Shown here one piece after another: positions 1 through 64,000 of a DNA stretch of 64,000 nucleotides. This DNA is from Candidatus Cloacimonadota bacterium. GTDB lineage: Bacteria > Cloacimonadota > Cloacimonadia > JGIOTU-2. Made by a program: the position numbers and the translations under genes. The stretch's first letter is position 1, and each line of letters begins with the position of its first letter. The notes beneath the pieces are model-generated. The model had not been told where the DNA came from. It did not search any database and saw only the letters and a list, made by a program, of their open reading frames with translations. Where the stretch lies: NCBI GenBank assembly GCA_016932035.1, contig JAFGDR010000036.1, positions 1 through 64,000 of the forward strand, given 5' to 3'.

Positions 1-1
1 G

Positions 2-601
2 GAAGCTGCTGCTAAGGTCGGTGTCGATTTTACGCTCCAGGCAATTCTTAATGATAAAAAAGAATTAGTCGAATGTTTTGCAGGAGCTCTTGATGAATCA
101 TTTCGTGCAGGGGTGAAATATTTTAGGGATAAGAGTTCGGTAAAATTTTCTCAGAAAGCAGATTCAGTTTTCGTTTCAAGCGGTGGATATCCTAAGGACC
201 AGAATTTCTACCAATCACAGAAATCATTGAATGCGACAATAGACCTTGTAAAACCAGGTGGAACAATCGTACTTATTGCGGAATGCAGGTTCAATATCGA
301 ACAGGACGAGATGGAAAAACAACTGAAGAATGCTGCTACAATCGATGAGTTGCTTATTGTAGATCAAAAAAAAATCCAGATAGGTGGTCATCGAGCTTTT
401 GCAACAGGAAGACTCTTGAAAAAAGCTGACATACTCGTTCTCAGTGAGATGAATCCCGAATTGGTAAGATCAGTACATTTTACTCCAGTTGAATCGATTG
501 AGAAAGCCCTCGAATTCATTATTAATAAAGAAGGTAAGAACTTCTCTTGCTACATCGTCCCAAGCGGTGGAATGTTCTTTCCAGTGAAAACCACACAGTA
601 A
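2..601 (+). CDS. LarA-family (nickel-dependent lactate racemase-like) protein, C-terminal part
   Basis: The reading frame is open from the first base of the window, so the gene begins upstream and only about the last 199 residues are visible. A GTG at 113 is internal, because the codons before it continue the family pattern (VGVDFTLQ, then CFAGALDES). The visible part matches the C-terminal domain of LarA-family proteins, including the segment VSSGGYPKDQNFYQ and the following VKPGGTIVLIAEC strand. LarA racemases use a nickel-pincer nucleotide; many paralogues act on other 2-hydroxyacids, so the substrate is unknown. The catalytic N-terminal half lies outside the window. The DUF362 iron-sulfur gene follows after 9 bases, which suggests cotranscription. 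Confidence 0.85.
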   Translation, partial: EAAAKVGVDFTLQAILNDKKELVECFAGALDESFRAGVKYFRDKSSVKFSQKADSVFVSSGGYPKDQNFYQSQKSLNATIDLVKPGGTIVLIAECRFNIEQDEMEKQLKNAATIDELLIVDQKKIQIGGHRAFATGRLLKKADILVLSEMNPELVRSVHFTPVESIEKALEFIINKEGKNFSCYIVPSGGMFFPVKTTQ

Positions 602-610
602 AGGAATACT

Positions 611-1765
611 ATGGTTACTGTAATTGCAAAAAAATGTTCATCCTATGACATCCCAAAAGTAAAAAAAGTTATTGATTCCATTTTCTCGGAAACTGAATTT
701 TATCCAAACCTAAAATCAATCAATTCAATCCTTCTTAAACCAAATCTGCTTGGAGCATATCCTCCGGAAAGAGCTATTACTACGCACAGCAACTTCGTTG
801 CAGCTGTAATCGAAATTCTAAAGGACAATCATATTAAGATATCACTTATGGACAATCCCGGCGGTACTGTTAGCGTGGTGAGAGCATATCAGCTGACCGG
901 AATGGAGAATCTTTCAAAGCAGTATGGAATACAATTAATAAATCCTTTTAGGAATGGTATCTACACGTTCAATAAAAAAGTGAAATACACTGTGAATAAG
1001 GCATTTATCGATGCAGAAGCGATCATCAATCTTGCAAAATTGAAAACCCATATGTACACCTTGTACACCGGTGCCATCAAGAACTTTTACGGAATCATTC
1101 CCGGGCTTGCGAAATCCAATCTGCACCGTCTTGCTCCAAATCCAACCAAATTTGCAGAATTCGTTGTAGATATTTACGAGATCATAAAAGATAAGGTTGT
1201 ATTTAACCTGATCGACGGAATCATCGGTATGGATGGCGATGGACCATCAACAGGAGATGTGAAAAAATTTGATATTCTGCTCGGGAGCAAAAATGCCATT
1301 GCAGTTGATTACTTTGCAAGCAAATTCATGGGATACAAACCTGAAAAAGTACCCATTACACGCATTGCTGCAGAGCGGGAAGGATTGGATTTTAACGAAT
1401 TTCATCTTTCCAGTGATTTTGACAAAGGTTTTGTACTTCCGCACTGCAATATCCAGGCGACTAAAAGAAAAAACAGAATTCTCAACCTGCTCTCAGTACC
1501 GCTTAAAGGTTTCGTGAAACGCTTCTTCTGGACCATCCCTTTCTTCGAGCCCCAAAAATGTGTGCAGTGCCAAGCATGCGTGAAATTCTGCCCCGGTAAA
1601 GCCCTTACTCTGGAAGAAAAAGACCGTGCGCCAAAAATTGATCCGCAAAAATGTATCCTCTGCATGTGCTGCATAGAAATATGCCCCGAGCATGCAGTCT
1701 CCCTCAAGAAAAGTTTTCTCGGCAAAATGCTCATCCAGGAACATGATCCATCAAAAAATAATTAA
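611..1765 (+). CDS. DUF362 protein with C-terminal 2[4Fe-4S] ferredoxin domain
   Basis: This 384-residue protein has an N-terminal DUF362 domain (about residues 1-290; motifs LLKPNLLG, NLAKLKTHMYT and GAIKNFYGIIPG). Two ferredoxin-type clusters follow at the C-terminus (CVQCQACVKFCPGKA and CILCMCCIEICPEHA). DUF362 proteins are widespread in anaerobes and most have no assigned reaction; the ferredoxin part implies electron transfer in the cytoplasm. No signal peptide is visible. The ATG at 611 sits 9 bases after the LarA-like stop with an AAGGA in between, so the two are probably one operon. The second cluster's CxxCxCC spacing is slightly unusual but keeps four usable cysteines before the proline. 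Confidence 0.88.
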   Translation: MVTVIAKKCSSYDIPKVKKVIDSIFSETEFYPNLKSINSILLKPNLLGAYPPERAITTHSNFVAAVIEILKDNHIKISLMDNPGGTVSVVRAYQLTGMENLSKQYGIQLINPFRNGIYTFNKKVKYTVNKAFIDAEAIINLAKLKTHMYTLYTGAIKNFYGIIPGLAKSNLHRLAPNPTKFAEFVVDIYEIIKDKVVFNLIDGIIGMDGDGPSTGDVKKFDILLGSKNAIAVDYFASKFMGYKPEKVPITRIAAEREGLDFNEFHLSSDFDKGFVLPHCNIQATKRKNRILNLLSVPLKGFVKRFFWTIPFFEPQKCVQCQACVKFCPGKALTLEEKDRAPKIDPQKCILCMCCIEICPEHAVSLKKSFLGKMLIQEHDPSKNN

Positions 1766-1800
1766 GAATTATAAAAACCTATTTAGTTAAGGAGGTAACC

Positions 1801-3219
1801 ATGAATTATAAAACTTATTTCATCTTTTTTATTTTTTTGCTGTTCACATTTTCCATCCAACTCTCAGCTGCAGACACATGGGTAAAGACCTACAGACCAT
1901 TCCAGCAACCATACATGGATGATAAATATTGGGTAGAGGATGTGATAGTCACACAAGATAGCGGATATGTAGTAAGTGGCAGCTTTGAACTCTACGATGA
2001 TTTTTATTATGAAAATTGGGGATTTTTGATAAAAACAGATAAAGATGGGAATATGCTGTGGGCTTCTAAAGATAGTGTGGATTTTATGAACTATAACGGA
2101 TATTCTGTCGAATTTGTTGAGACGACTGATGGAGGTTTTTTAACAATTGGATTACAAGATTATGTTGGAGGTCGATATATCATAAAAAGAGATTCTGAAG
2201 GAAATAAATTATAGGCTTTACCATACGTTAATGATCTCGGTGTATTCTCAATGCATAATACACAGGATGGCAATATTATACTTGCAGGTAGATCTGATTA
2301 TAACGCTGCATTGAGAAAGATAACCGAAGATGGAACAACGATATGGACGAAAGTAATAGACTGTGGAACAAGTATTGCTTATTCGGTTGATGAATGTAGT
2401 AATGGAGATTACGTATTAACAGGAGTTGATTATGATAATTATAATGTTTTAGTTGTAAAGACTGATTCTCTTGGTGATTCTTTGTGGACGAGAACTTTTA
2501 ATGGACTCGGTGGACATGATATGGGAAGATGTATAAGAGAGACTCATGATGGTAATATAATAATGGGGGGAAGGATTGATGAGTCAAAATCTGATTACAT
2601 GAATGGAGCATTTATAGGATTAATTAATACACTTGGGGATACTCTTTGGACAAAAACATATGCTCAAAATATCTTGTATATAGTCTTGTCATTAGTTGAG
2701 GTTGACGACGGATATGTGCTTCAAGGTGGGAAGCTTGTAAAAATAAATAGTATTTCATCTTTGTTATGGAATGAACCTCTTACAGGGGATGTATACGGTG
2801 GTGGTGATAAAAACCTTCAAAGAACCCCAGAAGGTGGATTCCTTTGTGTAGCAACAGAAGATTGGGGAGATCGCATTGTATTGAATAAGACCGATTCATT
2901 AGGGCAGGTATATTCAATAGATGATCCAAACAATCAACAAAATATTATTTCAATAAATATATATCCAAACCCGATAAAAGATTACTGTACAATATCGTTT
3001 AATAATCATAATTTTTCATTGAAAGACCCACAAATTACTATCTATAATATCAAAGGGCAAGTGGTTAGGGAGTTAGGATTCAGAGATTTGGATTTAGGAT
3101 TTAGCGTTGAGTGGGATGGGAGAGATATACATGGGAAAGAAATCGGAGCTGGAGTGTATTTTGTCAGGATGAAAGATGATACTTATCAAGCAGTATCAAA
3201 AGTAATTAAACTTGAATAA
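1801..3219 (+). pseudogene. Secreted beta-propeller protein with T9SS sorting domain, interrupted by one in-frame TAG
   Basis: Two open segments, 1801-2214 and 2251-3219, lie in the same frame and are separated only by a TAG at 2212-2214. Read through, they form one protein of about 472 codons. It has a signal peptide (hydrophobic stretch in residues 5-24, ending near LSAADT), repeated units of roughly 50 residues with the pattern (D/T)xxGxxLW, and a C-terminal FlgD-like sorting domain beginning IYPNPIKDYCTISF and ending with a GAGVYFVRM strand. The stop falls where the repeat expects Trp (GNKL-stop against GDSLW, GDTLW and GNMLW), so a single TGG-to-TAG change explains it. A perfect AAGGAGGT precedes the ATG. 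The domain suggests export by type IX secretion. It may be a pseudogene, a sequencing error or a strain variant. Confidence 0.85.
3064..3104 (+). repeat. TTAGGATT-type low-complexity stretch inside the sorting domain
   Basis: The coding sequence contains tandem variants of TTAGGATT/ATTTGGATTTAG, giving the residues ELGFRDLDLGF between the GQVV strand and the VEWDGRD motif of the FlgD-like domain. The same word type occurs between genes at 12571-12595. It looks like an in-frame insertion or expansion of a dispersed intergenic repeat. Confidence 0.45.
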
Positions 3220-3315
3220 TCATGATTCATCAAATAGATTTGTTTCAATGCGAAGGTATAAAGAAATCTAAAATGATGAGAAAAAAATACTTAGATGTGA
3301 AAAAAACCAAAAAAT

Positions 3316-3355
3316 CTCCTCTTGAGAGGAGTCCGGCTTTAGCCGGGAGGTGTGT
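3316..3355. repeat. Left palindromic repeat flanking the DUF559 gene
   Basis: Two hairpins lie side by side: CTCCTCT-TG-AGAGGAG (3316-3331) and CCGGCT-TT-AGCCGG (3333-3346), followed by GGAGGTGTGT. Read on the other strand, the order is ACACACC, a GC-rich hairpin, then a CTCTCAAGAG hairpin. This is the same order as in the unit at 3727-3772, so the pair forms an inverted repeat around the gene. Confidence 0.8.
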
Positions 3356-3376
3356 AAACTAAAAAGGAGACTTATT

Positions 3377-3727
3377 ATGATACTTCATTATGATCCCAAA
3401 TTAAAAAATTTAGCAAAGAAACTTCGGAAAAATATGACCTTACCTGAAGTACTACTTTGGAATCAACTAAAAGGAAAGAAACTCGGTTTTGATTTTCATC
3501 GGCAAAAACCAATAGATAGATACATAGTTGACTTTTATTGTCCAGAACTCAAATTAGTTATCGAGGTAGATGGTTCTGTACATTTAGATAAAGGGGAAAA
3601 TGATATTATAAGGCAACTTAGATTAGAATCATTAGGGCTGAATGTATTGCGTTTCAAAGCAACCGATATATTAAAAAATCTTAATGATGTGATTGATTCA
3701 ATACAGAATTATATAAGTAAGCAATAA
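3377..3727 (+). CDS. DUF559 (Vsr-like PD-(D/E)xK fold) protein
   Basis: The protein has 116 residues. It matches the DUF559 family of small endonuclease-like proteins: MTLPEVLLWNQLKGKKLGF, then RYIVDFYCPELKLVIEVDG with the acidic residues expected of the nuclease core, then LRLESLGLNVLRF. The GTG at 3350 would also open this frame, but the ATG at 3377 is preceded by AAGGAG at the right distance and gives the family's usual start. No biological substrate is established for the family. The gene is framed by palindromic inverted repeats whose ACACACC ends face it, and its stop codon overlaps the right-hand repeat, so gene and repeats probably move as one unit. Confidence 0.9.
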   Translation: MILHYDPKLKNLAKKLRKNMTLPEVLLWNQLKGKKLGFDFHRQKPIDRYIVDFYCPELKLVIEVDGSVHLDKGENDIIRQLRLESLGLNVLRFKATDILKNLNDVIDSIQNYISKQ

Positions 3728-3772
3728 CACACCCCGATCCGCCAGCTGGCGGATCACCCCTCTCAAGAGGGG
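3727..3772. repeat. Right palindromic repeat flanking the DUF559 gene
   Basis: The unit reads ACACACCCC, then the 20-base perfect palindrome GATCCGCCAGCTGGCGGATC (3736-3755), then the hairpin CCCCTCT-CA-AGAGGGG (3757-3772). It mirrors the unit at 3316-3355. A 16-base core of the central palindrome recurs inside the RNase P RNA gene at 4935-4950. Confidence 0.85.
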
Positions 3773-3880
3773 ATTCTTATTATTTCATCTTCAAATATTA
3801 TTATTTTCTATAAAGTGATATTTATTAAACTGGGATTCCATATAATTCTGACCAAATGTTTACTATTAATCCATAAAAAT

Positions 3881-3910
3881 TTGACAATAATTTACATGCA
3901 ACGGCATTGT
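3881..3910 (+). promoter_or_regulatory. Possible sigma-70-type promoter
   Basis: TTGACA at 3881-3886 is followed, after 18 bases, by CATTGT, a weak -10 box. It would start a transcript near 3917, upstream of the terminator at 4029-4062. The -35 match is perfect and the -10 match is poor. Promoter rules of this organism are unknown. Confidence 0.3.
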
Positions 3911-3916
3911 TACTCC

Positions 3917-4062
3917 TACGTTTATGGAAAAGAATAGTATATGTGCAGCGGGAAAAATTAGTGGGAGTCCGGCAAAAATGGGCTTCAAAATATTGTGTGA
4001 AAAATTAGCACCACAAGATATAAATTACAAGGCATTTATGAAATTCATAAGTGCCTTTTTTG
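3917..4062 (+). ncRNA. Candidate small RNA or attenuated leader
   Basis: The stretch between the DUF559 repeat and the zinc-ribbon gene has no convincing coding frame. It is bounded by a possible promoter (3881-3910) and a strong intrinsic terminator (4029-4062), giving a transcript of about 145 nt. It contains the word GAAAAATTAG twice and short GC-rich blocks (GTGGGAGTCCGGC). It could be a free small RNA or a leader controlling the zinc-ribbon/rnpB/recJ genes by termination. I could not match it to a known riboswitch, 6S or SRP RNA. Confidence 0.3.
4029..4062 (+). terminator. Intrinsic terminator upstream of the zinc-ribbon gene
   Basis: AAGGCA plus TTATGAA pair with TTCATAA plus TGCCTT, giving a stem of about 13 bp with one or two mismatched bases. 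It is followed directly by a run of T (4056-4061). It lies 37 bases before the ATG at 4099, so transcripts from the left end here or are attenuated here. Confidence 0.75.
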
Positions 4063-4098
4063 TTATTATATATTTTCACAATCCTTTAGGAGTAAGAC

Positions 4099-4806
4099 AT
4101 GCTTAAAGAGATCAAGATTTTAAAAAATCTGCAGGAACTCGATGATAAGATACTACAGAATTCAAAGGAGATCGAGCGTTTGCCAAAAGTCGTGCAGGAA
4201 TTGGAAGAAAAATACAGTTCCGAACAGGAATCGGTTAAGAATATCACACAGCGGCTTGAACAGAACATCATGCAGCAGAAGAAACTGGAGCTTGACATCA
4301 CATCCAATAATCAGGATATTAATAAATATGAGAATCAACTCCTCTCTGTAAAAACGAACAAAGAGTACAAAGCACTCAATGCTGAGATCACACACCGGAA
4401 AGAAAAGAATGCTGAGATCGAAGAGCAGCTAATTGAATTCATGGAAGAGGAATCTGTTCTCAGAGATGAGAAGAAAAAATTTGAAGAGTTGTTTGAAAAA
4501 GATCAGAAGATCTTTGAAGTAGAAAAAGGAAAGATAGATAAACAGGTTGCTGAACTTCAAAAAAAGGTTGATGAACTGGAAGCTGAAAAACTTACTCTTT
4601 CCAAAGAAATACCGGATCTTCTCTTTCGCAGGTATCAACGCCTTATTCAGCACGGAAACGGTAAAGCAGTGGTTACACTCAGCGAAGATGGAACATGCAA
4701 TGGCTGTCATTTCCGGGTACGTCCCCAGATCATCGTTGAAGTGTCAAAAAATGACAGGATCATTACCTGCGAAAATTGTTCAAGAATAATAATAGCACCT
4801 AAATAG
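4099..4806 (+). CDS. Coiled-coil protein with C4 zinc ribbon (CT398-like, DUF164 family)
   Basis: Of its 235 residues, the first 170 or so are almost entirely charged heptads predicted to form a long helical hairpin coiled coil. The last 45 hold a C4 zinc ribbon (CNGCHF, later CENCSR, four cysteines as two CxxC pairs). This architecture is the CT398/DUF164 family, found widely in bacteria next to rnpB or nucleic-acid genes, and its cellular role is not settled. No signal peptide or membrane segment is visible. The AGGAG before ATG 4099 supports the start. The RNase P RNA gene starts almost at the stop codon, so the two are probably cotranscribed. Confidence 0.88.
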   Translation: MLKEIKILKNLQELDDKILQNSKEIERLPKVVQELEEKYSSEQESVKNITQRLEQNIMQQKKLELDITSNNQDINKYENQLLSVKTNKEYKALNAEITHRKEKNAEIEEQLIEFMEEESVLRDEKKKFEELFEKDQKIFEVEKGKIDKQVAELQKKVDELEAEKLTLSKEIPDLLFRRYQRLIQHGNGKAVVTLSEDGTCNGCHFRVRPQIIVEVSKNDRIITCENCSRIIIAPK

Positions 4807-4808
4807 TG

Positions 4809-5225
4809 CAGAAGATAATCAGACGATCACCCTCCCGATGATTCGGGGGGAAGGAAAGTCCGAACACCAGGAGCGCAATACTACGTAATACGTAGTTCCA
4901 GTGATGGAAAGAAAGTGCCACAGAAAAGAAACCGTCCGCCAGCTGGCGGATAAGGGTGAAAAGGCGGTGTAAGAGACCACCAGTGCTAATGGTGACATCA
5001 GCAGCTCGGTAAACCTTATTGGTGCAAGGTCAAATAGAAGAGAAATTCGCCTTAGGCGGATACGAACTGCTCCATTCGTCATACTCTCGGGTAGACCGCA
5101 GAACTCAGTCACAGAAAAGACTGTGAATTTTCTTCGGAAAATACTGTGAAGTCTGAGTAAGATAAATGATCGTCGTCCTGAACTTGTACTTCAGGAGACA
5201 GAATTCGGCTTATTATTATCTTCCG
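4809..5225 (+). ncRNA. rnpB: RNase P RNA (M1 RNA)
   Basis: This is the catalytic RNA that trims tRNA 5' ends. The conserved blocks appear in order: GGAAGGAAAGTCCGAACACC near the 5' end, CGGTAAACC and GGTGCAAGGTCAAATAG in the middle (5007-5039), and GACAGAATTCGGCTTAT at the 3' end (5198-5212). The terminal helix P1 closes perfectly, GAAGATAAT at 4811-4819 with ATTATCTTC at 5215-5223, which sets the ends to within a few bases. Length is about 415 nt, normal for type A. Variable arms contain two palindromes, TCCGCCAGCTGGCGGA (4935-4950) and CGCCTTAGGCGG (about 5050-5061), the first identical to the core of a dispersed repeat at 3736-3755. Confidence 0.97.
4935..4950. repeat. REP-like palindrome within rnpB
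   Basis: TCCGCCAGCTGGCGGA is a perfect 16-base palindrome identical to the core of the 20-base palindrome at 3736-3755 beside the DUF559 gene. It sits in a variable arm of the RNase P RNA, where an extra hairpin would be tolerated. Confidence 0.7.
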
Positions 5226-5246
5226 CATATTTGGTTTGGAGAATCG

Positions 5247-6959
5247 ATGAGAAAGAAATGGATCAAAGAAGCAGCTGAGATTGATCAGCAGGTGCTCGAT
5301 ACACTCGCTACTGAGTTAAGCTGTCCTCCAGTCATCGCAAAATTACTCGCCCTTCATGGTATAGATACACCGGAAAAAGCTCAGGTTTTTTTTAATCCAT
5401 CGATTGAAGACCTTCATGATCCCTTCCTCTTCAAGGATATGGATAAAGCCGTAGAACGCATTCTCCACGCTGTCGAAGAAAAAGAAAAGATCGTTATCTA
5501 TGGCGATTATGATGTGGACGGTACTACTGCAACATCGATCCTCCTGATGGGACTCCGGGAACTCGAAGCAAATGTCGATTTCTATATCCCAAATAGAATG
5601 ATCGAGGGGTATGGCTTATCATTGACAGGCAATAAGGCAATTGAATCCATGCAGGCACAGCTTATCATTACGGTGGATTGCGGTATTAATGCTGTTGATG
5701 AGATCGCTGACCTCAATAATGATGGCATCGATGTGATCGTAACCGACCATCATACTCCCAAAGAAGTGATACCCGAAGCATATGCCATCATCGATCCCAA
5801 ATTAAAGGATTCAACATACCCCTATTCCGAACTTTCAGGTGCAGGAATTGCGCTCAAGCTTCTGACTGCTATCTTCATAAAAGGTGGTAAAGATGGATTG
5901 GATGCGATCGAACGGTACTGTGATCTTGCAGGACTGGGAACGATTGCTGACATCGTACCTCTTACAGGTGAAAACAGGATCATCGCCCGTCTTGGTATAG
6001 AACGGCTCCAGAAAAGAAAGAACATGGGCATCAACTACCTGCTTAATCTTTCGGGACTGAAAAAAGTCGTGCTGAAATCCAGTGATATTGTTTTCAAGCT
6101 CGCACCCCGCATAAATGCTGCAGGCCGTATGGGAAGTGCAGACAGAGCAGTCGAGCTCATGACCGCCACAACGCCGGAGCATGCAAAGAATCTCGCCCTT
6201 TCGATAGACTCCGAAAACTACAAACGCCAGAAGATCGATCAGGATACTTTCAAGACTGCCTGCGATATGATTGAAGCTAAATATCCTGACATGAATAACA
6301 CCTATTTCATTGTACTTGCTGCGGAAGAGTGGCATCCGGGTGTAATCGGAATCGTTGCTTCTAAGATCGTTGAAAAATACAACCGACCGACAATACTTAT
6401 AACGCTTTCAGAAGGTGAAGGGAGCGGTTCAGGCAGAAGCATCCAGAATTTCAATATCTTCGACTGTCTCTCGAATTTTGAAGATTTTCTCATCAGCTTT
6501 GGCGGTCATAAATATGCTGCAGGACTCACGATTCTGCCAGAATACATCGATATCCTGGACGAAAAACTAAATGAATACGCACGTGAAATTTTATCTGAAA
6601 AAGAGATACAGCCGCAGATCAGCGTTGTTGATGAAATCAACCTCCAGCAGATAGATGATGAACTTATCAAATGGCTGAAAATGTTCGCACCCTTTGGACC
6701 GAAAAATATGAACCCGATCTTTATGAGTTCAAATGTCATGGTCGTTGGTTATCCATACACAGTCGGCATGAACCATCTTAAAATCAAAGCATTGCAGAAC
6801 GAGAAAACCCTCGATCTGATCGGTTTCAACATGGGTGATCTTGTACCTTTCCTCAAAAAAGGTTCCCGCATCGATATTGCCTATTCTCTTGAAGAAAATA
6901 ACTGGCAGAATATTTCTAAGATACAGGGTAAACTGAAGGATATTCGCCCGTCACAATAA
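5247..6959 (+). CDS. recJ: Single-stranded-DNA 5'-3' exonuclease RecJ
   Basis: RecJ degrades single-stranded DNA in recombination and mismatch or base-excision repair. The 570-residue protein has the DHH phosphoesterase motifs YGDYDVDGTTA, VDCGIN and VTDHHTP, the SGAGIALKLL segment, and a DHHA1 domain with GGHKYAAGL. A C-terminal OB-like domain follows. The frame is open from 5166, but that start lies inside the RNase P RNA. The ATG at 5247, preceded by GGAGA at 5238-5242, gives the normal RecJ N-terminus. It begins 21 bases after rnpB, so RNase P RNA and RecJ are probably on one transcript. The lipoprotein gene starts 1 base after its stop. Confidence 0.95.
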   Translation: MRKKWIKEAAEIDQQVLDTLATELSCPPVIAKLLALHGIDTPEKAQVFFNPSIEDLHDPFLFKDMDKAVERILHAVEEKEKIVIYGDYDVDGTTATSILLMGLRELEANVDFYIPNRMIEGYGLSLTGNKAIESMQAQLIITVDCGINAVDEIADLNNDGIDVIVTDHHTPKEVIPEAYAIIDPKLKDSTYPYSELSGAGIALKLLTAIFIKGGKDGLDAIERYCDLAGLGTIADIVPLTGENRIIARLGIERLQKRKNMGINYLLNLSGLKKVVLKSSDIVFKLAPRINAAGRMGSADRAVELMTATTPEHAKNLALSIDSENYKRQKIDQDTFKTACDMIEAKYPDMNNTYFIVLAAEEWHPGVIGIVASKIVEKYNRPTILITLSEGEGSGSGRSIQNFNIFDCLSNFEDFLISFGGHKYAAGLTILPEYIDILDEKLNEYAREILSEKEIQPQISVVDEINLQQIDDELIKWLKMFAPFGPKNMNPIFMSSNVMVVGYPYTVGMNHLKIKALQNEKTLDLIGFNMGDLVPFLKKGSRIDIAYSLEENNWQNISKIQGKLKDIRPSQ

Positions 6960-6960
6960 C

Positions 6961-7842
6961 ATGAACACAGGTTCGATGAGAAGTATAGTAATAATCCTAT
7001 TGATATTCTCACTTATTTCGTGTTCCAATCTGAAAATTTCAGACAAAAAACCCCTACCCAGTGGAATTACTCACTCATCATTAATGCAATCGGTCATTAT
7101 ATTACCTGTTCAACCCCGAAAAATAAGATATTGTAATTATACTCATACTTTTGTTGTACTCGATAAAACAAAGAACATGCTCTATCGTATTGATGAAAAG
7201 GGGAAAATACTGCAACGCATAGGTGAATTCGGATTTGATGCTGGTCAGTTTGTTCATATTTCCGATTTTGCTGTTGATAGTTTTGGAAATATATTCGTGG
7301 TTGATGATGTAATAAATATTGTAGTTCAATTTGATGATTTTGGTCAATTCGTTAACTCATTCTCTCCGATGGACATGACAGATCCCGAACTCATTGCAGT
7401 TCTGGATACAGGTGAACTTCTCATCTATGACAGCTCTTCGAACCAGGTTTTTTGTTATATAAAACAAAATAGTATAAGATTTAAATTCGGGAAATTCTAT
7501 CTTGACGATCCCAAGAAAATATCTGCGTCTCTGGATGTAAATTATATTCAAGATACGGGCAATAATACGATTTTCATGATCGACGGATTTGGCGGTTTAC
7601 TGCATGAAATATCACCAAAGAATCCTGTAGTAGATATCACATCAACCAAGGATTTCTATTACTATATTGATGCGAACGCCGAACTCTATGTTGCCAGAAG
7701 AACGTCAGATGTTCAACTACATTTGGGTAATATAACTGAACTGATCCCGAACATCAAACCTAAAGCAATAATTGTATTTTCCAAAACAGTTTGCATTCTG
7801 GATGGCAACAAACTCTATTTATTCCAACTACTTGATAATTAG
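6961..7842 (+). CDS. Lipoprotein with predicted beta-propeller (NHL-like)
   Basis: The protein has 293 residues. Its N-terminus is a lipoprotein signal (hydrophobic IVIILLIFSL then LISC, Cys21 counting from ATG 6961). The remainder consists of short repeats such as MLYRIDEKGKILQRIGEFG, FAVDSFGNIFVVDD and VVQFDDFGQFVNSF, typical of NHL or six-bladed propellers. No enzymatic motif is seen, and no function can be assigned beyond an envelope-anchored binding or scaffold protein. An ATG at 6976 has a better-spaced AGG and an equally good signal peptide, so it may be the real start. The gene follows recJ with 1 base between, which suggests translational coupling. Confidence 0.7.
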   Translation: MNTGSMRSIVIILLIFSLISCSNLKISDKKPLPSGITHSSLMQSVIILPVQPRKIRYCNYTHTFVVLDKTKNMLYRIDEKGKILQRIGEFGFDAGQFVHISDFAVDSFGNIFVVDDVINIVVQFDDFGQFVNSFSPMDMTDPELIAVLDTGELLIYDSSSNQVFCYIKQNSIRFKFGKFYLDDPKKISASLDVNYIQDTGNNTIFMIDGFGGLLHEISPKNPVVDITSTKDFYYYIDANAELYVARRTSDVQLHLGNITELIPNIKPKAIIVFSKTVCILDGNKLYLFQLLDN

Positions 7843-7929
7843 CCATATAATCTTTTTTTCTTAAGAATTACTTTACAAATTTTTTATGCAAAATACGAGT
7901 TGTAAAAAAATTTATCAAAAGAAAAATTT

Positions 7930-9423
7930 ATGAAAAATTTCATACTCGTTCTTCTTGCAAGCTTGCTTTTCGGTCTGTCGTTCATTGATATCGGAGTGGG
8001 ATTTCTCTGTTTATTCGCCTTTGTTCCCTACCTTTATTTCATCACCAAAGCAACACCAAAACAGGCCTTCATATTTGGTTTTCTTTTTGGACTTTTTATA
8101 ACACTTATTACGCTATATGCGGTATTTAATGTAAAACTTATTGCATTCGTCGGACTGCTTATTGCTTTTCCTCTTTACTTTTCTGTTCTCTCTGTCTTTC
8201 TTCGTAAAGTTCACGAAAGTTTTCCTAAGATTTTTCTCTGGCTTTTCCCCGTAATATGGGTAGGATTCGAATATTTACTGACGCTTGGATCCTTGAATTT
8301 CCCTTGGCTCAACGTTGGCTATTCACTATCAAACTATTACCTTTTGATCCAGGCAGCAGACATCTTAGGAATATACGGATTGAGTCTTCTTGTATTGGTT
8401 GTCAACGTCTTCTTGTTCAAGGTTTTCAATAGAAAATCGAAGAATCTGATAATATTACTTATTATTTTCTCTTTCTGGTTTGGTTACGGCATTTTTCGGG
8501 ATAAGACCATAAAACTAAGAAGCACTGATCTGAAGATCGGGATCGTACAACTCAATATTATGCAGGAAGATAAATGGAAACCGGAAAACCTTGTTCCCAC
8601 CGTTGATGAGTATGAAAACCAGGTACGCATTCTTGCGCAGGTGAATGAAGTCGACATAGTAATTCTACCCGAATCTGCAATACCCACAAATCTTCTTCAT
8701 GAATACACCTTCAAGAGAAGGATACAGAAATTCGCTCAGGAAAATAAGATCGATCTCCTTGTTGGTTTCCCCGATTATTCAGTTGAGATTATAAACGACA
8801 AACGGAAATATAAATACTACAATAGTGCAACACTGATTGATACCAGCGGCACATATCATGAAAAATACAATAAGATCAGGCTTGTACCTTTTGGTGAAAG
8901 GATACCCCTCCTGAGCACATTCCCCATCCTTGAAAAACTCCAGTTTGGACAGGCGAACTTTGAATTCGGAACTGAATATCCCCTTTATATGATTAACAAT
9001 CTGAAATTTTCACTCATGATCTGCTTTGAAGGTGTTTTCCCTGAGATTTCACGCAGGTATGCTAAGAAAGGATCGGATGTGCTTGTGGTGATCACAAATG
9101 ATGCATGGTTTAAAAACACCGTCCTCCCCCATGAGCATGCTAATAATACTAAGATGCGGGCTGTTGAAACGCGTCTTCCACTCATTCGAGCAGCAAATAC
9201 AGGAATCTCTTATGTTATTAATCCAAAGGGAGAAACTGTTATAAAAACCGATGTTTACGAGAAAATAAATATAACAAGCACACTGACTGTGCGACAGGGA
9301 AATGCAAAAACGATATTCGTGAAATTCGGATATATTTTTGCTCCGATCTGTTTCTGGTTCAGTGTCGTAATCATAATAATTTCGATAATCTTACCATTAT
9401 TTGTTATGAAGAGAGTACGATGA
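7930..9423 (+). CDS. lnt: Apolipoprotein N-acyltransferase
   Basis: Lnt adds the third acyl chain to the N-terminal cysteine of lipoproteins at the periplasmic face of the inner membrane. The 497-residue protein has six or so N-terminal membrane segments (residues 1-195), then a nitrilase-fold domain carrying the Glu-Lys-Cys triad: Glu in LPESAIP, Lys in KYNKIRLVPFGE, Cys in MICFEGVFPE. A final membrane helix lies near residues 465-492. Length and order match the family. It overlaps the MerR gene by 4 bases (ATGA), tying it to the start of the CoA operon. The upstream lipoprotein gene fits with its role, but this may be coincidence. Confidence 0.95.
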   Translation: MKNFILVLLASLLFGLSFIDIGVGFLCLFAFVPYLYFITKATPKQAFIFGFLFGLFITLITLYAVFNVKLIAFVGLLIAFPLYFSVLSVFLRKVHESFPKIFLWLFPVIWVGFEYLLTLGSLNFPWLNVGYSLSNYYLLIQAADILGIYGLSLLVLVVNVFLFKVFNRKSKNLIILLIIFSFWFGYGIFRDKTIKLRSTDLKIGIVQLNIMQEDKWKPENLVPTVDEYENQVRILAQVNEVDIVILPESAIPTNLLHEYTFKRRIQKFAQENKIDLLVGFPDYSVEIINDKRKYKYYNSATLIDTSGTYHEKYNKIRLVPFGERIPLLSTFPILEKLQFGQANFEFGTEYPLYMINNLKFSLMICFEGVFPEISRRYAKKGSDVLVVITNDAWFKNTVLPHEHANNTKMRAVETRLPLIRAANTGISYVINPKGETVIKTDVYEKINITSTLTVRQGNAKTIFVKFGYIFAPICFWFSVVIIIISIILPLFVMKRVR

Positions 9424-9815
9424 CTATTAGATTTCAAAAAACAAAATACTACTACACCATGAGCGAAGTGTGTAATATTCTGGATGTTAAACCGCACGTA
9501 TTGAGATTCTGGGAAACGCAGTTCCCTCAACTCAACCCAAAGCGCAAAGAAGGCTCCAACAGACGTTATACGCAGAAGGATATCGAGCTTCTAAAAAAGA
9601 TCCAGTATTTGCTCTATGAAAAGAAGTTCAAGATCAAAGGTGCAAAAAAAGCACTCCGGACTGTTGAAGATATTTCTTCAAAAGATAATGTTCAGATCGA
9701 TATGGAAAGCTATGAAAGTAAGAGAGCGCTCAAGCAGTTGAGAAAACGGCTTACGGATTTGAAAGAGCTAACATCGGCTTTTGTTGAGGACACAAAGAAT
9801 CTATCCAATGAATGA
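9420..9815 (+). CDS. MerR-family transcriptional regulator
   Basis: This 131-residue protein has an N-terminal MerR winged helix (residues 9-80: YYTMSEVCNILDVKPHVLRFWE, then RRYTQKDIELLKKIQYLLYE) and a C-terminal coiled coil (residues 95-125) for dimerisation. No metal-binding cysteines or ligand domain are present, so it resembles the short heat-shock or cell-division type MerR proteins rather than metal sensors. It overlaps lnt by 4 bases and pantoate kinase by 8, so it is embedded in the operon and could regulate it, though no operator can be pointed to. Confidence 0.88.
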   Translation: MTIRFQKTKYYYTMSEVCNILDVKPHVLRFWETQFPQLNPKRKEGSNRRYTQKDIELLKKIQYLLYEKKFKIKGAKKALRTVEDISSKDNVQIDMESYESKRALKQLRKRLTDLKELTSAFVEDTKNLSNE

Positions 9816-10710
9816 TCTCAGAACGTCGCAAGCTTGGGCTCCAAATCATATCACGGGCTTCTTTTATTCCCATATTGATACTGATCCTCTTCGAAGCAGT
9901 TCTCTGGGAGCTGGTGTAAACCTATCCCGTGGTACAACAACATTTGTTGAGGTTACTCCTTCATCACAAATCGAAATTTCCGTTTTCATGAATGGTCAAC
10001 CCACTGATGCACTGCTTACAAACTGGCTTGTTCAATCATTTCTTGAGAAATATTCAAGCCGGAAGTACAAAATTGAGATCGCTCATACAATGGAGATGCC
10101 TGTCAGCGCAGGTTTCGGTACAAGCGGAAGCGGAGCACTCAGTACAGCAATTGCCCTGAGAAATGCATGCGGAATCGATATTTCAGATGAAGAATGCTAC
10201 AAACATGCTCATATTGCAGATGTCGAGAATAAAGGTGGATTGGGAACCGTCATGGCTGAGATTGCCGGAGGACTTGAGATTCGTGTTGAATTTGGTGGTC
10301 CGGGTTTCGGTAAAGTCGAAAAAGTTCCTCTTGACAAGGATTATGATGTCATCATACTGTATTTTGGTCCGTATCAGACACAGAAGGCATTAACCGATAA
10401 AACGCTTATGGAAAAGGTCCTCAAGTACGGAAAGCAATGTGTTATTGATCTGCTAAAAGAACCTTCTGTAGACCACTTTCTCGAACGTTCACAATGGTTT
10501 GTTCAAAAACTTGATATCATGACAAAGCATGTTACGGAGATCATACAAAAGATGAAACATAAAGGATTTATATGCAGCATGCCTTTGTTCGGAGAGAGTG
10601 TTTTCAGTATTCAAACTGGTAATGATTCTCATAAGCTGCACGATTTGTTAAAAGAATTCGGAACAACCTATGTATCGAAGATCAGCACAGGAGGTCCCCA
10701 TGAAATTTAA
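9808..10710 (+). CDS. Pantoate kinase (archaeal-type, GHMP superfamily)
   Basis: Pantoate kinase phosphorylates pantoate to 4-phosphopantoate, the first step of the archaeal replacement for PanC plus CoaA. The roughly 300-residue protein begins WAPNHITGFF, has the conserved SLGAGVNLSRG and the GHMP ATP loop PVSAGFGTSGSGALS, and ends with a GHMP C-terminal domain. The frame opens with a TTG at 9781, but the ATG at 9808 gives the family N-terminus. The assignment to pantoate kinase rather than another GHMP kinase rests on the next gene, whose 5' end it overlaps by 11 bases and which is unmistakably the archaeal phosphopantothenate synthetase. Substrate specificity is inference from this pairing and the family match. 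Confidence 0.87.
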   Translation: MNDLRTSQAWAPNHITGFFYSHIDTDPLRSSSLGAGVNLSRGTTTFVEVTPSSQIEISVFMNGQPTDALLTNWLVQSFLEKYSSRKYKIEIAHTMEMPVSAGFGTSGSGALSTAIALRNACGIDISDEECYKHAHIADVENKGGLGTVMAEIAGGLEIRVEFGGPGFGKVEKVPLDKDYDVIILYFGPYQTQKALTDKTLMEKVLKYGKQCVIDLLKEPSVDHFLERSQWFVQKLDIMTKHVTEIIQKMKHKGFICSMPLFGESVFSIQTGNDSHKLHDLLKEFGTTYVSKISTGGPHEI

Positions 10711-11458
10711 CATTCCGGATTCTCATCCGCGCGCAAGATCAATGCATATTCGAGAGCGTCTCATCGACGGTTTTGATAACGGGCTTGTTGCCAAAGCCGG
10801 GCTTATCGCACAGGGTAGAGGTGAATGTTTCGATTACCTTTTAGGTGAAAAAACACAACCCTTTGCAGAAAAAGCGATTGAAGCTGCTTGCGCCATGATA
10901 CTTCTTGCCGAACACCCGGTATTTTCTCTCAATGGAAATGTTGCAGCACTCTGCCCGGATGACGTTGTGGAATTGAGTGAAACTGCGCAAATGCCAATGG
11001 AGATCAATCTCTTTTATCGTACAAAAGAGCGTGAGGATGCACTTCTCAAGCATATGGTTGAACACGGTGCAAAAGAAGTGCTGGGCATTGGAGATGATGA
11101 GACTGTCCAGATTCAAGAACTCCAAAGTGAACGTAGAATTGTATCTAAAAAAGGCATATACATAGCAGATGTCGTATTTGTTCCACTTGAGGACGGTGAT
11201 CGTACCGAAGCGCTTGTTGCATCAGGCAAAAAGGTCATAACTGTCGACCTCAATCCCCTATCACGAACACCAAAGAAAGCCCAGATATCAATTATTGACA
11301 ACATAATTCGTACTGTCCCTCTCATGACACAGCGAATTCGCGAAATGAAGAAATATTCCGAAAAACAATTACAGAAGATCATTGAAAGTTATGATAACAA
11401 AAAAATCCTTAATGAATCATTACAACGTATCATTTTCCGATTAAAGGAGCTTTCATGA
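10700..11458 (+). CDS. 4-phosphopantoate--beta-alanine ligase (archaeal phosphopantothenate synthetase)
   Basis: The enzyme joins 4-phosphopantoate and beta-alanine using ATP to give 4'-phosphopantothenate. The 252-residue protein matches the archaeal PPS (DUF137) family along its length: IPDSHPRARSMHIRERLIDG at the N-terminus, AGLIAQGRGECFDYLLGEKT, FSLNGNVAALCP, VEINLFYRT-like segment MEINLFYRTKERED, ADVVFVPLEDGDRTEALV and VDLNPLSRTPKKA near the C-terminus. The ATG at 10700 has a perfect AGGAGG at 10689-10694 and overlaps the kinase gene; an earlier in-frame ATG at 10670 is less likely. This family is mainly known from Archaea, so its presence in an otherwise bacterial context points to inter-domain transfer. 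Confidence 0.93.
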   Translation: MKFNIPDSHPRARSMHIRERLIDGFDNGLVAKAGLIAQGRGECFDYLLGEKTQPFAEKAIEAACAMILLAEHPVFSLNGNVAALCPDDVVELSETAQMPMEINLFYRTKEREDALLKHMVEHGAKEVLGIGDDETVQIQELQSERRIVSKKGIYIADVVFVPLEDGDRTEALVASGKKVITVDLNPLSRTPKKAQISIIDNIIRTVPLMTQRIREMKKYSEKQLQKIIESYDNKKILNESLQRIIFRLKELS

Positions 11459-12354
11459 ATATCATCATAATCGGTGCCGGTGCGATCGGAACCTATCTTG
11501 CGGCTGCGATCTCACGAGAATATAATGTTACACTCGTGGGCAAGAAAGGACATCATCTCAAGGATCATTTTAAGGTCATCCAGAAGAATGGCATTCTCCT
11601 TTCCGGTTTTCAGACCCTCATGAGTAATGTGCTCACTACAAGAGAGTTAAAAATAATTCCTGAGAATTCACTTATACTTGTAACTACCAAGGCATACGAT
11701 GTAAAAACAGTGTTTACTGATCTGGCTTCCATTGTTAAAAAGGATACAGTTTTTATGCTGATACAGAACGGGATCGGAGTTAAAGAAGAAGTTGAGAATA
11801 TACTTCCAAATGAAATCATTCGTGCTGTGACCGGTATCGGAGCAGAGATTATACGACCCGGTGAAGTACGTACTTCCTGGGGCAAGGTCGTTCTTGAAAA
11901 TACACCCTCGGCTCAGAAGGTTTATGACATCTTTAAAAAAAGCAGTTTCGCTACAAGGATTTCTGATAATATCAAATCAGAAGAGTGGCTCAAACTTTCT
12001 ATCAATGCATTTGTGAACCCTCTCACAGCTTTACTGCAGATCCGCTCATTTATGCTTTCCAAACCTGAGATCAGAGGACTTGTTGAAAGAGTGATCGACG
12101 AAGTGCTTGCTGTTGCTGAAAAAGAGGGCTATCAGGTTCCGCGGGATAAGGTCATCAAAACGATCGACCGGCTGCATCAGTATCACAACTACTCTTCAAT
12201 GTACCAGGACATCAAAAAAGGCAAAAAAACAGAACTCGACTACATAACAGGTGCGATCATACAACGAGCAAAGAAACATCATATTTCGGTTCCTTATAAT
12301 GAATTCCTCTACGATGCAATCAAATACATGGAAAAATATGGCTATAATAAATGA
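11455..12354 (+). CDS. panE: 2-dehydropantoate 2-reductase (ketopantoate reductase)
   Basis: It reduces ketopantoate to pantoate with NADPH. The 299-residue protein opens with the Rossmann motif IIGAGAIGTYLA (GAGAIG at residues 7-12). It continues with LVTTKAYDV, LIQNGIGVKEE and TGIGAEIIRPGEV, and has the C-terminal ApbA helical domain with KLSINAFVNPLTAL and EKEGYQVPRDKV. Length is typical. Its ATG overlaps the PPS stop (ATGA), so the kinase, ligase and reductase genes are translationally coupled. It would supply pantoate to the kinase upstream. The family occurs in both bacteria and archaea, so origin cannot be read from this gene by eye. Confidence 0.93.
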   Translation: MNIIIIGAGAIGTYLAAAISREYNVTLVGKKGHHLKDHFKVIQKNGILLSGFQTLMSNVLTTRELKIIPENSLILVTTKAYDVKTVFTDLASIVKKDTVFMLIQNGIGVKEEVENILPNEIIRAVTGIGAEIIRPGEVRTSWGKVVLENTPSAQKVYDIFKKSSFATRISDNIKSEEWLKLSINAFVNPLTALLQIRSFMLSKPEIRGLVERVIDEVLAVAEKEGYQVPRDKVIKTIDRLHQYHNYSSMYQDIKKGKKTELDYITGAIIQRAKKHHISVPYNEFLYDAIKYMEKYGYNK

Positions 12355-12509
12355 CGAAATCAGGAGAATCTAAATACTGTGATGAGAATGATCTCAAAAG
12401 CATCAGCAGATTGTAAAGACAATGCAAGAAATCTGTGGAAAAAAGCCCTTGAACTCAATTTAATATTCTCATCGATCATTATTACATCAAAGAAAAAATG
12501 AAAATTTTG

Positions 12510-12595
12510 CTTTTGATATTTGAAATTGATTTGGAAATGAGATATTCGCATTTTGATATTTTATTCGACATTAGAAATTAGGATTTAGAAATTAG
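12510..12595. repeat. AT-rich intergenic repeat cluster
   Basis: The 247-base gap between panE and panB shows no gene. It contains TTTTGATATTT twice (about 12511 and 12551), and TTAGAAATTAG twice with GGAT between them (12571-12595). These words resemble dispersed low-complexity intergenic repeats. A similar TTAGGATTTAG stretch lies in coding sequence at 3064-3104. Confidence 0.45.
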
Positions 12596-12601
12596 AACAT
12601 T

Positions 12602-13369
12602 ATGAATATACAAGAAATAAAAGAGATTAAAGGCAAAGACAAGCTGGTCATGATAACCTGCTATGATTTCCAGATGGCGAAAATATTCTCGTCCGTGGGC
12701 ATCGATCTTATTCTTGTTGGAGATAGTCTCGGTATGGTTTTCCAGGGTGATTCCACTACGAAGAATGTGACCATGGAACAAATGCTTTATCATGTAGAAT
12801 CTGTTTCAAAGGGAGCTGGAAATATACCAATTGTTGGAGACATGCCGATCCACTCCTACGGCACAAAAGAAATTGCATGTGAAAACGCACATCGTTTCAT
12901 CGAAGCGGGTGCTGATGCGGTCAAATTGGAGGGTTACTATCCCGTAACCATCAACTATCTCGTAGAGAACTGCATTCCTGTTCAGGGACATATCGGGCTA
13001 CTTCCTCAAACCTATGAATCATTCAAGGTTGTGGGCAGAAAACCAAAGGATCATGACCGGTTATTGCGAGAAGCAAAAGAGATCGAGCAGGCAGGTGCAT
13101 TCACGCTTGTTTTGGAATCGATCCCGGAACAGCTTGGTAAAGAGATCACGGAAAGCGTGTCAATCCCGACCATCGGTATCGGCGCTGGAAGATTTTGCGA
13201 TGGGCAGGTACTCGTGATCAATGATCTACTCGGTATGGATCCAGCATTTCATCCCAAATTTGTAAAAAATTATGCAAACCTTTTTACAATCATATCTGAA
13301 AGCGTAAACGCATTTAAAAAAGACGTAAAAGACGGCAGCTATCCTCAAAAGGAACATGTATATGAATAG
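12602..13369 (+). CDS. panB: 3-methyl-2-oxobutanoate hydroxymethyltransferase
   Basis: PanB transfers a hydroxymethyl group from methylene-tetrahydrofolate (or an archaeal equivalent) to alpha-ketoisovalerate to give ketopantoate. The 255-residue TIM barrel carries VMITCYDFQMAKIFSSVG-like start, LVGDSLGMVFQG, TMEQMLYHVESV, AGADAVKLEG, IGLLPQ and PTIGIGAGRFCDGQVLV. Length is normal. It lies 247 bases after panE and overlaps the decarboxylase gene by 8 bases, so it belongs to the same CoA gene run, possibly with its own promoter in the AT-rich gap. No SD is obvious before ATG 12602. Confidence 0.95.
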   Translation: MNIQEIKEIKGKDKLVMITCYDFQMAKIFSSVGIDLILVGDSLGMVFQGDSTTKNVTMEQMLYHVESVSKGAGNIPIVGDMPIHSYGTKEIACENAHRFIEAGADAVKLEGYYPVTINYLVENCIPVQGHIGLLPQTYESFKVVGRKPKDHDRLLREAKEIEQAGAFTLVLESIPEQLGKEITESVSIPTIGIGAGRFCDGQVLVINDLLGMDPAFHPKFVKNYANLFTIISESVNAFKKDVKDGSYPQKEHVYE

Positions 13370-14525
13370 AACTTCCCTCCCGAAAACAGAAGTACTCGAA
13401 CTGATCCAATCAGTGCTCAAACACGACAAATCATACAAAAAAGGCAATGTGATCAGCACCATGTGCACCTATCCGAACACCTTTGCACAAGAATTATTCT
13501 CGAAATTCATCGACAGGAACATCGGCGATGCAAACCTGTTTCCCGGTGTTGTTCAATTAGAGCAAGAGGTCATTGCTTCCCTTGGTGAATTGCTGCACAA
13601 TCCGGATGCTTATGGAAATATCGTAACCGGCGGCACTGAAGCTAACTTCCTGGCATTGTGGGCATATAGGGAACTTTCCGGTAAGCATACGATTATCGTG
13701 CCCGAAACCGCACATTTTTCTCTGTATAAAAGTGCAAATATTTTAAATTTGAAGGTAAAAACCATCCATGTTGATAAAAATCGCCAGATCCATATTGCAG
13801 AGACAGAAAAAGCTATAGATAACGACACGTTCTGCATCGTCGGCATAGCAGGGACCACCGAGCTCGGTGTGATTGATCCGATTGCTGAACTTTCTGCTCT
13901 GTGCCTGAAATATAACCTGTACCTGCATATTGATGCGGCATTTGGCGGTTTTGTAATTCCATTTATGAAGGATATGGGATATGATGTTGCTGACTTCGAT
14001 TTCGCTCTCCCCGGTGTTACTTCGATCACGATCGACCCCCACAAGATGGGCATGTGCCCTATTCCAGCAGGTGGAATATTATTCAGAAATAAAGATTTGA
14101 CCAAAAAGATCGAGTGGAGTGTCAGCTATCTCTCGGGAGGTCATACGGCTCAAACCACTTTTGTCAGCTCCCGATCCGGTGCTTCGGTAATTGCAGTGTG
14201 GGGTATGCTGAACTATCTCGGCTACGAGGGGTACAACGACATCATCAAGCAATGCTTGCACGTTCGCGATTATCTCCTTTCAGAACTTAATAAGATCAAA
14301 GAAATCTCCCCTATTCAGGAACCAACCATCAACATCGTTGGGGTAACATCTACGAAATACAACATTGTCGAGTTCGCAGAAGCGCTTCGCGATAAGGGCT
14401 GGGCAATCTCACTCTTTACGAAACATCTGCGAATCGTACTGCGTCCGTCAGTAACCAAAAAAGTAATTAGTGCATTTATTCATGACATAAAAGAGGTGTT
14501 ATCATGCATCCAAGCAAAGATATAA
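13362..14525 (+). CDS. mfnA: PLP-dependent aspartate/tyrosine decarboxylase, archaeal MfnA type
   Basis: This 387-residue group II decarboxylase binds PLP through Lys228 in TIDPHKMGMCP, with GGTEANFLALWA and HIDAAFGGFVIPF as the other conserved blocks. The sequence IPAGGILFRNK after the lysine is typical of the archaeal MfnA family, where members make tyramine or beta-alanine from aspartate. Next to PPS, which consumes beta-alanine, aspartate decarboxylation is the likelier job; no PanD gene is seen in the window. ATGs at 13356 and 13362 are both possible. The second has better spacing from AAAAGG (13347-13352). It overlaps panB by 8 bases and coaBC by 22. Substrate is inferred from context. 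Confidence 0.88.
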   Translation: MNRTSLPKTEVLELIQSVLKHDKSYKKGNVISTMCTYPNTFAQELFSKFIDRNIGDANLFPGVVQLEQEVIASLGELLHNPDAYGNIVTGGTEANFLALWAYRELSGKHTIIVPETAHFSLYKSANILNLKVKTIHVDKNRQIHIAETEKAIDNDTFCIVGIAGTTELGVIDPIAELSALCLKYNLYLHIDAAFGGFVIPFMKDMGYDVADFDFALPGVTSITIDPHKMGMCPIPAGGILFRNKDLTKKIEWSVSYLSGGHTAQTTFVSSRSGASVIAVWGMLNYLGYEGYNDIIKQCLHVRDYLLSELNKIKEISPIQEPTINIVGVTSTKYNIVEFAEALRDKGWAISLFTKHLRIVLRPSVTKKVISAFIHDIKEVLSCIQAKI

Positions 14526-15739
14526 TCGGAACAAAAGGAAATGGGCTGCAGGGCAAACGAATTGCTCTGGGCATTACCGGAAGCGTGGGTTGTCTCCGCA
14601 GTGTTGATCTGGCACGTGAACTCATGCGTCACGGTGCAGAAGTATTTGTTATCATGAGTGAGGAAGCCACAAAACTGGTTACACCTGCAATGTTCGAATG
14701 GGCAACCGGCAATCCCGTTGCAACCGAACTCACCGGTAAGATCGAGCATATCTGGTTAGCTGGCGAACACAAAGAAAGCTGCGATCTGATCCTCGTTGCA
14801 CCTGCAACAGGTAATTCCCTCAGCAAAATCGCATGCGGTATCGATGATACACCTGTGCTTTCCACCGTAACCTCTGCTATCGGCTCAGGTATTCCTGTGA
14901 TGATCGTGCCTGCCATGCATGAGAGCATGTATAAGAATCCCTTCATTTTGGAAAATATCGAGAAGTTGAAAAAAGCAAATATCAATGTAATCGAACCGGT
15001 GCGCGAAGAAGGCAAAGCAAAGATCGCAAGCGTGCACACCATGGTGGAAATGGTTATAAACAATCTCTATAAAAAGGACTTGCAGGATATGACTGTGCTG
15101 GTAACTGCCGGACCCACCATCGAATACATAGACGATGTACGCTACATTACCAATAAAAGTTCCGGCAAAATGGGCTTTGCTCTGGCAAAAGATGCAGTTC
15201 GTAGAGGTGCACACTGTATTCTAGTTAGCGGACCGACCAAATTGGTACCTCCAGCCGGTTGTTACTTAATTCCAGTTGAAACAACAAACGAGATGCTCGA
15301 TGCCATTACTAAAGCTATGAAAGAGAACAATGTGGATGTGTTCATCAGCGCTGCCGCAGTTGCGGACTGGAAAATGAAGAAACAGGAAGAGGGAAAACTC
15401 CCCTCCTCACAAGATTTCTCAATTGAACTATCACCAACCGAGAAAATTATTGAAAAGGTAAAAAAACTATCACCAGCCACCGTTCTGGTTGCATTTAAGG
15501 CAGAACACGGATTGAACGAAAAACAGCTCACAGCAAAGGCGTATGAGCGTCTCAAACAGGTTCAGTCAGACTACATCGTTGCCAATGACGTGAAAGAACC
15601 GGATTCCGGCTTCCAGAGCGATGATAATAAGATATTTGTGATAAATGCAAAAGGCGAAGTGCAGTTCAAAGGAAGGGACACGAAGCACGCACTTGCACAA
15701 AGGATTTTGGATATTGTGAAGGGTGGGTTGGAATTATAA
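14504..15739 (+). CDS. coaBC: Bifunctional phosphopantothenoylcysteine decarboxylase / phosphopantothenate--cysteine ligase
   Basis: CoaBC couples cysteine to 4'-phosphopantothenate and decarboxylates the product to phosphopantetheine. In the 411-residue protein the N-terminal flavoprotein half (residues 20-190) has LGITGSVGCLRSVDLA, IEHIWLA with the catalytic-type His, and PAMHESMY at 136-143. The C-terminal ligase half has VTAGPTIEYIDDVRYITN, NKSSGKMGFALA and VSAAAVADW-like FISAAAVADWKMK. PAMH replaces the PAMN usual in bacterial CoaC, and with CGIDDTPVLSTV it resembles archaeal Dfp proteins. It overlaps mfnA by 22 bases and is the last gene of the run; AGAGGTG at 14492-14498 serves as SD. 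Confidence 0.95.
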   Translation: MHPSKDIIGTKGNGLQGKRIALGITGSVGCLRSVDLARELMRHGAEVFVIMSEEATKLVTPAMFEWATGNPVATELTGKIEHIWLAGEHKESCDLILVAPATGNSLSKIACGIDDTPVLSTVTSAIGSGIPVMIVPAMHESMYKNPFILENIEKLKKANINVIEPVREEGKAKIASVHTMVEMVINNLYKKDLQDMTVLVTAGPTIEYIDDVRYITNKSSGKMGFALAKDAVRRGAHCILVSGPTKLVPPAGCYLIPVETTNEMLDAITKAMKENNVDVFISAAAVADWKMKKQEEGKLPSSQDFSIELSPTEKIIEKVKKLSPATVLVAFKAEHGLNEKQLTAKAYERLKQVQSDYIVANDVKEPDSGFQSDDNKIFVINAKGEVQFKGRDTKHALAQRILDIVKGGLEL

Positions 15740-15874
15740 TAATGTAAAGTTATAATTGAAAGAGAATCATTTACTTTATAGATTAAACAAATTGAAATAA
15801 AATAACCATTTCTTGCCGAGTGGTTAAATCTTTCCGTTCTTGACAGTAATTTACTCACAAACAAAGTCAGTCCA

Positions 15875-16966
15875 ATGACAACAAAAATTTTTCAAGGATT
15901 ACTGAACATCTCAAACGATCATAAGGCAGTGCTGTGGAAAACACCTTTTGACAAAAATGACGCATACTATAATTTCCCCAATCGCTTAATATCACAGTAT
16001 AAATTAGTAAGCGGTGCGCGAATCGCATGCGAAATACATGGCAGGAATATCGAAAAGCTCATATCGGTTTGCGGCATGGAACCTGATAATTTTAAAAATA
16101 GAAGGCAATTCCATGAACTCACTGCAACCAATCCCGATAAAAAATTCAATCTTGATGTTTCAGAATTTGACTCACTCCGCATTATCGACCTCATGATCCC
16201 GATCGGCAAGGGCACACGTGGCTTGATCGTTTCTCCTCCACGTGCAGGTAAGACAATCCTTCTTGAGCAACTCGCCACATCGTTAACCTCTGTCAATCCG
16301 GAAGTACGTGTTATCGTACTTCTTATCGATGAGCGTCCTGAAGAGGTAACTTCATTTAAGCAAAACACAAATGTACAGGTCTTTTTCAGCTCATTCGATC
16401 AGGGTTTACGATCCCATGTTGCACTTTCTGATTTTCTGATCAATCATATCAGAGTTGAGCTGGAATGCGGCAATGATACGGTTATTCTGCTGGATAGTCT
16501 CACTCGAATGGGGCGTGCATATAACAGCAGTGAGAGGAATCCTCAAAGTAGAACGATGTCCGGTGGATTGGGTTCAACTGCACTGGAACTGCCGCGAAAA
16601 TTATTCGGGCTGGCGCGAAATATTCAGGATGGCGGCTCATGCACGATACTTGCAACCATTCTCACGGATACGGGCTCGCGCATGGATGAGATGATATTCC
16701 AGGAATTCAAAGGGACTGGTAATTGTGAAATAATTATTGATCGTGAGATCGCTGATCAGAGAATCTATCCTGCAATAAATCTTCGAGAAAGCGGCACAAG
16801 AAAGGAAGAACTTCTGATACCTGGGGATCAGCTCATTACAATACATCGGCTTCGTAACAATCTGCTGAGACTGGATAAAACTGATGCAATAATTCAATTG
16901 AAAAGACTAGTCGCCGATAAAAAGAATAATGAAGAATTGTTACATTCTTTGAAATTATCACCCTAA
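15875..16966 (+). CDS. rho: Short, divergent transcription termination factor Rho
   Basis: Rho is the hexameric RNA-dependent ATPase that ends transcription. This 363-residue protein has the Walker A SPPRAGKT, LLIDERPEEVTSF, the Walker B VILLDSLTRMGRAYN and the highly conserved DTGSRMDEMIFQEFKGTGN and SGTRKEELL blocks. It lacks the N-terminal helical Rho_N domain and long linker (E. coli Rho has 419 residues). It also differs around the Q and R loops: SSERNPQSRTMSGGLGS where most Rho proteins have PPSGRTLSGGVD, and QNTNVQVFFSSFDQ before it. The RNA-binding cold-shock-like domain is barely recognisable. It may be the only Rho of a divergent lineage or a paralogue. Confidence 0.88.
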   Translation: MTTKIFQGLLNISNDHKAVLWKTPFDKNDAYYNFPNRLISQYKLVSGARIACEIHGRNIEKLISVCGMEPDNFKNRRQFHELTATNPDKKFNLDVSEFDSLRIIDLMIPIGKGTRGLIVSPPRAGKTILLEQLATSLTSVNPEVRVIVLLIDERPEEVTSFKQNTNVQVFFSSFDQGLRSHVALSDFLINHIRVELECGNDTVILLDSLTRMGRAYNSSERNPQSRTMSGGLGSTALELPRKLFGLARNIQDGGSCTILATILTDTGSRMDEMIFQEFKGTGNCEIIIDREIADQRIYPAINLRESGTRKEELLIPGDQLITIHRLRNNLLRLDKTDAIIQLKRLVADKKNNEELLHSLKLSP

Positions 16967-17033
16967 CACCTTTTCAGATCTTAATATTCCTTATTTCCCC
17001 TTAGAGAGAGTATATTTTTCCTATATTTTACAA

Positions 17034-17387
17034 TTAAATCTTACTTAATATTGTCACTACTTTATGCACATCAATAGGTTTTTCCAAAAAATCAAGAGGT
17101 TTAAGTTCTAAAGCTTCTTTAACTACTTCATGGGTAACATAACCGGACATAAAAACGATATTCAGGACTTCTCCTAAATCAATCATTTTTCTGGCAACAT
17201 CCAGACCTGTCATTTCACCGGTAAGGCGGATATCAAGAAGCATCACATCAGGATGTTCTATCTGAATAGTATTGAGTGCATCCTCACCCGAAGCAACCGG
17301 TGTAAGTACCGTATAGCCCTTTCTTTCGAGAAATCTCTTGATATTAAGAGCTATGAGTGTTTCATCTTCAACAATAAGAATTTTCAT
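17034..17387 (-). CDS. Single-domain response regulator
   Basis: The 117-residue CheY-like receiver has the acidic pair EDE at residues 7-9, phosphoacceptor Asp in VMLLDIRLTGEMTG, the MSGY switch and Lys in FLEKPID. No output domain is present, so it probably passes phosphate on or acts by protein contact. It is the last gene of the four-gene minus-strand set 21460-17034, 12 bases after the receiver/kinase gene. Confidence 0.9.
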   Translation of the reverse strand: MKILIVEDETLIALNIKRFLERKGYTVLTPVASGEDALNTIQIEHPDVMLLDIRLTGEMTGLDVARKMIDLGEVLNIVFMSGYVTHEVVKEALELKPLDFLEKPIDVHKVVTILSKI

Positions 17388-17399
17388 TGTACTGATTAA

Positions 17400-18566
17400 T
17401 CACACTCTTTCTGAATAGATCTCTTTATCAAGTGTTATGTTCCATTGTAAGCCTGTCCCGGTTTTGTATTCGATCACTCCCCGTAACTGCTTTTCAACCA
17501 TAGTAGATACAATAGAAAGCCCAACATTATCACTAGACTGCATATCGAAATCCTCCGGAAGTCCTATACCATTATCTTGAACTGATAACACTATCTGATT
17601 CATATCATTCCTGCCAAGGGAGATCTTAATAATTCCCCTTTTTTCATCTGGGAACGCATGCATGCAGGCATTCGTAATGAGTTCATTGACGATAAATCCC
17701 AGCGGGATGGCAGTGTCCAGAAGTACCTGTATCTCTTCGAGTTCCGTCTTGATTTCACATGTATCGAGTACTTCTCCATGACTTTCATTGAGTATCTGAA
17801 GCATGCTTTCAAAATAATCACGAAGGTTAACGTGTGAGAGATCCTGAGACTCATACAGTTTATGGTGTACCAATGCCATTGTCCTGATCTTGCTGATAAT
17901 ATCTTCAATGGTTTCTTCATTCCATGATGCATCAAAAAGCTTTGATGAATATAATCTCAGCATCGCGATAATGACCTGCATATTGTTTCGTGTGCGATGA
18001 TATAACTCTTTAAGGAGGACTTCTTTTTCATGCAATGCCTTTCGCAGTTTCATCTCTGCTTGTGATCGCCGTTCTATCTCTTGTTCCAATTGTACGATTT
18101 TATCTTCTAATTTTTTGATCAACCTGCGATTATAGAGTTGATAGATGTCTTTGTTCGTTTTCAGCTTCATTTCCTGGTGTTTGTAGGTCTTGTCTTCAAT
18201 TTCTTTCATGATCCCGCTGAGTTCTTTTATAAGAGTATCAGGATCCATGGGTTTTCTGAGGAACAAGTCAGCGCCAAGACCGAGTGCAAATTCTTCATCC
18301 TTCTTATCAACGTATGTAGCAGTATAGAAAACAAAGGGTTTATACTTCAATTTCTTATCATTTTTCACGGTCTTACAAAACTCAAATCCATCCATATCCG
18401 GCATGAGGATATCGCTGATAATGAGATCGACTGCTTTTTCTTTTAGGATATCCAGGGCTTCTTTCCCGTTTGTGGCACTTAGAACTCCATGACCTTTACC
18501 TTCAAACAATACTTTCAAAAAGTATCTGGCATCGTCTTTGTCATCGATCACTAAAATTTTCATCAT
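17400..18566 (-). CDS. Receiver domain fused to HisKA_2-type histidine kinase
   Basis: The protein has 388 residues. An N-terminal receiver (residues 2-122; phosphoacceptor Asp in LIISDILMPDMDG) is followed by a coiled coil (150-190), a HisKA_2 domain with the phosphorylatable His in LLKELYHRTRNNMQVIIAM, and a HATPase (NELITNACMHAF, VQDNGIGLPEDF, VGLSIVSTMV). No membrane segment is seen, so it is a soluble kinase that receives input through its receiver, as in phosphorelays. It sits between two single receivers downstream of the membrane hybrid-type sensor; gaps are 12 and 16 bases. Confidence 0.92.
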   Translation of the reverse strand: MMKILVIDDKDDARYFLKVLFEGKGHGVLSATNGKEALDILKEKAVDLIISDILMPDMDGFEFCKTVKNDKKLKYKPFVFYTATYVDKKDEEFALGLGADLFLRKPMDPDTLIKELSGIMKEIEDKTYKHQEMKLKTNKDIYQLYNRRLIKKLEDKIVQLEQEIERRSQAEMKLRKALHEKEVLLKELYHRTRNNMQVIIAMLRLYSSKLFDASWNEETIEDIISKIRTMALVHHKLYESQDLSHVNLRDYFESMLQILNESHGEVLDTCEIKTELEEIQVLLDTAIPLGFIVNELITNACMHAFPDEKRGIIKISLGRNDMNQIVLSVQDNGIGLPEDFDMQSSDNVGLSIVSTMVEKQLRGVIEYKTGTGLQWNITLDKEIYSERV

Positions 18567-18582
18567 TACTTCCTTTCGAAAG

Positions 18583-18942
18583 CTATAAATATTTTTTGAG
18601 TTCCTTAATAAACAGTTCTGGATTTATTGGTTTTTCCATATAACCTGTGCATCCGGCTTGTAATGCCTTTTCACGGTCTCCTGCCATAGCATATGACGTC
18701 AGTGCAACTATTTTTAAGTCCTTTCCCTTTTCATCTTTCCTGATTCTTCTGGTGGCTTCAAGCCCATTGATATCAGGCAGTTGAATATCCATGATAATGA
18801 GATCTGGTTGTTCTTTTAGCGCAATTTCAACACCTTTAATTCCCTTACTTGTGCTGATCACCTCAAGATTATTTTGTTTAAGCATAAAGCGTATAAGATA
18901 TAGATTTGCTTCGTTATCTTCAATTACTAATACTGTCTTCAT
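18583..18942 (-). CDS. Single-domain response regulator
   Basis: The 119-residue receiver has acidic EDNE at its N-terminus, phosphoacceptor Asp in LIIMDIQLPDINGL, the ALTSYAM switch and Lys in YMEKPINPELF, resembling DivK-type regulators. Its ATG lies inside the end of the sensor kinase gene (23-base overlap), so it is most likely that kinase's partner. Confidence 0.92.
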   Translation of the reverse strand: MKTVLVIEDNEANLYLIRFMLKQNNLEVISTSKGIKGVEIALKEQPDLIIMDIQLPDINGLEATRRIRKDEKGKDLKIVALTSYAMAGDREKALQAGCTGYMEKPINPELFIKELKKYL

Positions 18943-21460
18943 TATTATTTTCCTTTATTATATGTGGAAATGTTATAATAAATGTTGTGCCTTCATCGGG
19001 AGTACTTTCCACATGAATTTTTCCGTTCAAAAGGTTCATGATCTTCTTTGTTAAATGAAGACCAAGACCGGTGCCTTCTCGCTTTTTTGTAAGTTCAGAA
19101 TCGATTTGCTGAAATGGTTCAAAAAGTTTTCCCATATCTTCGTTCTTGATACCAATCCCTGTATCTTTAACAATAATATCCACTTCTCTGTTATCCTTGA
19201 GTTCAGTAGTGACACTCACGGTTCCTTTATCCGTAAATTTGACCGCATTCCCAACAAGATTGAAAATTACCTGCTTGAATCTTCTCATATCTGTATAGAC
19301 TTCAATATTTTCACCTAAATGTCTTTTGAGTTCTAATCCTTTGTCATCTGCACTGTGTTTGAACGTATCCAGCACCTCTGTGATTATATCATTCATCATA
19401 AATGCTTCTTTATGAAGTTCTACTTTCCCTGCTTCAATTTTTGAGATATCGAGTATGTCATTTATGAGTTCCAATAAGTGATTTGCACTACTTTTCACGA
19501 TCTTCAGCTGGGTTTTTTGTTCATCTGATAGTTCACCGACCATTCCCATGAGAAGTATTCCTGTGAAACCAATTATTGAATTCAAAGGAGTTCTTAGTTC
19601 ATGACTCATGCTTGCAAGAAATATAGATTTCAGTCGATCAGCTTCCTGGAGGTCAATATTAGCTTTTTCTAGTTCTTTTGTTTTTCTCTCAAGATCCTCT
19701 GTTCTTGTTTTTACGATCTCTTCCAACTGTTCTCGATATAATTCCAGTTCATGTTCGATTTTCTTCCGTTCTGAAATATCTCGTACATTATGCACTGCAC
19801 CTACAATGTTATGTTGATTATCAAAAATTGGATCTACTGTTACCAGAACCCAGCGTTCTTTTGGCAGTTTTAATTCTTTAACTTCTCTTTTTTTAGATTT
19901 AGTCATCCGTACGAATGGGCAATCAGGAATTGGATTTTTTGAATTATGAATAGCTTGACAACAAAATGTGTTAACTAACTTATCCTTTGTGGTTTCAAAA
20001 ATCCTCAATGCAGATTCATTTACCTGCAAAATACGTTGATCTGTATCCAGAATCCAAATAGCATCATTTGATGAGTCAAAAGTTGTTTGCCATCTTTTGG
20101 CAGCTATTTCAAGATCTTCTTCAGCTTGCTTTCTTTGATTAATATCAAGAATGACTCCCTGCCATCTCTTTTTACCATTTGTGAGGTTTTTAACTCGTCC
20201 TATCGATCTGAACCATTTGACCTCATCATCAGAAATCTGTACTCGATACTCATAATTGAATGCTTGATCTGTATCCTCCACTTCTTTTGAAAGTTCTTGT
20301 ATTCGTTCTTTATCTTCAGGCAGAATTTGATCAAAGAAGCTGCTGTAATTCTCTTTGATCATACCAGCCACTTCTTTCCCAAGGAATTCTTCATTGCGGT
20401 TTGTTGTTATAACTGGTGTTCTGGTGCCATCTTCATCCTGATCATACATATAGACGAGTCCGGGAATGTTTTCAACAAAATTTCGATAATTCTCCCGGCT
20501 GAGTGCAAGTTCTCTCAGAGTTCGTTGGTGTTCGGCGATCTCCTGCTTCAGCACCTCATTTGTGCTCTGTAATGCTCGTGTTTGCTGCTTGATACGCCAC
20601 TTTGCCATCATATAGACAATGGTAAAAAATATCGCAATACCTAACAAACCTGCAAGAAGTGGTATGATCCATTCGGGAATACCTTTTTTGGGATAGAGAT
20701 TATACTTAGCAAGAATGGTGTAGTATTCTGAATCTGTGTCTTTTTGCATTTCGCGAAGCACTTCATCAATACGAGGAATAAAGTAAGCAGAGCGATCTGA
20801 ATCTTTTGGAAAAGCAAGACGTAGCTGTGTGGGATAAAATATTAAATTGGTCATCCTGACATTATATTGATCTTCAAATGCAGCGCCAAAATGTCGATTT
20901 GTAACACCGGCATCAACTTCTCCCTGCTGTATCAAACTGAACACATCATAGTAATCGGCAACTTCGACAAAGATGCAATTAACGCCATACAATTCCACTA
21001 GATTTACGATTCCTTCCTGACCATTCGTGAGAATACTGTTCTTCATAACAGCAATTTTTTTACCTTCAAGATCGAGTATTGTATTGATATCTTTACCAGT
21101 TCGTGAGTAAATACATCCCCAGCTCACAAGGACTGACTCAAGATTAAAATCATATTTCAACTTTCTTTCATCAGAAAGGGCAACATCGACCATAACATCG
21201 ATCTCCTCGTCCTCGAGACGTTTCAAACCTTCATTCCATGTTCCTTCGACAAAAATAATTTCCCATCCCTGCTTTTCAGCAATCACTGCCATAATTTCAG
21301 GAAAAATTCCAGAAGCTTGTCCATGTTCATTGATATAGACTTTAGGATAATTGTTGTAAACACCTACTTTAATACTATTGATGTTTTCTGCTGATAGAAG
21401 AAGTTGATTGAACAATAAGGCAACAGTAAGAAACAACAAGATATAAAATTCTTTTTTCAA
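18920..21460 (-). CDS. Membrane sensor histidine kinase with periplasmic solute-binding and PAS domains
   Basis: The protein has 846 residues. In order it contains a signal peptide (residues 1-24), an SBP_bac_3-type solute-binding domain (about 30-270; KVGVYNNYPKVYINEHGQ, DVMVDVALSDERK), one membrane helix (about 274-300), a coiled coil, two PAS/PAC domains (about 330-600), HisKA with His in FLASMSHELRTPLNSII, and HATPase (NAVKFTDKG, DTGIGIKNEDM, GTGLGLHLTKK). It should sense a small ligand in the periplasm and phosphorylate the adjacent receivers. The start is a TTG at 21460 with AGAGG upstream. It lies 111 bases downstream of the uracil-type permease on the same strand, so it may respond to related compounds; that link is speculative. 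Confidence 0.92.
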   Translation of the reverse strand: MKKEFYILLFLTVALLFNQLLLSAENINSIKVGVYNNYPKVYINEHGQASGIFPEIMAVIAEKQGWEIIFVEGTWNEGLKRLEDEEIDVMVDVALSDERKLKYDFNLESVLVSWGCIYSRTGKDINTILDLEGKKIAVMKNSILTNGQEGIVNLVELYGVNCIFVEVADYYDVFSLIQQGEVDAGVTNRHFGAAFEDQYNVRMTNLIFYPTQLRLAFPKDSDRSAYFIPRIDEVLREMQKDTDSEYYTILAKYNLYPKKGIPEWIIPLLAGLLGIAIFFTIVYMMAKWRIKQQTRALQSTNEVLKQEIAEHQRTLRELALSRENYRNFVENIPGLVYMYDQDEDGTRTPVITTNRNEEFLGKEVAGMIKENYSSFFDQILPEDKERIQELSKEVEDTDQAFNYEYRVQISDDEVKWFRSIGRVKNLTNGKKRWQGVILDINQRKQAEEDLEIAAKRWQTTFDSSNDAIWILDTDQRILQVNESALRIFETTKDKLVNTFCCQAIHNSKNPIPDCPFVRMTKSKKREVKELKLPKERWVLVTVDPIFDNQHNIVGAVHNVRDISERKKIEHELELYREQLEEIVKTRTEDLERKTKELEKANIDLQEADRLKSIFLASMSHELRTPLNSIIGFTGILLMGMVGELSDEQKTQLKIVKSSANHLLELINDILDISKIEAGKVELHKEAFMMNDIITEVLDTFKHSADDKGLELKRHLGENIEVYTDMRRFKQVIFNLVGNAVKFTDKGTVSVTTELKDNREVDIIVKDTGIGIKNEDMGKLFEPFQQIDSELTKKREGTGLGLHLTKKIMNLLNGKIHVESTPDEGTTFIITFPHIIKENNNEDSISN

Positions 21461-21571
21461 ATTCTTACCTCTTATTATTTTTAATGATTACACCATATGC
21501 AAACTCGAATTTACTACTATTACTTTATGTAACCGGTCAAGTTTTGTGTAAAATATTATTTTATCAAATTT

Positions 21572-22828
21572 TTATTGGGGCAGCTTTTTGTTGATTTCCT
21601 TGAAATTTAAAATAAGATTAAGTATAACACCAACAATTGCAGCAAGTCCCAGACCTTCAAGTTCAAAATTTCCCAGCGTGAACTTTGCCCCACCAAGTCC
21701 AAGTACGAGCATCGCAGCTGTAATCATAAGAACCTTTGGATCGGTTAGGTCGACGTTATTATCGATCATATTTTTTATACCAATCGAAGAGATCATACCG
21801 AACAACAGAATCGAGATGCCACCAATGACTGGTCCGGGAATTGTTGAAATGATGGATGTAAATTTTGGTACCAACGATAACACGATCGCACACACCGCAG
21901 CTATCCGCATAGTAAGAGGATTATAATTTCCGGTAAGTGCAACTGCCCCGGTATTTTCACTATACGTAGTATTTGCAGGTCCGCCGATCATCGCAGAGAG
22001 AGACGTGGCAAGTCCATCCCCCATCAAGGTTCGATGAATACCCGGATCTTTGAAGAAGTCTTTACCTACAACATTACCAATAGCAAGGATATCCCCGAAA
22101 TGCTCAACGATTGTTACAATGGAGATGGGTACAATGATTGAAATCGCACGTGTGGTAAAAACCGGAAGGGAGAATTTCGGCAGCCCAAACCATGATGCTT
22201 GATTGATGGAAGTAAAATCAACGATCCCGATAATAATTGAAAGGACATATCCAGCCACGAGTGCGAAGAGGACGGGCAACATTGAGAGGAATTTCTTTCC
22301 TATACTTTTGAAGAATATCCTCACGAAGATCGCAACAGCAAAAGTGAACAGCGCAATACCCCAACAACCGTTTTTCCCGATCTGTTGTACAATCGCTGCT
22401 GAATTTGTTCCATTTGCATTACTGATCGCAACAGGTGCAAGGATCAGACCAATGAGAATGATCATCGGTCCAGTCACATGAGGGGGAAGGATTTTGTGCA
22501 GGGTGCGGACGTCGATGAACCTGAAAATGATCGCAACGACCACATACACAAGACCGGCGATCGCAATGCCGCCCAGCGCTTCCGGCAACGATCCGCCTTT
22601 TGCTGTTGAAACTGCGATGATACCCGGAATAAATGCAAATGAAGATCCAAGGAATACTGGTACTTTAAATTTTGTGATAATATGAAAAAGAACCGTGCCA
22701 ATGCCTGCACAGAAAAGTGTAACTCCTACATCCAGCCCGGTTAGAAGCGGTACCAATACGGTTGCTCCAAACATCACGAACATCTGCTGAAAACCGATGA
22801 TAAAGGTTTTACCGTTAAGATCTTTCAC
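21572..22828 (-). CDS. uraA: Uracil permease (NCS2 family, UraA/PyrP-like)
   Basis: This 418-residue inner-membrane protein has about 14 hydrophobic segments. It matches UraA rather than xanthine or urate permeases: VEHFGDILAIGNVVGKD with Glu242, and NTTYSENTGAVALTG with Glu291. These two glutamates correspond to the uracil-contacting Glu241 and Glu290 of E. coli UraA. GGAKFTLGNFELEG near the C-terminus fits as well. It should be a proton-coupled importer of uracil or a close analogue. It is the last gene of the ten-gene catabolic run, 61 bases after the amidase. Its specificity is the main clue to the pathway's substrate; it is judged by motifs, not by alignment. Confidence 0.93.
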   Translation of the reverse strand: MKDLNGKTFIIGFQQMFVMFGATVLVPLLTGLDVGVTLFCAGIGTVLFHIITKFKVPVFLGSSFAFIPGIIAVSTAKGGSLPEALGGIAIAGLVYVVVAIIFRFIDVRTLHKILPPHVTGPMIILIGLILAPVAISNANGTNSAAIVQQIGKNGCWGIALFTFAVAIFVRIFFKSIGKKFLSMLPVLFALVAGYVLSIIIGIVDFTSINQASWFGLPKFSLPVFTTRAISIIVPISIVTIVEHFGDILAIGNVVGKDFFKDPGIHRTLMGDGLATSLSAMIGGPANTTYSENTGAVALTGNYNPLTMRIAAVCAIVLSLVPKFTSIISTIPGPVIGGISILLFGMISSIGIKNMIDNNVDLTDPKVLMITAAMLVLGLGGAKFTLGNFELEGLGLAAIVGVILNLILNFKEINKKLPQ

Positions 22829-22889
22829 GATGACCTCTTTTGATATATTTTATCTAAATTCAATGACTATTTTCTTCTGATATGTAATG

Positions 22890-24182
22890 CTAAATCATTG
22901 AAAGACTTTTTGAAAAAATCAATAATTCCTCATCTTCCTCGAATTCACCTGCGATCTGCAAACCATGTGGTAAACTATTGATCTCACCAATAGGAATCGA
23001 TAATGTCGGCATACCTGCATACGTCCAAGGTAAGCTCATTGCAGGATCACCGGTCGAAGTGAGACCTTTTGGTGGAAGAGAAGTTGCCGACGGTGAAATC
23101 CAAATATCAATACCTTCTCTCTTCATGATTGTCGAAAGGTGATCTCTCAGAATAATTATGCCAGCCTTAGCTTTTTTATAACTATCTTCAGTTACTGAAT
23201 TACCATTTTCAATCAGTTTTTTTGAGTGTAAGCTATATAGTTCTTTGTATTGAGAATACCAATCTTTATGAACACGAGCAAATTCATAGGAGATCATATC
23301 CTTATGCATCGAATTGATCTCATCAATGTTTTCAAAAACAGGTACTTCGATCATTGAAAAACCTGAATTTCTGATCTGGTCTATCTTTTTGTTGAAGCCA
23401 TTGAGAATCGTTTCAGAAGCTTGTTTTATATATCGTCCTTTGGGAATTCCTATAACAGGCTTTTGATTTGCTAAATATGTTCCGGTTTTCCAATCGTTGC
23501 AAAGAACTGAAGAAACGGTATGTATGCTGTCAAAATCCTGGATGAAAAAGCCGATTTGATCTGCTGTAAGTGAAAATGGGATCAAGCCATCGTTTGGAAT
23601 TCTACCTGTGCTTGGCTTAAAACCAAACACACCGCAATACGCTGCCGGTCGAGTAATAGACCCGATCGTCTGCGTACCAAGTGCACAAGGACAGAATCCT
23701 GCGGCAACTGCTGCTGCAGAACCGCTGCTCGATCCGCCCGGTGTATGGTTCGGATTGTGCGGATTTCTTGTTGGTCCTGGTTGAAAATAAGCGAATTCTG
23801 TTGTGACCGTATTCCCCAAAATGATTGCACCTGCATCTTTCAATCTTGTCACTGACGCAGCTTCTTTTCCTTCAAACTCGCTTGCAGGAAGCCTCGAACC
23901 TGCTTTCATTTCAAAGCCATCGACGCGAAATATATCTTTAACTCCTATAGGTATTCCAAAGAGAACGGCTCGATCTTTTGGATCCGGAAATCGCTCATAT
24001 AGTTCCTTTATATCTTTATTAAGGCGTTTTCGTCGTCCTTTTTCGGGTAAAAAAGCATGAATTGCTGAATCCCATGTATCCAGTTTGTCACACAAATCCT
24101 CAATAAGTTTTTCAGGAGTTATACTCCCTTGGTTTATCTGATTGATAATTGTTGATAAAGAACATTCTGAAAGATATTTCAA
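22890..24182 (-). CDS. Amidase-signature family hydrolase
   Basis: This 430-residue cytoplasmic protein has the Ser-cisSer-Lys machinery of the amidase-signature family: Lys82 in GIPIGVKDIF, the GGSSSGSAAAVAAG loop at 149-162, and the nucleophile Ser175 in GTQTIGSITRPAAY. Relatives include GatA, allophanate hydrolase and the ureidomalonase of actinobacterial pyrimidine oxidation. It directly abuts the CoA-transferase gene (no spacer) within the catabolic operon. That points to hydrolysis of a small amide or ureido acid such as malonamate or ureidomalonate. The exact substrate is inference. It is too short for the allophanate hydrolase C-domain, and no GatB or GatC gene is nearby, which argues against GatA. 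Confidence 0.88.
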   Translation of the reverse strand: MKYLSECSLSTIINQINQGSITPEKLIEDLCDKLDTWDSAIHAFLPEKGRRKRLNKDIKELYERFPDPKDRAVLFGIPIGVKDIFRVDGFEMKAGSRLPASEFEGKEAASVTRLKDAGAIILGNTVTTEFAYFQPGPTRNPHNPNHTPGGSSSGSAAAVAAGFCPCALGTQTIGSITRPAAYCGVFGFKPSTGRIPNDGLIPFSLTADQIGFFIQDFDSIHTVSSVLCNDWKTGTYLANQKPVIGIPKGRYIKQASETILNGFNKKIDQIRNSGFSMIEVPVFENIDEINSMHKDMISYEFARVHKDWYSQYKELYSLHSKKLIENGNSVTEDSYKKAKAGIIILRDHLSTIMKREGIDIWISPSATSLPPKGLTSTGDPAMSLPWTYAGMPTLSIPIGEINSLPHGLQIAGEFEEDEELLIFSKSLSMI

Positions 24183-25373
24183 TTAAATCACACCATTTTC
24201 TTCTAGTTGAGCCAGTTTTTGATCATTATAACCAAGATATTTTTCCAGCACTATCTTTGTATGTTCGCCTAATTTCGGTGCAGGATTCCGTTTTTTCTCG
24301 TTCGGGAGCGATGTCATCTTTATAGGATTCCCGGCAACTTTGATTGAACCGGCTTTCTCGTCATCGACATTGACGATCATATTGCGTGCATGAATCTGGG
24401 GATCATTCATGATTTTTTCAATATTATTGATCGGACCAACCGGAATGCCTTTACTCTCCAGAAGTTCGATCCATTCTGACGCTTTCTTTGTGAGAAAGAG
24501 CTCTTCCAGCATTGGGATCAGTGTATCCATTTTATTATTTCGATCAACATTTTTAATGTAATTTGGATCAGATGCCCAATCCTCTTTTCCAACAGCATAA
24601 CAGAATTTTTGCCAGAGATTATCATTTCCGATCGGAAGCACAAAATACTCATCCTTTGCCATAAACGCCTGGAATGGACTGACCGTGGGATGTTTGTTTC
24701 CAATCGGTGTTGGTGATGTTCCATCAACCTGGAAACGGGCAAGGGCATTTTCAAGAATTGCAACCTGGCAATCAAGCATTGCAACATCGATGAGCTGTCC
24801 TTTTCCGGTTTTATCCCTTTGATAGAGTGCTGCACCGATTCCAACTGCAGTAAAGAGACTCGCCGTTATATCTCCGATTGACATACCTACTCGTGTTGGA
24901 GGAGTATTGGGCCATCCTGTAATGCTGATCATGCCGCCGCGAGCTTGTGCAAGGAGATCATAGGATGGTTTTTTTGAGTCAGGTCCGGTTTGTCCGAAGC
25001 CTGAAGTGGAGGCATAGATCAAACGAGGATTTATTGTATGCAAAACATCATAACCCAAACCAAGTTTTTCCATTGTTCCGGGACGAAAATTCTCGACAAG
25101 CACATCAAACTCTGCCACCAAGTCTTTTACAATTTGTTTTGCTTCATCAGATTTCAGATTTAAAGTGATACTTTGCTTTGCCCTGTTCAAGCTTACAAAA
25201 TAGAGACTTTGCTCATTCTTAAAAGGACCAAAAGTCCTTGAATCATCACCGCTCTTTGGTCTTTCAACTTTTATAACTTCAGCGCCAAGATCTGATAATA
25301 CCATGGTGCAAAAGGGACCTGCCAGCACACGTGTCAGATCGAGAACTTTTATTCCTTCAAAGGGTTTGGACAT
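24183..25373 (-). CDS. Type III (CaiB/BaiF) CoA transferase
   Basis: The 396-residue protein matches family III CoA transferases: FEGIKVLDLTRVLAGPFCTM at the N-terminus, VIKVERPKSGDDSR, VENFRPGTMEKLGLGYD, and the conserved catalytic Asp in VGMSIGDITASLF. Such enzymes move CoA between carboxylic acids (formyl/oxalate, carnitine and others). Placed directly between the molybdenum hydroxylase and the amidase with no spacer on either side, it probably activates the dicarboxylic product of the pathway. Malonate or oxalate would fit; this is inference. No matching decarboxylase gene is in the window. Confidence 0.93.
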   Translation of the reverse strand: MSKPFEGIKVLDLTRVLAGPFCTMVLSDLGAEVIKVERPKSGDDSRTFGPFKNEQSLYFVSLNRAKQSITLNLKSDEAKQIVKDLVAEFDVLVENFRPGTMEKLGLGYDVLHTINPRLIYASTSGFGQTGPDSKKPSYDLLAQARGGMISITGWPNTPPTRVGMSIGDITASLFTAVGIGAALYQRDKTGKGQLIDVAMLDCQVAILENALARFQVDGTSPTPIGNKHPTVSPFQAFMAKDEYFVLPIGNDNLWQKFCYAVGKEDWASDPNYIKNVDRNNKMDTLIPMLEELFLTKKASEWIELLESKGIPVGPINNIEKIMNDPQIHARNMIVNVDDEKAGSIKVAGNPIKMTSLPNEKKRNPAPKLGEHTKIVLEKYLGYNDQKLAQLEENGVI

Positions 25374-27719
25374 CTATTTCTCCTTGTTTTTCAAATATGT
25401 TAAAGCCACTTTCTCCTGCGTGATTGGCATAGTTTTTACCCTGATCTCGAGTGCATCCTGCAATGCATTCGCTATCATTGGAGCTGCAGGTATCATCGTA
25501 TGTTCACCAACTCCACGTGCACCAAAAGGACCATCCGGCTGCGGAACTTCTATTATGATAGGCACGATCTCGTCGGGAATATCCTTTGCCGTTGGAATCT
25601 TATAATCAGTGAAGTTTGGATTGAGCAATTTCCCTTTGTCATCATACCGAATATCTTCATAAAGTACAGTAGAAAGCCCCTGCAGCAAACCTCCGGTGAT
25701 CTGACCTTTCACCAAATCTGGATTGATCGCTTTGCCGGCATCGATGGCTTCGACAGCTTTTTTAACATGCATTTTGCCCGTATCTTTATCAACTTCAAGT
25801 ATAATCGCCGCAGCGCCGACGGTGTAATGTACATTAGGATGACCACCCTGACTTGTTTCCGGATCACTATATGCAGAGGTGAACTCAGGCATAAAAATAC
25901 CTTTCCCTAATATTGGACCACCTCTAAAAGTCCCGTCCTTTGCCTGAATGCCGTTTATCACAAAATCCTTGAGGGGGAGTTCGAAATCCGGTTTTGTTTT
26001 ACATTTTACTTTTTCATCTTCCAGATATAATTGCTCTTTGGGAAGCACACATGCTCTTTCGATCACCTCAAATATCTGATCTCGTGCATTGATCGCTGCA
26101 TTCTTGACAGCATTTCCGCATGACCAGGTGACGTGTGAAGCAACGGTCTGCCATTCGTAGGGATTTCGATCAGTATCAGGATTTTCTGTTCGAATTTTCG
26201 AAACAGGAACAGTAAGAATTTCAGCAGCTATCTGAGCCATGACTGTTAGAAAACCCTGTCCCATATCCATGCCGGATACAAGAATATTCAGACTTCCGTC
26301 TTCGCTGAATTTTACAAATGCTGCTGACGATGCATTTGGCGGCATTGCAGGTGCTTTCCAGATGAGCGAGAATCCCTTACCAATCGCCTTATGTGGATCA
26401 TCAGACTTGACCTTCTTACCCCACTCGATTTCTTTTTCTACTGCTTCGATCGCTTTATGTAATCCGCTTGGATTCATGGGAACACCATATGCAAGGATAT
26501 CACCTTCTTTGATTGCATTCTTTTTACGAATTGCAACCGGATCGAGTTTGAGATATGCAGCAATTCTATCTATATGTGATTCCAAACCGAACATGAATTC
26601 CGAGTAACCAAATCCTCTATACGCTCCACATGGCGGGAGGTTTGTGTATAGACAGACAGAATCAATGAAGATAATCGGGAATCGATATGGTCCAGTCGCA
26701 GAGAGCCCTATTGCATTTACCACATTTGCACCATATTCGGCAGATGCTCCTGCATCCCAGTATAATCTATGATCGATAGCAGTAAATGTGCCATCCTTTT
26801 TCGCACCGATCTTGAGTTTGGCAATAACGCCAAGTCGTTGTGAGGTATTGTAGAATTCTCTTTCCCGAGACCAGATAACCTGCACAGGATTTCCTCTCAG
26901 TTTTGTTGCCATCGCAGCAGCGAGAATTTCCATGGAAACACCAGCTTTCCCACCGAAACCTCCACCGATCGGAGGTGCAATAACACGTATGTCTTTGTGG
27001 GTGAAACCGAGTGGTGCAAGCGCTTCGGCAAAGAGATTTCTTTGTGTATGTGGTGACTGCGACGATGCCCATACAGTCAATCTGCCGGACAAATCACATA
27101 AACCGACCGCTGCGTGCGTTTCGATCGGACAATGGGAATATCGCGGAACACTGTATGTATCTTCGAGTATGTAATCTGCTTCTGCAAATCCCTTTTTGAT
27201 ATCACCTCGTCTCGTTTTACGCCAGTGGGCAATATTCGTTTTTGCTTGAGGAAAAAACCATGGAACATGTATATAGTCACCAAGATCAAGATGTATAAGT
27301 GTAGCATCCTTTTTTAATGCTTCCATTTGATCGAGTAATGCTGGAAGGGCTTCGTACTCGACCTTTACAAGTTTAGCTGCGCGTTCAGCAATTCGTTTAT
27401 CACGAGAGACCACTGCAGCGATCTGCTCTCCGACAAATCTTACACGATCCATAGCAAAGATATATCTATCTTTCATATAAAGCCCGAATTTGTAGGGAAA
27501 ATCTTTGCCCGTGAATACTGCAATCACTCCCGGAAACCTTTGAGCTTCAGAGATATCAATATGCTTGATAAGTGCATGAGCTTCAGTACTTTCGACGAGA
27601 GCCGTATAAAGAAGGTTTGAACCATATTCCAGGTCGTCTGTAAAGTGTGTCGCACCACTAACTTTTTCTTTACCATCGATTCTAACAATTGGTTTACCAA
27701 CGAATTTCAGATCACTCAT
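25374..27719 (-). CDS. Molybdenum hydroxylase large (Mo-cofactor) subunit, xanthine dehydrogenase family
   Basis: This 781-residue catalytic subunit hydroxylates an N-heterocycle or aldehyde using water. Cofactor motifs are GGGFGGKAGVSME, GAYRGFGYSEFMFGLE, MDMGQGFLTVMAQIAAE and the C-terminal FGARGVGEHT with the catalytic Glu. AYRGFG excludes CO dehydrogenase, which has AYRCSFR. The frame is open 12 codons further upstream, but the ATG at 27719 has an ideal AAGGAGG in the end of the 2Fe-2S gene, which it overlaps by 8 bases. With the FAD and 2Fe-2S subunits it forms a complete heterotrimer. Uracil to barbiturate is the proposed reaction, judged only by the neighbouring permease and hydrolases; xanthine, nicotinate or hydroxypyrimidines remain possible. 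Confidence 0.93.
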   Translation of the reverse strand: MSDLKFVGKPIVRIDGKEKVSGATHFTDDLEYGSNLLYTALVESTEAHALIKHIDISEAQRFPGVIAVFTGKDFPYKFGLYMKDRYIFAMDRVRFVGEQIAAVVSRDKRIAERAAKLVKVEYEALPALLDQMEALKKDATLIHLDLGDYIHVPWFFPQAKTNIAHWRKTRRGDIKKGFAEADYILEDTYSVPRYSHCPIETHAAVGLCDLSGRLTVWASSQSPHTQRNLFAEALAPLGFTHKDIRVIAPPIGGGFGGKAGVSMEILAAAMATKLRGNPVQVIWSREREFYNTSQRLGVIAKLKIGAKKDGTFTAIDHRLYWDAGASAEYGANVVNAIGLSATGPYRFPIIFIDSVCLYTNLPPCGAYRGFGYSEFMFGLESHIDRIAAYLKLDPVAIRKKNAIKEGDILAYGVPMNPSGLHKAIEAVEKEIEWGKKVKSDDPHKAIGKGFSLIWKAPAMPPNASSAAFVKFSEDGSLNILVSGMDMGQGFLTVMAQIAAEILTVPVSKIRTENPDTDRNPYEWQTVASHVTWSCGNAVKNAAINARDQIFEVIERACVLPKEQLYLEDEKVKCKTKPDFELPLKDFVINGIQAKDGTFRGGPILGKGIFMPEFTSAYSDPETSQGGHPNVHYTVGAAAIILEVDKDTGKMHVKKAVEAIDAGKAINPDLVKGQITGGLLQGLSTVLYEDIRYDDKGKLLNPNFTDYKIPTAKDIPDEIVPIIIEVPQPDGPFGARGVGEHTMIPAAPMIANALQDALEIRVKTMPITQEKVALTYLKNKEK

Positions 27720-28179
27720 TATTACCCTCCTTTGTTGCATTTTCGACAGCTTCAAGGATCGGTAAATAACCAGTACATCTGCATAGATTTCCTGAAAGTG
27801 CTTCTTTTATCTCTTCTCGTGTTGGATGTGGATTATTATTGAGAAGTTCTGTTGCAGAAATGATTACACCCGGTGCACAGAATCCGCATTGAAAGGCATT
27901 ATTATCTATCATTGATTCCTGCACTTTGCTCAAACCATCTTTCGATATACCTTCGACCGTAACAATCTCCTGTCCATCGACTTCCACAGCAAGAATCAAG
28001 CAGCTCCGAACACTTTTTCCGTTAAGAAGTACACTGCATGAACCGCAGTCACCCCTATCGCATCCACACTTCGGACTCTTAACTCCGAGTTTTTCTCGGA
28101 GTACATCGAGAAGGATTTCATGCGGTTCGATATCGACTAGACGTTTCTCATTATTAAGAGTAATTTTGATCTTATGCAT
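27712..28179 (-). CDS. Molybdenum hydroxylase 2Fe-2S subunit
   Basis: The 155-residue small subunit holds a plant-type 2Fe-2S cluster (GCDRGDCGSC with Cys40, 45 and 48, plus Cys60) and a second helical cluster (FQCGFCAPG and NLCRCTGY). This is the standard layout for XdhC/CoxS-type proteins. The frame extends four codons further, but ATG 28179 with GGAGG at 28185-28190 is the better start; it overlaps the FAD-subunit stop by 8 bases. It relays electrons from the Mo site to FAD. Confidence 0.95.
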   Translation of the reverse strand: MHKIKITLNNEKRLVDIEPHEILLDVLREKLGVKSPKCGCDRGDCGSCSVLLNGKSVRSCLILAVEVDGQEIVTVEGISKDGLSKVQESMIDNNAFQCGFCAPGVIISATELLNNNPHPTREEIKEALSGNLCRCTGYLPILEAVENATKEGNNE

Positions 28180-29044
28180 TTTCACCTCCATGAAGCCTGG
28201 AAACAGCTTTCATCAATCCCCGTTCTAACATTATACCCATCATGTGTTCACGATATTCTTTCGATGCCCGTACATCACTGATCGGAAATATATTATTAAG
28301 CATTATCTGCTTTGCTTCTTGGATTACATTCTGATCTATTACTTTTCCATTAAGAAATTCTTCAATATGATATAAGCGTTTTGGGATCGGACCTACAGCG
28401 CAACAAGCTACATGATACTGATCATCATCAAATGCAAGGATACAAATCCCTGCTTGTGCAAGATCCTCACCCGAGTACCGTCCAAGTCTTTCATAGCATC
28501 CAGCATGCTTTCTTTCGGGAAAATGTAATGCAATTCCTGTGACAATTTCATCTGACTTCAATGTCGTCTTTTTGGGACCTGCAAACCATTCTGTAATCGG
28601 TACAATCCTATCTTTCGAAGCACTTCTGACAATGACATCGGCATCATATACGAGCAAGATCGGTGCAGAATCAGCTGACGGGACAGCAGAGCAGATATTA
28701 CCTATCATTGTTGCCCTGTTGCGGATTCCCATCGATGCAACGGTTAAGGACATTTCCTTGATCAAGGGAAAATATCTTTGAATAATCTCTGATTCAATCA
28801 ATTCTGAGAACGTAATACATGCACCGATGAAAAGGATATTCTCATCAAAAGTGATCTCGTGAAATGCTTCGATACCTTTGATATCGATCACAACATCCGG
28901 TGCAATGATATTATCCTTCATTTGGACAACAAGATCGGTGCCCCCAGCGAGGATGCGAGTTTTATCACGATATTCTGCGCGCAACTGCAAGACCTCTTCA
29001 ATGTTACGTGGGTTATAATATTCGAAATCATGAAGTATAGACAT
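28172..29044 (-). CDS. Molybdenum hydroxylase FAD-binding subunit
   Basis: The 290-residue medium subunit has the FAD-binding loop ILAGGTDLVVQMK, ASMGIRNRATMIGNICSAVPSADS (in two parts) and the CO-dehydrogenase flavoprotein C-terminal domain. The second FAD motif reads TMIGN where TIGGN is usual, a small deviation that leaves the fold intact. Electrons would pass from here to NAD+ or ferredoxin; no partner is encoded nearby. It starts 146 bases after the cyclase-family gene, the only sizeable gap in the operon. Confidence 0.93.
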   Translation of the reverse strand: MSILHDFEYYNPRNIEEVLQLRAEYRDKTRILAGGTDLVVQMKDNIIAPDVVIDIKGIEAFHEITFDENILFIGACITFSELIESEIIQRYFPLIKEMSLTVASMGIRNRATMIGNICSAVPSADSAPILLVYDADVIVRSASKDRIVPITEWFAGPKKTTLKSDEIVTGIALHFPERKHAGCYERLGRYSGEDLAQAGICILAFDDDQYHVACCAVGPIPKRLYHIEEFLNGKVIDQNVIQEAKQIMLNNIFPISDVRASKEYREHMMGIMLERGLMKAVSRLHGGENA

Positions 29045-29054
29045 ATAATCCTTT

Positions 29055-29075
29055 CGCTTTAAATAAACTAAAGCG
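29055..29075. promoter_or_regulatory. Stem-loop in the gap between the cyclase and hydroxylase genes
   Basis: CGCTTTA and TAAAGCG form a 7-bp stem with a 7-base loop just upstream of the ribosome binding site of the FAD-subunit gene. The 146-base gap also holds ATTCTCATTGTAATAAGAAT, an imperfect inverted repeat (about 29122-29145). Either could be an internal control point or mRNA processing site of the operon. Confidence 0.3.
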
Positions 29076-29190
29076 CAATAATTTTTAAATCCTCCCGATT
29101 ATCGGAACTAATGACAATAACATTCTCATTGTAATAAGAATAAATCTTTAGTATTTTGTCTTTAGTTTTTTTTTATTGAATATCTTTTTT

Positions 29191-30009
29191 TTACTTCGGG
29201 GGTTCAAGAGCTACTATACGACACATTGATGATTCCAGTTCAAGACCGCGAAGCGGGAACAATCCGATCCAAACACGTTTATTATTCACCTTGTTGATCT
29301 CACCGCCAAGGTTTTCCGCATGAACTAATCCTTTGGGGAACAATTTCAGATGCATGACCTGGTAGTACTCCTCGAGTGGGAACATCTCGTCCCATGATTG
29401 ATTGTATTTTGCTTTGAGTTTATTGTCAGCTTCAATAAATTTCTTTGGATGCCAGTCGCGGATAATCGTATTCATGGGATGGTCAGCACTTCCGCAGTCC
29501 ACACCAATCCATTTGAATTTCATTTCCAAAGCCCATGTATGGAAATCCGGATCAGGTCCCGGATGCTTCACAAAATAACGCACTTCGTCAGACTCTGGCT
29601 GATCCCAGCTATAACGGTGATATCCTGTATTGATGATAAGAATATCCCCTTTTTTGATCTCAGCTTTGCTTTTCAGCATATCAGGTGAATAGAGTGAGTA
29701 ATCCTCAACCTCGTCCGAGATATCGACCACAACACCATGCCCGATCCAGTCTTCGATCGGCACTTGTCCGATGGTCTTTCCGCTTCCGAAGAAGTGTATC
29801 TGTCCATCGATATGCGTACCCACATGATTACTTGTTTTGATGATCTGTCCGTTAGCTCCCTGTCCCATGTGCGCACCTGCTAGACGTTTGAAGTATTGAA
29901 CCTGCAAGGGCATGTAACTCGGCCATGGAGGTGTGTGGACGCTGAGGGGTTGCGTCAGGTCATACACCCGCACCTTATCCATAAATTCGAGAAATTCGTT
30001 GTTATTCAT
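29191..30009 (-). CDS. Cyclase-family metal-dependent hydrolase (kynurenine formamidase/isatin hydrolase fold)
   Basis: This 272-residue protein carries the family's metal signature NHVGTHIDGQIHFF (His62, His66, Asp68, His72) and a later HAENLGGE with conserved Glu. Known members hydrolyse N-formylkynurenine or open the cyclic amide of isatin with Mn or Zn. Here it sits between the DUF1116 gene (11 bases away) and the molybdenum hydroxylase genes. A ring-opening role on a hydroxylated cyclic imide, for example barbiturate to ureidomalonate, fits the gene order. Known barbiturases belong to a different family, so this would be an analogous enzyme. The function is inference, the family assignment firm. 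No signal peptide is seen. Confidence 0.9.
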   Translation of the reverse strand: MNNNEFLEFMDKVRVYDLTQPLSVHTPPWPSYMPLQVQYFKRLAGAHMGQGANGQIIKTSNHVGTHIDGQIHFFGSGKTIGQVPIEDWIGHGVVVDISDEVEDYSLYSPDMLKSKAEIKKGDILIINTGYHRYSWDQPESDEVRYFVKHPGPDPDFHTWALEMKFKWIGVDCGSADHPMNTIIRDWHPKKFIEADNKLKAKYNQSWDEMFPLEEYYQVMHLKLFPKGLVHAENLGGEINKVNNKRVWIGLFPLRGLELESSMCRIVALEPPK

Positions 30010-30020
30010 AGGATCTCCTA

Positions 30021-31439
30021 CTATTTATTCTTTTCTTTTTTATCCAATGATGTTATAAAGCCGGCAAGGGCTTTTTTAAATGGTTCATACGGAGCACTCA
30101 ACACTCCTGCGCCAACCTGTCCGACTCCCGGTTTTTTGTGTGCAACACCTGTATCAATAAAGGGTAATATTCCTTTTTCATTAACCTTAATCACATCAAT
30201 TCCCGTGGGTGTTCCACGGAAGTTCAGTGCAGGTATCTGATACATATTATTTTCTCCGGCTGTGATCTCATACATTTCCTGGGAATAATTAAGCGCATCT
30301 TTTGCAGCACCACCGATGAACTGAACAATTGCCGGTGACGCTGCGATTGCAAAGCCGCCGAGTCCGTTTGTCTCTGTTATGGAACTATCCCCAATATCGC
30401 GATTTGCATCATTTTTTGTATATCCCGGGAAGAATAATGCATCAGGGATTGGTGCCTGACCGACAAACCATTGATTTTTCGTACCGGAAAGTTGCAAGCC
30501 AAAATCCGTTCCATTACGCGTCATTGCCACAACAACACTACTCCCTTTGATATTTCGAGCTGCGTCGAGGGTGACTTTGCATGCAGGCATGGATAGATTC
30601 AGGAAGAAATGGTCATTTCCGTTTATGAATTCCAGCACCTTGATCGCGATATCTTTATCATTTGTTTTGATCACTACAGGTGCAATCGTTCGATAAAAGA
30701 GTGAGGTGGCAGCCCTGTTTCTGTTATGGACTTCATCACCCATATGAAGTGCCTGAGCAATCAGGTTTTTCAGATCGATCTTTCCGAGTTCTCTAACTGC
30801 CTTTTTCAGTGCCGGATACAGTACTGCTTCCATCCATTTGAGCTTTTTAACAACGTCATCGCTGAAAGCACCATAACGAAGCACTTTCCCCAAACCTTCA
30901 TTCATGGTGCAGTATGCATGATTGCCAAAGGTTTCGTTTTTCAGGACAAAAACCGGCATAGAAGCTGAAACGATACCAGCCATTGGCCCCACCGTTTTGT
31001 GTTCATGACAGGGCGCATACTCGATCTCTCCCGACGATGCCAGTTTCTCTGCTTCTTTGGGATTTTTTGCCATACCTTCGTACATCAGTGCACCGATTAT
31101 CGCACCACGCATAGGACCGCACATTCTCTCCCATGTGATCGATGGTCCAGCATGAAGAATGAGATTTTTCTTCATACCAGGGATCACATCGATTGCACGA
31201 TCTAGATCGATGAGTACCGGTGCACCTTTCAAAATTTTCTCAAGGCACTTTTTGTTCTGCTTCTCGATATATGATTCGTTATTCGAAAGAACGTTTAGTA
31301 TTTTTTTATCCAATTCTGCTGGTGGTTTCCAGTCAACCTGAACAGCATGAGCACCAGCTTCTTCAACATTTTCTTTGAACGAACTTAGCCCTATATTAAT
31401 TACATTCAAATCTTTATTAAAAGGATCACTTTTTGCCAT
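30021..31439 (-). CDS. DUF1116 protein (YlbE/AllG-like)
   Basis: The 472-residue protein matches DUF1116, represented by E. coli YlbE of the allantoin/oxamate locus: HAVQVDWKPPAE, NLILHAGPSITWERMCGPMRGA, GEIEYAPCHEHKTVGPMAGI and FGNHAYCTMNEGLGKVLR. As I recall, YlbE with FdrA and YlbF has been reported to act as an oxamate carbamoyltransferase that splits oxalurate into oxamate and carbamoyl phosphate. It overlaps fdrA by 14 bases, so the two are coupled. No membrane segments or cofactor motifs are visible. In this operon the substrate may be a different ureido acid. Confidence 0.9.
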   Translation of the reverse strand: MAKSDPFNKDLNVINIGLSSFKENVEEAGAHAVQVDWKPPAELDKKILNVLSNNESYIEKQNKKCLEKILKGAPVLIDLDRAIDVIPGMKKNLILHAGPSITWERMCGPMRGAIIGALMYEGMAKNPKEAEKLASSGEIEYAPCHEHKTVGPMAGIVSASMPVFVLKNETFGNHAYCTMNEGLGKVLRYGAFSDDVVKKLKWMEAVLYPALKKAVRELGKIDLKNLIAQALHMGDEVHNRNRAATSLFYRTIAPVVIKTNDKDIAIKVLEFINGNDHFFLNLSMPACKVTLDAARNIKGSSVVVAMTRNGTDFGLQLSGTKNQWFVGQAPIPDALFFPGYTKNDANRDIGDSSITETNGLGGFAIAASPAIVQFIGGAAKDALNYSQEMYEITAGENNMYQIPALNFRGTPTGIDVIKVNEKGILPFIDTGVAHKKPGVGQVGAGVLSAPYEPFKKALAGFITSLDKKEKNK

Positions 31440-33027
31440 ATGATTGTTCCTTTGCTCTTTTATATGATATATTTTGGATGATCAAACCTGCATATTCAGC
31501 GGCAGCGGCATTTGATTCAAAAACAAATACACCAGCTTTTTTCAGTTCATTTATCACCATCTTTTTATCTTGAGGGTCTTCTTTTGTACCAGTAACTGAA
31601 CAGATGAAGATAATCTCCTTACCGGTTGACTGAGATTGTGCTCCTTTTATGATAGGAACGAGTTCTTCTGCAGGATACATATTCGATCCAAATCCGAGTA
31701 CCACATCAAACAGTATAACTGCAACATTTTTGTCCTTTACTTCCTGGAGGATTCTTCTGTTCCGCAATGAATAATCGATCATCGGGTGCGGTCTGCCGAG
31801 CGTAAATTCATCTGCACCTATATCGATAAGTGTATTTTTCTTACTCTTCCATGGATCTTTCAAGACAAATTCTTTGTCTAAAGTTATGTTGTTATACACA
31901 TCTGCGACCATATCTTGAAGAATGATTTGTGCTTCTTCACAGAGTGTGCCGCCGCAGAAAAGTCCGCGAATATATTTTTGCTTATCTGAGAAGTTTTGAA
32001 TGATATTAAATATTCTTTTTTCATCCACCAAATCAGCTTTTCGTTTCCCGAGATAGTCCTCAACAGAATGCCAATTCTCATCTTTGGAAATCTTTTCTGC
32101 GATTAGTGCGGCTTGTTCGAGCGTATGTGCCGGGATGATCTTTGTATCTGTCAAAATCTTTTTATCACTTCCAAGAAAAACTGCGACGATCGGCTTTTTT
32201 ATATCTTTTGATTTTTCAACTATTTTATCGACCACTACCTCTGCAGGTGGTTTGGAAGCAAGCACGATTACCTGAGTATTTTCGTCACGATCCAATGCAT
32301 CCAAGGCTTGCAAGAACATGATACCGCCGACCTCTTTTTTCACATCCCGTCCACCTGTGCCGATAGCCTGGGATATGCCGACTCCCCTGTCCGAAAGGAT
32401 CGAGCTGATCTCCTGCAGACCGGTTCCTGAAGCAGCAACAATACCAACATTTCCTCTTTTTACAACATTTGCAAAAGCAAGAGGAATGCCGTTTATGATA
32501 GCAGTACCGCAATCCGGTCCCATCACAAAAAGACCTTTCTCATGTGCATACGTTTTCAAAGCGATCTCATCTTCGAGCGGGACATTATCCGAAAAGATCA
32601 TCACATGCAATCCCTTTTTCAATGCCTTCATTGCTTCCCGCTCTGCATATTTACCCGCAATCGAGATAAGTACAAGATTCGCATCCGGCATACTTTTCAG
32701 GGCGGTATCCAGACTCTTGGGCAAAAAATCCTCGGTATCACTCATCTCTTTCCTGATCGAATCCAAAATGCCATCAACGTGCTGCAATGCTTCTTTTGCA
32801 TCCTCGTCTGTTTTTGCTTTGACACATATAAGAAGATCAGAACTCTCTGCTTTCCTGAATTCTGGAATGAATAATCCCGATGCATCGAGGATCGATCTGT
32901 TCTCTTCTGTGTTCATCACAACAGCAGCATCGAGTACACCATCCAAGCCGTTCAATTTCTGAGCAACGATCATCAATGTGACCGAATCAAAATATTCCCC
33001 TTTGTTAATTTTTCCTTTTATAACCAC
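31426..33027 (-). CDS. fdrA: FdrA (acyl-CoA synthetase-like carbamoyltransferase component)
   Basis: This 533-residue protein resembles succinyl-CoA synthetase subunits: a CoA-binding-like N-terminal half with VMGPDCGTAIINGIPLAFAN, GIVAASGTGLQEISSILSD and GISQAIGTGGRDV, and a ligase-like C-terminal half (FCGGTLCEEAQ, DIGADEFTLGRPHPMID, LFDVVLGFGSN). FdrA always travels with DUF1116 and DUF2877. The trio is proposed to transfer a carbamoyl group between a ureido acid and phosphate. It overlaps the DUF2877 gene by 10 bases and DUF1116 by 14. A carbamate kinase usually completes the set to make ATP; none is in this window. Confidence 0.93.
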   Translation of the reverse strand: MVIKGKINKGEYFDSVTLMIVAQKLNGLDGVLDAAVVMNTEENRSILDASGLFIPEFRKAESSDLLICVKAKTDEDAKEALQHVDGILDSIRKEMSDTEDFLPKSLDTALKSMPDANLVLISIAGKYAEREAMKALKKGLHVMIFSDNVPLEDEIALKTYAHEKGLFVMGPDCGTAIINGIPLAFANVVKRGNVGIVAASGTGLQEISSILSDRGVGISQAIGTGGRDVKKEVGGIMFLQALDALDRDENTQVIVLASKPPAEVVVDKIVEKSKDIKKPIVAVFLGSDKKILTDTKIIPAHTLEQAALIAEKISKDENWHSVEDYLGKRKADLVDEKRIFNIIQNFSDKQKYIRGLFCGGTLCEEAQIILQDMVADVYNNITLDKEFVLKDPWKSKKNTLIDIGADEFTLGRPHPMIDYSLRNRRILQEVKDKNVAVILFDVVLGFGSNMYPAEELVPIIKGAQSQSTGKEIIFICSVTGTKEDPQDKKMVINELKKAGVFVFESNAAAAEYAGLIIQNISYKRAKEQSYGKK

Positions 33028-33893
33028 AGCTCACCTGCTTTCTTCCATGCAAATATAAATCCCACAAGCGTATCCGCTCCAGAGGTTGCTCCCACATCCA
33101 ATAAAGATTCAACATGCGACATTAACTGCTCGTGGTTTTTCTGAAAAAGTGACATAATAAAATTCTTGAATCGCTCATTGAACAATCCCTTGTATGCACT
33201 GGTGAGAAAGGAATTTGAGATAAAATTCTCACCCTGGGCATATGTGTATATCAGTTTCCTTACTTCGGAAAGATCATTACCTTTGATCTCATGTTTAACA
33301 TACAATCCCGAAAGAAGTCCGGCAAGGAAGTCATCTCCGCTCGGGGTAAGACCGAATCCGCATCCTTTGATCCAAGCAATCCCCTTTTTTAGATTTTCCA
33401 AAGTCCCTTTCTGCATGTATTCGATCCCTTGCTTTATTCGTTGTAAAAATGCTCTCTCGAAGGTTGTTGCGAAAAACGTTTCTCTTTTTTCATTGAAAAG
33501 AAAACTTAAGCTTTTTTCCGGGCTTTGTTCCGCAAGAAAGGATTCTACAAAGTTCAAATTTTCATAAAGTTTATCTACTTTAGCATTCTGGAATGTGATC
33601 TTTGAATGGTACTTCAAATCTTCATGCAACTGAAATGGGATCTTGTTTATGATAATAACATTTTGAAGCACAATAAGAGAGTGTATTTCACGTAGATCAA
33701 AGTAATGCAGAATGATATTGAATGGTCCTTTTCCAATGTCCTGATTTACGATTGAAAGAAGTATATTTCCATTCTGAAGATTGATCGTTCTGCTAAACCT
33801 CGAATGAATGTGATAAATACCCTCTGTAATGGTATCTCCATAGCTGATCAGTTTTGGGCAATAGTAATTTGGATTTCCACGTAATGAACTCAT
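33018..33893 (-). CDS. DUF2877 protein (YlbF/AllH-like)
   Basis: The 291-residue protein matches DUF2877, represented by E. coli YlbF. The diagnostic segment is GCGFGLTPSGDDFLAGLLSG near the middle, with a C-terminal SGADTLVGFIFAW helix. It is the first gene of the ten-gene minus-strand run and overlaps fdrA by 10 bases. With FdrA and DUF1116 it should form the carbamoyltransferase complex; its individual role is not known. Confidence 0.88.
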   Translation of the reverse strand: MSSLRGNPNYYCPKLISYGDTITEGIYHIHSRFSRTINLQNGNILLSIVNQDIGKGPFNIILHYFDLREIHSLIVLQNVIIINKIPFQLHEDLKYHSKITFQNAKVDKLYENLNFVESFLAEQSPEKSLSFLFNEKRETFFATTFERAFLQRIKQGIEYMQKGTLENLKKGIAWIKGCGFGLTPSGDDFLAGLLSGLYVKHEIKGNDLSEVRKLIYTYAQGENFISNSFLTSAYKGLFNERFKNFIMSLFQKNHEQLMSHVESLLDVGATSGADTLVGFIFAWKKAGELWL

Positions 33894-33957
33894 TATGGAT
33901 TTTCTTTCTTATGTATTTTCATATCATTCATTTTCATGATCTCGCATCAACGTATTG

Positions 33958-33986
33958 AGTCATGAAACAAGGTTCTGAGTTGTCAA
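33958..33986 (-). promoter_or_regulatory. Possible promoter of the catabolic operon
   Basis: On the minus strand TTGACA (33986-33981) is followed after 17 bases by ATGACT (33963-33958), about 65 bases before the DUF2877 start. The -35 box is perfect and the -10 box poor. The rest of the 283-base gap 33894-34176 is AT-rich with no gene or clear operator. Confidence 0.28.
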
Positions 33987-34176
33987 GAAAATGGTAGGAG
34001 TATCCCTATTAAATTACACCTATTAAAGAATAGTACACAAAGAATAAACTTAAGTAAATATCGGAATACTTAATTTTGTTATATCTTTCTTTGTCTATCG
34101 GGGATTAATAATACTTATTATAAGTATATATACTTTCTCACAATTCAGACTGTGCTTAAGTAAGTTTTGATATCCT

Positions 34177-35622
34177 CTAATTCTGTTTCTTTTCAGTCCC
34201 GTATTTTTCCAATTTCTGTTTTAACGTTTTGACCTTATCGCGTAATTCTTTTATCCTGTACTCCCTACCCTGGAATAGTTTATTGAATTCAAACAATTCT
34301 TTGTTACGTTTCTCAAGTTCTTTGGTCCTATTCTCAACCATCTCCTCAAGATGCTCTTTATATTTTTCGAGTTCTTTATGTGCTTCAACGTTTTCCGTCA
34401 TATCAATAAATGAGCCAAGAAATCTTGTCACATTCCCATCCCTATCTCTTTCAAAAGGAACATCATATGATATCAACCATTTCCACGTTTTATTCTTCGT
34501 TTTAAAACGATAACTGACCATTATGACTTTATCTGTTGTCGAATGAACAACTTCAGCCATATGATCCATTACTTGCTGTCTATCCTCAGGATGAAAAAGT
34601 TCAATAAACGACGCTCCCATGCTGTTTATATCTTCAAGAGTCCATCCGGTAATTGCTGTATATTCTGTATTTATATACTCATACATATGCTTCTTTACAT
34701 TGTATATATTCAAACCAGTAACGATTGAGTTAAGTATTTTATCCCGTTCTCTATTTTTCTCCTGTAATATCAAATCCTTTTTCCGTAGCTGGAGTTGTAT
34801 CCTCGATAAGATCACTCCTACAAGAAGTGTAATTAAAAGAAACAGATTACGGGAAAATAACGAATTTAGAGGAACATGCACGAACATCATATCGAGAAAG
34901 CTGCTCTGACCTTTATAGAAAACAAAATAGTCCATGATCCCCTGAATAAACCAGAATGCACAACCGATCAGCACTGCCGCACTTATAATGTATGTAGTCT
35001 CTCGATAATCTGTTTTTTCTTCCGGATTAAAAAATTTTCGTATTGGAGCTATATGCATAAATACATCACAAATAAGAAGGAGTACATATGCAGTAATCGT
35101 GTGTTTGATAGCTACGAAAGCCACCCACGATATCGAGACAAAATTATTTGTTAACTGAGGTGCCCAGGGAGGAGGATTAAATGATACCAGCAATCTGAAT
35201 AGTGTTAAAAAACCAAGTTCAATGACAATCCTGAATGGTATTTCAACGATATACATACTCGCGTACCATCGGTGTTCATGAGTTTTTCTGTAATCCGCCC
35301 AATAGCCATGCCATACTATCCAAAGGGTGAATACTGGTACAGCATAGAGAAATCCCCAGCCATCAGTAAACCAAAGCCACCACATTGTCTGGCACCCGCC
35401 TGCAAGTGCTGAGAAAAGGCCAAATTTCCAGCCCCACATGAGTGTTATAAAAAGCGGAAACAGAAGCCCAAAGAGAATGCTTACTTTAAAATCTGCGAAC
35501 TGCATGAAATTAACTGCATGAAAATTTGCCCAGAATCCGATTAAACCAAAAATAACTGAAATGAGTATTTTTTTTATTTGAAAGCTACAAACACAACCAG
35601 CAGCTTTGTTTTTTTCATTCAT
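34177..35622 (-). CDS. Membrane PAS-domain protein without kinase domain
   Basis: The protein has about 481 residues. Its first 290 contain seven or eight hydrophobic segments rich in Trp (for example MWWLWFTDGWGFLYAV), then a short coiled coil, one PAS/PAC domain (about 300-420; EYINTEYTAITGWTLEDI) and a C-terminal coiled coil ending in NKLFQGREYRIKELRDKV. No histidine kinase, GGDEF or other output domain follows, and the next 140 bases hold none. The ending is one seen in other stand-alone PAS proteins, so it need not be truncated. It may modulate a separate kinase. ATG 35622 is preferred over an upstream TTG. It lies next to, but is not overlapping with, the catabolic operon. Confidence 0.75.
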   Translation of the reverse strand: MNEKNKAAGCVCSFQIKKILISVIFGLIGFWANFHAVNFMQFADFKVSILFGLLFPLFITLMWGWKFGLFSALAGGCQTMWWLWFTDGWGFLYAVPVFTLWIVWHGYWADYRKTHEHRWYASMYIVEIPFRIVIELGFLTLFRLLVSFNPPPWAPQLTNNFVSISWVAFVAIKHTITAYVLLLICDVFMHIAPIRKFFNPEEKTDYRETTYIISAAVLIGCAFWFIQGIMDYFVFYKGQSSFLDMMFVHVPLNSLFSRNLFLLITLLVGVILSRIQLQLRKKDLILQEKNRERDKILNSIVTGLNIYNVKKHMYEYINTEYTAITGWTLEDINSMGASFIELFHPEDRQQVMDHMAEVVHSTTDKVIMVSYRFKTKNKTWKWLISYDVPFERDRDGNVTRFLGSFIDMTENVEAHKELEKYKEHLEEMVENRTKELEKRNKELFEFNKLFQGREYRIKELRDKVKTLKQKLEKYGTEKKQN

Positions 35623-35891
35623 TAAGAAGTATTTCCTTTGCAAATCAAATATTCAAGAATTAGTATCATCATGTATACACCCAAATTTCTCAGAACGAAA
35701 TATATAGTGTAAGCAATATAAAAAAGCACACTGTTTTTATACCAATGATGTCAAGAATTATATAAAATATTGATTGTATTTAAGTTAATTTCTTGAAACT
35801 TATCACCTTATTTTATACTCTGTATTCATTGACATCATGAATCATGGTTTATCAAATGTCAAAAACAAAGCTCATTCTGGAGGTTTTTCAT

Positions 35892-36962
35892 ATGAAAGCA
35901 TTGGTCTTATGTGCTGGAAAGGGTACGCGATTGCAACCCCTTACATACTCAATACCGAAGCATATTTTACCACTGGCTAATGTGCCGATCGTATATCATA
36001 TAATCAAGAAACTCGTTAATCTCGGTATTACAGATATTGGGTTGATCGTGGGTTATAAGGAGGATAAGATTCGAGAAAGTGTCAGTGATGGCTCCCAGCT
36101 TGGCGCAAAGATTACCTATATTGTTCAAGATTCTCCAAAAGGACTTGCACATGCAGTAAAAATGGGTCAGGATTTCGTCGGCGATGAACCGTTTATGGTT
36201 TTTCTAGGTGATAATATTTTTGAGGATGACCTGACAAATCTGGTTCGTAGATACAATGATGAAAAGCCCTCCAGCATCATTATCCTAAAAGAAGTTGATG
36301 AACCACAACGATTCGGCATAGCAGTTCTTGAGGGAGATAAGATGGTAAAAGTAATAGAAAAACCGAAAGATCCTCCATCAAACCTTGCAATTGCCGGTGT
36401 TTATATTTTTGATAAAGATGTATTCCAGGCAATCGATGAGCTTCAGCCTTCTTGGCGTGGAGAATATGAAATTACCGATGCGATACAAGGACTTATCGAT
36501 AAAGGACTCACTGTAAAAGGAGAAATTCTTAAGGGAAAATGGCTCGATACCGGCAAACCCCGTGATCTCATTGATGCGAATATGTATCTATGCGGTAAAC
36601 TCAATGGCTGGCATATTGCTGGAGAAAGCGATCTCGACGAAGAATCCATCATAGAAGGGACGATCTATATTGGAAGAGGTTCTCGAATCCATACTTGCAC
36701 ATTGCAGGGACCGGTCATTATCGGTGAAAACTGTGAGATCGAAAATGCCACACTTCTCCCCTATACCTGTATCGGGAAAGGTTCAGTTATCAGAAATGCT
36801 CGGATTGAAAATTCAATCATCATGGAAAACACAATCCTCCGAAATATTAAAGGGAGAATAATCGAAAGCATAATCGGCAATAATGTTGAACTCAGCACAC
36901 TCGATCTAAAGGGTGATTGTACCCTTTTGCTTGGCTCAGATGATAAAATACTTGGAATGTAA
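35892..36962 (+). CDS. Sugar-1-phosphate nucleotidyltransferase with left-handed beta-helix (RmlA-long type)
   Basis: This 356-residue enzyme activates a sugar 1-phosphate with a nucleoside triphosphate. The N-terminal domain has MKALVLCAGKGTRLQPLTY, PKHILPLANVPIVYHII and VFLGDNIFED. The C-terminal third is a hexapeptide-repeat beta-helix (IEGTIYIGRGSRIH, VIIGENCEIENATLL, IIESIIGNNVELS). This layout is the long form of glucose-1-phosphate thymidylyltransferase, but uridylyl or mannose activity cannot be excluded. The frame starts earlier (35844), but ATG 35892 with GGAGG at 35878-35882 is clearly right. EtfB follows after 12 bases. Confidence 0.85.
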   Translation: MKALVLCAGKGTRLQPLTYSIPKHILPLANVPIVYHIIKKLVNLGITDIGLIVGYKEDKIRESVSDGSQLGAKITYIVQDSPKGLAHAVKMGQDFVGDEPFMVFLGDNIFEDDLTNLVRRYNDEKPSSIIILKEVDEPQRFGIAVLEGDKMVKVIEKPKDPPSNLAIAGVYIFDKDVFQAIDELQPSWRGEYEITDAIQGLIDKGLTVKGEILKGKWLDTGKPRDLIDANMYLCGKLNGWHIAGESDLDEESIIEGTIYIGRGSRIHTCTLQGPVIIGENCEIENATLLPYTCIGKGSVIRNARIENSIIMENTILRNIKGRIIESIIGNNVELSTLDLKGDCTLLLGSDDKILGM

Positions 36963-36974
36963 TCAGGAGTTAAA

Positions 36975-37754
36975 ATGAAAATAATTGTCTGCATCAAACA
37001 AGTTCCAGACACAACAGATATAAAGATAAATCCGGAACACAATACCTTGATTCGCGAGGGTGTAGAAAGTATTATAAATCCTTTTGACATGTATGCTCTC
37101 GAAGAAGCCCTGCGTATTAAAGAAGCCCACGGTGGCATCGTTACCGTTATCAGCATGGGACCTCCACAAGTCGAGATTGCCCTACGTGAAGCTCTTGCAA
37201 TAGGAGCAGATAATGCAATCCTTATATCTGATAGAAAATTCGCAGGATCAGACACACTGGCAACGAGTTACACCCTCTCTGCTGCTGTAAGAAAAATCGG
37301 TGATTATGATATCATTCTTTTTGGTAAGCAGGCAATAGATGGTGATACAGCACAGGTTGGACCTGGTGTAGCACGGCATCTTGATATTCCGCAGATCGCG
37401 TTTGTGAAAAAGATAGATTCCATCGATAATGGTAAGATAACTGCACATCGGATGATGGAAGACGGATTTGATGTTGTTGAATCCAGACTTCCAATTGTCA
37501 TCACTGTTGTCAAGGACATAAATGAACCGCGTCTCCCCTCTTTACGCACAAAAATGAAGGCAAAGAAAGCGGAAATCCCAGTTTGGACATTTGAGGATCT
37601 TGATCTGGACGAAAAGAGAGTCGGTTTGAATGGTTCTCCTACCTGGGTTGAGAAAATTTACACTCCATCACTTGAGAAAAAAACCATGATGCTGGAAGGT
37701 GAACCGGAAGAAGTTGCACAAAAACTCACTTCATATCTCAAGGAAATATGCTAA
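36975..37754 (+). CDS. etfB: Electron transfer flavoprotein beta subunit
   Basis: The 259-residue protein has the ETF-beta hallmarks MKIIVCIKQVPDTTDIKI, NPFDMYALEEALRIKE, the nucleotide-binding loop FGKQAIDGDTAQVGPGVA and RLPIVITVVKDINEPRLP. ETF shuttles electrons between acyl-CoA dehydrogenases or bifurcating partners and other carriers, and needs an alpha subunit. No etfA or dehydrogenase gene is adjacent. Instead it sits between a nucleotidyltransferase and kdsB, overlapping kdsB by 7 bases. The alpha subunit must lie elsewhere, or this is a relic or repurposed beta subunit. Confidence 0.93.
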   Translation: MKIIVCIKQVPDTTDIKINPEHNTLIREGVESIINPFDMYALEEALRIKEAHGGIVTVISMGPPQVEIALREALAIGADNAILISDRKFAGSDTLATSYTLSAAVRKIGDYDIILFGKQAIDGDTAQVGPGVARHLDIPQIAFVKKIDSIDNGKITAHRMMEDGFDVVESRLPIVITVVKDINEPRLPSLRTKMKAKKAEIPVWTFEDLDLDEKRVGLNGSPTWVEKIYTPSLEKKTMMLEGEPEEVAQKLTSYLKEIC

Positions 37755-38473
37755 GTTCAGTTGCCATCATTCCCAGCAGGTTTGCGTCAACACGGCTCCC
37801 GGGAAAACCTCTCAGAAAAATTAGAGATAAAACACTCATTCATCATATTTACGACAATGTTATTAAAACTCGGTTATTTGATATAGTTGTTGTTGCAACT
37901 GATGATGAGCGAATTGCAAACGAGGTCAAAACCTTTCATGGCACAGTTTTTGTTTCAGAGAAAATTCACTCTTCGGGTACCGACCGTATCGCGGAAGTAG
38001 CAGCAAGCATGGATGCTGATGTCTTTATAAATGTTCAAGGGGATGAAGTATTTATAAACAAACACACTCTCGAACCTCTCATTAATTCCTTCGAAAATGA
38101 GAATGTACATGTTGCAACACTCGCCCATGAAATAGTTGATATTGAAGAAGTGCAAAATCCAAACAGGATAAAAGTAATTTGTGATATAAATGGATATGCA
38201 TTATATTTCTCGAGATCGGCTATACCATATAACAGGAGGAACAAAAGTTACTCCTATTTAGGACATATCGGTGTGTACGCTTTTAGAAAAAATGCACTGA
38301 TGAGGTTTGCTCAACTTCCCCAATCAAATCTTGAAAAAACAGAAAAACTGGAACAGCTTCGCCTACTCGAAAACGGCATCCCAATCAAAGTAATTGTAAC
38401 CGATTATTCTGGATTTGGTATCGATACTGAAGAAGACATTAAAGAAGCGGAATTAATGATGAGAAATATGTAA
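37748..38473 (+). CDS. kdsB: 3-deoxy-manno-octulosonate cytidylyltransferase
   Basis: KdsB makes CMP-Kdo for the inner core of lipopolysaccharide. The 241-residue protein has VAIIPSRFASTRLPGKPL, VVVATDDERIANEV, SGTDRIAEVA, VNVQGDEVFI and a HIGVYAFRKNALMRF segment, with normal length. It overlaps etfB by 7 bases. Its presence marks a diderm bacterium with LPS. Confidence 0.95.
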   Translation: MLSSVAIIPSRFASTRLPGKPLRKIRDKTLIHHIYDNVIKTRLFDIVVVATDDERIANEVKTFHGTVFVSEKIHSSGTDRIAEVAASMDADVFINVQGDEVFINKHTLEPLINSFENENVHVATLAHEIVDIEEVQNPNRIKVICDINGYALYFSRSAIPYNRRNKSYSYLGHIGVYAFRKNALMRFAQLPQSNLEKTEKLEQLRLLENGIPIKVIVTDYSGFGIDTEEDIKEAELMMRNM

Positions 38474-38531
38474 TATTTTACTTTAGATAAATCTCTCTAT
38501 TCTATTATATGTGTGGCAATTATGGGTTTAT

Positions 38532-38810
38532 CTAATTATCTTTATCCATATACTTCTTGATCTGGTTTTCTTCCCAATTTTTTCCGAAAATACCCCTCGC
38601 TCCAAATACATGAAATCCATGTGCAAATAATCCAATTCCCCATCCAAGAAGGGGCCAGTAGAACCATAATTGATTGGGTGTTGTTAAGATATTGATAAGA
38701 AACAATCCGAGATTAACAATGATATAAACAGCCACATGTGACCAGAATCCCCTGATTTCTTCTACACGGGCTTTTGCTTGTTTGTATTTCTCTGATTCTT
38801 TATCATACAT
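38532..38810 (-). CDS. Small 2TM-domain membrane protein
   Basis: The 92-residue protein has an N-terminal charged helix, two membrane segments (VAVYIIVNLGLFLINIL and WPLLGWGIGLFAHGFHVF) and a C-terminal RGIFGKNWEENQIKKYMD tail. This is the 2TM domain family often fused to or found near histidine kinases. Function is unknown. It ends next to kdsB in convergent orientation and follows mscS by 13 bases. Confidence 0.85.
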   Translation of the reverse strand: MYDKESEKYKQAKARVEEIRGFWSHVAVYIIVNLGLFLINILTTPNQLWFYWPLLGWGIGLFAHGFHVFGARGIFGKNWEENQIKKYMDKDN

Positions 38811-38823
38811 GGTATATCTCCTT

Positions 38824-39768
38824 TTATTCTAGATTTTCCGGATCAGGTATCTTGTCTGAACCGTGACCAGAAAAATCCTGTGGTTTATTATAATAGATTC
38901 TCTTTGTCGGATATGCAAATTCAATTCCTTCTGTACTATTAAAGTTTGTTAAGATATCTTCCCATATTGCATGCTCGCTCATACGTCTCTTGCGTGGTTC
39001 ACAAAGAAAACGGATAGTAAGCATTACTCCACTGTCCCTAACACTCGTATAAACCGTTGGAGTAAGGTTACTATAGAAGATCATATATTTACGGGAAGCT
39101 TCCTTGATCTTTCTTTCTGCATGCGGAGTAAGGTGTTCAGCATGCTTATTGCCGATTTGCTGGAGGATGGTTTTTGCTTTTTTCCAATTACTCTCAAAGG
39201 TTATCAGAACCGGTATTTCGTTCCAAATATACTGAAAACCCTTACTATAGTTCGCATGTACCTCGTTGAGTATTTTACTATTCGGGATATTGATGACCCG
39301 TCCGGTACTCTGGTCAGCATCGACCCAATTTCTGATCTCAAGCAAAGTAAATTGAAAAAGCCGTATATCGATAACATCACCAGCATGATTGCCAACCTGG
39401 ATCCTATCCCCAACCTCAAAGGGTCTCCGCCATACAATGAATATCCAGCCAGCAATATCTGTGATGATATCTTTGAGGGCAATTGCAAGACCTGCAGAAA
39501 GCAAACCAAGGAACGTAGCAAGAGACTGAAATGCCTGAAGCCACACACGTCCAAGAAGAAGGAAACCGATGAATACGAAGATATAGGTGAGAGTCTTTTT
39601 CCATTTATATCGTTTTTTGGGCTCATCGATACTCTTCCACATAATCCGCAAGATGATCATGTGAATGATCTTTAAAACAGCAAGGACAGCTATTGTTACA
39701 ACGATCTTCCAAACAATATCCTGTTCAATGTTCGTAAGGTTATGCAGCCATTCAGTAAATTTATCCAT
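38824..39768 (-). CDS. Small-conductance mechanosensitive channel (MscS family)
   Basis: This 314-residue inner-membrane channel releases solutes on osmotic downshock. It has three or so N-terminal membrane helices (residues 15-125), the pore-lining ATFLGLLSAGLAIALKDI helix, and the MscS beta domain FEVGDRIQVGNHAGDVIDI followed by VINIPNSKILN. The cytoplasmic domain is complete. It lies 5 bases after the phosphohexomutase gene. Confidence 0.93.
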   Translation of the reverse strand: MDKFTEWLHNLTNIEQDIVWKIVVTIAVLAVLKIIHMIILRIMWKSIDEPKKRYKWKKTLTYIFVFIGFLLLGRVWLQAFQSLATFLGLLSAGLAIALKDIITDIAGWIFIVWRRPFEVGDRIQVGNHAGDVIDIRLFQFTLLEIRNWVDADQSTGRVINIPNSKILNEVHANYSKGFQYIWNEIPVLITFESNWKKAKTILQQIGNKHAEHLTPHAERKIKEASRKYMIFYSNLTPTVYTSVRDSGVMLTIRFLCEPRKRRMSEHAIWEDILTNFNSTEGIEFAYPTKRIYYNKPQDFSGHGSDKIPDPENLE

Positions 39769-39773
39769 TTTAC

Positions 39774-41120
39774 CTACTCAAAATAGTTCTCGATAATATT
39801 GTCACACAGCTCTTTTGATCTTGTTTCTGAATCACTTTCAGCAATAACTCTCACGATCGGTTCTGTACCTGATTTCCTGATATGAATCCAATACTCGGGA
39901 TCGATGATCTTTATACCATCCTGTTCGTCGAGTTTTTGCTTAAAATAATCTTTCTTGATACTTGCACTTATTTTATCAAAATCAATATGCGGCTGCAACT
40001 CGCATTTAGTTTTGTAGATATAATATCGTGGAATTTCTGCTGCCAGTTCGGATAATTTCTTTTTTGATGTTGCCATATACGAAAGGATGAGAGCCATTCC
40101 AAGTGGTGCATCACGTGTAAAATGGAGATCGGGTAGGATAACTCCTCCATTGCCTTCACCTCCAATAACACATTCATGTGCTTTCATGATTTCAGCAACA
40201 TTTATTTCACCAACTGCTGATCGGAATATCTCAACTCCGTTTTCCTGTGCGATCTGGTCGGAAGCCATTGAGGAAGAGAGATTCGTAGCAATATTCCCTT
40301 TCTTTTGTGAAAGTACATATTTTTCTGCAAGAAGAAGGGTAAACTCCGTTCCCAATGCAATACCTTTATCTGAAACAAGCGAAAGCCGGTCTACATCCGG
40401 ATCCGTGGCAAAACCAGCATCAGCATGATTCTGTTTAACCAGTTTTTCCAATTCCGAAAGATTTTTTGCCACCGGTTCTGCGACACGTGAAAAACGACCA
40501 GTTGGTTCTGAGAAAAGTTCAATTACATTACATCCAAGCGCTTGGAGTAAGCCGGGAGACATCACACCGCCTGCACCATTAGTTGAATCGATAACAACGG
40601 TGTAATGCGCCTTTCGTATTTCATCTGTCTCAATAATCGGTAAATCCAATATTGCTTTGATATGATCATCGATCGCATTTTCATAGGTGGAGAAGCTACC
40701 AATATGTTCCCAATCGAGATTCTTCAATGTAATCTCTTCTATATCCCAAAATTCTTTTGATTGTACTGGTGTTAAGAACGTGCCATCCTTATTGATGAGC
40801 TTGAGTGCATTCCATTCCGGAGGATTATGACTGGCAGTGATCGCAATGCCACCGTCAGCGTGAAGATTATCGACAGCGAGGAGAATTGTAGGTGTGGGGC
40901 AAATGCCAAGATCGATAACATCAGCACCAACTGACATCAAGCCTGCTGAGACTGCATTGAACAGCATTTTGCCGGTTGTTCTGGAATCACGTCCAACAAC
41001 AATTTTTCCTCGTCCAGAAAACACACCGAATCGTTTTGCAAACAAGAGAACAAGTTCAGCATTCAGAGAATCGCCAACAATACCTCTAATTCCTGATACA
41101 CTCTTCATCAACTGCGACAT
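39774..41120 (-). CDS. glmM: Phosphoglucosamine mutase / phosphomannomutase family
   Basis: The 448-residue alpha-D-phosphohexomutase has the phosphoserine loop AITASHNPPEWNALKLI, the metal loop FATDPDVDRLSLVS, the sugar loop IGGEGNGGVILPDLH and the phosphate-binding RKSGTEPIVRVIAE. It begins SVSGIRGIVGDSL, typical of the GlmM-like enzymes of Bacteroidota and relatives. The likely role is glucosamine-6-P to glucosamine-1-P for cell-wall precursors, with phosphomannomutase as the alternative. It follows tsaE by 9 bases. Confidence 0.88.
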   Translation of the reverse strand: MSQLMKSVSGIRGIVGDSLNAELVLLFAKRFGVFSGRGKIVVGRDSRTTGKMLFNAVSAGLMSVGADVIDLGICPTPTILLAVDNLHADGGIAITASHNPPEWNALKLINKDGTFLTPVQSKEFWDIEEITLKNLDWEHIGSFSTYENAIDDHIKAILDLPIIETDEIRKAHYTVVIDSTNGAGGVMSPGLLQALGCNVIELFSEPTGRFSRVAEPVAKNLSELEKLVKQNHADAGFATDPDVDRLSLVSDKGIALGTEFTLLLAEKYVLSQKKGNIATNLSSSMASDQIAQENGVEIFRSAVGEINVAEIMKAHECVIGGEGNGGVILPDLHFTRDAPLGMALILSYMATSKKKLSELAAEIPRYYIYKTKCELQPHIDFDKISASIKKDYFKQKLDEQDGIKIIDPEYWIHIRKSGTEPIVRVIAESDSETRSKELCDNIIENYFE

Positions 41121-41129
41121 ATACTTCCT

Positions 41130-41552
41130 CTATTCTGGAAATTTCTCTATTTTTATTTTTCTTTGAGTCCCATCTATAATGTCAATACTTATTTCAAAAT
41201 ATTCGGCAGGCAGAAGTTTGAGTGCTTTCTCCGGCCATTCAATAAAGAAAATGCCATCCTCCAGGAGCAAGTCAGAAAAACCGATCTTCTCAATTTCTTC
41301 TATGGATTTAAGTCGATAGAAATCGAAATGATAAAGCAAAATCGAACCTTCATAGATATTCAATATCGTGAATGTTGGACTTGAGACATATCCGTTAAAA
41401 CCGAGTTCTTCAGCAATTTTTTTTACGAACAAGGTTTTACCGCTTCCGAGTTGACCTTTAAAGGCAACCACATCACCTGGTTTGAGCTGATGAGCTACAT
41501 GACAGGCTATTTTTGCAGTTTCTTCTTCTGAATGGCTGATGTATTCATTCAT
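41130..41552 (-). CDS. tsaE: tRNA threonylcarbamoyladenosine biosynthesis ATPase TsaE
   Basis: TsaE is the small ATPase of the t6A tRNA-modification complex with TsaB and TsaD. The 140-residue protein has the Walker A GQLGSGKTLFVKKIAEELG, SSPTFTILNIYEG and the YHFDFYRLKSIEEIEKIG segment, and the final FIEWPEKA. Length is normal. TsaB and TsaD are not in this window. Confidence 0.95.
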   Translation of the reverse strand: MNEYISHSEEETAKIACHVAHQLKPGDVVAFKGQLGSGKTLFVKKIAEELGFNGYVSSPTFTILNIYEGSILLYHFDFYRLKSIEEIEKIGFSDLLLEDGIFFIEWPEKALKLLPAEYFEISIDIIDGTQRKIKIEKFPE

Positions 41553-41567
41553 ATTGATGCAAAGACT

Positions 41568-43124
41568 TTACTTTTTAGGGGTTAGCACTGAGATCGGAAG
41601 GATCATTTCTTCCATTGAAACACCGCCATGCTGGTAAGTACCGTCGAATTTTCGTTTATATTCATTATAATCTGTGGGAAACACAAAATAATGATCACCC
41701 TTCGCAAAAATGAAGTTTTCTACAACGTTCTCAACAGGCAGTCCATAATTTTTTGGACTCGTTACTTTTATGGTGTGCCGTTCATTACAGGTAATATTTT
41801 TACCATGTTTTGCTCGTAATCCTGAAGAAATTTCCTTATCTGATATTACTTTTGTCGGATGCTCCACCTTGATAGAACCATGATCGGTTGTTAAGACAAC
41901 CACAGCGTCCTGTTTTGAGATCAGTTTGAGTGTTTCATAGAACTGTGAATTGAGGAACCACAGTTTCGTTAACGATCTCAGGGCACGGTCATTAGGTATG
42001 ATCTCCTGAAGTACTTCATCTTTAAATCTGTGATGAAGGAGAAGGTCTAGGAAATTATAAACAAGAATGACCAGACGCTCTTTCTTATAAGCAGGTATCT
42101 TCTTTGTAATATATTCGCCCTCTTCAGTATTCAGTACTTTAATATACTTACTTCCCTGGGGCATGGGAATATCCATTCTTTTCAGTTGCTCATCCATAAA
42201 GAAGTGTTCATCACGGTTCAGACTGCTTTCCACCTCTTTACTACTTCTCCAGAATTGCGGATATACCTGTGCAATTTTGCCAGGGAACATTCCGCTGAAG
42301 ATCGCATTTCGAGAATATGGTGTAGAGGTTGGTAATATTGAGTAATAATAGTCAGTCTTTACATTGAAAAGCTCTTCAATAAAAGGTTTGAACACCATGA
42401 ACTGGTCAAGGCGAAGGCAATCCAGTACAACGAAATAAACGACTTTCTTGGAGTAAAGTTTATCTGCAACGTACTTTTTCACTATATTGGGAGAAAGAAC
42501 AGGTCTTTCAGATCCGGTAAGAAAATCTTCATAATGTGCTGTAATATAATTAGAGAACTCGGTATTACAATTCTTCTTTTCAAACGAGTGCATCTGCATA
42601 ATGTCCTCATAATAGAGTTGATCCAATTTCAAATCCCATTCTGCAAGAGACCGGTATATGTCAATCCAGTCCTGCCAGTTCGGTTCAGTAAATAATTTCT
42701 GATTAAGTTTTGCAGAGAATTCTGCATATTCTTCACCAGTTCGATTCCTTCTGATCTCTTCTGACATCAATATTTTTTTGAGAGACATCAGCACCTGGTT
42801 AGGATTGATTGGTTTGATGATATAATCGGTTATTTGCTGAGCAATCGCTTTGTTCATCAAACCTTCTTCCTCGTTTTTTGTGACCATAACAACAGGCAGT
42901 GTTTCGTTAATCCTGTGAATTGCTTCGAGTGTTTCCAGTCCGTCGAGACCGGGCATCATTTCATCCAACAGCACAATATCAAAGTTTTGTTCTTCAGTAA
43001 GTGCGATCCCATCATTCCCATTTGATGCTGCCACAACCTCGAAATTCCTTTCTTCAAGAAAAAGAATATGCGGTTTCAGCATATGTATTTCATCATCTAT
43101 CCATAGTATCTTTGCTGTTTTCAT
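41568..43124 (-). CDS. porX: PorX-like response regulator with PglZ (alkaline phosphatase superfamily) domain
   Basis: The protein has 518 residues. An N-terminal receiver (residues 4-122; phosphoacceptor Asp in IVLLDEMMPGLDGL) is followed by a helical linker and a PglZ domain (about 200-500; VFYFVVLDCLRLDQF-like segment, FSGMFPGKIAQVYP, VVVLTTDHGSIKVEH and a QHGGVSMEEMILP end). This is the architecture of PorX, which in Bacteroidota works with PorY to control type IX secretion genes and whose PglZ part has been described as a phosphodiesterase. The T9SS sorting domain in the gene at 1801-3219 is consistent. No PorY-like kinase is adjacent. Confidence 0.88.
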   Translation of the reverse strand: MKTAKILWIDDEIHMLKPHILFLEERNFEVVAASNGNDGIALTEEQNFDIVLLDEMMPGLDGLETLEAIHRINETLPVVMVTKNEEEGLMNKAIAQQITDYIIKPINPNQVLMSLKKILMSEEIRRNRTGEEYAEFSAKLNQKLFTEPNWQDWIDIYRSLAEWDLKLDQLYYEDIMQMHSFEKKNCNTEFSNYITAHYEDFLTGSERPVLSPNIVKKYVADKLYSKKVVYFVVLDCLRLDQFMVFKPFIEELFNVKTDYYYSILPTSTPYSRNAIFSGMFPGKIAQVYPQFWRSSKEVESSLNRDEHFFMDEQLKRMDIPMPQGSKYIKVLNTEEGEYITKKIPAYKKERLVILVYNFLDLLLHHRFKDEVLQEIIPNDRALRSLTKLWFLNSQFYETLKLISKQDAVVVLTTDHGSIKVEHPTKVISDKEISSGLRAKHGKNITCNERHTIKVTSPKNYGLPVENVVENFIFAKGDHYFVFPTDYNEYKRKFDGTYQHGGVSMEEMILPISVLTPKK

Positions 43125-43177
43125 TATTCATTCCTTTCAAAATATATTTAAATACAGAGGTTTCAAATATTACTATA

Positions 43178-44302
<1,125 letters not shown>

Positions 44303-45655
44303 TTATTGTGGTTTTTCTATTGTTGTTGGACTATTCGTCCGCCTTAAAGAAAAATATCGCCCCACAAAACGCGAAATATCGTTGTAGAAAGCAAAAATCA
44401 TGATAAAGAGTAAAACTACAACACCTATGCGTTGAAGGACCGCCTGCGTGCTTAATTTAAGCGGTTTGCCCTTAATGCCCTCGATAATGGAAAATATGAC
44501 CATCCCGCCATCCAATACAGGAATTGGCAGCAGATTAACGATCATAAGAATGATGCTGACCATTGCAATGAATGAGAGGTAGGCACTCACACCCTCTTTT
44601 ACCTGCTGACTCGTGAGCGATGCAATCATGATCGGACCGCCAACACTCTTTCCGACCTGCGAAGGGTGTTTAACAAGTTTGAACAATCCGCTGTAATATC
44701 TGCCAATGATATCTATCGTGGTTAAGAAACTGTATTTGAAGGATGTTAGAACCGAAAACCGTTCGATATATTCCTGATCTAATATCTGGGAAATACCTAT
44801 CATTCCTGACCCTTCATCCAGTTCTATATTAATCTGCGGTGTAATATCCATCTCAAGATAATCTTCATCTCTTAGAATCACAAAATGAAGAGGTGTGTCA
44901 GCATTTTCTTTAATAATTTCCTGAAGATCATACCAGTCATTAATGTGCAGATCCTCGATCTGAAGAATTCTATCTCCTTCTTTAAGACCTGCCTGATATG
45001 CTGGTAATCCATAATACACATCACCGATAACTGCTGGAACATAGGGATTGATATCAGTGATCCATTTTTCATAAGAAAAATTTGCTATTGCGGTTGTCAG
45101 TGTGTCATTATCTCTTACAAAAACAATCTCTCGATTATCGGATGAATCTTTAGCCCATTCTTGTATGATTGATGTCCAACCTCTAACCTGGTTTCCATCG
45201 ACGCTCAGTATCCTGTCTTCACTTTCAAGAGGTAGAAATTGATAGGTTTCTTCAGATATTCTTCCAATAACAGGTGCAAGATCATACGTTTTGATACCGA
45301 TGATATAGGTAAGGGCGAGTATCAGAAATGCAAACAGGAAGTTCGCAAAAGGACCTCCAAAGGCAATGAGAGCTTTCTGCCACCAGTGTTTCTGTTTAAA
45401 ACTTCGGTCATCGTGAAGTTCTTCTTCAGAAGCTTCATCCGGGTTCTCACCAAGCATTTTAACATATCCGCCCAAAGGAATGAGAGAAATTCTGTACTCC
45501 GTCTCCCCTATTGTCCACGAAACGAGTTTTGGACCAAAGCCAAATGAAAATTTCTCAACCTTCACTCTGTTTAGACGTGCTATAACGAAATGTCCGAGTT
45601 CATGCACGAAAACAAGGATGCCAATAAGAAAGATTATTGCTAAAATTGTGATCAC
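44303..45655 (-). CDS. rseP: Site-2 intramembrane metalloprotease RseP
   Basis: RseP cleaves membrane-embedded anti-sigma factors and remnant signal peptides. The 450-residue protein has the zinc motif VFVHELGHFVIAR in its first membrane helix, a PDZ region (about 215-290; YQAGLKEGDRILQIEDL), and the third-helix motif NLLPIPVLDGGMVIF. A first, less clear PDZ-like part precedes it. It lies 9 bases after the ABC permease gene and abuts tgt. Confidence 0.94.
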   Translation of the reverse strand: MITILAIIFLIGILVFVHELGHFVIARLNRVKVEKFSFGFGPKLVSWTIGETEYRISLIPLGGYVKMLGENPDEASEEELHDDRSFKQKHWWQKALIAFGGPFANFLFAFLILALTYIIGIKTYDLAPVIGRISEETYQFLPLESEDRILSVDGNQVRGWTSIIQEWAKDSSDNREIVFVRDNDTLTTAIANFSYEKWITDINPYVPAVIGDVYYGLPAYQAGLKEGDRILQIEDLHINDWYDLQEIIKENADTPLHFVILRDEDYLEMDITPQINIELDEGSGMIGISQILDQEYIERFSVLTSFKYSFLTTIDIIGRYYSGLFKLVKHPSQVGKSVGGPIMIASLTSQQVKEGVSAYLSFIAMVSIILMIVNLLPIPVLDGGMVIFSIIEGIKGKPLKLSTQAVLQRIGVVVLLFIMIFAFYNDISRFVGRYFSLRRTNSPTTIEKPQ

Positions 45656-45664
45656 AATAAGGTA

Positions 45665-46924
45665 CTACTCCGTATAAAAAATTGCTTTGATCGGATCGAT
45701 CTTCGAAGCTTTGTAAGCAGGATAGAAACCAGAAACAAATCCAACGATAACTGCAAAGGACAATCCAACAATGATACCCATAATCGGAAATGATACATCG
45801 ACCTTTAATGCAGTGCTGAGTGCTCCAATAAGGAGCAGTGCGATTCCTGTACCTACAACACCGCCGAAGAGTGCAAGAATAATCGATTCAAATAGAAAAT
45901 ATGAAAAAATATCCCGATTCTTTGCACCGATACTTTTTCGGATGCCGATCTCTTTCATGCGTTCTGTAATCGAGATAAGCAAGATGCTGAACAGGCCGAT
46001 CCCACCTGTAAAAAGTGAAATGCTTGAAATTGCCAGGAGTATGATATTCCAGTTTTTCAGGAACTCACCTACCTGTTGCCGCACCTCCAGCATAATGCTG
46101 CTGATATCCTGCATGCCAACATCATCAGCCATATTATGACGTGACCGTAGAACTTGTATGGCGGAATTATACACATCGCCGACGATCTCTGCATCGTTTG
46201 CTTTTATCCACAAAACATCAATATTCATCATTGGACGCAGGTATTTCGAAGCAAATTTTGTTGGGATATAGCATGATTCCAATGCAAGACGTCTCTCCCA
46301 TTCATTACCTTGTGCAAAACTACTCTCGCTTGCTTTGTAGTCAATTACACCAATAATTTTAAGACGGATATCACCAATCGAAATAAACTGTCCGATCGGA
46401 TCACCTTTCGGGAAAAGCTTTGTGCTGAGGGTTTTGCCGAGAATACACACATTTTCGCCATTATTTGATTCAACAACATTAAATTCTCTTCCTTCAGAGA
46501 TGAAATAACTTTTCTCATCAAAGAACGTGTTGTGTACACCTTTAAGGCGTATCTGGCTTTGCTTTCCGTTAATGATAGAATTTCGCTGGTCATCGACAGT
46601 TGGATAAATATACTCAATATTATTTAAGTTCTCTTTGAGAGCTTCATAATCAGCATAATTTATTTGCTGGAATCGCTTTACAGTGTTGTATCTTTTTAAC
46701 TGGTCATTACTTGTATCAGGATATTTCGAATAGAGAACAATGACATTGTCATAACCAAGTGAGCTGATAGTTTCTTCGATCAGGTTTTTCATTGCTTCTA
46801 CTGATGAAAACATCGTGGTGACAGCAGCCACACCGATCATTATTCCTGCAAGGGTAAGGAATGAGCGCAATTTGTGCGTAAGAATACTTTTTATCCCCGA
46901 AACAAAGACCTCAGTATACTTCAT
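45665..46924 (-). CDS. MacB/FtsX-family ABC transporter permease
   Basis: The 419-residue protein has one N-terminal membrane helix (SFLTLAGIMIGVAAVTTM), a large MacB-type periplasmic domain (about 45-290; LGKTLSTKLFPKGDPIG), then three helices with ERMKEIGIRKSIGAKNRDI between the first and second. The C-terminus ends GFYPAYKASKIDPIKAI. Relatives move lipoproteins, macrolides or peptides, or act as mechanotransmitters. No ATPase gene is next to it, so its partner is elsewhere. The ATG at 46924 overlaps the topA stop by 4 bases (ATGA); an upstream ATG at 46945 is less likely. Confidence 0.9.
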   Translation of the reverse strand: MKYTEVFVSGIKSILTHKLRSFLTLAGIMIGVAAVTTMFSSVEAMKNLIEETISSLGYDNVIVLYSKYPDTSNDQLKRYNTVKRFQQINYADYEALKENLNNIEYIYPTVDDQRNSIINGKQSQIRLKGVHNTFFDEKSYFISEGREFNVVESNNGENVCILGKTLSTKLFPKGDPIGQFISIGDIRLKIIGVIDYKASESSFAQGNEWERRLALESCYIPTKFASKYLRPMMNIDVLWIKANDAEIVGDVYNSAIQVLRSRHNMADDVGMQDISSIMLEVRQQVGEFLKNWNIILLAISSISLFTGGIGLFSILLISITERMKEIGIRKSIGAKNRDIFSYFLFESIILALFGGVVGTGIALLLIGALSTALKVDVSFPIMGIIVGLSFAVIVGFVSGFYPAYKASKIDPIKAIFYTE

Positions 46925-49116
46925 GATACGATCTCTTTCCCGCACTTTTCACAGACAAGGGTTTTCACTTTTTTCCGGGATGGTTTCACAAACATCGACT
47001 CAGCGCTACAGTCAGGACATTTGACTGCAACCGGTTTCTTATTAGTGAGAAATTTACAGGTCGGGTAGTTCGAACAGGTAAAAAATTTCTTTCCCTGCTT
47101 CCCTTTTCTTTCGATGATTTCTCCTCCACATTGAGGACACTTCACGCCAATCGTAAAGGGCTTTGTATATTTACAGGTCGGGTAGTTTTCACAAGCATAG
47201 AACTTACCGAACCTTCCATTTTTCAGCAGAATTTTTCCACCGCACTTGGGGCAGATCTCTCCTGTTTCTTCTTCAACAACCTTGTCTTTCTCATCGAGAG
47301 ATTTCACATTCTTACATTTCGGAAAAGCCGAACACGCAAGAAACTTTCCATATTTCCCATATTTAATGACCATCGGTGAGCCGCATTTGTCACAAAGGAT
47401 ATCCGTCTTCTGCTCGTGTTTTTTCTTTTCATGTGCCACATCGATTTTATCTAAATGATCAATGAAATTATTGTAATAAGAACCAAGTATTTCAACCCAG
47501 TTTAGATCACCATTTTCAATATCATCAAGCTTGTTTTCCATTTCAGCAGTGAATTTTACATTAAAAAAATCTTCGAATTTATCGATGAGGAATTTTTCAA
47601 CTGTTTCTCCCAGTTCTGTTGGGAAAAACTTCTTTTTTTGGAGTGTCACATATTTTCTTTGAAGAATTGTTGAGATGATCGGGGCATACGTACTTGGTCG
47701 ACCGATCCCTTCCTGCTCGAGTTTTCTCACAAGTGAAGCTTCTGTATATCGTGCCGGAGGTTGTGTAAAATGCTGCTCTTTTCTGAGTTTTATTAATTCA
47801 ACTTCATCATTAAGTGAAAGTTCCGGGAATGCATCTTTCAAATTTTTGATCGGTACATGAGGATATACTTTCAGGAAACCATCGAATAAAATCTTAGCTG
47901 CCGAGGATTCGAAAATCCCTTTTTCAGCTTTGATCTGAGCTGTCACATTTTCAAGTTTTACCTTTTCAAGCTGGGTCGCAACGAACCGTTTCCAGATGAG
48001 ATTATACAATTTATACTGATCCCTGGAAAGGAAATCTTTGATCGAATCGGGCGAGGTAAAAGAATTAGTCGGTCTGATCGCTTCATGTGCATCCTGCGCT
48101 TTATTCTTATTTTTGTACACCCTTGTATGTGATGCCAAATACTCCTCTGGAAAACTATCTTTGATATATTTTCGAACTTGATAATTTGCTTTGTCTGAAA
48201 TACGCACTGAATCTGTTCTCATATAAGAAATGAGACCAGTGTTCTTACCATGTATTGTTACACCTTCATACAATTCCTGTGCGATCTTCATTGTTTTCTT
48301 GGTTGAAAATCCCAGCAGTTTAGAGGCTTCCTGCTGAAGTGTACTCGTTATAAAAGGGGGAAAAGGCGCAATGGATTTTTGCTCTTTCTTCACATCCTGA
48401 ACGATATAAGCTGCGTTTTCCAGTTTGTTGAAAACCTCTTCAGCTTCTTCCTGCGAACTAAGTTTAATGACTTTGTTTGCATACTTTTTCAATATTGCAC
48501 TGAAAGGAAGATCCTTTTTCAGATCAGCTTCAATAGACCAATACTCCTGGGGAACAAAATCTCTTATCTCATTCTCACGTTCGCAAATCAATCTGAGTGC
48601 AACTGTCTGCACCCTGCCTGCTGAAAGATTCTTTGTGATGACCTTCCACAGAAGCGGACTCACTTTATAACCAACGATCCTGTCGAGAATTCTGCGTGCC
48701 TGCTGTGCATCTACCTTGTTCTCATCAACATGGGTTGGCTTTTCAATAGCTTCGATTATTGCATCACGGGTGATTTCATTAAACACGATCCGGTAAATGT
48801 CTTGTTCCGGAATGATCCTTTTTAAAATCTCCTTAAGATGCCATGCAATCGCTTCTCCTTCGCGGTCATTATCAGATGCAAGGTAGATATTTTCGCTCTC
48901 TTTCGCAGCTTTTTTAATGTTATTTACGACTTTTGATTTTTTAGGATCAAGCACATAGGTCGGTTTAAAATCATCTTTCAGATTGATGCCGAACTCCTTT
49001 TGAGGAAGATCACGGATGTGTCCCATTGAAGCGAGAATATTGAAATCTTTTCCAAGATACTGGCTGATCGTTTTGGACTTAGTTGGTGATTCTACAATGA
49101 GTAAATTCTTTGCCAT
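46921..49116 (-). CDS. topA: DNA topoisomerase I
   Basis: TopA relaxes negative supercoils. The 731-residue protein has the Toprim start KNLLIVESPTKSKTISQYLG, DNDREGEAIAWHL and the active-site Tyr in GLISYMRTDSVRISD. The C-terminus bears four zinc-ribbon units: CDKCGSPM, CPKCGGKI, CPQCGGEI and CPDCSAES, with their partner cysteines. The frame opens further upstream, but ATG 49116 is preceded by AAGGAA and gives the family N-terminus. SecA ends 14 bases before it and the ABC permease overlaps its stop. Confidence 0.96.
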   Translation of the reverse strand: MAKNLLIVESPTKSKTISQYLGKDFNILASMGHIRDLPQKEFGINLKDDFKPTYVLDPKKSKVVNNIKKAAKESENIYLASDNDREGEAIAWHLKEILKRIIPEQDIYRIVFNEITRDAIIEAIEKPTHVDENKVDAQQARRILDRIVGYKVSPLLWKVITKNLSAGRVQTVALRLICERENEIRDFVPQEYWSIEADLKKDLPFSAILKKYANKVIKLSSQEEAEEVFNKLENAAYIVQDVKKEQKSIAPFPPFITSTLQQEASKLLGFSTKKTMKIAQELYEGVTIHGKNTGLISYMRTDSVRISDKANYQVRKYIKDSFPEEYLASHTRVYKNKNKAQDAHEAIRPTNSFTSPDSIKDFLSRDQYKLYNLIWKRFVATQLEKVKLENVTAQIKAEKGIFESSAAKILFDGFLKVYPHVPIKNLKDAFPELSLNDEVELIKLRKEQHFTQPPARYTEASLVRKLEQEGIGRPSTYAPIISTILQRKYVTLQKKKFFPTELGETVEKFLIDKFEDFFNVKFTAEMENKLDDIENGDLNWVEILGSYYNNFIDHLDKIDVAHEKKKHEQKTDILCDKCGSPMVIKYGKYGKFLACSAFPKCKNVKSLDEKDKVVEEETGEICPKCGGKILLKNGRFGKFYACENYPTCKYTKPFTIGVKCPQCGGEIIERKGKQGKKFFTCSNYPTCKFLTNKKPVAVKCPDCSAESMFVKPSRKKVKTLVCEKCGKEIVS

Positions 49117-49130
49117 AAGGTTCCTTCCTA

Positions 49131-52100
49131 TTATCCTTTCCGTCCACAGCAATGCTTATATTTTTTACCACTCCCACACGGGCACGGATCATTTCTGCCG
49201 ACCTTTTCCGCATCTCTGCGCATAGGCTGAAGCTTTGGTTCTTCAGGTTGTTGCTGTTCTTTTTGTTCATTCATCTGCATCTGGTGTAATCTTTCACGCT
49301 GGTCTTCTGCACGAGATGCAACATGGTCGAATGCATTTCTTTCTTTATGCGATAACTGCATATTTTTTATCCGCTCCTGTACCTGATAATACAGCGCAGG
49401 ATAGAGCGTATAAACATTCTTTATCACTTTCTCTTTGATCGTATCGATCAGATTGAGAAAAAGGTCATAGCTCTCTCTCTTATATTCGATAAGCGGATCT
49501 TTCTGGCCATAAGCGCGCAGACTGATGCCTTCTTTTAGACGATCCATTTCATAGAGATGATCTTTCCACTGTTCATCCACTACTTTAAGCAATGCGTAGC
49601 GTTCTAGCTTCCGCTGCTCATCTTCAAAATTTTTCTCTTTGGAAGCATAGGCTTTTTGTAGTTGCTCATATAACTCATCAACAAGATCTTCCTGGTTCCT
49701 GATCGAACCGATCTCGAACGAAATATTGAGCTTAAGACCAAATTCATTTTCGAACCATTCCACAATATCTTCGAGTGGCCAATTTTCTTCATATTCAGTT
49801 GAACCAATAAATGAGGAAACTTTTGTATTTATCGTATCATAAAGCATTTCCAGAATCTCATCTCTAAGATCGAGACCTCTTAAAACTTTACGCCTGTATG
49901 AATAGATAACCTCTCTTTGCTGGTTCATGACATCATCATATTTGATGAGTTGTTTACGTATTTCGAAGTTATGACCTTCAACTTTTTTCTGAGCATTTTC
50001 GACTGCTCTTGTCATCCACGGATGCTTGATTGCATCACCTTCTTCTAATCCCATATGTGACATGAGACCAGCAATTTTGTCTGATCCGAAAATCCTCATG
50101 AGATCATCTTCGAGTGAAAGGTAAAATCGCGAAGAACCCGGATCGCCCTGACGTCCGCTTCTACCGCGAAGCTGCCTGTCGATACGTCTACTTTCATGAC
50201 GTTCCGTGCCAATAATATGCAAGCCACACGGCATATCTGCGCTGCAATCGTGATCCGGTGTTGGTTTATTTTTTCCTGCATCTTCGCAGCCTGATTCGCA
50301 TGCAATGACACATGTATCGCAACGTACGATTTCTTCTCCAAGTTTAATATCTGTTCCCCTACCTGCCATGTTTGTGGCTATTGTTACAGAGCCAGGCATA
50401 CCTGCGTATGCAACGATCTCTGCTTCCTTTTCATGATACTTCGCATTCAAAACTTCATGAGGGACATTTTTTCTTTTCAGCAACCTGCTGATGATCTCAG
50501 AGACCTCGACAGAAACGGTTCCCACAAGCACCGGTCTTCGCTGCTTATACAACTCTTCGATCTCTTCTGTTATCGCCTCATACTTCTCTTTTTTTGTTCT
50601 ATAGATCAGGTCATCATAATCACGTCTGCGGATCGGTTCATTTGTAGGAATTTCTATAACTGGAAGTTTATATATTTCTTCAAACTCGACCTGTTCGGTT
50701 ATTGCAGTACCTGTCATACCAGCGAGTTTTGTATACATGCGGAAATAATTCTGAAGTGTAATGGTAGCAAGCGTCTGCGTTGCTTCCTGGATCTGTACAT
50801 TCTCTTTTGCTTCCAATGCCTGATGGAGTCCTTCGCTGAAGCGTCTGCCGGGCATGAGCCTGCCGGTGAATTGGTCAACAATGATCACTCGATTATCAGA
50901 AACAATATATTCAACATCCTTTTCAAAAAGTGAATATGCAAGAAGCATTTGCTTGATGTTATGCAGTTTTTCGTTCTTTTCGAGGAACTCCTCCTGGAGT
51001 TTTTTCTTTTTGATCTGTTTATCTTCGAGATTGAGTGACTCATCATCGTTTATCTTCTCGATCTCTTCATCGAGATCAGGCATGACAAAGAGTGAACTGT
51101 CGTATTTCGAAAGCTCATCCTGCCCCATTTCATTGAGATCAGCGCTTCGCTGTCCCTCATCGATAACATAATAGAGAAGCTCATCGATCTTATGAAGTTG
51201 TTTCTCACGCAAATACTGCCCCTCGACCTCATTCATGATCTTTTGATACTGCCCCTCTTTCAACAATTTTAAAAAACGCTTTGCTTTTGGTGCTGCGCGC
51301 TTGACGGTAAGCAACTTCTTACCGAATTCAAAATCATTTTCCAGTGCAGTTCCGTTTTCGATCATTGTATTAATTTCGGAAAGAAGTTCGTTCACAAGGC
51401 GTTGCTGTTTTGTCTCGAGTTTCCTGATCTGTGGATTGAGTTCCCGATAGTAATTCTTGGAATGTTCGACTGTTCCGGAAATAATGAGCGGTGTTCGTGC
51501 TTCATCGATGAGAACACTATCCGCTTCGTCCACAATGCAGTAATGATGCCCCCGTTGTACGAGCCCTTCAGGACTCACTGCCATGTTATCTCTCAAATAA
51601 TCAAAGCCGAATTCATTATTTGTGCCATATGTGATATCCGCTTCATACTGTTCTCTTCTAACAGAGGGTTCCTGATCACCAATAATACAGCCAACTGTCA
51701 AACCATGGAATGTATAGATCTGTCCCATCCATTCGGAGTCACGCTGGGCAAGGTAATCATTCACAGTAATAAGATGAGAACCCTTTCCTACAAGAGCATT
51801 CAGATACAAAGGCATAGTCGCAACAAGTGTTTTTCCCTCACCTGTTTTCATTTCTGTTACCATTCCTTTATGCAGCGCAATAGCACCAATGAGTTGGACA
51901 TCGTACGGGATCATATTCCACTTGGTTTCACGTCCACGAACAGACCAGGATGTGCCCCCTAGACGGCGGCAGGTCTCTTTGATCACTGCATATGCTTCGG
52001 GGAGAATTTCGTCGAGTACCTTTGCAGTCTCATTATCGAGATCTTTTTGTGCATCATCGATCTGAAAACCGATCTTGTCCTTTTCATTATCATCAGAGGT

Positions 52101-52322
52101 TTCATCGTAACTTCTTTCGAGTTCTTCGAGGAGCTGCTGTTTTGCTGCGATTCGATCTTGAATTTTCTCTTTGAATTCGACGGTTTTATGCTTTAATTCA
52201 TCCTCAGATAAAGACGAAAGTTCGGGAAAGATACGATTGATCTCATCGACAACGGGCTGGATTTTCTTAACTTCCCGCTCGAACTGCGTACCGAAAACTT
52301 TTGTTAAAACTTTTTTAAACAT
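49131..52322 (-). CDS. secA: Preprotein translocase ATPase SecA (long form)
   Basis: SecA drives proteins through SecYEG. The 1063-residue protein has Walker A MKTGEGKTLVATMPLYL, VDEADSVLIDEARTPLIIS, the preprotein cross-linking domain, NMAGRGTDIKLG and RQLRGRSGRQGDPGSS, and the C-terminal zinc motif DPCPCGSGKKYKHCCG that binds SecB or ribosomes. E. coli SecA has 901 residues; the excess here is a large charged insertion (about 280-460) like that in Bacteroidota SecA. A second cysteine-rich insert also lies in the second nucleotide-binding domain (Cys668, 671, 675, 679, 693 and 699), just before GLHIIGTERHESRR. Confidence 0.96.
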   Translation of the reverse strand: MFKKVLTKVFGTQFEREVKKIQPVVDEINRIFPELSSLSEDELKHKTVEFKEKIQDRIAAKQQLLEELERSYDETSDDNEKDKIGFQIDDAQKDLDNETAKVLDEILPEAYAVIKETCRRLGGTSWSVRGRETKWNMIPYDVQLIGAIALHKGMVTEMKTGEGKTLVATMPLYLNALVGKGSHLITVNDYLAQRDSEWMGQIYTFHGLTVGCIIGDQEPSVRREQYEADITYGTNNEFGFDYLRDNMAVSPEGLVQRGHHYCIVDEADSVLIDEARTPLIISGTVEHSKNYYRELNPQIRKLETKQQRLVNELLSEINTMIENGTALENDFEFGKKLLTVKRAAPKAKRFLKLLKEGQYQKIMNEVEGQYLREKQLHKIDELLYYVIDEGQRSADLNEMGQDELSKYDSSLFVMPDLDEEIEKINDDESLNLEDKQIKKKKLQEEFLEKNEKLHNIKQMLLAYSLFEKDVEYIVSDNRVIIVDQFTGRLMPGRRFSEGLHQALEAKENVQIQEATQTLATITLQNYFRMYTKLAGMTGTAITEQVEFEEIYKLPVIEIPTNEPIRRRDYDDLIYRTKKEKYEAITEEIEELYKQRRPVLVGTVSVEVSEIISRLLKRKNVPHEVLNAKYHEKEAEIVAYAGMPGSVTIATNMAGRGTDIKLGEEIVRCDTCVIACESGCEDAGKNKPTPDHDCSADMPCGLHIIGTERHESRRIDRQLRGRSGRQGDPGSSRFYLSLEDDLMRIFGSDKIAGLMSHMGLEEGDAIKHPWMTRAVENAQKKVEGHNFEIRKQLIKYDDVMNQQREVIYSYRRKVLRGLDLRDEILEMLYDTINTKVSSFIGSTEYEENWPLEDIVEWFENEFGLKLNISFEIGSIRNQEDLVDELYEQLQKAYASKEKNFEDEQRKLERYALLKVVDEQWKDHLYEMDRLKEGISLRAYGQKDPLIEYKRESYDLFLNLIDTIKEKVIKNVYTLYPALYYQVQERIKNMQLSHKERNAFDHVASRAEDQRERLHQMQMNEQKEQQQPEEPKLQPMRRDAEKVGRNDPCPCGSGKKYKHCCGRKG

Positions 52323-52340
52323 ACTTTTCTCTTATAAGTG

Positions 52341-52368
52341 AAAACCCAGTAATTTTCAACTGGGTTTT
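52341..52368 (-). terminator. Intrinsic terminator after the translation operon
   Basis: AAAACCCAGT (52341-52350) and ACTGGGTTTT (52359-52368) form a perfect 10-bp stem with an 8-base loop. Read on the minus strand it follows the DUF2723 stop by 42 bases and ends in TTTT. It should end the rplM-to-DUF2723 transcript and lies just upstream of secA. Confidence 0.65.
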
Positions 52369-52409
52369 ACGTCAATATTTATAACAATTATTTCTCTAAA
52401 CGATCCTAT

Positions 52410-55031
52410 CTATTTCTTGTTAATATCTTCAAGCTGAGCTTTGAACTGCTGAAAAGATTTCTTCTCTGGATATTGCTTGATGAGTTCGTCTAGATAATCG
52501 ATTGCTCTATCTATATAATCTGTATTACTACGGATAATATTCACATATCGATTGAGGAAATAGTGCTGGTCAGTGTTATCGATAATGAAGTTCTCAAGTG
52601 CATCGAGTGCTTCAGGAATATCATTATTTTTCACGAGAAATTCTATTTGAAGATAAATGAGCTGAGGATCATTGGGAGTTTTCTCAAGTAGCGGATCAAT
52701 GACTGCGATTGCGCTATCATACATACCGGCTTCATAATAGAGATTAGCCAAACTTGGTAAATATCGATCCTTTTCTTTTATGAACTTCATGCCCTTTTCC
52801 AGATATTTGATGGCATTTTCGTAATCGCCGTTCTGGTAAAAAGTTGTGGACATGCGCATGAAGTCAGCGCCATAGTTGTTAATAAGACGTTCCATGTTCT
52901 CGTCTTTGTACAAATTTTCATTGTAGATCGAACTGTAATCGAACACATTCTCAATATTATGATTCAGTCGAGGGGCATTGATCTGGTATTTCGCTTTGGT
53001 CGAAACCAGTCGATCTGCCATACCTTCACTCTGGAGGTAATCATCAAAATCAACGCGATCTGCAACAGTAACAGCAAAATATATCGGGCGTTTACCGTAA
53101 TTATCTTTGATGATCTGCAATACCATCTGGTCTTTAACATAGAGCTGCTTATCTTTGGGGAACGTGATCTTGATATCACCAACACGGAAATTCGCTTCAT
53201 TTGAGAGCTGGATCGGATGTAATGCATCAATCTGTTTGTCGGACAGGTTTATCTCGATCCCTTCGAAATCACGCAATTGTTTGATGTACCACGGGGTGTT
53301 TAAAAGACTGAGATTTGCTACAGAGATATCCTTACGAATACCGCCGAGATCCTTCTTTGCGAGATATGCTTCATTGAGTTGTCTTTGAGTTTTTGAAGGC
53401 AACTCTTTCTTATTTGTGAAAGAAAATCCCTTAATTTCCTTGAAGAGAAGCGTGTCTTCTTCGAGATAATATTCCTCTGCATTCGGATCATAGACTGCCT
53501 GTGCATACCAGAGTGGGAATGTGTCGTTATCACCATTTGTGAAGATGATAGCATTTTTATCCAAACCATTTAGGAAATTTGTGCCATATTCAAGAGAGAG
53601 GAGTTCCTGGCTTCTGTCTGTTTTATGATAATGAGAAGCAAGATTGATGATCGGCAGAGTTGCAAGAAGGCAAAGAACAATGATTGCAAGTATTTTTGAT
53701 CTCCTTTTCAGGAATCGGACAATACCCATTACACCGATCCCCATCCAGAACGTCCACAGCATATATGCAGTGATGAAGAAGTATGGTCGATCTCGAACTT
53801 CTGCTGAGGAAAGGTTCATCACGAGGATCATTACAATACTTGCCATGATAAAGAGTGAGGCAAGATAAATAAACGATCTCTTGCTCTTTTTAAACTGGTA
53901 ATAAAGACCGGTCAGTCCAAGAGCTATAACAATAAATTGGAAAATCGAATGTATGAATTGCTTGGAAACATGCAGGAAATTGCTGATCACACCGGCATCG
54001 AAGAACTGCCAGCTGAAATACCTGAGAAAATGGTAATCAAGCTGCATCAAGATCGGTGCTCGACGAATTGTAAAACTGGTCGGTCCATACTGTTTTCTGA
54101 ACACGTAATCCATAAAGCGTTGAAGGGTTGATGGATCACCTTCATTTATAAAAGGATCAGCAGCAGCTCGTATGGGTAGAATCAGGTGTGTGCTCATGCC
54201 GATGATCATCATGATGAAAGCAAAGATCCAAACCTTTGGTTGTACATAATCCCTGAGATAGTACATCAGAACACCAATAACAAACACTGCAAAGATGTAT
54301 TTCCCAAGACTTCCATGTCCAAAGCCTGTTCCGATCAGATAGAAAATATAGTAGAGTGCAAGTCCTACAAGTATAAAAATGAGGAGTTTTTTATAAAAAG
54401 CTTTATCAAATTTCACAAGTGGTAGAACAACGATCAGAAGTACTGCCGGAGCAATTTGCAATGTTGTTTGGTGAACGCCAAATCCGAGGAAGAAAATGTA
54501 TATGATAAGAAGCAGAATATTTTGATGATCAAAATTCCTTTGCTTTTCAGTCCATATCAGCGTCAGCCAGATGATCAAAGCAATGAAGAACGACAGTCCT
54601 CCATAGACCTCTGCTTCGATTGCATTGATCCAGAATTCCTGCGAAAAAGCAATAAAAAGTGCTCCAAAGATTCCAGCAAGAAATGCATAGATCTGTTTTG
54701 TCTCCCATATCGCAACAAGTTTAACAATTGAGAGATACACAAATAGGACTGCAAAACTGCTGAAGAAAATCGAAAGCAGGCTGACAAGCTGTGCATGTGA
54801 TAGTCCGATCGGAAGAAGAGTAAAGAATTTCCCGAGAACCAGATAGAAGGGATTTCCCGGAGGGTGTGGAACCCCAAGTATCGAACTACATGCAATATAC
54901 TCACCACAATCCCAGAAGGAGAGTGATATAGGTTTCGTTATATAATAGATAATAAAAACAGACAGGAAAACTATCAAACCGATGATGGCATTCGTTCTCC
55001 TGTCGATAGTGCACTTATTTTCAAAGTCCAT
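52410..55031 (-). CDS. DUF2723 (GT117-like) polytopic membrane protein with C-terminal TPR repeats
   Basis: The protein has 873 residues. The first half contains about 12 membrane segments. The DUF2723 signature lies near the start (SFWDCGEYIACSSILGVPHP, then GNPFYLVLGKFF), with the acidic first loop typical of lipid-linked-sugar glycosyltransferases. A soluble domain and TPR repeats (YENAIKYLEKGMKFIKEKD, MYDSAIAVIDPLLEKTP) fill the C-terminal 350 residues. The family is classed with GT-C enzymes and is common in Bacteroidota; donor and acceptor are unknown. ATG 55031 lies 4 bases after the ferredoxin stop, with a 28-codon upstream extension rejected because it would overlap that gene. Confidence 0.85.
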   Translation of the reverse strand: MDFENKCTIDRRTNAIIGLIVFLSVFIIYYITKPISLSFWDCGEYIACSSILGVPHPPGNPFYLVLGKFFTLLPIGLSHAQLVSLLSIFFSSFAVLFVYLSIVKLVAIWETKQIYAFLAGIFGALFIAFSQEFWINAIEAEVYGGLSFFIALIIWLTLIWTEKQRNFDHQNILLLIIYIFFLGFGVHQTTLQIAPAVLLIVVLPLVKFDKAFYKKLLIFILVGLALYYIFYLIGTGFGHGSLGKYIFAVFVIGVLMYYLRDYVQPKVWIFAFIMMIIGMSTHLILPIRAAADPFINEGDPSTLQRFMDYVFRKQYGPTSFTIRRAPILMQLDYHFLRYFSWQFFDAGVISNFLHVSKQFIHSIFQFIVIALGLTGLYYQFKKSKRSFIYLASLFIMASIVMILVMNLSSAEVRDRPYFFITAYMLWTFWMGIGVMGIVRFLKRRSKILAIIVLCLLATLPIINLASHYHKTDRSQELLSLEYGTNFLNGLDKNAIIFTNGDNDTFPLWYAQAVYDPNAEEYYLEEDTLLFKEIKGFSFTNKKELPSKTQRQLNEAYLAKKDLGGIRKDISVANLSLLNTPWYIKQLRDFEGIEINLSDKQIDALHPIQLSNEANFRVGDIKITFPKDKQLYVKDQMVLQIIKDNYGKRPIYFAVTVADRVDFDDYLQSEGMADRLVSTKAKYQINAPRLNHNIENVFDYSSIYNENLYKDENMERLINNYGADFMRMSTTFYQNGDYENAIKYLEKGMKFIKEKDRYLPSLANLYYEAGMYDSAIAVIDPLLEKTPNDPQLIYLQIEFLVKNNDIPEALDALENFIIDNTDQHYFLNRYVNIIRSNTDYIDRAIDYLDELIKQYPEKKSFQQFKAQLEDINKK

Positions 55032-55035
55032 AGTT

Positions 55036-55218
55036 TTACTTTTTGTGATTGTTGTTTGCTTTGATTGCTTCGAGAGGACATTCTGCAACACAGAGTCCGC
55101 ACTCGATACAATCATCGGTAATTATGTACTGAGTATCGTCTTCGACGATTGCGCCTTCCGGACATACTTCTACGCAGGATCCACATTTAATACAATCTGA
55201 AGTGATGATGTAACTCAT
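55036..55218 (-). CDS. 2[4Fe-4S] ferredoxin
   Basis: The 60-residue protein has two complete cluster motifs, CIKCGSCVEVCPEGA and CIECGLCVAECPLEA, the standard clostridial-type dicluster ferredoxin. It would carry low-potential electrons in anaerobic metabolism. It sits 6 bases after frr and 4 before the DUF2723 gene, an odd place within a translation operon. Confidence 0.95.
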   Translation of the reverse strand: MSYIITSDCIKCGSCVEVCPEGAIVEDDTQYIITDDCIECGLCVAECPLEAIKANNNHKK

Positions 55219-55224
55219 AATTGA

Positions 55225-55788
55225 TTAAATCTCCATGATTTCTTTTTCTTTATGTTCGACAGTTTCATCAATCTTCTTGATGAATTCATCGGTAATTTCC
55301 TGAACTTCATCAAGACCGTCTTTAGAATTATCCTCAGAAATGACACTGTCTTTTTCGAATTTCTTTATTTCGTCATTAGCATTTCTTCGAATGTTGCGAA
55401 CTGAAATTTTCGCTTCTTCTCCGTGCTTTTTAACCAATTTAACAAGATCTTTTCTTCTGTCCTCAGTTAGCGGAGGGAAACTCAGGCGTATTACATTCCC
55501 GTCATTTTGCGGTGTGATACCCAAATCAGAAGCAAGTATTGCTTTTTCGATAACTGACAACATATTTTTTTCCCAGGGATTGATCATGATCAAACGGGCT
55601 TCGGGTATTGATATTGTGCCTACATGATTGAGAGGAGAGGATTGTCCATAGTAATCAACAGTGATGTCCTCAAGGAGAGAGATATTCGCTTTTCCGGTTC
55701 TGATCTTCAAAAGCTCCTTATGAAGCGCATCGATGGCTTTTTCCATCTTATTGCGCGTATCTTTGTAGATCGATTCTAATTCTTGCAT
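55225..55788 (-). CDS. frr: Ribosome recycling factor
   Basis: RRF splits the post-termination ribosome with EF-G. The 187-residue protein has the family blocks KMEKAIDALHKELLKIRTGKA, LEDITVDYYGQSSPLNHVG, MLSVIEKAILASDLGITPQN and RKDLVKLVKKHGEEAKISVRN. It follows pyrH by 78 bases as in many bacteria. Confidence 0.97.
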   Translation of the reverse strand: MQELESIYKDTRNKMEKAIDALHKELLKIRTGKANISLLEDITVDYYGQSSPLNHVGTISIPEARLIMINPWEKNMLSVIEKAILASDLGITPQNDGNVIRLSFPPLTEDRRKDLVKLVKKHGEEAKISVRNIRRNANDEIKKFEKDSVISEDNSKDGLDEVQEITDEFIKKIDETVEHKEKEIMEI

Positions 55789-55866
55789 TGTTCACTCCTC
55801 GTGCGATCTTCCAGAGCTGCATCGCAAAGTAAATCGAGTTGTAAAAACCACCAGCTGTTCAATGTG

Positions 55867-56571
55867 CTATTCTATGATACTTCCAAAATTATCTTCAAAT
55901 ACAGCTTTGGAAATATTGCCAAGATCTTTGATATTGAAAACCTTAATTTTAAGATGATTATTTTTTGCCAGTGAAATTGCAGTAAGATCCATTACTTTGA
56001 GGTTCAATTCTATATAATCATTATAGGAAATCGTGTCGAAGATCGTTGCATCGGGATATTTTACGGGATCTCTGTCATACACACCATCAACTTTTGTACC
56101 TTTGAAGAGGATGTCAGCTTCGATCTCAAGTGCACGGAGAACTGCAGCAGTATCAGTAGTGAAATAAGGATTTCCTGTTCCTCCTGCAAAAAGCCCTACT
56201 TTGCCTGCACGGAGTGCTGACTGTGCCACCTCAGAAGAGAAACATGTGCCGATCGATGCAACTGATTTTGCAGTAAACACTTCTGAGAGCACGTGATACT
56301 CACGAAGCTTCTCATGAAGCACAATTGCATTCTGTACAGTTGCAAGCATACCGATAGCATCGGCTTCTGGACGTCTCATTCCTTCAATGGCAGAGGTAGC
56401 TCCTCTAAAAAAGTTCCCACCGCCAGCAACGATACCTATCTCCAGTCCTTTTGTGTGCAGGTCAACGATCTCTTTTACAACTCTGGTAACAGCATCATTT
56501 TCAATTCCAAAGGAATTATTCCCCTGCAGAATTTCACCGCTGATCTTCAAGAGTATTCTTTTATATTTCAC
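55867..56571 (-). CDS. pyrH: UMP kinase
   Basis: PyrH phosphorylates UMP to UDP. The 234-residue amino-acid-kinase-fold protein has RILLKISGEILQG, GIVAGGGNFFRGA, FAGGTGNPYFTTDTAAVLRA, KGTKVDGVYDRDPVKYP and KVFNIKDLGNISKA. It lies 4 bases after tsf in the usual tsf-pyrH-frr order. Confidence 0.97.
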   Translation of the reverse strand: MKYKRILLKISGEILQGNNSFGIENDAVTRVVKEIVDLHTKGLEIGIVAGGGNFFRGATSAIEGMRRPEADAIGMLATVQNAIVLHEKLREYHVLSEVFTAKSVASIGTCFSSEVAQSALRAGKVGLFAGGTGNPYFTTDTAAVLRALEIEADILFKGTKVDGVYDRDPVKYPDATIFDTISYNDYIELNLKVMDLTAISLAKNNHLKIKVFNIKDLGNISKAVFEDNFGSIIE

Positions 56572-56575
56572 AGAT

Positions 56576-57166
56576 TTAACCTATATGATAACGAGCATAC
56601 TTCTTTATATTTATATTTTCACCAAGCTTGAGTACTGCATCGGAGATAAGTTCTTTGACTGTGATATCTTCGTTCATAATAAAGGGCTGACTCAAAAGGC
56701 AGTTTTCTGTATAATATTTTTTTATCTGACCTTCAACGATCTTATCGACGATATTCTCAGGTTTTCCTGCTTTAAGTGCTCTTTCTCGATAAATCTCTTT
56801 TTCAGCTTCAACAAGTTTGGGATCGAGATCTTCCTCAGCAATTGCAAGTGGATCAGTGGCTGCGATGTGCATTGCAATTTTATTTGCAAGCTCGGTAAAG
56901 TCGTCTGTTTTTGCAACAAAGTCTGACTCACAGGCAATCTTAACCAACACACCAAGTTTTGCTCCAGGATGAATATATGCATGAATGATACCTTCGTTGG
57001 ACTCACGCTCTGATTTTTTCTCTGCTTTTGCTAATCCACTGGTTCTCAGAATTTTAACGGCTTCTTCAAGGTTGCCATCTGCATCCTTGAGTGCCTTTTT
57101 GCACTCCATTAATCCAACACCAGTTTTATCTCTTAATTCTTTTACTAATTTTGCTGTAATTTCCAT
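56576..57166 (-). CDS. tsf: Elongation factor Ts
   Basis: EF-Ts recharges EF-Tu with GTP. The 196-residue protein begins with the UBA-like domain (LVKELRDKTGVGLMECKKAL) and continues with GIIHAYIHPGAKLGVLVKI and a CESDFVAKTDDF segment. It is the short form with one core subdomain, common outside the Proteobacteria. rpsB lies 14 bases upstream. Confidence 0.96.
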   Translation of the reverse strand: MEITAKLVKELRDKTGVGLMECKKALKDADGNLEEAVKILRTSGLAKAEKKSERESNEGIIHAYIHPGAKLGVLVKIACESDFVAKTDDFTELANKIAMHIAATDPLAIAEEDLDPKLVEAEKEIYRERALKAGKPENIVDKIVEGQIKKYYTENCLLSQPFIMNEDITVKELISDAVLKLGENINIKKYARYHIG

Positions 57167-57180
57167 AATAGCTCCGTATA

Positions 57181-58182
57181 TTATTTTTGATGAACCAATC
57201 CAAGATGGATCTTCAAACCACGCTTGGAGGAGAATGTTTTACCACAGTCGGGGCATTCGAAACGTTTCTCTTTCTTTTCTTCAGGTTCTTCTTTCGGTTC
57301 TTCTACTTTTTCTGTATCTTTAGCTTTTGATTTTTTCGCTTTTTTCTCTTCTTTAGGTTGAGGTTCTTCAATCTCTTCTTCAACAACATCCTCTACATCT
57401 TCCACATCTTCTTCAGGTTCTTTTGCAACCTCTTCAGTTTCAACTATCTCTTGTACTTCTTGTTTTGCTTCAAATTCTGAAATATCGCCACCTTCGGCTG
57501 CAATTCTTTTTCCTTCGATTACTGCTTCAGCCATAATATCGCAAATGAGATTTACTGATTTCATTGCATCATCATTTCCTGGTATGACATAATCGATGCC
57601 ATCAGGATCGCCGTTTGTATCAACAATTGCAACGATAGGAATATCGAGATTCTTTGCTTCGTTTACTGCATTTTTTTCATATACAATATCAGCGATGAAC
57701 AAAGCAGAAGGCACCTGTTCCATATCCCTGATTCCACCAAGAGCACTCAGTATTTTATCATACTTCCTTTGCATTTTGAGTATCTCGAGTTTGGTGAATT
57801 TATTGATCTCACCGGTTTCCTGAAGATTCTCAAATTCATCGAGTTTGGAAATACTCTGACGGATGGTTTTAAGATTAGTAAGTGTTCCACCATACCATCT
57901 GTTACTGATAAAGAACTCGTCGCATTTCTCAGCAGCATTCTGAATACCTTCGGATACCTGCTTTTTTGTTCCGACAAACAGAATTCTTTTACCTTTTGCT
58001 GCGAGTTCTCTGATAAAGTAGTACGCTTGATTGATGGCTTCGAGGGTTTGTTTTAGATCAATGATGTGAATCCCATTCCTTTTAATGAAGATGTAGCGCT
58101 TCATTTTAGGATTCCAGCGTCGAGTTTGATGACCAAAATGAACACCAGCCTCGAGAAGACTTTTCATTTCAACGACACTCAT
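57181..58182 (-). CDS. rpsB: 30S ribosomal protein S2 with acidic linker and C-terminal C2H2 zinc finger
   Basis: Residues 1-235 are a normal S2: LLEAGVHFGHQTRRWNPKM, RNGIHIIDLKQTLEAI, FISNRWYGGTLTNLKTIRQS and ALFIADIVYEKNAVNEA. After it comes a 70-residue linker almost wholly of Glu, Lys, Val, Asp and Pro. The last 25 residues form a classical C2H2 finger: Cys310, Cys313, Phe317, Leu323, His326 and His331, in FECPDCGKTF plus SSKRGLKIHLGLVHQK, exactly C-x2-C-x3-F-x5-L-x2-H-x4-H. The finger is in the same uninterrupted frame, ending in TAA at 57181. Bacterial S2 proteins usually end near residue 230-260. The finger could bind rRNA, mRNA, DNA or a protein; its role is unknown. Confidence 0.95.
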   Translation of the reverse strand: MSVVEMKSLLEAGVHFGHQTRRWNPKMKRYIFIKRNGIHIIDLKQTLEAINQAYYFIRELAAKGKRILFVGTKKQVSEGIQNAAEKCDEFFISNRWYGGTLTNLKTIRQSISKLDEFENLQETGEINKFTKLEILKMQRKYDKILSALGGIRDMEQVPSALFIADIVYEKNAVNEAKNLDIPIVAIVDTNGDPDGIDYVIPGNDDAMKSVNLICDIMAEAVIEGKRIAAEGGDISEFEAKQEVQEIVETEEVAKEPEEDVEDVEDVVEEEIEEPQPKEEKKAKKSKAKDTEKVEEPKEEPEEKKEKRFECPDCGKTFSSKRGLKIHLGLVHQK

Positions 58183-58284
58183 GTGTGTCCTCCAACGGTT
58201 ATTATTTTAACTTCATCAGCACTGCATATATTCGAACCAGCCGAACACCGTTTGCAGCTCAGAAGTTAATTGATTGAATATATT

Positions 58285-58671
58285 TTATCTCTTTGAATAC
58301 TGATATGCTTTACGTGCTTTTGCAAGTCCGTATTTCCTGCGTTCCTTTTCACGTGCATCTCGGGTTAGAAGTCCTTCTTTTTTCAGTATAGCACGTAATT
58401 CAGGATCATATTCTAAAAGGGCTCTGCTGATTCCAAGACGGATAGCTCCGGCTTGACCGGAAAGTCCCCCACCACGAACATTGACCTTCATGTCAAATCT
58501 CTCTGATTGTTCAATGAGCTTGAATGGTTCTTCAACGATCATCTCGAGGGTTTCTCTACTGAGATAATCTTTCATAGTTTTATTATTGATGATCCTTTTT
58601 CCGGTTCCTTTGGAAAGACGAACACGGGCAACGGCATTTTTGCGCCTGCCAACTGCATCAAAATATTGCAT
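58285..58671 (-). CDS. rpsI: 30S ribosomal protein S9
   Basis: The 128-residue protein begins [21 protein letters not shown], contains [21 protein letters not shown] and ends with the basic tail [11 protein letters not shown] that reaches the P-site tRNA. It follows rplM by 17 bases, the usual pairing. The 102-base gap to rpsB shows no gene. Confidence 0.97.
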
Positions 58672-58688
58672 ATATGTTTCTCCTACAA

Positions 58689-59120
58689 TTAAGAAATCTT
58701 TATCTCTTCAGGTTTTTGTGCCTGATGATTGTGCTCTTTGCCAGTATAAATTTTCAATCGCTTGAGCATTCTGTCGCGAAGCTTATTTTTGGGAAGCATT
58801 CCCTTTACTGAATGAATAATAATCTGATCAGGTTTGTTTTCTTTCATTCGATGATAGGAAATAGTCTTTTGACCACTTGGATATCCAGAATATCGTTTGT
58901 ATTCCTTAACAAATTCCTTTTGTCCTGTAACTTTTACCTTATCCGCATTCAGGATGATCACGAAATCTCCCATATCAAAGAAGGGAGTATAGGTTGGTTT
59001 ATGTTTACCGCTGAGAAGCTCTGCAACCTTGGTGGATAATCTACCAAGAACAACTTCTTCAGCATCGATCACAAACCAGCGATGCTCAATATTATCGACT
59101 TTTGGCAACGTCGTTTTCAT
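58689..59120 (-). CDS. rplM: 50S ribosomal protein L13
   Basis: The 143-residue protein has [62 protein letters not shown] and the HNHQAQKPE end. It is the first gene of the minus-strand translation operon, with AGGAGA before its ATG. Confidence 0.97.
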
Positions 59121-59186
59121 TATGTCTCCTAAAAATTCTCACTTCGCTTATACAACGATATTTATGACATTTTCAATAAGTAGTGC

Positions 59187-59217
59187 CATAAAGTTTGTGC
59201 CCTGAAACCCTTGTCAA
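59187..59217 (-). promoter_or_regulatory. Possible promoter of the rplM operon
   Basis: On the minus strand TTGACA (59217-59212) is followed after 19 bases by TTTATG (59192-59187), about 67 bases before the rplM ATG. The spacing is long. The 232-base gap 59121-59352 holds no other feature that I can support. Confidence 0.25.
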
Positions 59218-59352
59218 GTTTAACAATAGTACGGACACAATGCTTGTTTAAGTCCCATAAGATAAGACTATTTGCTTTATTCGCAACTATATTTTTATGG
59301 AAGAAATATTTACTCGATTATTCAGAGAAATCTATCAAAATCTTTTTGAATA

Positions 59353-60291
59353 TTACTCCATCTTCTTCAGAAATTTATAGTAATCACCATCGGTTGTCAT
59401 GATGATCGTGTTCGTGCTATCAATGGTTCTTTCATATGTTTCAAGCGTTTTCAGGAACTCATAGAACTCTGGATCTTTGTTGTAAGCATTTGCATAGATC
59501 TTTATCGCAGAAGCATCTGCCTTACCTTTGATCTCCTGGGCTTTCTGATATGCTGTTGATTGGATCAAGTCGAGTTCCCGCTGCATTTTACCCAAAATTT
59601 CAGAGGAATTTCCACTACCTTCCGACAAATACTTGGCAGCGATCTTATTGCGTTCGGAGATCATGCGTTCGAATACTTTTGACTGAACTTCGTCATTGTA
59701 ATTCAATCGCTTTACCCGTACATCGATAAGGTTGATACCGTATTCAGCCACCTTTTCTTTTGAAAGAGCAAAGATTGAATCAGCAATGGTTCTTCGTCCG
59801 TTGATGATATTCTCATCCAGCACATCATCTAACTGGCTGTCCGAATACTCTGCTGTAAAGATCATTTCTCTGTTCGAACTTCGAACGATCTCCAATAATT
59901 TATTCGAACTTATCACATCCCGTGTTATACCACTAATGATGTCATCCAATCTGCTGTGAGCATTGCTTTCATATCTTGTGGTTTCGTAGAATTTTAGAGG
60001 ATCGACGATCTGCCATCTTGAGAAGGTGTCGAGCCAGATATAGCGTTTATCCGAGGTTGGTATCTGCTTTGCATCACCGTCCCATTCCAGAATGCGTTTA
60101 TCAAAATAATGTACTTTTTGCAGGAAGGGAACCTTTATATGGAGCCCAGCTTCTTTAATTGCTCCTCCGACCGGTTTTCCGAATTGTGTGATGATAACTT
60201 GCTCACGCTCATCGACAACATAAAAGGAATTGAAGAGTGCTATTAGTGCTAAAATGACAATTATTATAATGAAGATATATGACTTTTTCAT
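59353..60291 (-). CDS. hflC: SPFH-domain membrane protease modulator HflC
   Basis: The 312-residue protein has one N-terminal membrane helix (SYIFIIIIVILALIALF), an SPFH domain (about 25-220; VVDEREQVIITQFGKPVG, IWLDTFSRWQIVDPLKFYET) and a helical C-terminal part. With HflK it forms a large periplasmic cage around the FtsH protease. The frame is open 27 codons further upstream, but ATG 60291 follows a GAGGAGGT and lies 1 base after the hflK stop. Confidence 0.94.
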   Translation of the reverse strand: MKKSYIFIIIIVILALIALFNSFYVVDEREQVIITQFGKPVGGAIKEAGLHIKVPFLQKVHYFDKRILEWDGDAKQIPTSDKRYIWLDTFSRWQIVDPLKFYETTRYESNAHSRLDDIISGITRDVISSNKLLEIVRSSNREMIFTAEYSDSQLDDVLDENIINGRRTIADSIFALSKEKVAEYGINLIDVRVKRLNYNDEVQSKVFERMISERNKIAAKYLSEGSGNSSEILGKMQRELDLIQSTAYQKAQEIKGKADASAIKIYANAYNKDPEFYEFLKTLETYERTIDSTNTIIMTTDGDYYKFLKKME

Positions 60292-60292
60292 T

Positions 60293-61273
60293 TTAGTTAC
60301 CTCCTCTATCGAGATTGAGAAGCGGTAAGATTCCCTCCTGAGCATCATCAACGATATATTTCTTGGGAACATTGGGAAGCACTTTTTCCATCATTTCGAG
60401 GTATAGTCTCTTTTTTGTGACATCTTTAGCATTTCGATATTCATTGAACATTTGAATAAAACGATTCGCATCACCATTTGCACGATTAACCCTATCGATG
60501 GCATATCCTTCTGCTTCTTCGATCGTTCGTTTCGATTTTCCCTCTGCTTCTGGGATGACCTGGTTATACTTCTCCCATGCTTCATTGATGATCCGCTCTT
60601 TTTCCTGCTTTGCTGAGTTCACATTATTAAAGGCCGGCTGTACTGGCTTTGGAGGATTCACATTTTGTAGATTAATTGTGACGATTTCAAGCCCTGTATT
60701 GTAAATATCGAGTTGTTCCTGGAGCATGAGTTGTGACTGATCAGCAATCTCTTTTCTGTTCAGCACAATGACCTCATCCACACTGCGGTCACCCACGACT
60801 TCACGTATTACAGATTCGGATACATCTCGCAACGTCTCTTCGACATTTCTTACTTTAAAGAGGTATTTCACAGGATCCTGAATCCTATACTGTACGATCC
60901 ATTCAACGTCAGCTATATTCAGATCACCTGTCAGCATGATCGCTTCATTATCATAACTTTTTGAGGAATATTGGGTACGAACTCCAGCCTGGAGAGTACG
61001 AAAACCGAATTCTTCTTTGTAAACATGTTTAGTTTTTACTTTGGTTAGTTTATCAATCCCAAAAGGAAATTTGAAATGTAATCCCGGCTGGGTTGTTGAG
61101 TGATATTTTCCGAACCTCTGGATAACACCAACCTCTTCAGGATTAACTGTATATAGCCCCGTTGCAAGTAAGATGATCGCAGCGATCACTATCACAATTA
61201 TCCAGACAGTACGCCGAGACATCTTAAACTGCCGAAAATTGATATCTTCGAACTTAGGTATTGTTGCTTTCAT
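60293..61273 (-). CDS. hflK: SPFH-domain membrane protease modulator HflK
   Basis: The 326-residue protein has a membrane helix (VWIIVIVIAAIILLATGLY), then the SPFH domain with NPEEVGVIQRFGKYHSTTQPG, LNIADVEWIVQYRIQDPVKYLF and VVGDRSVDEVIVLNRKEIA. A helical region rich in Glu and Arg follows. It lacks the Gly-rich N-terminal extension of E. coli HflK, as many relatives do. It is directly upstream of hflC. Confidence 0.94.
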   Translation of the reverse strand: MKATIPKFEDINFRQFKMSRRTVWIIVIVIAAIILLATGLYTVNPEEVGVIQRFGKYHSTTQPGLHFKFPFGIDKLTKVKTKHVYKEEFGFRTLQAGVRTQYSSKSYDNEAIMLTGDLNIADVEWIVQYRIQDPVKYLFKVRNVEETLRDVSESVIREVVGDRSVDEVIVLNRKEIADQSQLMLQEQLDIYNTGLEIVTINLQNVNPPKPVQPAFNNVNSAKQEKERIINEAWEKYNQVIPEAEGKSKRTIEEAEGYAIDRVNRANGDANRFIQMFNEYRNAKDVTKKRLYLEMMEKVLPNVPKKYIVDDAQEGILPLLNLDRGGN

Positions 61274-61458
61274 TCTATCTCCTAAATTTCTTACAAATAA
61301 TATGAGAAATTAATGATCAATTCAATTTCTGGTGATAATGTTTCTTATGAGTATGCTGTCAAGTTTCATACCGAATTCATTATCATCAATGTAAATCTTA
61401 TCACTGTTAGTTTTTGTTTTTCTTGCCCAATTTTTATTCGCTTTAAAACCTTCGTCCC

Positions 61459-62091
61459 ATGAAAAATATTTGTGATCCCTGGCATCCGGACTACGATTTT
61501 GTTGATGAGGTTGAACCAATCAAATTAAGCTACCCTCATGCAGTTTTTACTGGTTCATTTAAGCAAGGAATTTCATCTTATTCTTTAAGTTTCAGAAATG
61601 TATCCTCTTTTCTTGGACATATATGCCTGTGTGGTGCTGGAGGATATCGAATCACACAACTCGCATTAGAATATATTAATACAGATCATACTCCTCTTGA
61701 AAAAGACAGGTTCACACTCATCAGCAGTAAGGATAATACAATTAGTGATGTTATAGCTTTTATACTCGGTTGTCCAAGGAGGAATGACTCTCAAAAAAAT
61801 CAATATTTTATCGATGAAACTATAGAAACGAAACGACGGGAATATATCTATAGAATTGAGTATCATCCATTGAAGAAAGCTGTGCAGATATTATACAGAA
61901 AGCATCTTCTCGTTGGGAATGAATATATGGATGAATTATGGGAGATCGAGAAAGCCCTTGATAAAAAGCCGGAATCGGTATCCAAAAAGGACAAGATTAT
62001 TTATAGAACTGCAATGATAAAAATGGTGAGAAATGTCCTTTTTGATGAAGTGCCAGGATTGTTTGAGGTAAAAGAAATTTCATATACGTAA
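61459..62091 (+). CDS. FmdE-like protein
   Basis: The 210-residue protein contains FLGHICLCGAGGYRITQLAL (residues about 52-71). This resembles the HGHLCPGxxxGYR signature of FmdE-domain proteins, which are linked to formylmethanofuran dehydrogenase and molybdenum or metal cofactors. The cysteine pattern is CLCG rather than CPG, and no C-terminal zinc ribbon is seen, so this is a distant relative. The C-terminal half is charged and helical. No clear SD precedes ATG 61459. It stands alone between the divergent hflK and the aldehyde dehydrogenase gene. Function unknown. Confidence 0.6.
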   Translation: MKNICDPWHPDYDFVDEVEPIKLSYPHAVFTGSFKQGISSYSLSFRNVSSFLGHICLCGAGGYRITQLALEYINTDHTPLEKDRFTLISSKDNTISDVIAFILGCPRRNDSQKNQYFIDETIETKRREYIYRIEYHPLKKAVQILYRKHLLVGNEYMDELWEIEKALDKKPESVSKKDKIIYRTAMIKMVRNVLFDEVPGLFEVKEISYT

Positions 62092-62235
62092 ACATGATAT
62101 GAATCTTGTTTTCCATTAAATACTCTTTTCATGCTTTTTCAACTGCCACATCGTAATAAAATGAAGATCGATGGCAAATAAATTGACATCACTATGTTAT
62201 AGTTTCTGCTCGATTCAAATCAAAAAGAAGGTGCT

Positions 62236-63648
62236 ATGCAAAAACAATATCCCCTTTTTATCGGTAATACAAAAGTAAAGACTAAAGAGAAACGAACAAT
62301 TTCATGTCCTCATGACAAAATACCTGTTGGGATAGTATATATTGCAAATGATACCCATATCGATCAAGCAATAAAGAAAGCAGTAAAATGTTTTGAAACA
62401 AGCAAAGACATGCCAGCATATGAGCGTTCTGACATACTCTTTTCGATTGCAAAAGATATTGAGAATACAAAAGATGTTTTAGCAGAAACTCTCGCTTTGG
62501 AATGCGCAAAAAACATCACTTTTGCCCGAGGTGAGGTAAAAAGAGCAATCCAAACCTTTACTCTTGCTGCGGAAGAAGCAAAAAGAATTAATGGAGATTT
62601 CTTCGGACTGGATAGCGTTCCTAAAGGTGCTCATACTCATGCACTTGTGAAACTATTCCCAATCGGACCTGTACTTGGGATCGCCCCTTTCAATTTTCCA
62701 ATTAACCTTGTAGCACATAAGGTTGCACCAGCAATTGCTGTTGGAAATCCTATTATTATGAAACCTTCTTCACTTGCCCCTATCTCTGCACTGAATCTCG
62801 CGGAAATTATCATAAAGTATGTTCCTGACGGTATGCTTTCTGTGCTTCCCTGCTCCGGACCTTCCATAATGAGCGCTGTAAAAAATGAAGACATCAAAAT
62901 GATCAGCTTTACGGGCAGTCCGGCAGTTGGCTGGAAACTGAAAGATCAGTACAGTAAAAAGAGAATTTGTCTTGAATTAGGAGGCAACGCCGGTCTTATT
63001 ATCGATGAAGATGCGGATATTGAAGATGCCGTCAATAAATCGATCATTGGTGGTTTTGGATATGCTGGACAGGTTTGTATTCACACACAAAGATTCTATG
63101 TTCATAACTCAATATTCAAAGAATTTCTCAACTTGTTTTTGGTCAAAACAAAAGAGATCAAACTTGGTCATCCACTCGATGAAGAAGCATTTCTAAATTG
63201 TATGATATCCGAACAGGAAGCGATCAGGGCTGAAAGTTGGATACAGGAAGCTGTTCAACAGGGGGCTGAAATTCTTTGTGGAGGTAAACGAGACGGTACA
63301 AAGCTCGAAGCAACCATCCTTACCAAAACAAAGCAGGACATGAAAGTAGAAAAAAATGAAGTATTTGCTCCAGTGGTAACTCTTACTCCTTTTGATGATT
63401 TTAAAAAAGCAGTCGGGATGATTAATAATTCAGTTTACGGACTGCAGGCAGGTGTTTTCTCAAATAATCTTAAACATATCAAATATGCTTTCAAAATTTT
63501 GGAAGTTGGAGGAGTCATCATCAATAACACACCAACATTCCGAGTTGACCAGATGCCTTACGGTGGTGTAAAGAATTCCGGCTTCGGTCGAGAAGGAGTC
63601 CGTTATTCAATCGAAGAAATGACCGAGTTAAAATTGCTTGTGATCTGA
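62236..63648 (+). CDS. NAD(P)-dependent aldehyde dehydrogenase
   Basis: This 470-residue aldehyde dehydrogenase superfamily protein has IAPFNFPINLVAHKVAPAIA, MKPSSLAPISALNLAE, SFTGSPAVGWKL, the catalytic Glu in LELGGNAGLIIDEDAD and the catalytic Cys in YAGQVCIHTQR. NEVFAPVVTLTPFDDF and PYGGVKNSGFGREGVRY complete the fold. It oxidises an aldehyde to an acid; by general look it belongs with the GapN/lactaldehyde/phosphonate-type soluble enzymes, but the substrate cannot be named. AGAAGG at 62226-62231 supports ATG 62236. A strong hairpin follows the stop. Confidence 0.92.
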   Translation: MQKQYPLFIGNTKVKTKEKRTISCPHDKIPVGIVYIANDTHIDQAIKKAVKCFETSKDMPAYERSDILFSIAKDIENTKDVLAETLALECAKNITFARGEVKRAIQTFTLAAEEAKRINGDFFGLDSVPKGAHTHALVKLFPIGPVLGIAPFNFPINLVAHKVAPAIAVGNPIIMKPSSLAPISALNLAEIIIKYVPDGMLSVLPCSGPSIMSAVKNEDIKMISFTGSPAVGWKLKDQYSKKRICLELGGNAGLIIDEDADIEDAVNKSIIGGFGYAGQVCIHTQRFYVHNSIFKEFLNLFLVKTKEIKLGHPLDEEAFLNCMISEQEAIRAESWIQEAVQQGAEILCGGKRDGTKLEATILTKTKQDMKVEKNEVFAPVVTLTPFDDFKKAVGMINNSVYGLQAGVFSNNLKHIKYAFKILEVGGVIINNTPTFRVDQMPYGGVKNSGFGREGVRYSIEEMTELKLLVI

Positions 63649-63666
63649 TACTTGAGAAATCAATTA

Positions 63667-63698
63667 AAGAAAGCGAGGATGGACATCCTCGCTTTCTT
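63667..63698. terminator. Bidirectional hairpin terminator
   Basis: AAGAAAGCGAGGAT (63667-63680) and ATCCTCGCTTTCTT (63685-63698) form a perfect 14-bp stem with a GGAC loop. It sits between the aldehyde dehydrogenase stop and the converging minus-strand gene. A/T-rich stem bases serve as U-tracts in both directions. Confidence 0.8.
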
Positions 63699-63718
63699 CA
63701 ATATTTGTTTCGTAAATT

Positions 63719-64000
63719 TTACCAGAAAATGACTTCCCCTTTTTCAATAGTAAAAATTCTCGGGTCAGGATGCAGGCAATCTTCTTCTACTTTATACAGT
63801 GATGCGGGATAGTAATACTCAAAAATCAGTGAATCTGTTGTTGCAATAGTTTCTACCAGTTCATTCCAATCATCTTCTGCCCATACATACCAAGTATATG
63901 TGCTGTCGATTTTGATCTTATTCTCTCCACCATGCCCTATCTTCTTTAATATAAATATACTGTCAGTTGGACATCTATCATCTACTATGATATTATCAAA
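63719..64000 (-). CDS. Unrecognised protein, C-terminal fragment
   Basis: The minus-strand frame is open from the window edge at 64000 to a TAA at 63719-63721, giving 93 residues without an ATG, so the gene begins outside. The fragment is rich in aromatic and acidic residues (YTWYVWAEDDWNELVETI, LIFEYYYPASLYKVEEDC) and ends EKGEVIFW. Composition resembles the C-terminus of a secreted or lipoprotein beta-rich protein, but no family is recognised. Coding is supported by the full-length open frame, by sensible composition and by its ending 20 bases short of the shared terminator. Confidence 0.65.
   Translation of the reverse strand, partial: FDNIIVDDRCPTDSIFILKKIGHGGENKIKIDSTYTWYVWAEDDWNELVETIATTDSLIFEYYYPASLYKVEEDCLHPDPRIFTIEKGEVIFW

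Follow-up and report, generated by a model that had tools for sequence, protein, structure and literature searches.

In actinobacteria, pyrimidines are degraded oxidatively by uracil/thymine dehydrogenase, barbiturase and ureidomalonase, and the hydrolysis of barbiturate generates 3-oxo-3-ureidopropionate (ureidomalonate), an acylurea analogous to oxalurate (PMC3758960). Oxalurate itself is handled in E. coli by AllFGH, recently identified as oxamic transcarbamylase, which interconverts oxalurate with oxamate and carbamoyl phosphate (PMC11326118). Uracil can also be degraded by the Rut, URC and reductive (PydA/hydantoinase/ureidopropionase) pathways. The operon described here, from an uncultured Cloacimonadota bacterium, is composed of ten parts that are each akin to a known enzyme family, while their combination was not found described. 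On balance, it probably serves an oxidative, carbamoyl-phosphate-yielding catabolism of uracil or a close pyrimidine (e.g., thymine) in anaerobes.

This locus would share barbiturate, ureidomalonate and malonate with the actinobacterial pathway (PMC3758960). However, the proposed ring opener is a PF04199 cyclase instead of an AtzD/Bar family protein, the acylurea would be phosphorolysed by AllFGH to carbamoyl phosphate rather than hydrolysed to urea, and the hosts are mostly anaerobic uncultured phyla. With the Rut, URC and reductive pathways it has in common the presumed substrate and a RutG-like permease, whereas none of its ten proteins belongs to their enzyme families; beside operons of this type, homologues of RutA, RutB and dihydropyrimidinase were not found, except for a dihydropyrimidinase in one locus (L090). 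As in the allantoin/oxalurate pathway of E. coli (allFGHK), AllF, AllG and AllH homologues are encoded contiguously and carbamoyl phosphate release is proposed, but here the order is H-F-G, neither a linked allK nor allantoin genes are present, and a Mo hydroxylase and a cyclase are encoded alongside the three genes.

Organization of the operon

The window, i.e., the whole 64,000-nucleotide stretch of DNA analysed, contains ten minus-strand open reading frames at 21572-33893, whose number, strand and protein families agree with those given in an earlier note on this DNA. In the order of transcription, they are the following:

33018..33893, minus strand: allH, AllH-like (DUF2877) subunit, the operon's first gene (PF11392, 86 bits; 33% identity to E. 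coli AllH, C-terminal part)
31426..33027, minus strand: allF, AllF/FdrA subunit with a CoA-ligase-like fold (NF004760 with 512 bits, over its cut-off; 40% identity to E. coli AllF; PDB 3dmy, FdrA)
30021..31439, minus strand: allG, AllG (DUF1116) subunit (PF06545, 325 bits; 43% to E. coli AllG; PDB 3clq)
29191..30009, minus strand: cyclase-family metal hydrolase, proposed imide-ring opener (PF04199, 118 bits; metal motif; structure-model matches)
28172..29044, minus strand: FAD subunit of the Mo hydroxylase (PF00941, FAD_binding_5, and PF03450)
27712..28191, minus strand: 2x[2Fe-2S] subunit of the Mo hydroxylase (PF01799, Fer2_2, and PF00111)
25374..27719, minus strand: molybdenum-cofactor subunit, proposed uracil C6 hydroxylase (PF02738, PF20256 and PF01315; MoCoBD_1/2 and Ald_Xan_dh_C)
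24183..25373, minus strand: class III (CaiB) CoA-transferase, proposed malonate CoA-transferase (PF02515, CoA_transf_3, 439 bits)
22890..24182, minus strand: amidase-signature hydrolase, proposed malonamate amidase (PF01425, Amidase; best PDB match malonamidase E2)
21572..22828, minus strand: NCS2 permease of the UraA/RutG type (Xan_ur_permease; TIGR00801, above cut-off; 38% to UraA and RutG)

The genes are tightly packed: along transcription, the intergenic gaps amount to -10, -14, 11, 146, -20, -44, 0, 0 and 61 bp, the sole sizeable one (146 bp) separating the cyclase and FAD genes. For the Mo subunit, the probable start codon is ATG 27719 (MSDLKFVGK...), not the listed TTG 27755.

The arrangement is not due to chance, since both gene order and co-occurrence are kept in many genomes. 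Among 125 genomes of the class, 31 of the 36 that carry any part possess all three markers, namely allFG, the cyclase and the Mo hydroxylase (Fisher p about 1e-26). In Mantel tests among the five core genes, all ten comparisons gave r of 0.66-0.90, values that none of 2000 permutations reached, and the core gene order recurs in MAGs of Bacteroidota, Ignavibacteria, KSB1, Elusimicrobia, Zixibacteria and Bdellovibrionales. This core is thus inherited and co-evolving as a unit. CaiB and the amidase, in contrast, were found only in Cloacimonadota and Bacteroidota among the bacterial loci examined, and in sister species a thiolase module occupies their place, which puts the last two steps of the pathway outside the conserved core. 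The uracil route drawn in the earlier note is partly supported. As far as sequence can tell, neither of the two findings that this note named as refuting was obtained, the core being conserved across phyla and neither the permease nor the Mo subunit looking purine-specific. A search of viral contigs for relatives returned none.

A candidate route from pyrimidine to malonyl-CoA

The base would be imported by the UraA-type symporter and hydroxylated at C6 by the Mo/FAD/2Fe-2S hydroxylase with a water-derived oxygen, yielding barbiturate, whose imide ring would be opened by the cyclase-family metal hydrolase to form 3-oxo-3-ureidopropionate. AllFGH may then phosphorolyse this acylurea, of which oxalurate is the one-carbon-shorter analogue, into malonamate and carbamoyl phosphate, and a carbamate kinase encoded elsewhere in the genome would use the latter to generate ATP. 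Finally, the malonamidase-like amidase could release malonate and ammonia, and the CaiB transferase could convert malonate into malonyl-CoA. We infer all of these substrates from the genes, their order, conservation, residue signatures and neighbours, ureidomalonate as substrate of AllFGH being suggested by analogy with oxalurate.

We give about an even chance to an oxygen-independent, ATP-yielding route in which the Mo hydroxylase makes barbiturate, the PF04199 protein represents another barbiturase family, unrelated to the first, and AllFGH acts as a ureidomalonate phosphorylase (malonamate transcarbamylase). If true, its core would be common to many uncultured anaerobic phyla and supply candidate genes for the uracil-oxidising step, it would explain how many uncultured phyla of sediments and digesters could obtain ATP from RNA-derived pyrimidines without oxygen, and it would both provide a candidate gene for a non-homologous barbiturase beside the known one and extend the substrates of the AllFGH transcarbamylase. 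In the open-access literature, no description of this route was found. The AtzD/Bar-type barbiturase (PF09663) had no match among the ten operon proteins nor in any of the 125 class genomes (0/125), a search that detected none in control genomes either.

The cyclases of these operons constitute a very conserved group of their own, and nearly all homologues keep the metal motif HVGTHIDGxIHF (H-x-G-T-H-x-D-x3-H). Both this motif and the fold, as modelled, resemble those of isatin hydrolase and kynurenine formamidase, two PF04199 enzymes, although identity in the structure match is below 20%. Cyclase relatives adjoin a uridine phosphorylase in a Caldisericota MAG (L105) and the dihydropyrimidinase in L090, each of which scores above its cut-off, and in L170 the neighbours are cytosine deaminase and CodB. 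In L098, the cyclase is followed by a CN-hydrolase amidase. The Caldisericota MAG itself, however, lacks AllG, and a haloarchaeal cyclase cluster carries a PbuX-type xanthine permease and a distant Mo subunit (about 28%), two observations that sit less easily with a pyrimidine substrate.

All three subunits of the Mo hydroxylase are present, and the Mo subunit keeps the equivalents of the catalytic Glu1261 and of Arg880, whereas the position that we take to be that of the xanthine-type Glu802, in bovine numbering, is Ala, within GGGFGGKAG, in the window and in the operon homologues compared. This protein therefore looks like a member of the xanthine oxidase family that is not purine-specific. 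The permease keeps the equivalents of Glu241 and Glu290, the latter being the TM10 glutamate of the UraA/RutG type, together with the motif NTTYxEN, and its best family is the curated uracil permease NF007995 (354.9 bits, below the cut-off of 477). Against a pyrimidine substrate, the equivalent of UraA His245 is Asp, as in XanQ, in the window and in all operon permeases compared. Overall, the UraA-type permease, the malonamidase E2-like amidase, the Ala at the Glu802 position and the pyrimidine genes near cyclase relatives favour a pyrimidine as substrate.

The earlier note had proposed a search of the same genome for a carbamate kinase and Mo-cofactor maturation genes, and both a carbamate kinase (contig C27, above cut-off) and an XdhC-family gene are present there. 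The kinase gene (allK) is not among the ten operon genes; the one found lies in a purine-type cluster, a location that speaks against the pyrimidine assignment.

Alternative rings and the end of the pathway

Instead of uracil itself, the same chemistry might act on another pyrimidine-type ring, with thymine being degraded via 5-methylbarbiturate to methylmalonyl-CoA, or on another 5-substituted pyrimidine, which we consider unlikely. The historical oxidative enzyme is described as acting on uracil and thymine alike, and the thiolase/OB-fold module in clusters of relatives suggests that the acyl-CoA formed might be more complex than malonyl-CoA. The module swap in sister species is poorly explained by malonate. 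Permeases of the RutG type likewise transport both bases (PMC6308229). On the contrary, the uridine phosphorylase and cytosine deaminase near the relatives lead to uracil.

It is similarly doubtful that the cyclase opens a cyclic ureide such as parabanate, derived from purine or hydantoin breakdown, to oxalurate, which AllFGH would convert into oxamate and carbamoyl phosphate, the amidase into oxalate, and a YfdE-like CaiB into oxalyl-CoA. This route would employ AllFGH in its E. coli function, and the reference list of PMC11326118 includes an older paper that reports this enzyme to be induced by parabanic acid in a Streptococcus. Moreover, the genome contains a separate purine-type cluster with YgfK, and the top family of CaiB is CoA:oxalate CoA-transferase (below cut-off), its nearest solved relatives being YfdE and succinate-hydroxymethylglutarate CoA-transferase. 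CaiB is as similar to YfdE, an oxalate enzyme, as to anything, which weighs against a pyrimidine route. Nevertheless, to yield parabanate, a Mo enzyme would have to hydroxylate hydantoin at its sp3 carbon, a reaction that established Mo-hydroxylase chemistry makes unlikely, and the permease is of the pyrimidine type. Furthermore, oxalate was rejected as end product because oxalyl-CoA decarboxylase is absent from the genome (18 bits against a cut-off of 739), in a search in which one of 14 control genomes exceeded the cut-off. As for a malonyl-CoA end, no malonyl-CoA decarboxylase (PF05292) was found, the search having detected none in controls either.

The amidase also speaks against the oxalurate route. 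Malonamidase E2 of Bradyrhizobium japonicum is its best PDB match and, among proteins of solved structure, its closest relative, albeit a distant one (170 bits over residues 70-421); the amidase keeps the equivalents of Lys62, Ser131, Ser155 and Arg158 of that enzyme, that is, the Ser-cisSer-Lys triad and the arginine involved in carboxylate binding. The S-x-x-R element (Ser155/Arg158) is kept in 33/33 operon amidases. The amidase step of the earlier note thereby gains unexpected support, with an activity predicted from sequence, even though it falls outside the conserved core and the malonate/malonyl-CoA end is conjectural.

Purine or other N-heterocycle use, with a hydroxylase of the xanthine/hypoxanthine or hydroxypyridine type and a downstream ureide for the cyclase and AllFGH, is quite improbable: the subunits are generically similar to XdhABC and 4-hydroxybenzoyl-CoA reductase and the haloarchaeal permease is of the xanthine type, but xanthine was rejected on the Mo-subunit residue and the permease signatures (252 bits to UraA against 55 to UapA, which carries uric acid and xanthine), a XanQ-like permease and the YgfK cluster already exist elsewhere in the genome, and nicotinate or hydroxypyridine would leave the acylurea-specific AllFGH unexplained.

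Finally, the Riflebacteria locus L109 has another permease of the UraA type close to allFG-cyclase, likewise in favour of a pyrimidine. A histidine kinase beside the Riflebacteria cyclase was rejected as an operon member, being a minus-strand gene that resembles the histidine kinase flanking the window operon. In AllG, the N-terminus (residues 9-51) aligns to the C-terminus of E. coli AllF.

Organization of the operon and its surroundings

The ten-gene operon described in the earlier note was confirmed: ten minus-strand ORFs fill the interval 21572-33893, and their Pfam and NCBIfam assignments match the families named there. They are transcribed in the order allH, allF, allG, cyclase, FAD subunit, 2Fe–2S subunit, Mo subunit, CaiB, amidase and permease, with most junctions overlapping, abutting or 11 bp apart, and wider gaps between the cyclase and FAD genes (146 bp) and between the amidase and permease genes (61 bp). 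The source genome assembly comprises 2.44 Mb in 66 contigs (95% complete), and its nearest named relatives are Cloacimonadota MAGs, Candidatus Celaenobacter among them.

Features of the region:
17400-21460: a pair of response-regulator genes plus a sensor histidine kinase whose N-terminus is solute-binding-like, directly downstream of the operon
21572-33893, minus strand: the ten-gene operon
30021-31439, minus strand: AllG
34177-35643: membrane PAS protein gene, directly upstream of the operon

The flanking regulators and the membrane PAS protein could provide substrate sensing for the operon. In AllG, residues 9-51 correspond to residues 509-551 at the C-terminus of E. coli AllF and, therefore, this segment has moved between the subunits, shifting the domain border.

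Proposed acylurea chemistry and residue signatures

Among the interpretations tested, a pyrimidine/barbiturate pathway is the best. The whole statement, in which a pyrimidine is oxidized to barbiturate, the ring is opened and carbamoyl phosphate is released, as the earlier note had proposed for uracil, appears somewhat favoured on balance, the core logic being more secure than the terminal steps. Mo hydroxylases oxidize ring CH groups adjacent to nitrogen, and C6 of uracil would suit such an oxidation by the operon enzyme. Hydrolysed barbiturate gives 3-oxo-3-ureidopropionate (PMC3758960), the one-carbon homologue of oxalurate with an identical terminal acylurea, while AllFGH from E. coli interconvert oxalurate with oxamate and carbamoyl phosphate, as assayed in the reverse direction (PMC11326118). 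In contrast, hydantoin or dihydrouracil would yield alkylureas rather than acylureas once ring-opened. The actinobacterial route uses a different ring opener and releases urea, whereas the operon route is predicted to keep the carbamoyl group as carbamoyl phosphate.

The permease scores 252 bits against E. coli UraA structures and 55 against the uric acid-xanthine permease UapA. It retains Glu241 and Glu290 of UraA, the latter being Gln in XanQ and UacT, although it carries Asp at the His245 position, like XanQ. The Mo subunit retains the catalytic Glu and the equivalent of Arg880 (bovine xanthine dehydrogenase numbering), while Glu802 is replaced by Ala in every operon Mo-subunit homologue shown. 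The cyclase metal motif is conserved, and its AlphaFold model (pLDDT 78, with poor loops) matches isatin hydrolase and kynurenine formamidase. For the amidase, malonamidase E2 is the closest solved relative (170 bits). Its Ser155/Arg158 positions correspond to a Ser-x-x-Arg motif in each of the 33 operon amidase sequences, whereas most amidases of this family would be expected to carry Ser-x-Arg.

A carbamate kinase above cut-off is encoded on contig C27 of the source genome, in a cluster (locus L032, 3263-17484) with YgfK (1315 bits), two OTCase/YgeW-like carbamoyltransferases, a further Mo hydroxylase and a protein of the XdhC family (below equivalog cut-offs). This purine-type cluster resembles the E. 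coli yge/ygf region and is separate from the operon, which its kinase may also serve.

Conservation of the core

Across 125 genomes of the class, AllG was found in 34, the Mo subunit in 35 (strict threshold) and the cyclase in 33; all three are present in 31 and any of them in 36. At least some of the five incomplete carriers (G032, G068, G095, G096 and G110) reflect contig-edge or completeness effects: the operon of G095 runs off its contig end (L051), and G110 is 54% complete. The distribution between genera is patchy, as expected for a unit gained or lost whole. Distances of the five core proteins are correlated for each of the ten possible pairs, with Mantel r of 0.66-0.90 and none of 2000 permutations reaching the observed value. 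The cyclase is the most conserved, at a median pairwise identity of 80%, against 47% for AllF.

A genome-wide scan with the cyclase as query gave 50 loci, many of them in MAGs, with phylum names taken from the records. The order (AllH-)AllF-AllG-cyclase-FAD-FeS-MoL is kept, to contig limits, in Cloacimonadota, Bacteroidota, KSB1, Ignavibacteria, Zixibacteria and Bdellovibrionales MAGs, and partly in Elusimicrobia and Atribacteria. In an alternative arrangement, seen in Riflebacteria, Methylomirabilis, Hydrogenedentota and a few other groups, AllF-AllG-cyclase lacks an adjoining window-type Mo hydroxylase. The genomes tested encode a Mo subunit 38-43% identical to that of the window, mostly elsewhere, but next to the unit in Hydrogenedentota L098 and close to it in L104; GGKAG and GEH motifs are common to the window-type and Riflebacteria/Methylomirabilis-group subunits. 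Therefore, the constant unit is AllF, AllG and the cyclase, usually plus a Mo hydroxylase. Such a unit is what one would expect if a ring opener that forms an acylurea were paired with an acylurea phosphorolase.

Variable terminal genes and pyrimidine-related neighbours

Among the bacterial loci seen, CaiB and the amidase occur only in Cloacimonadota and Bacteroidota. In four sister Cloacimonadota loci (L043, L045, L062 and L063) their place is taken by a thiolase together with an unnamed protein of 231 residues, and Ignavibacteria (L084/L087) and Methylomirabilis (L091) have these last two plus an OB-fold protein. It is not obvious why malonyl-CoA, the proposed end product, would need a thiolase. 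The recurrent thiolase near cyclase clusters is of the PF22691 type; its usual partners are an unnamed protein (about 230-290 aa), a DUF35-like OB-fold protein or both.

In a Caldisericota MAG (L105, 6311-7876), a uridine phosphorylase gene (TIGR01718, 305 bits; cut-off 280) begins 9 bp downstream of the cyclase (76%); no AllG was found in that genome. In Bdellovibrionales L090, a dihydropyrimidinase (537 bits; cut-off 393) overlaps allH by 4 bp. A Mo hydroxylase, NCS2 permeases and a dihydropyrimidinase-like enzyme often accompany the haloarchaeal plasmid cyclases (43-47%; L170-L179); CaiB is sometimes present and, in one case, Halorussus (L179), thiolase, OB-fold protein and CaiB occur together. 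The Halostagnicola cluster adds cytosine deaminase and CodB, each above a family cut-off, but also a PbuX-type permease. These clusters are weaker evidence, since their Mo subunits share only about 28% identity with those of bacteria. The recurrent haloarchaeal cluster resembles a nucleobase or ureide pathway not yet characterised; its members are a Mo hydroxylase, a CoxG-like protein, a PF04199 cyclase, NCS2/SLC23 permeases, a dihydropyrimidinase-like enzyme, a CocE/NonD hydrolase, MoeA and CaiB. In an Elusimicrobia MAG (L150, 4561-7113), a fused protein resembling PreT-PreA (about 850 aa, 27-31%) is encoded 4 kb from the Mo subunit gene.
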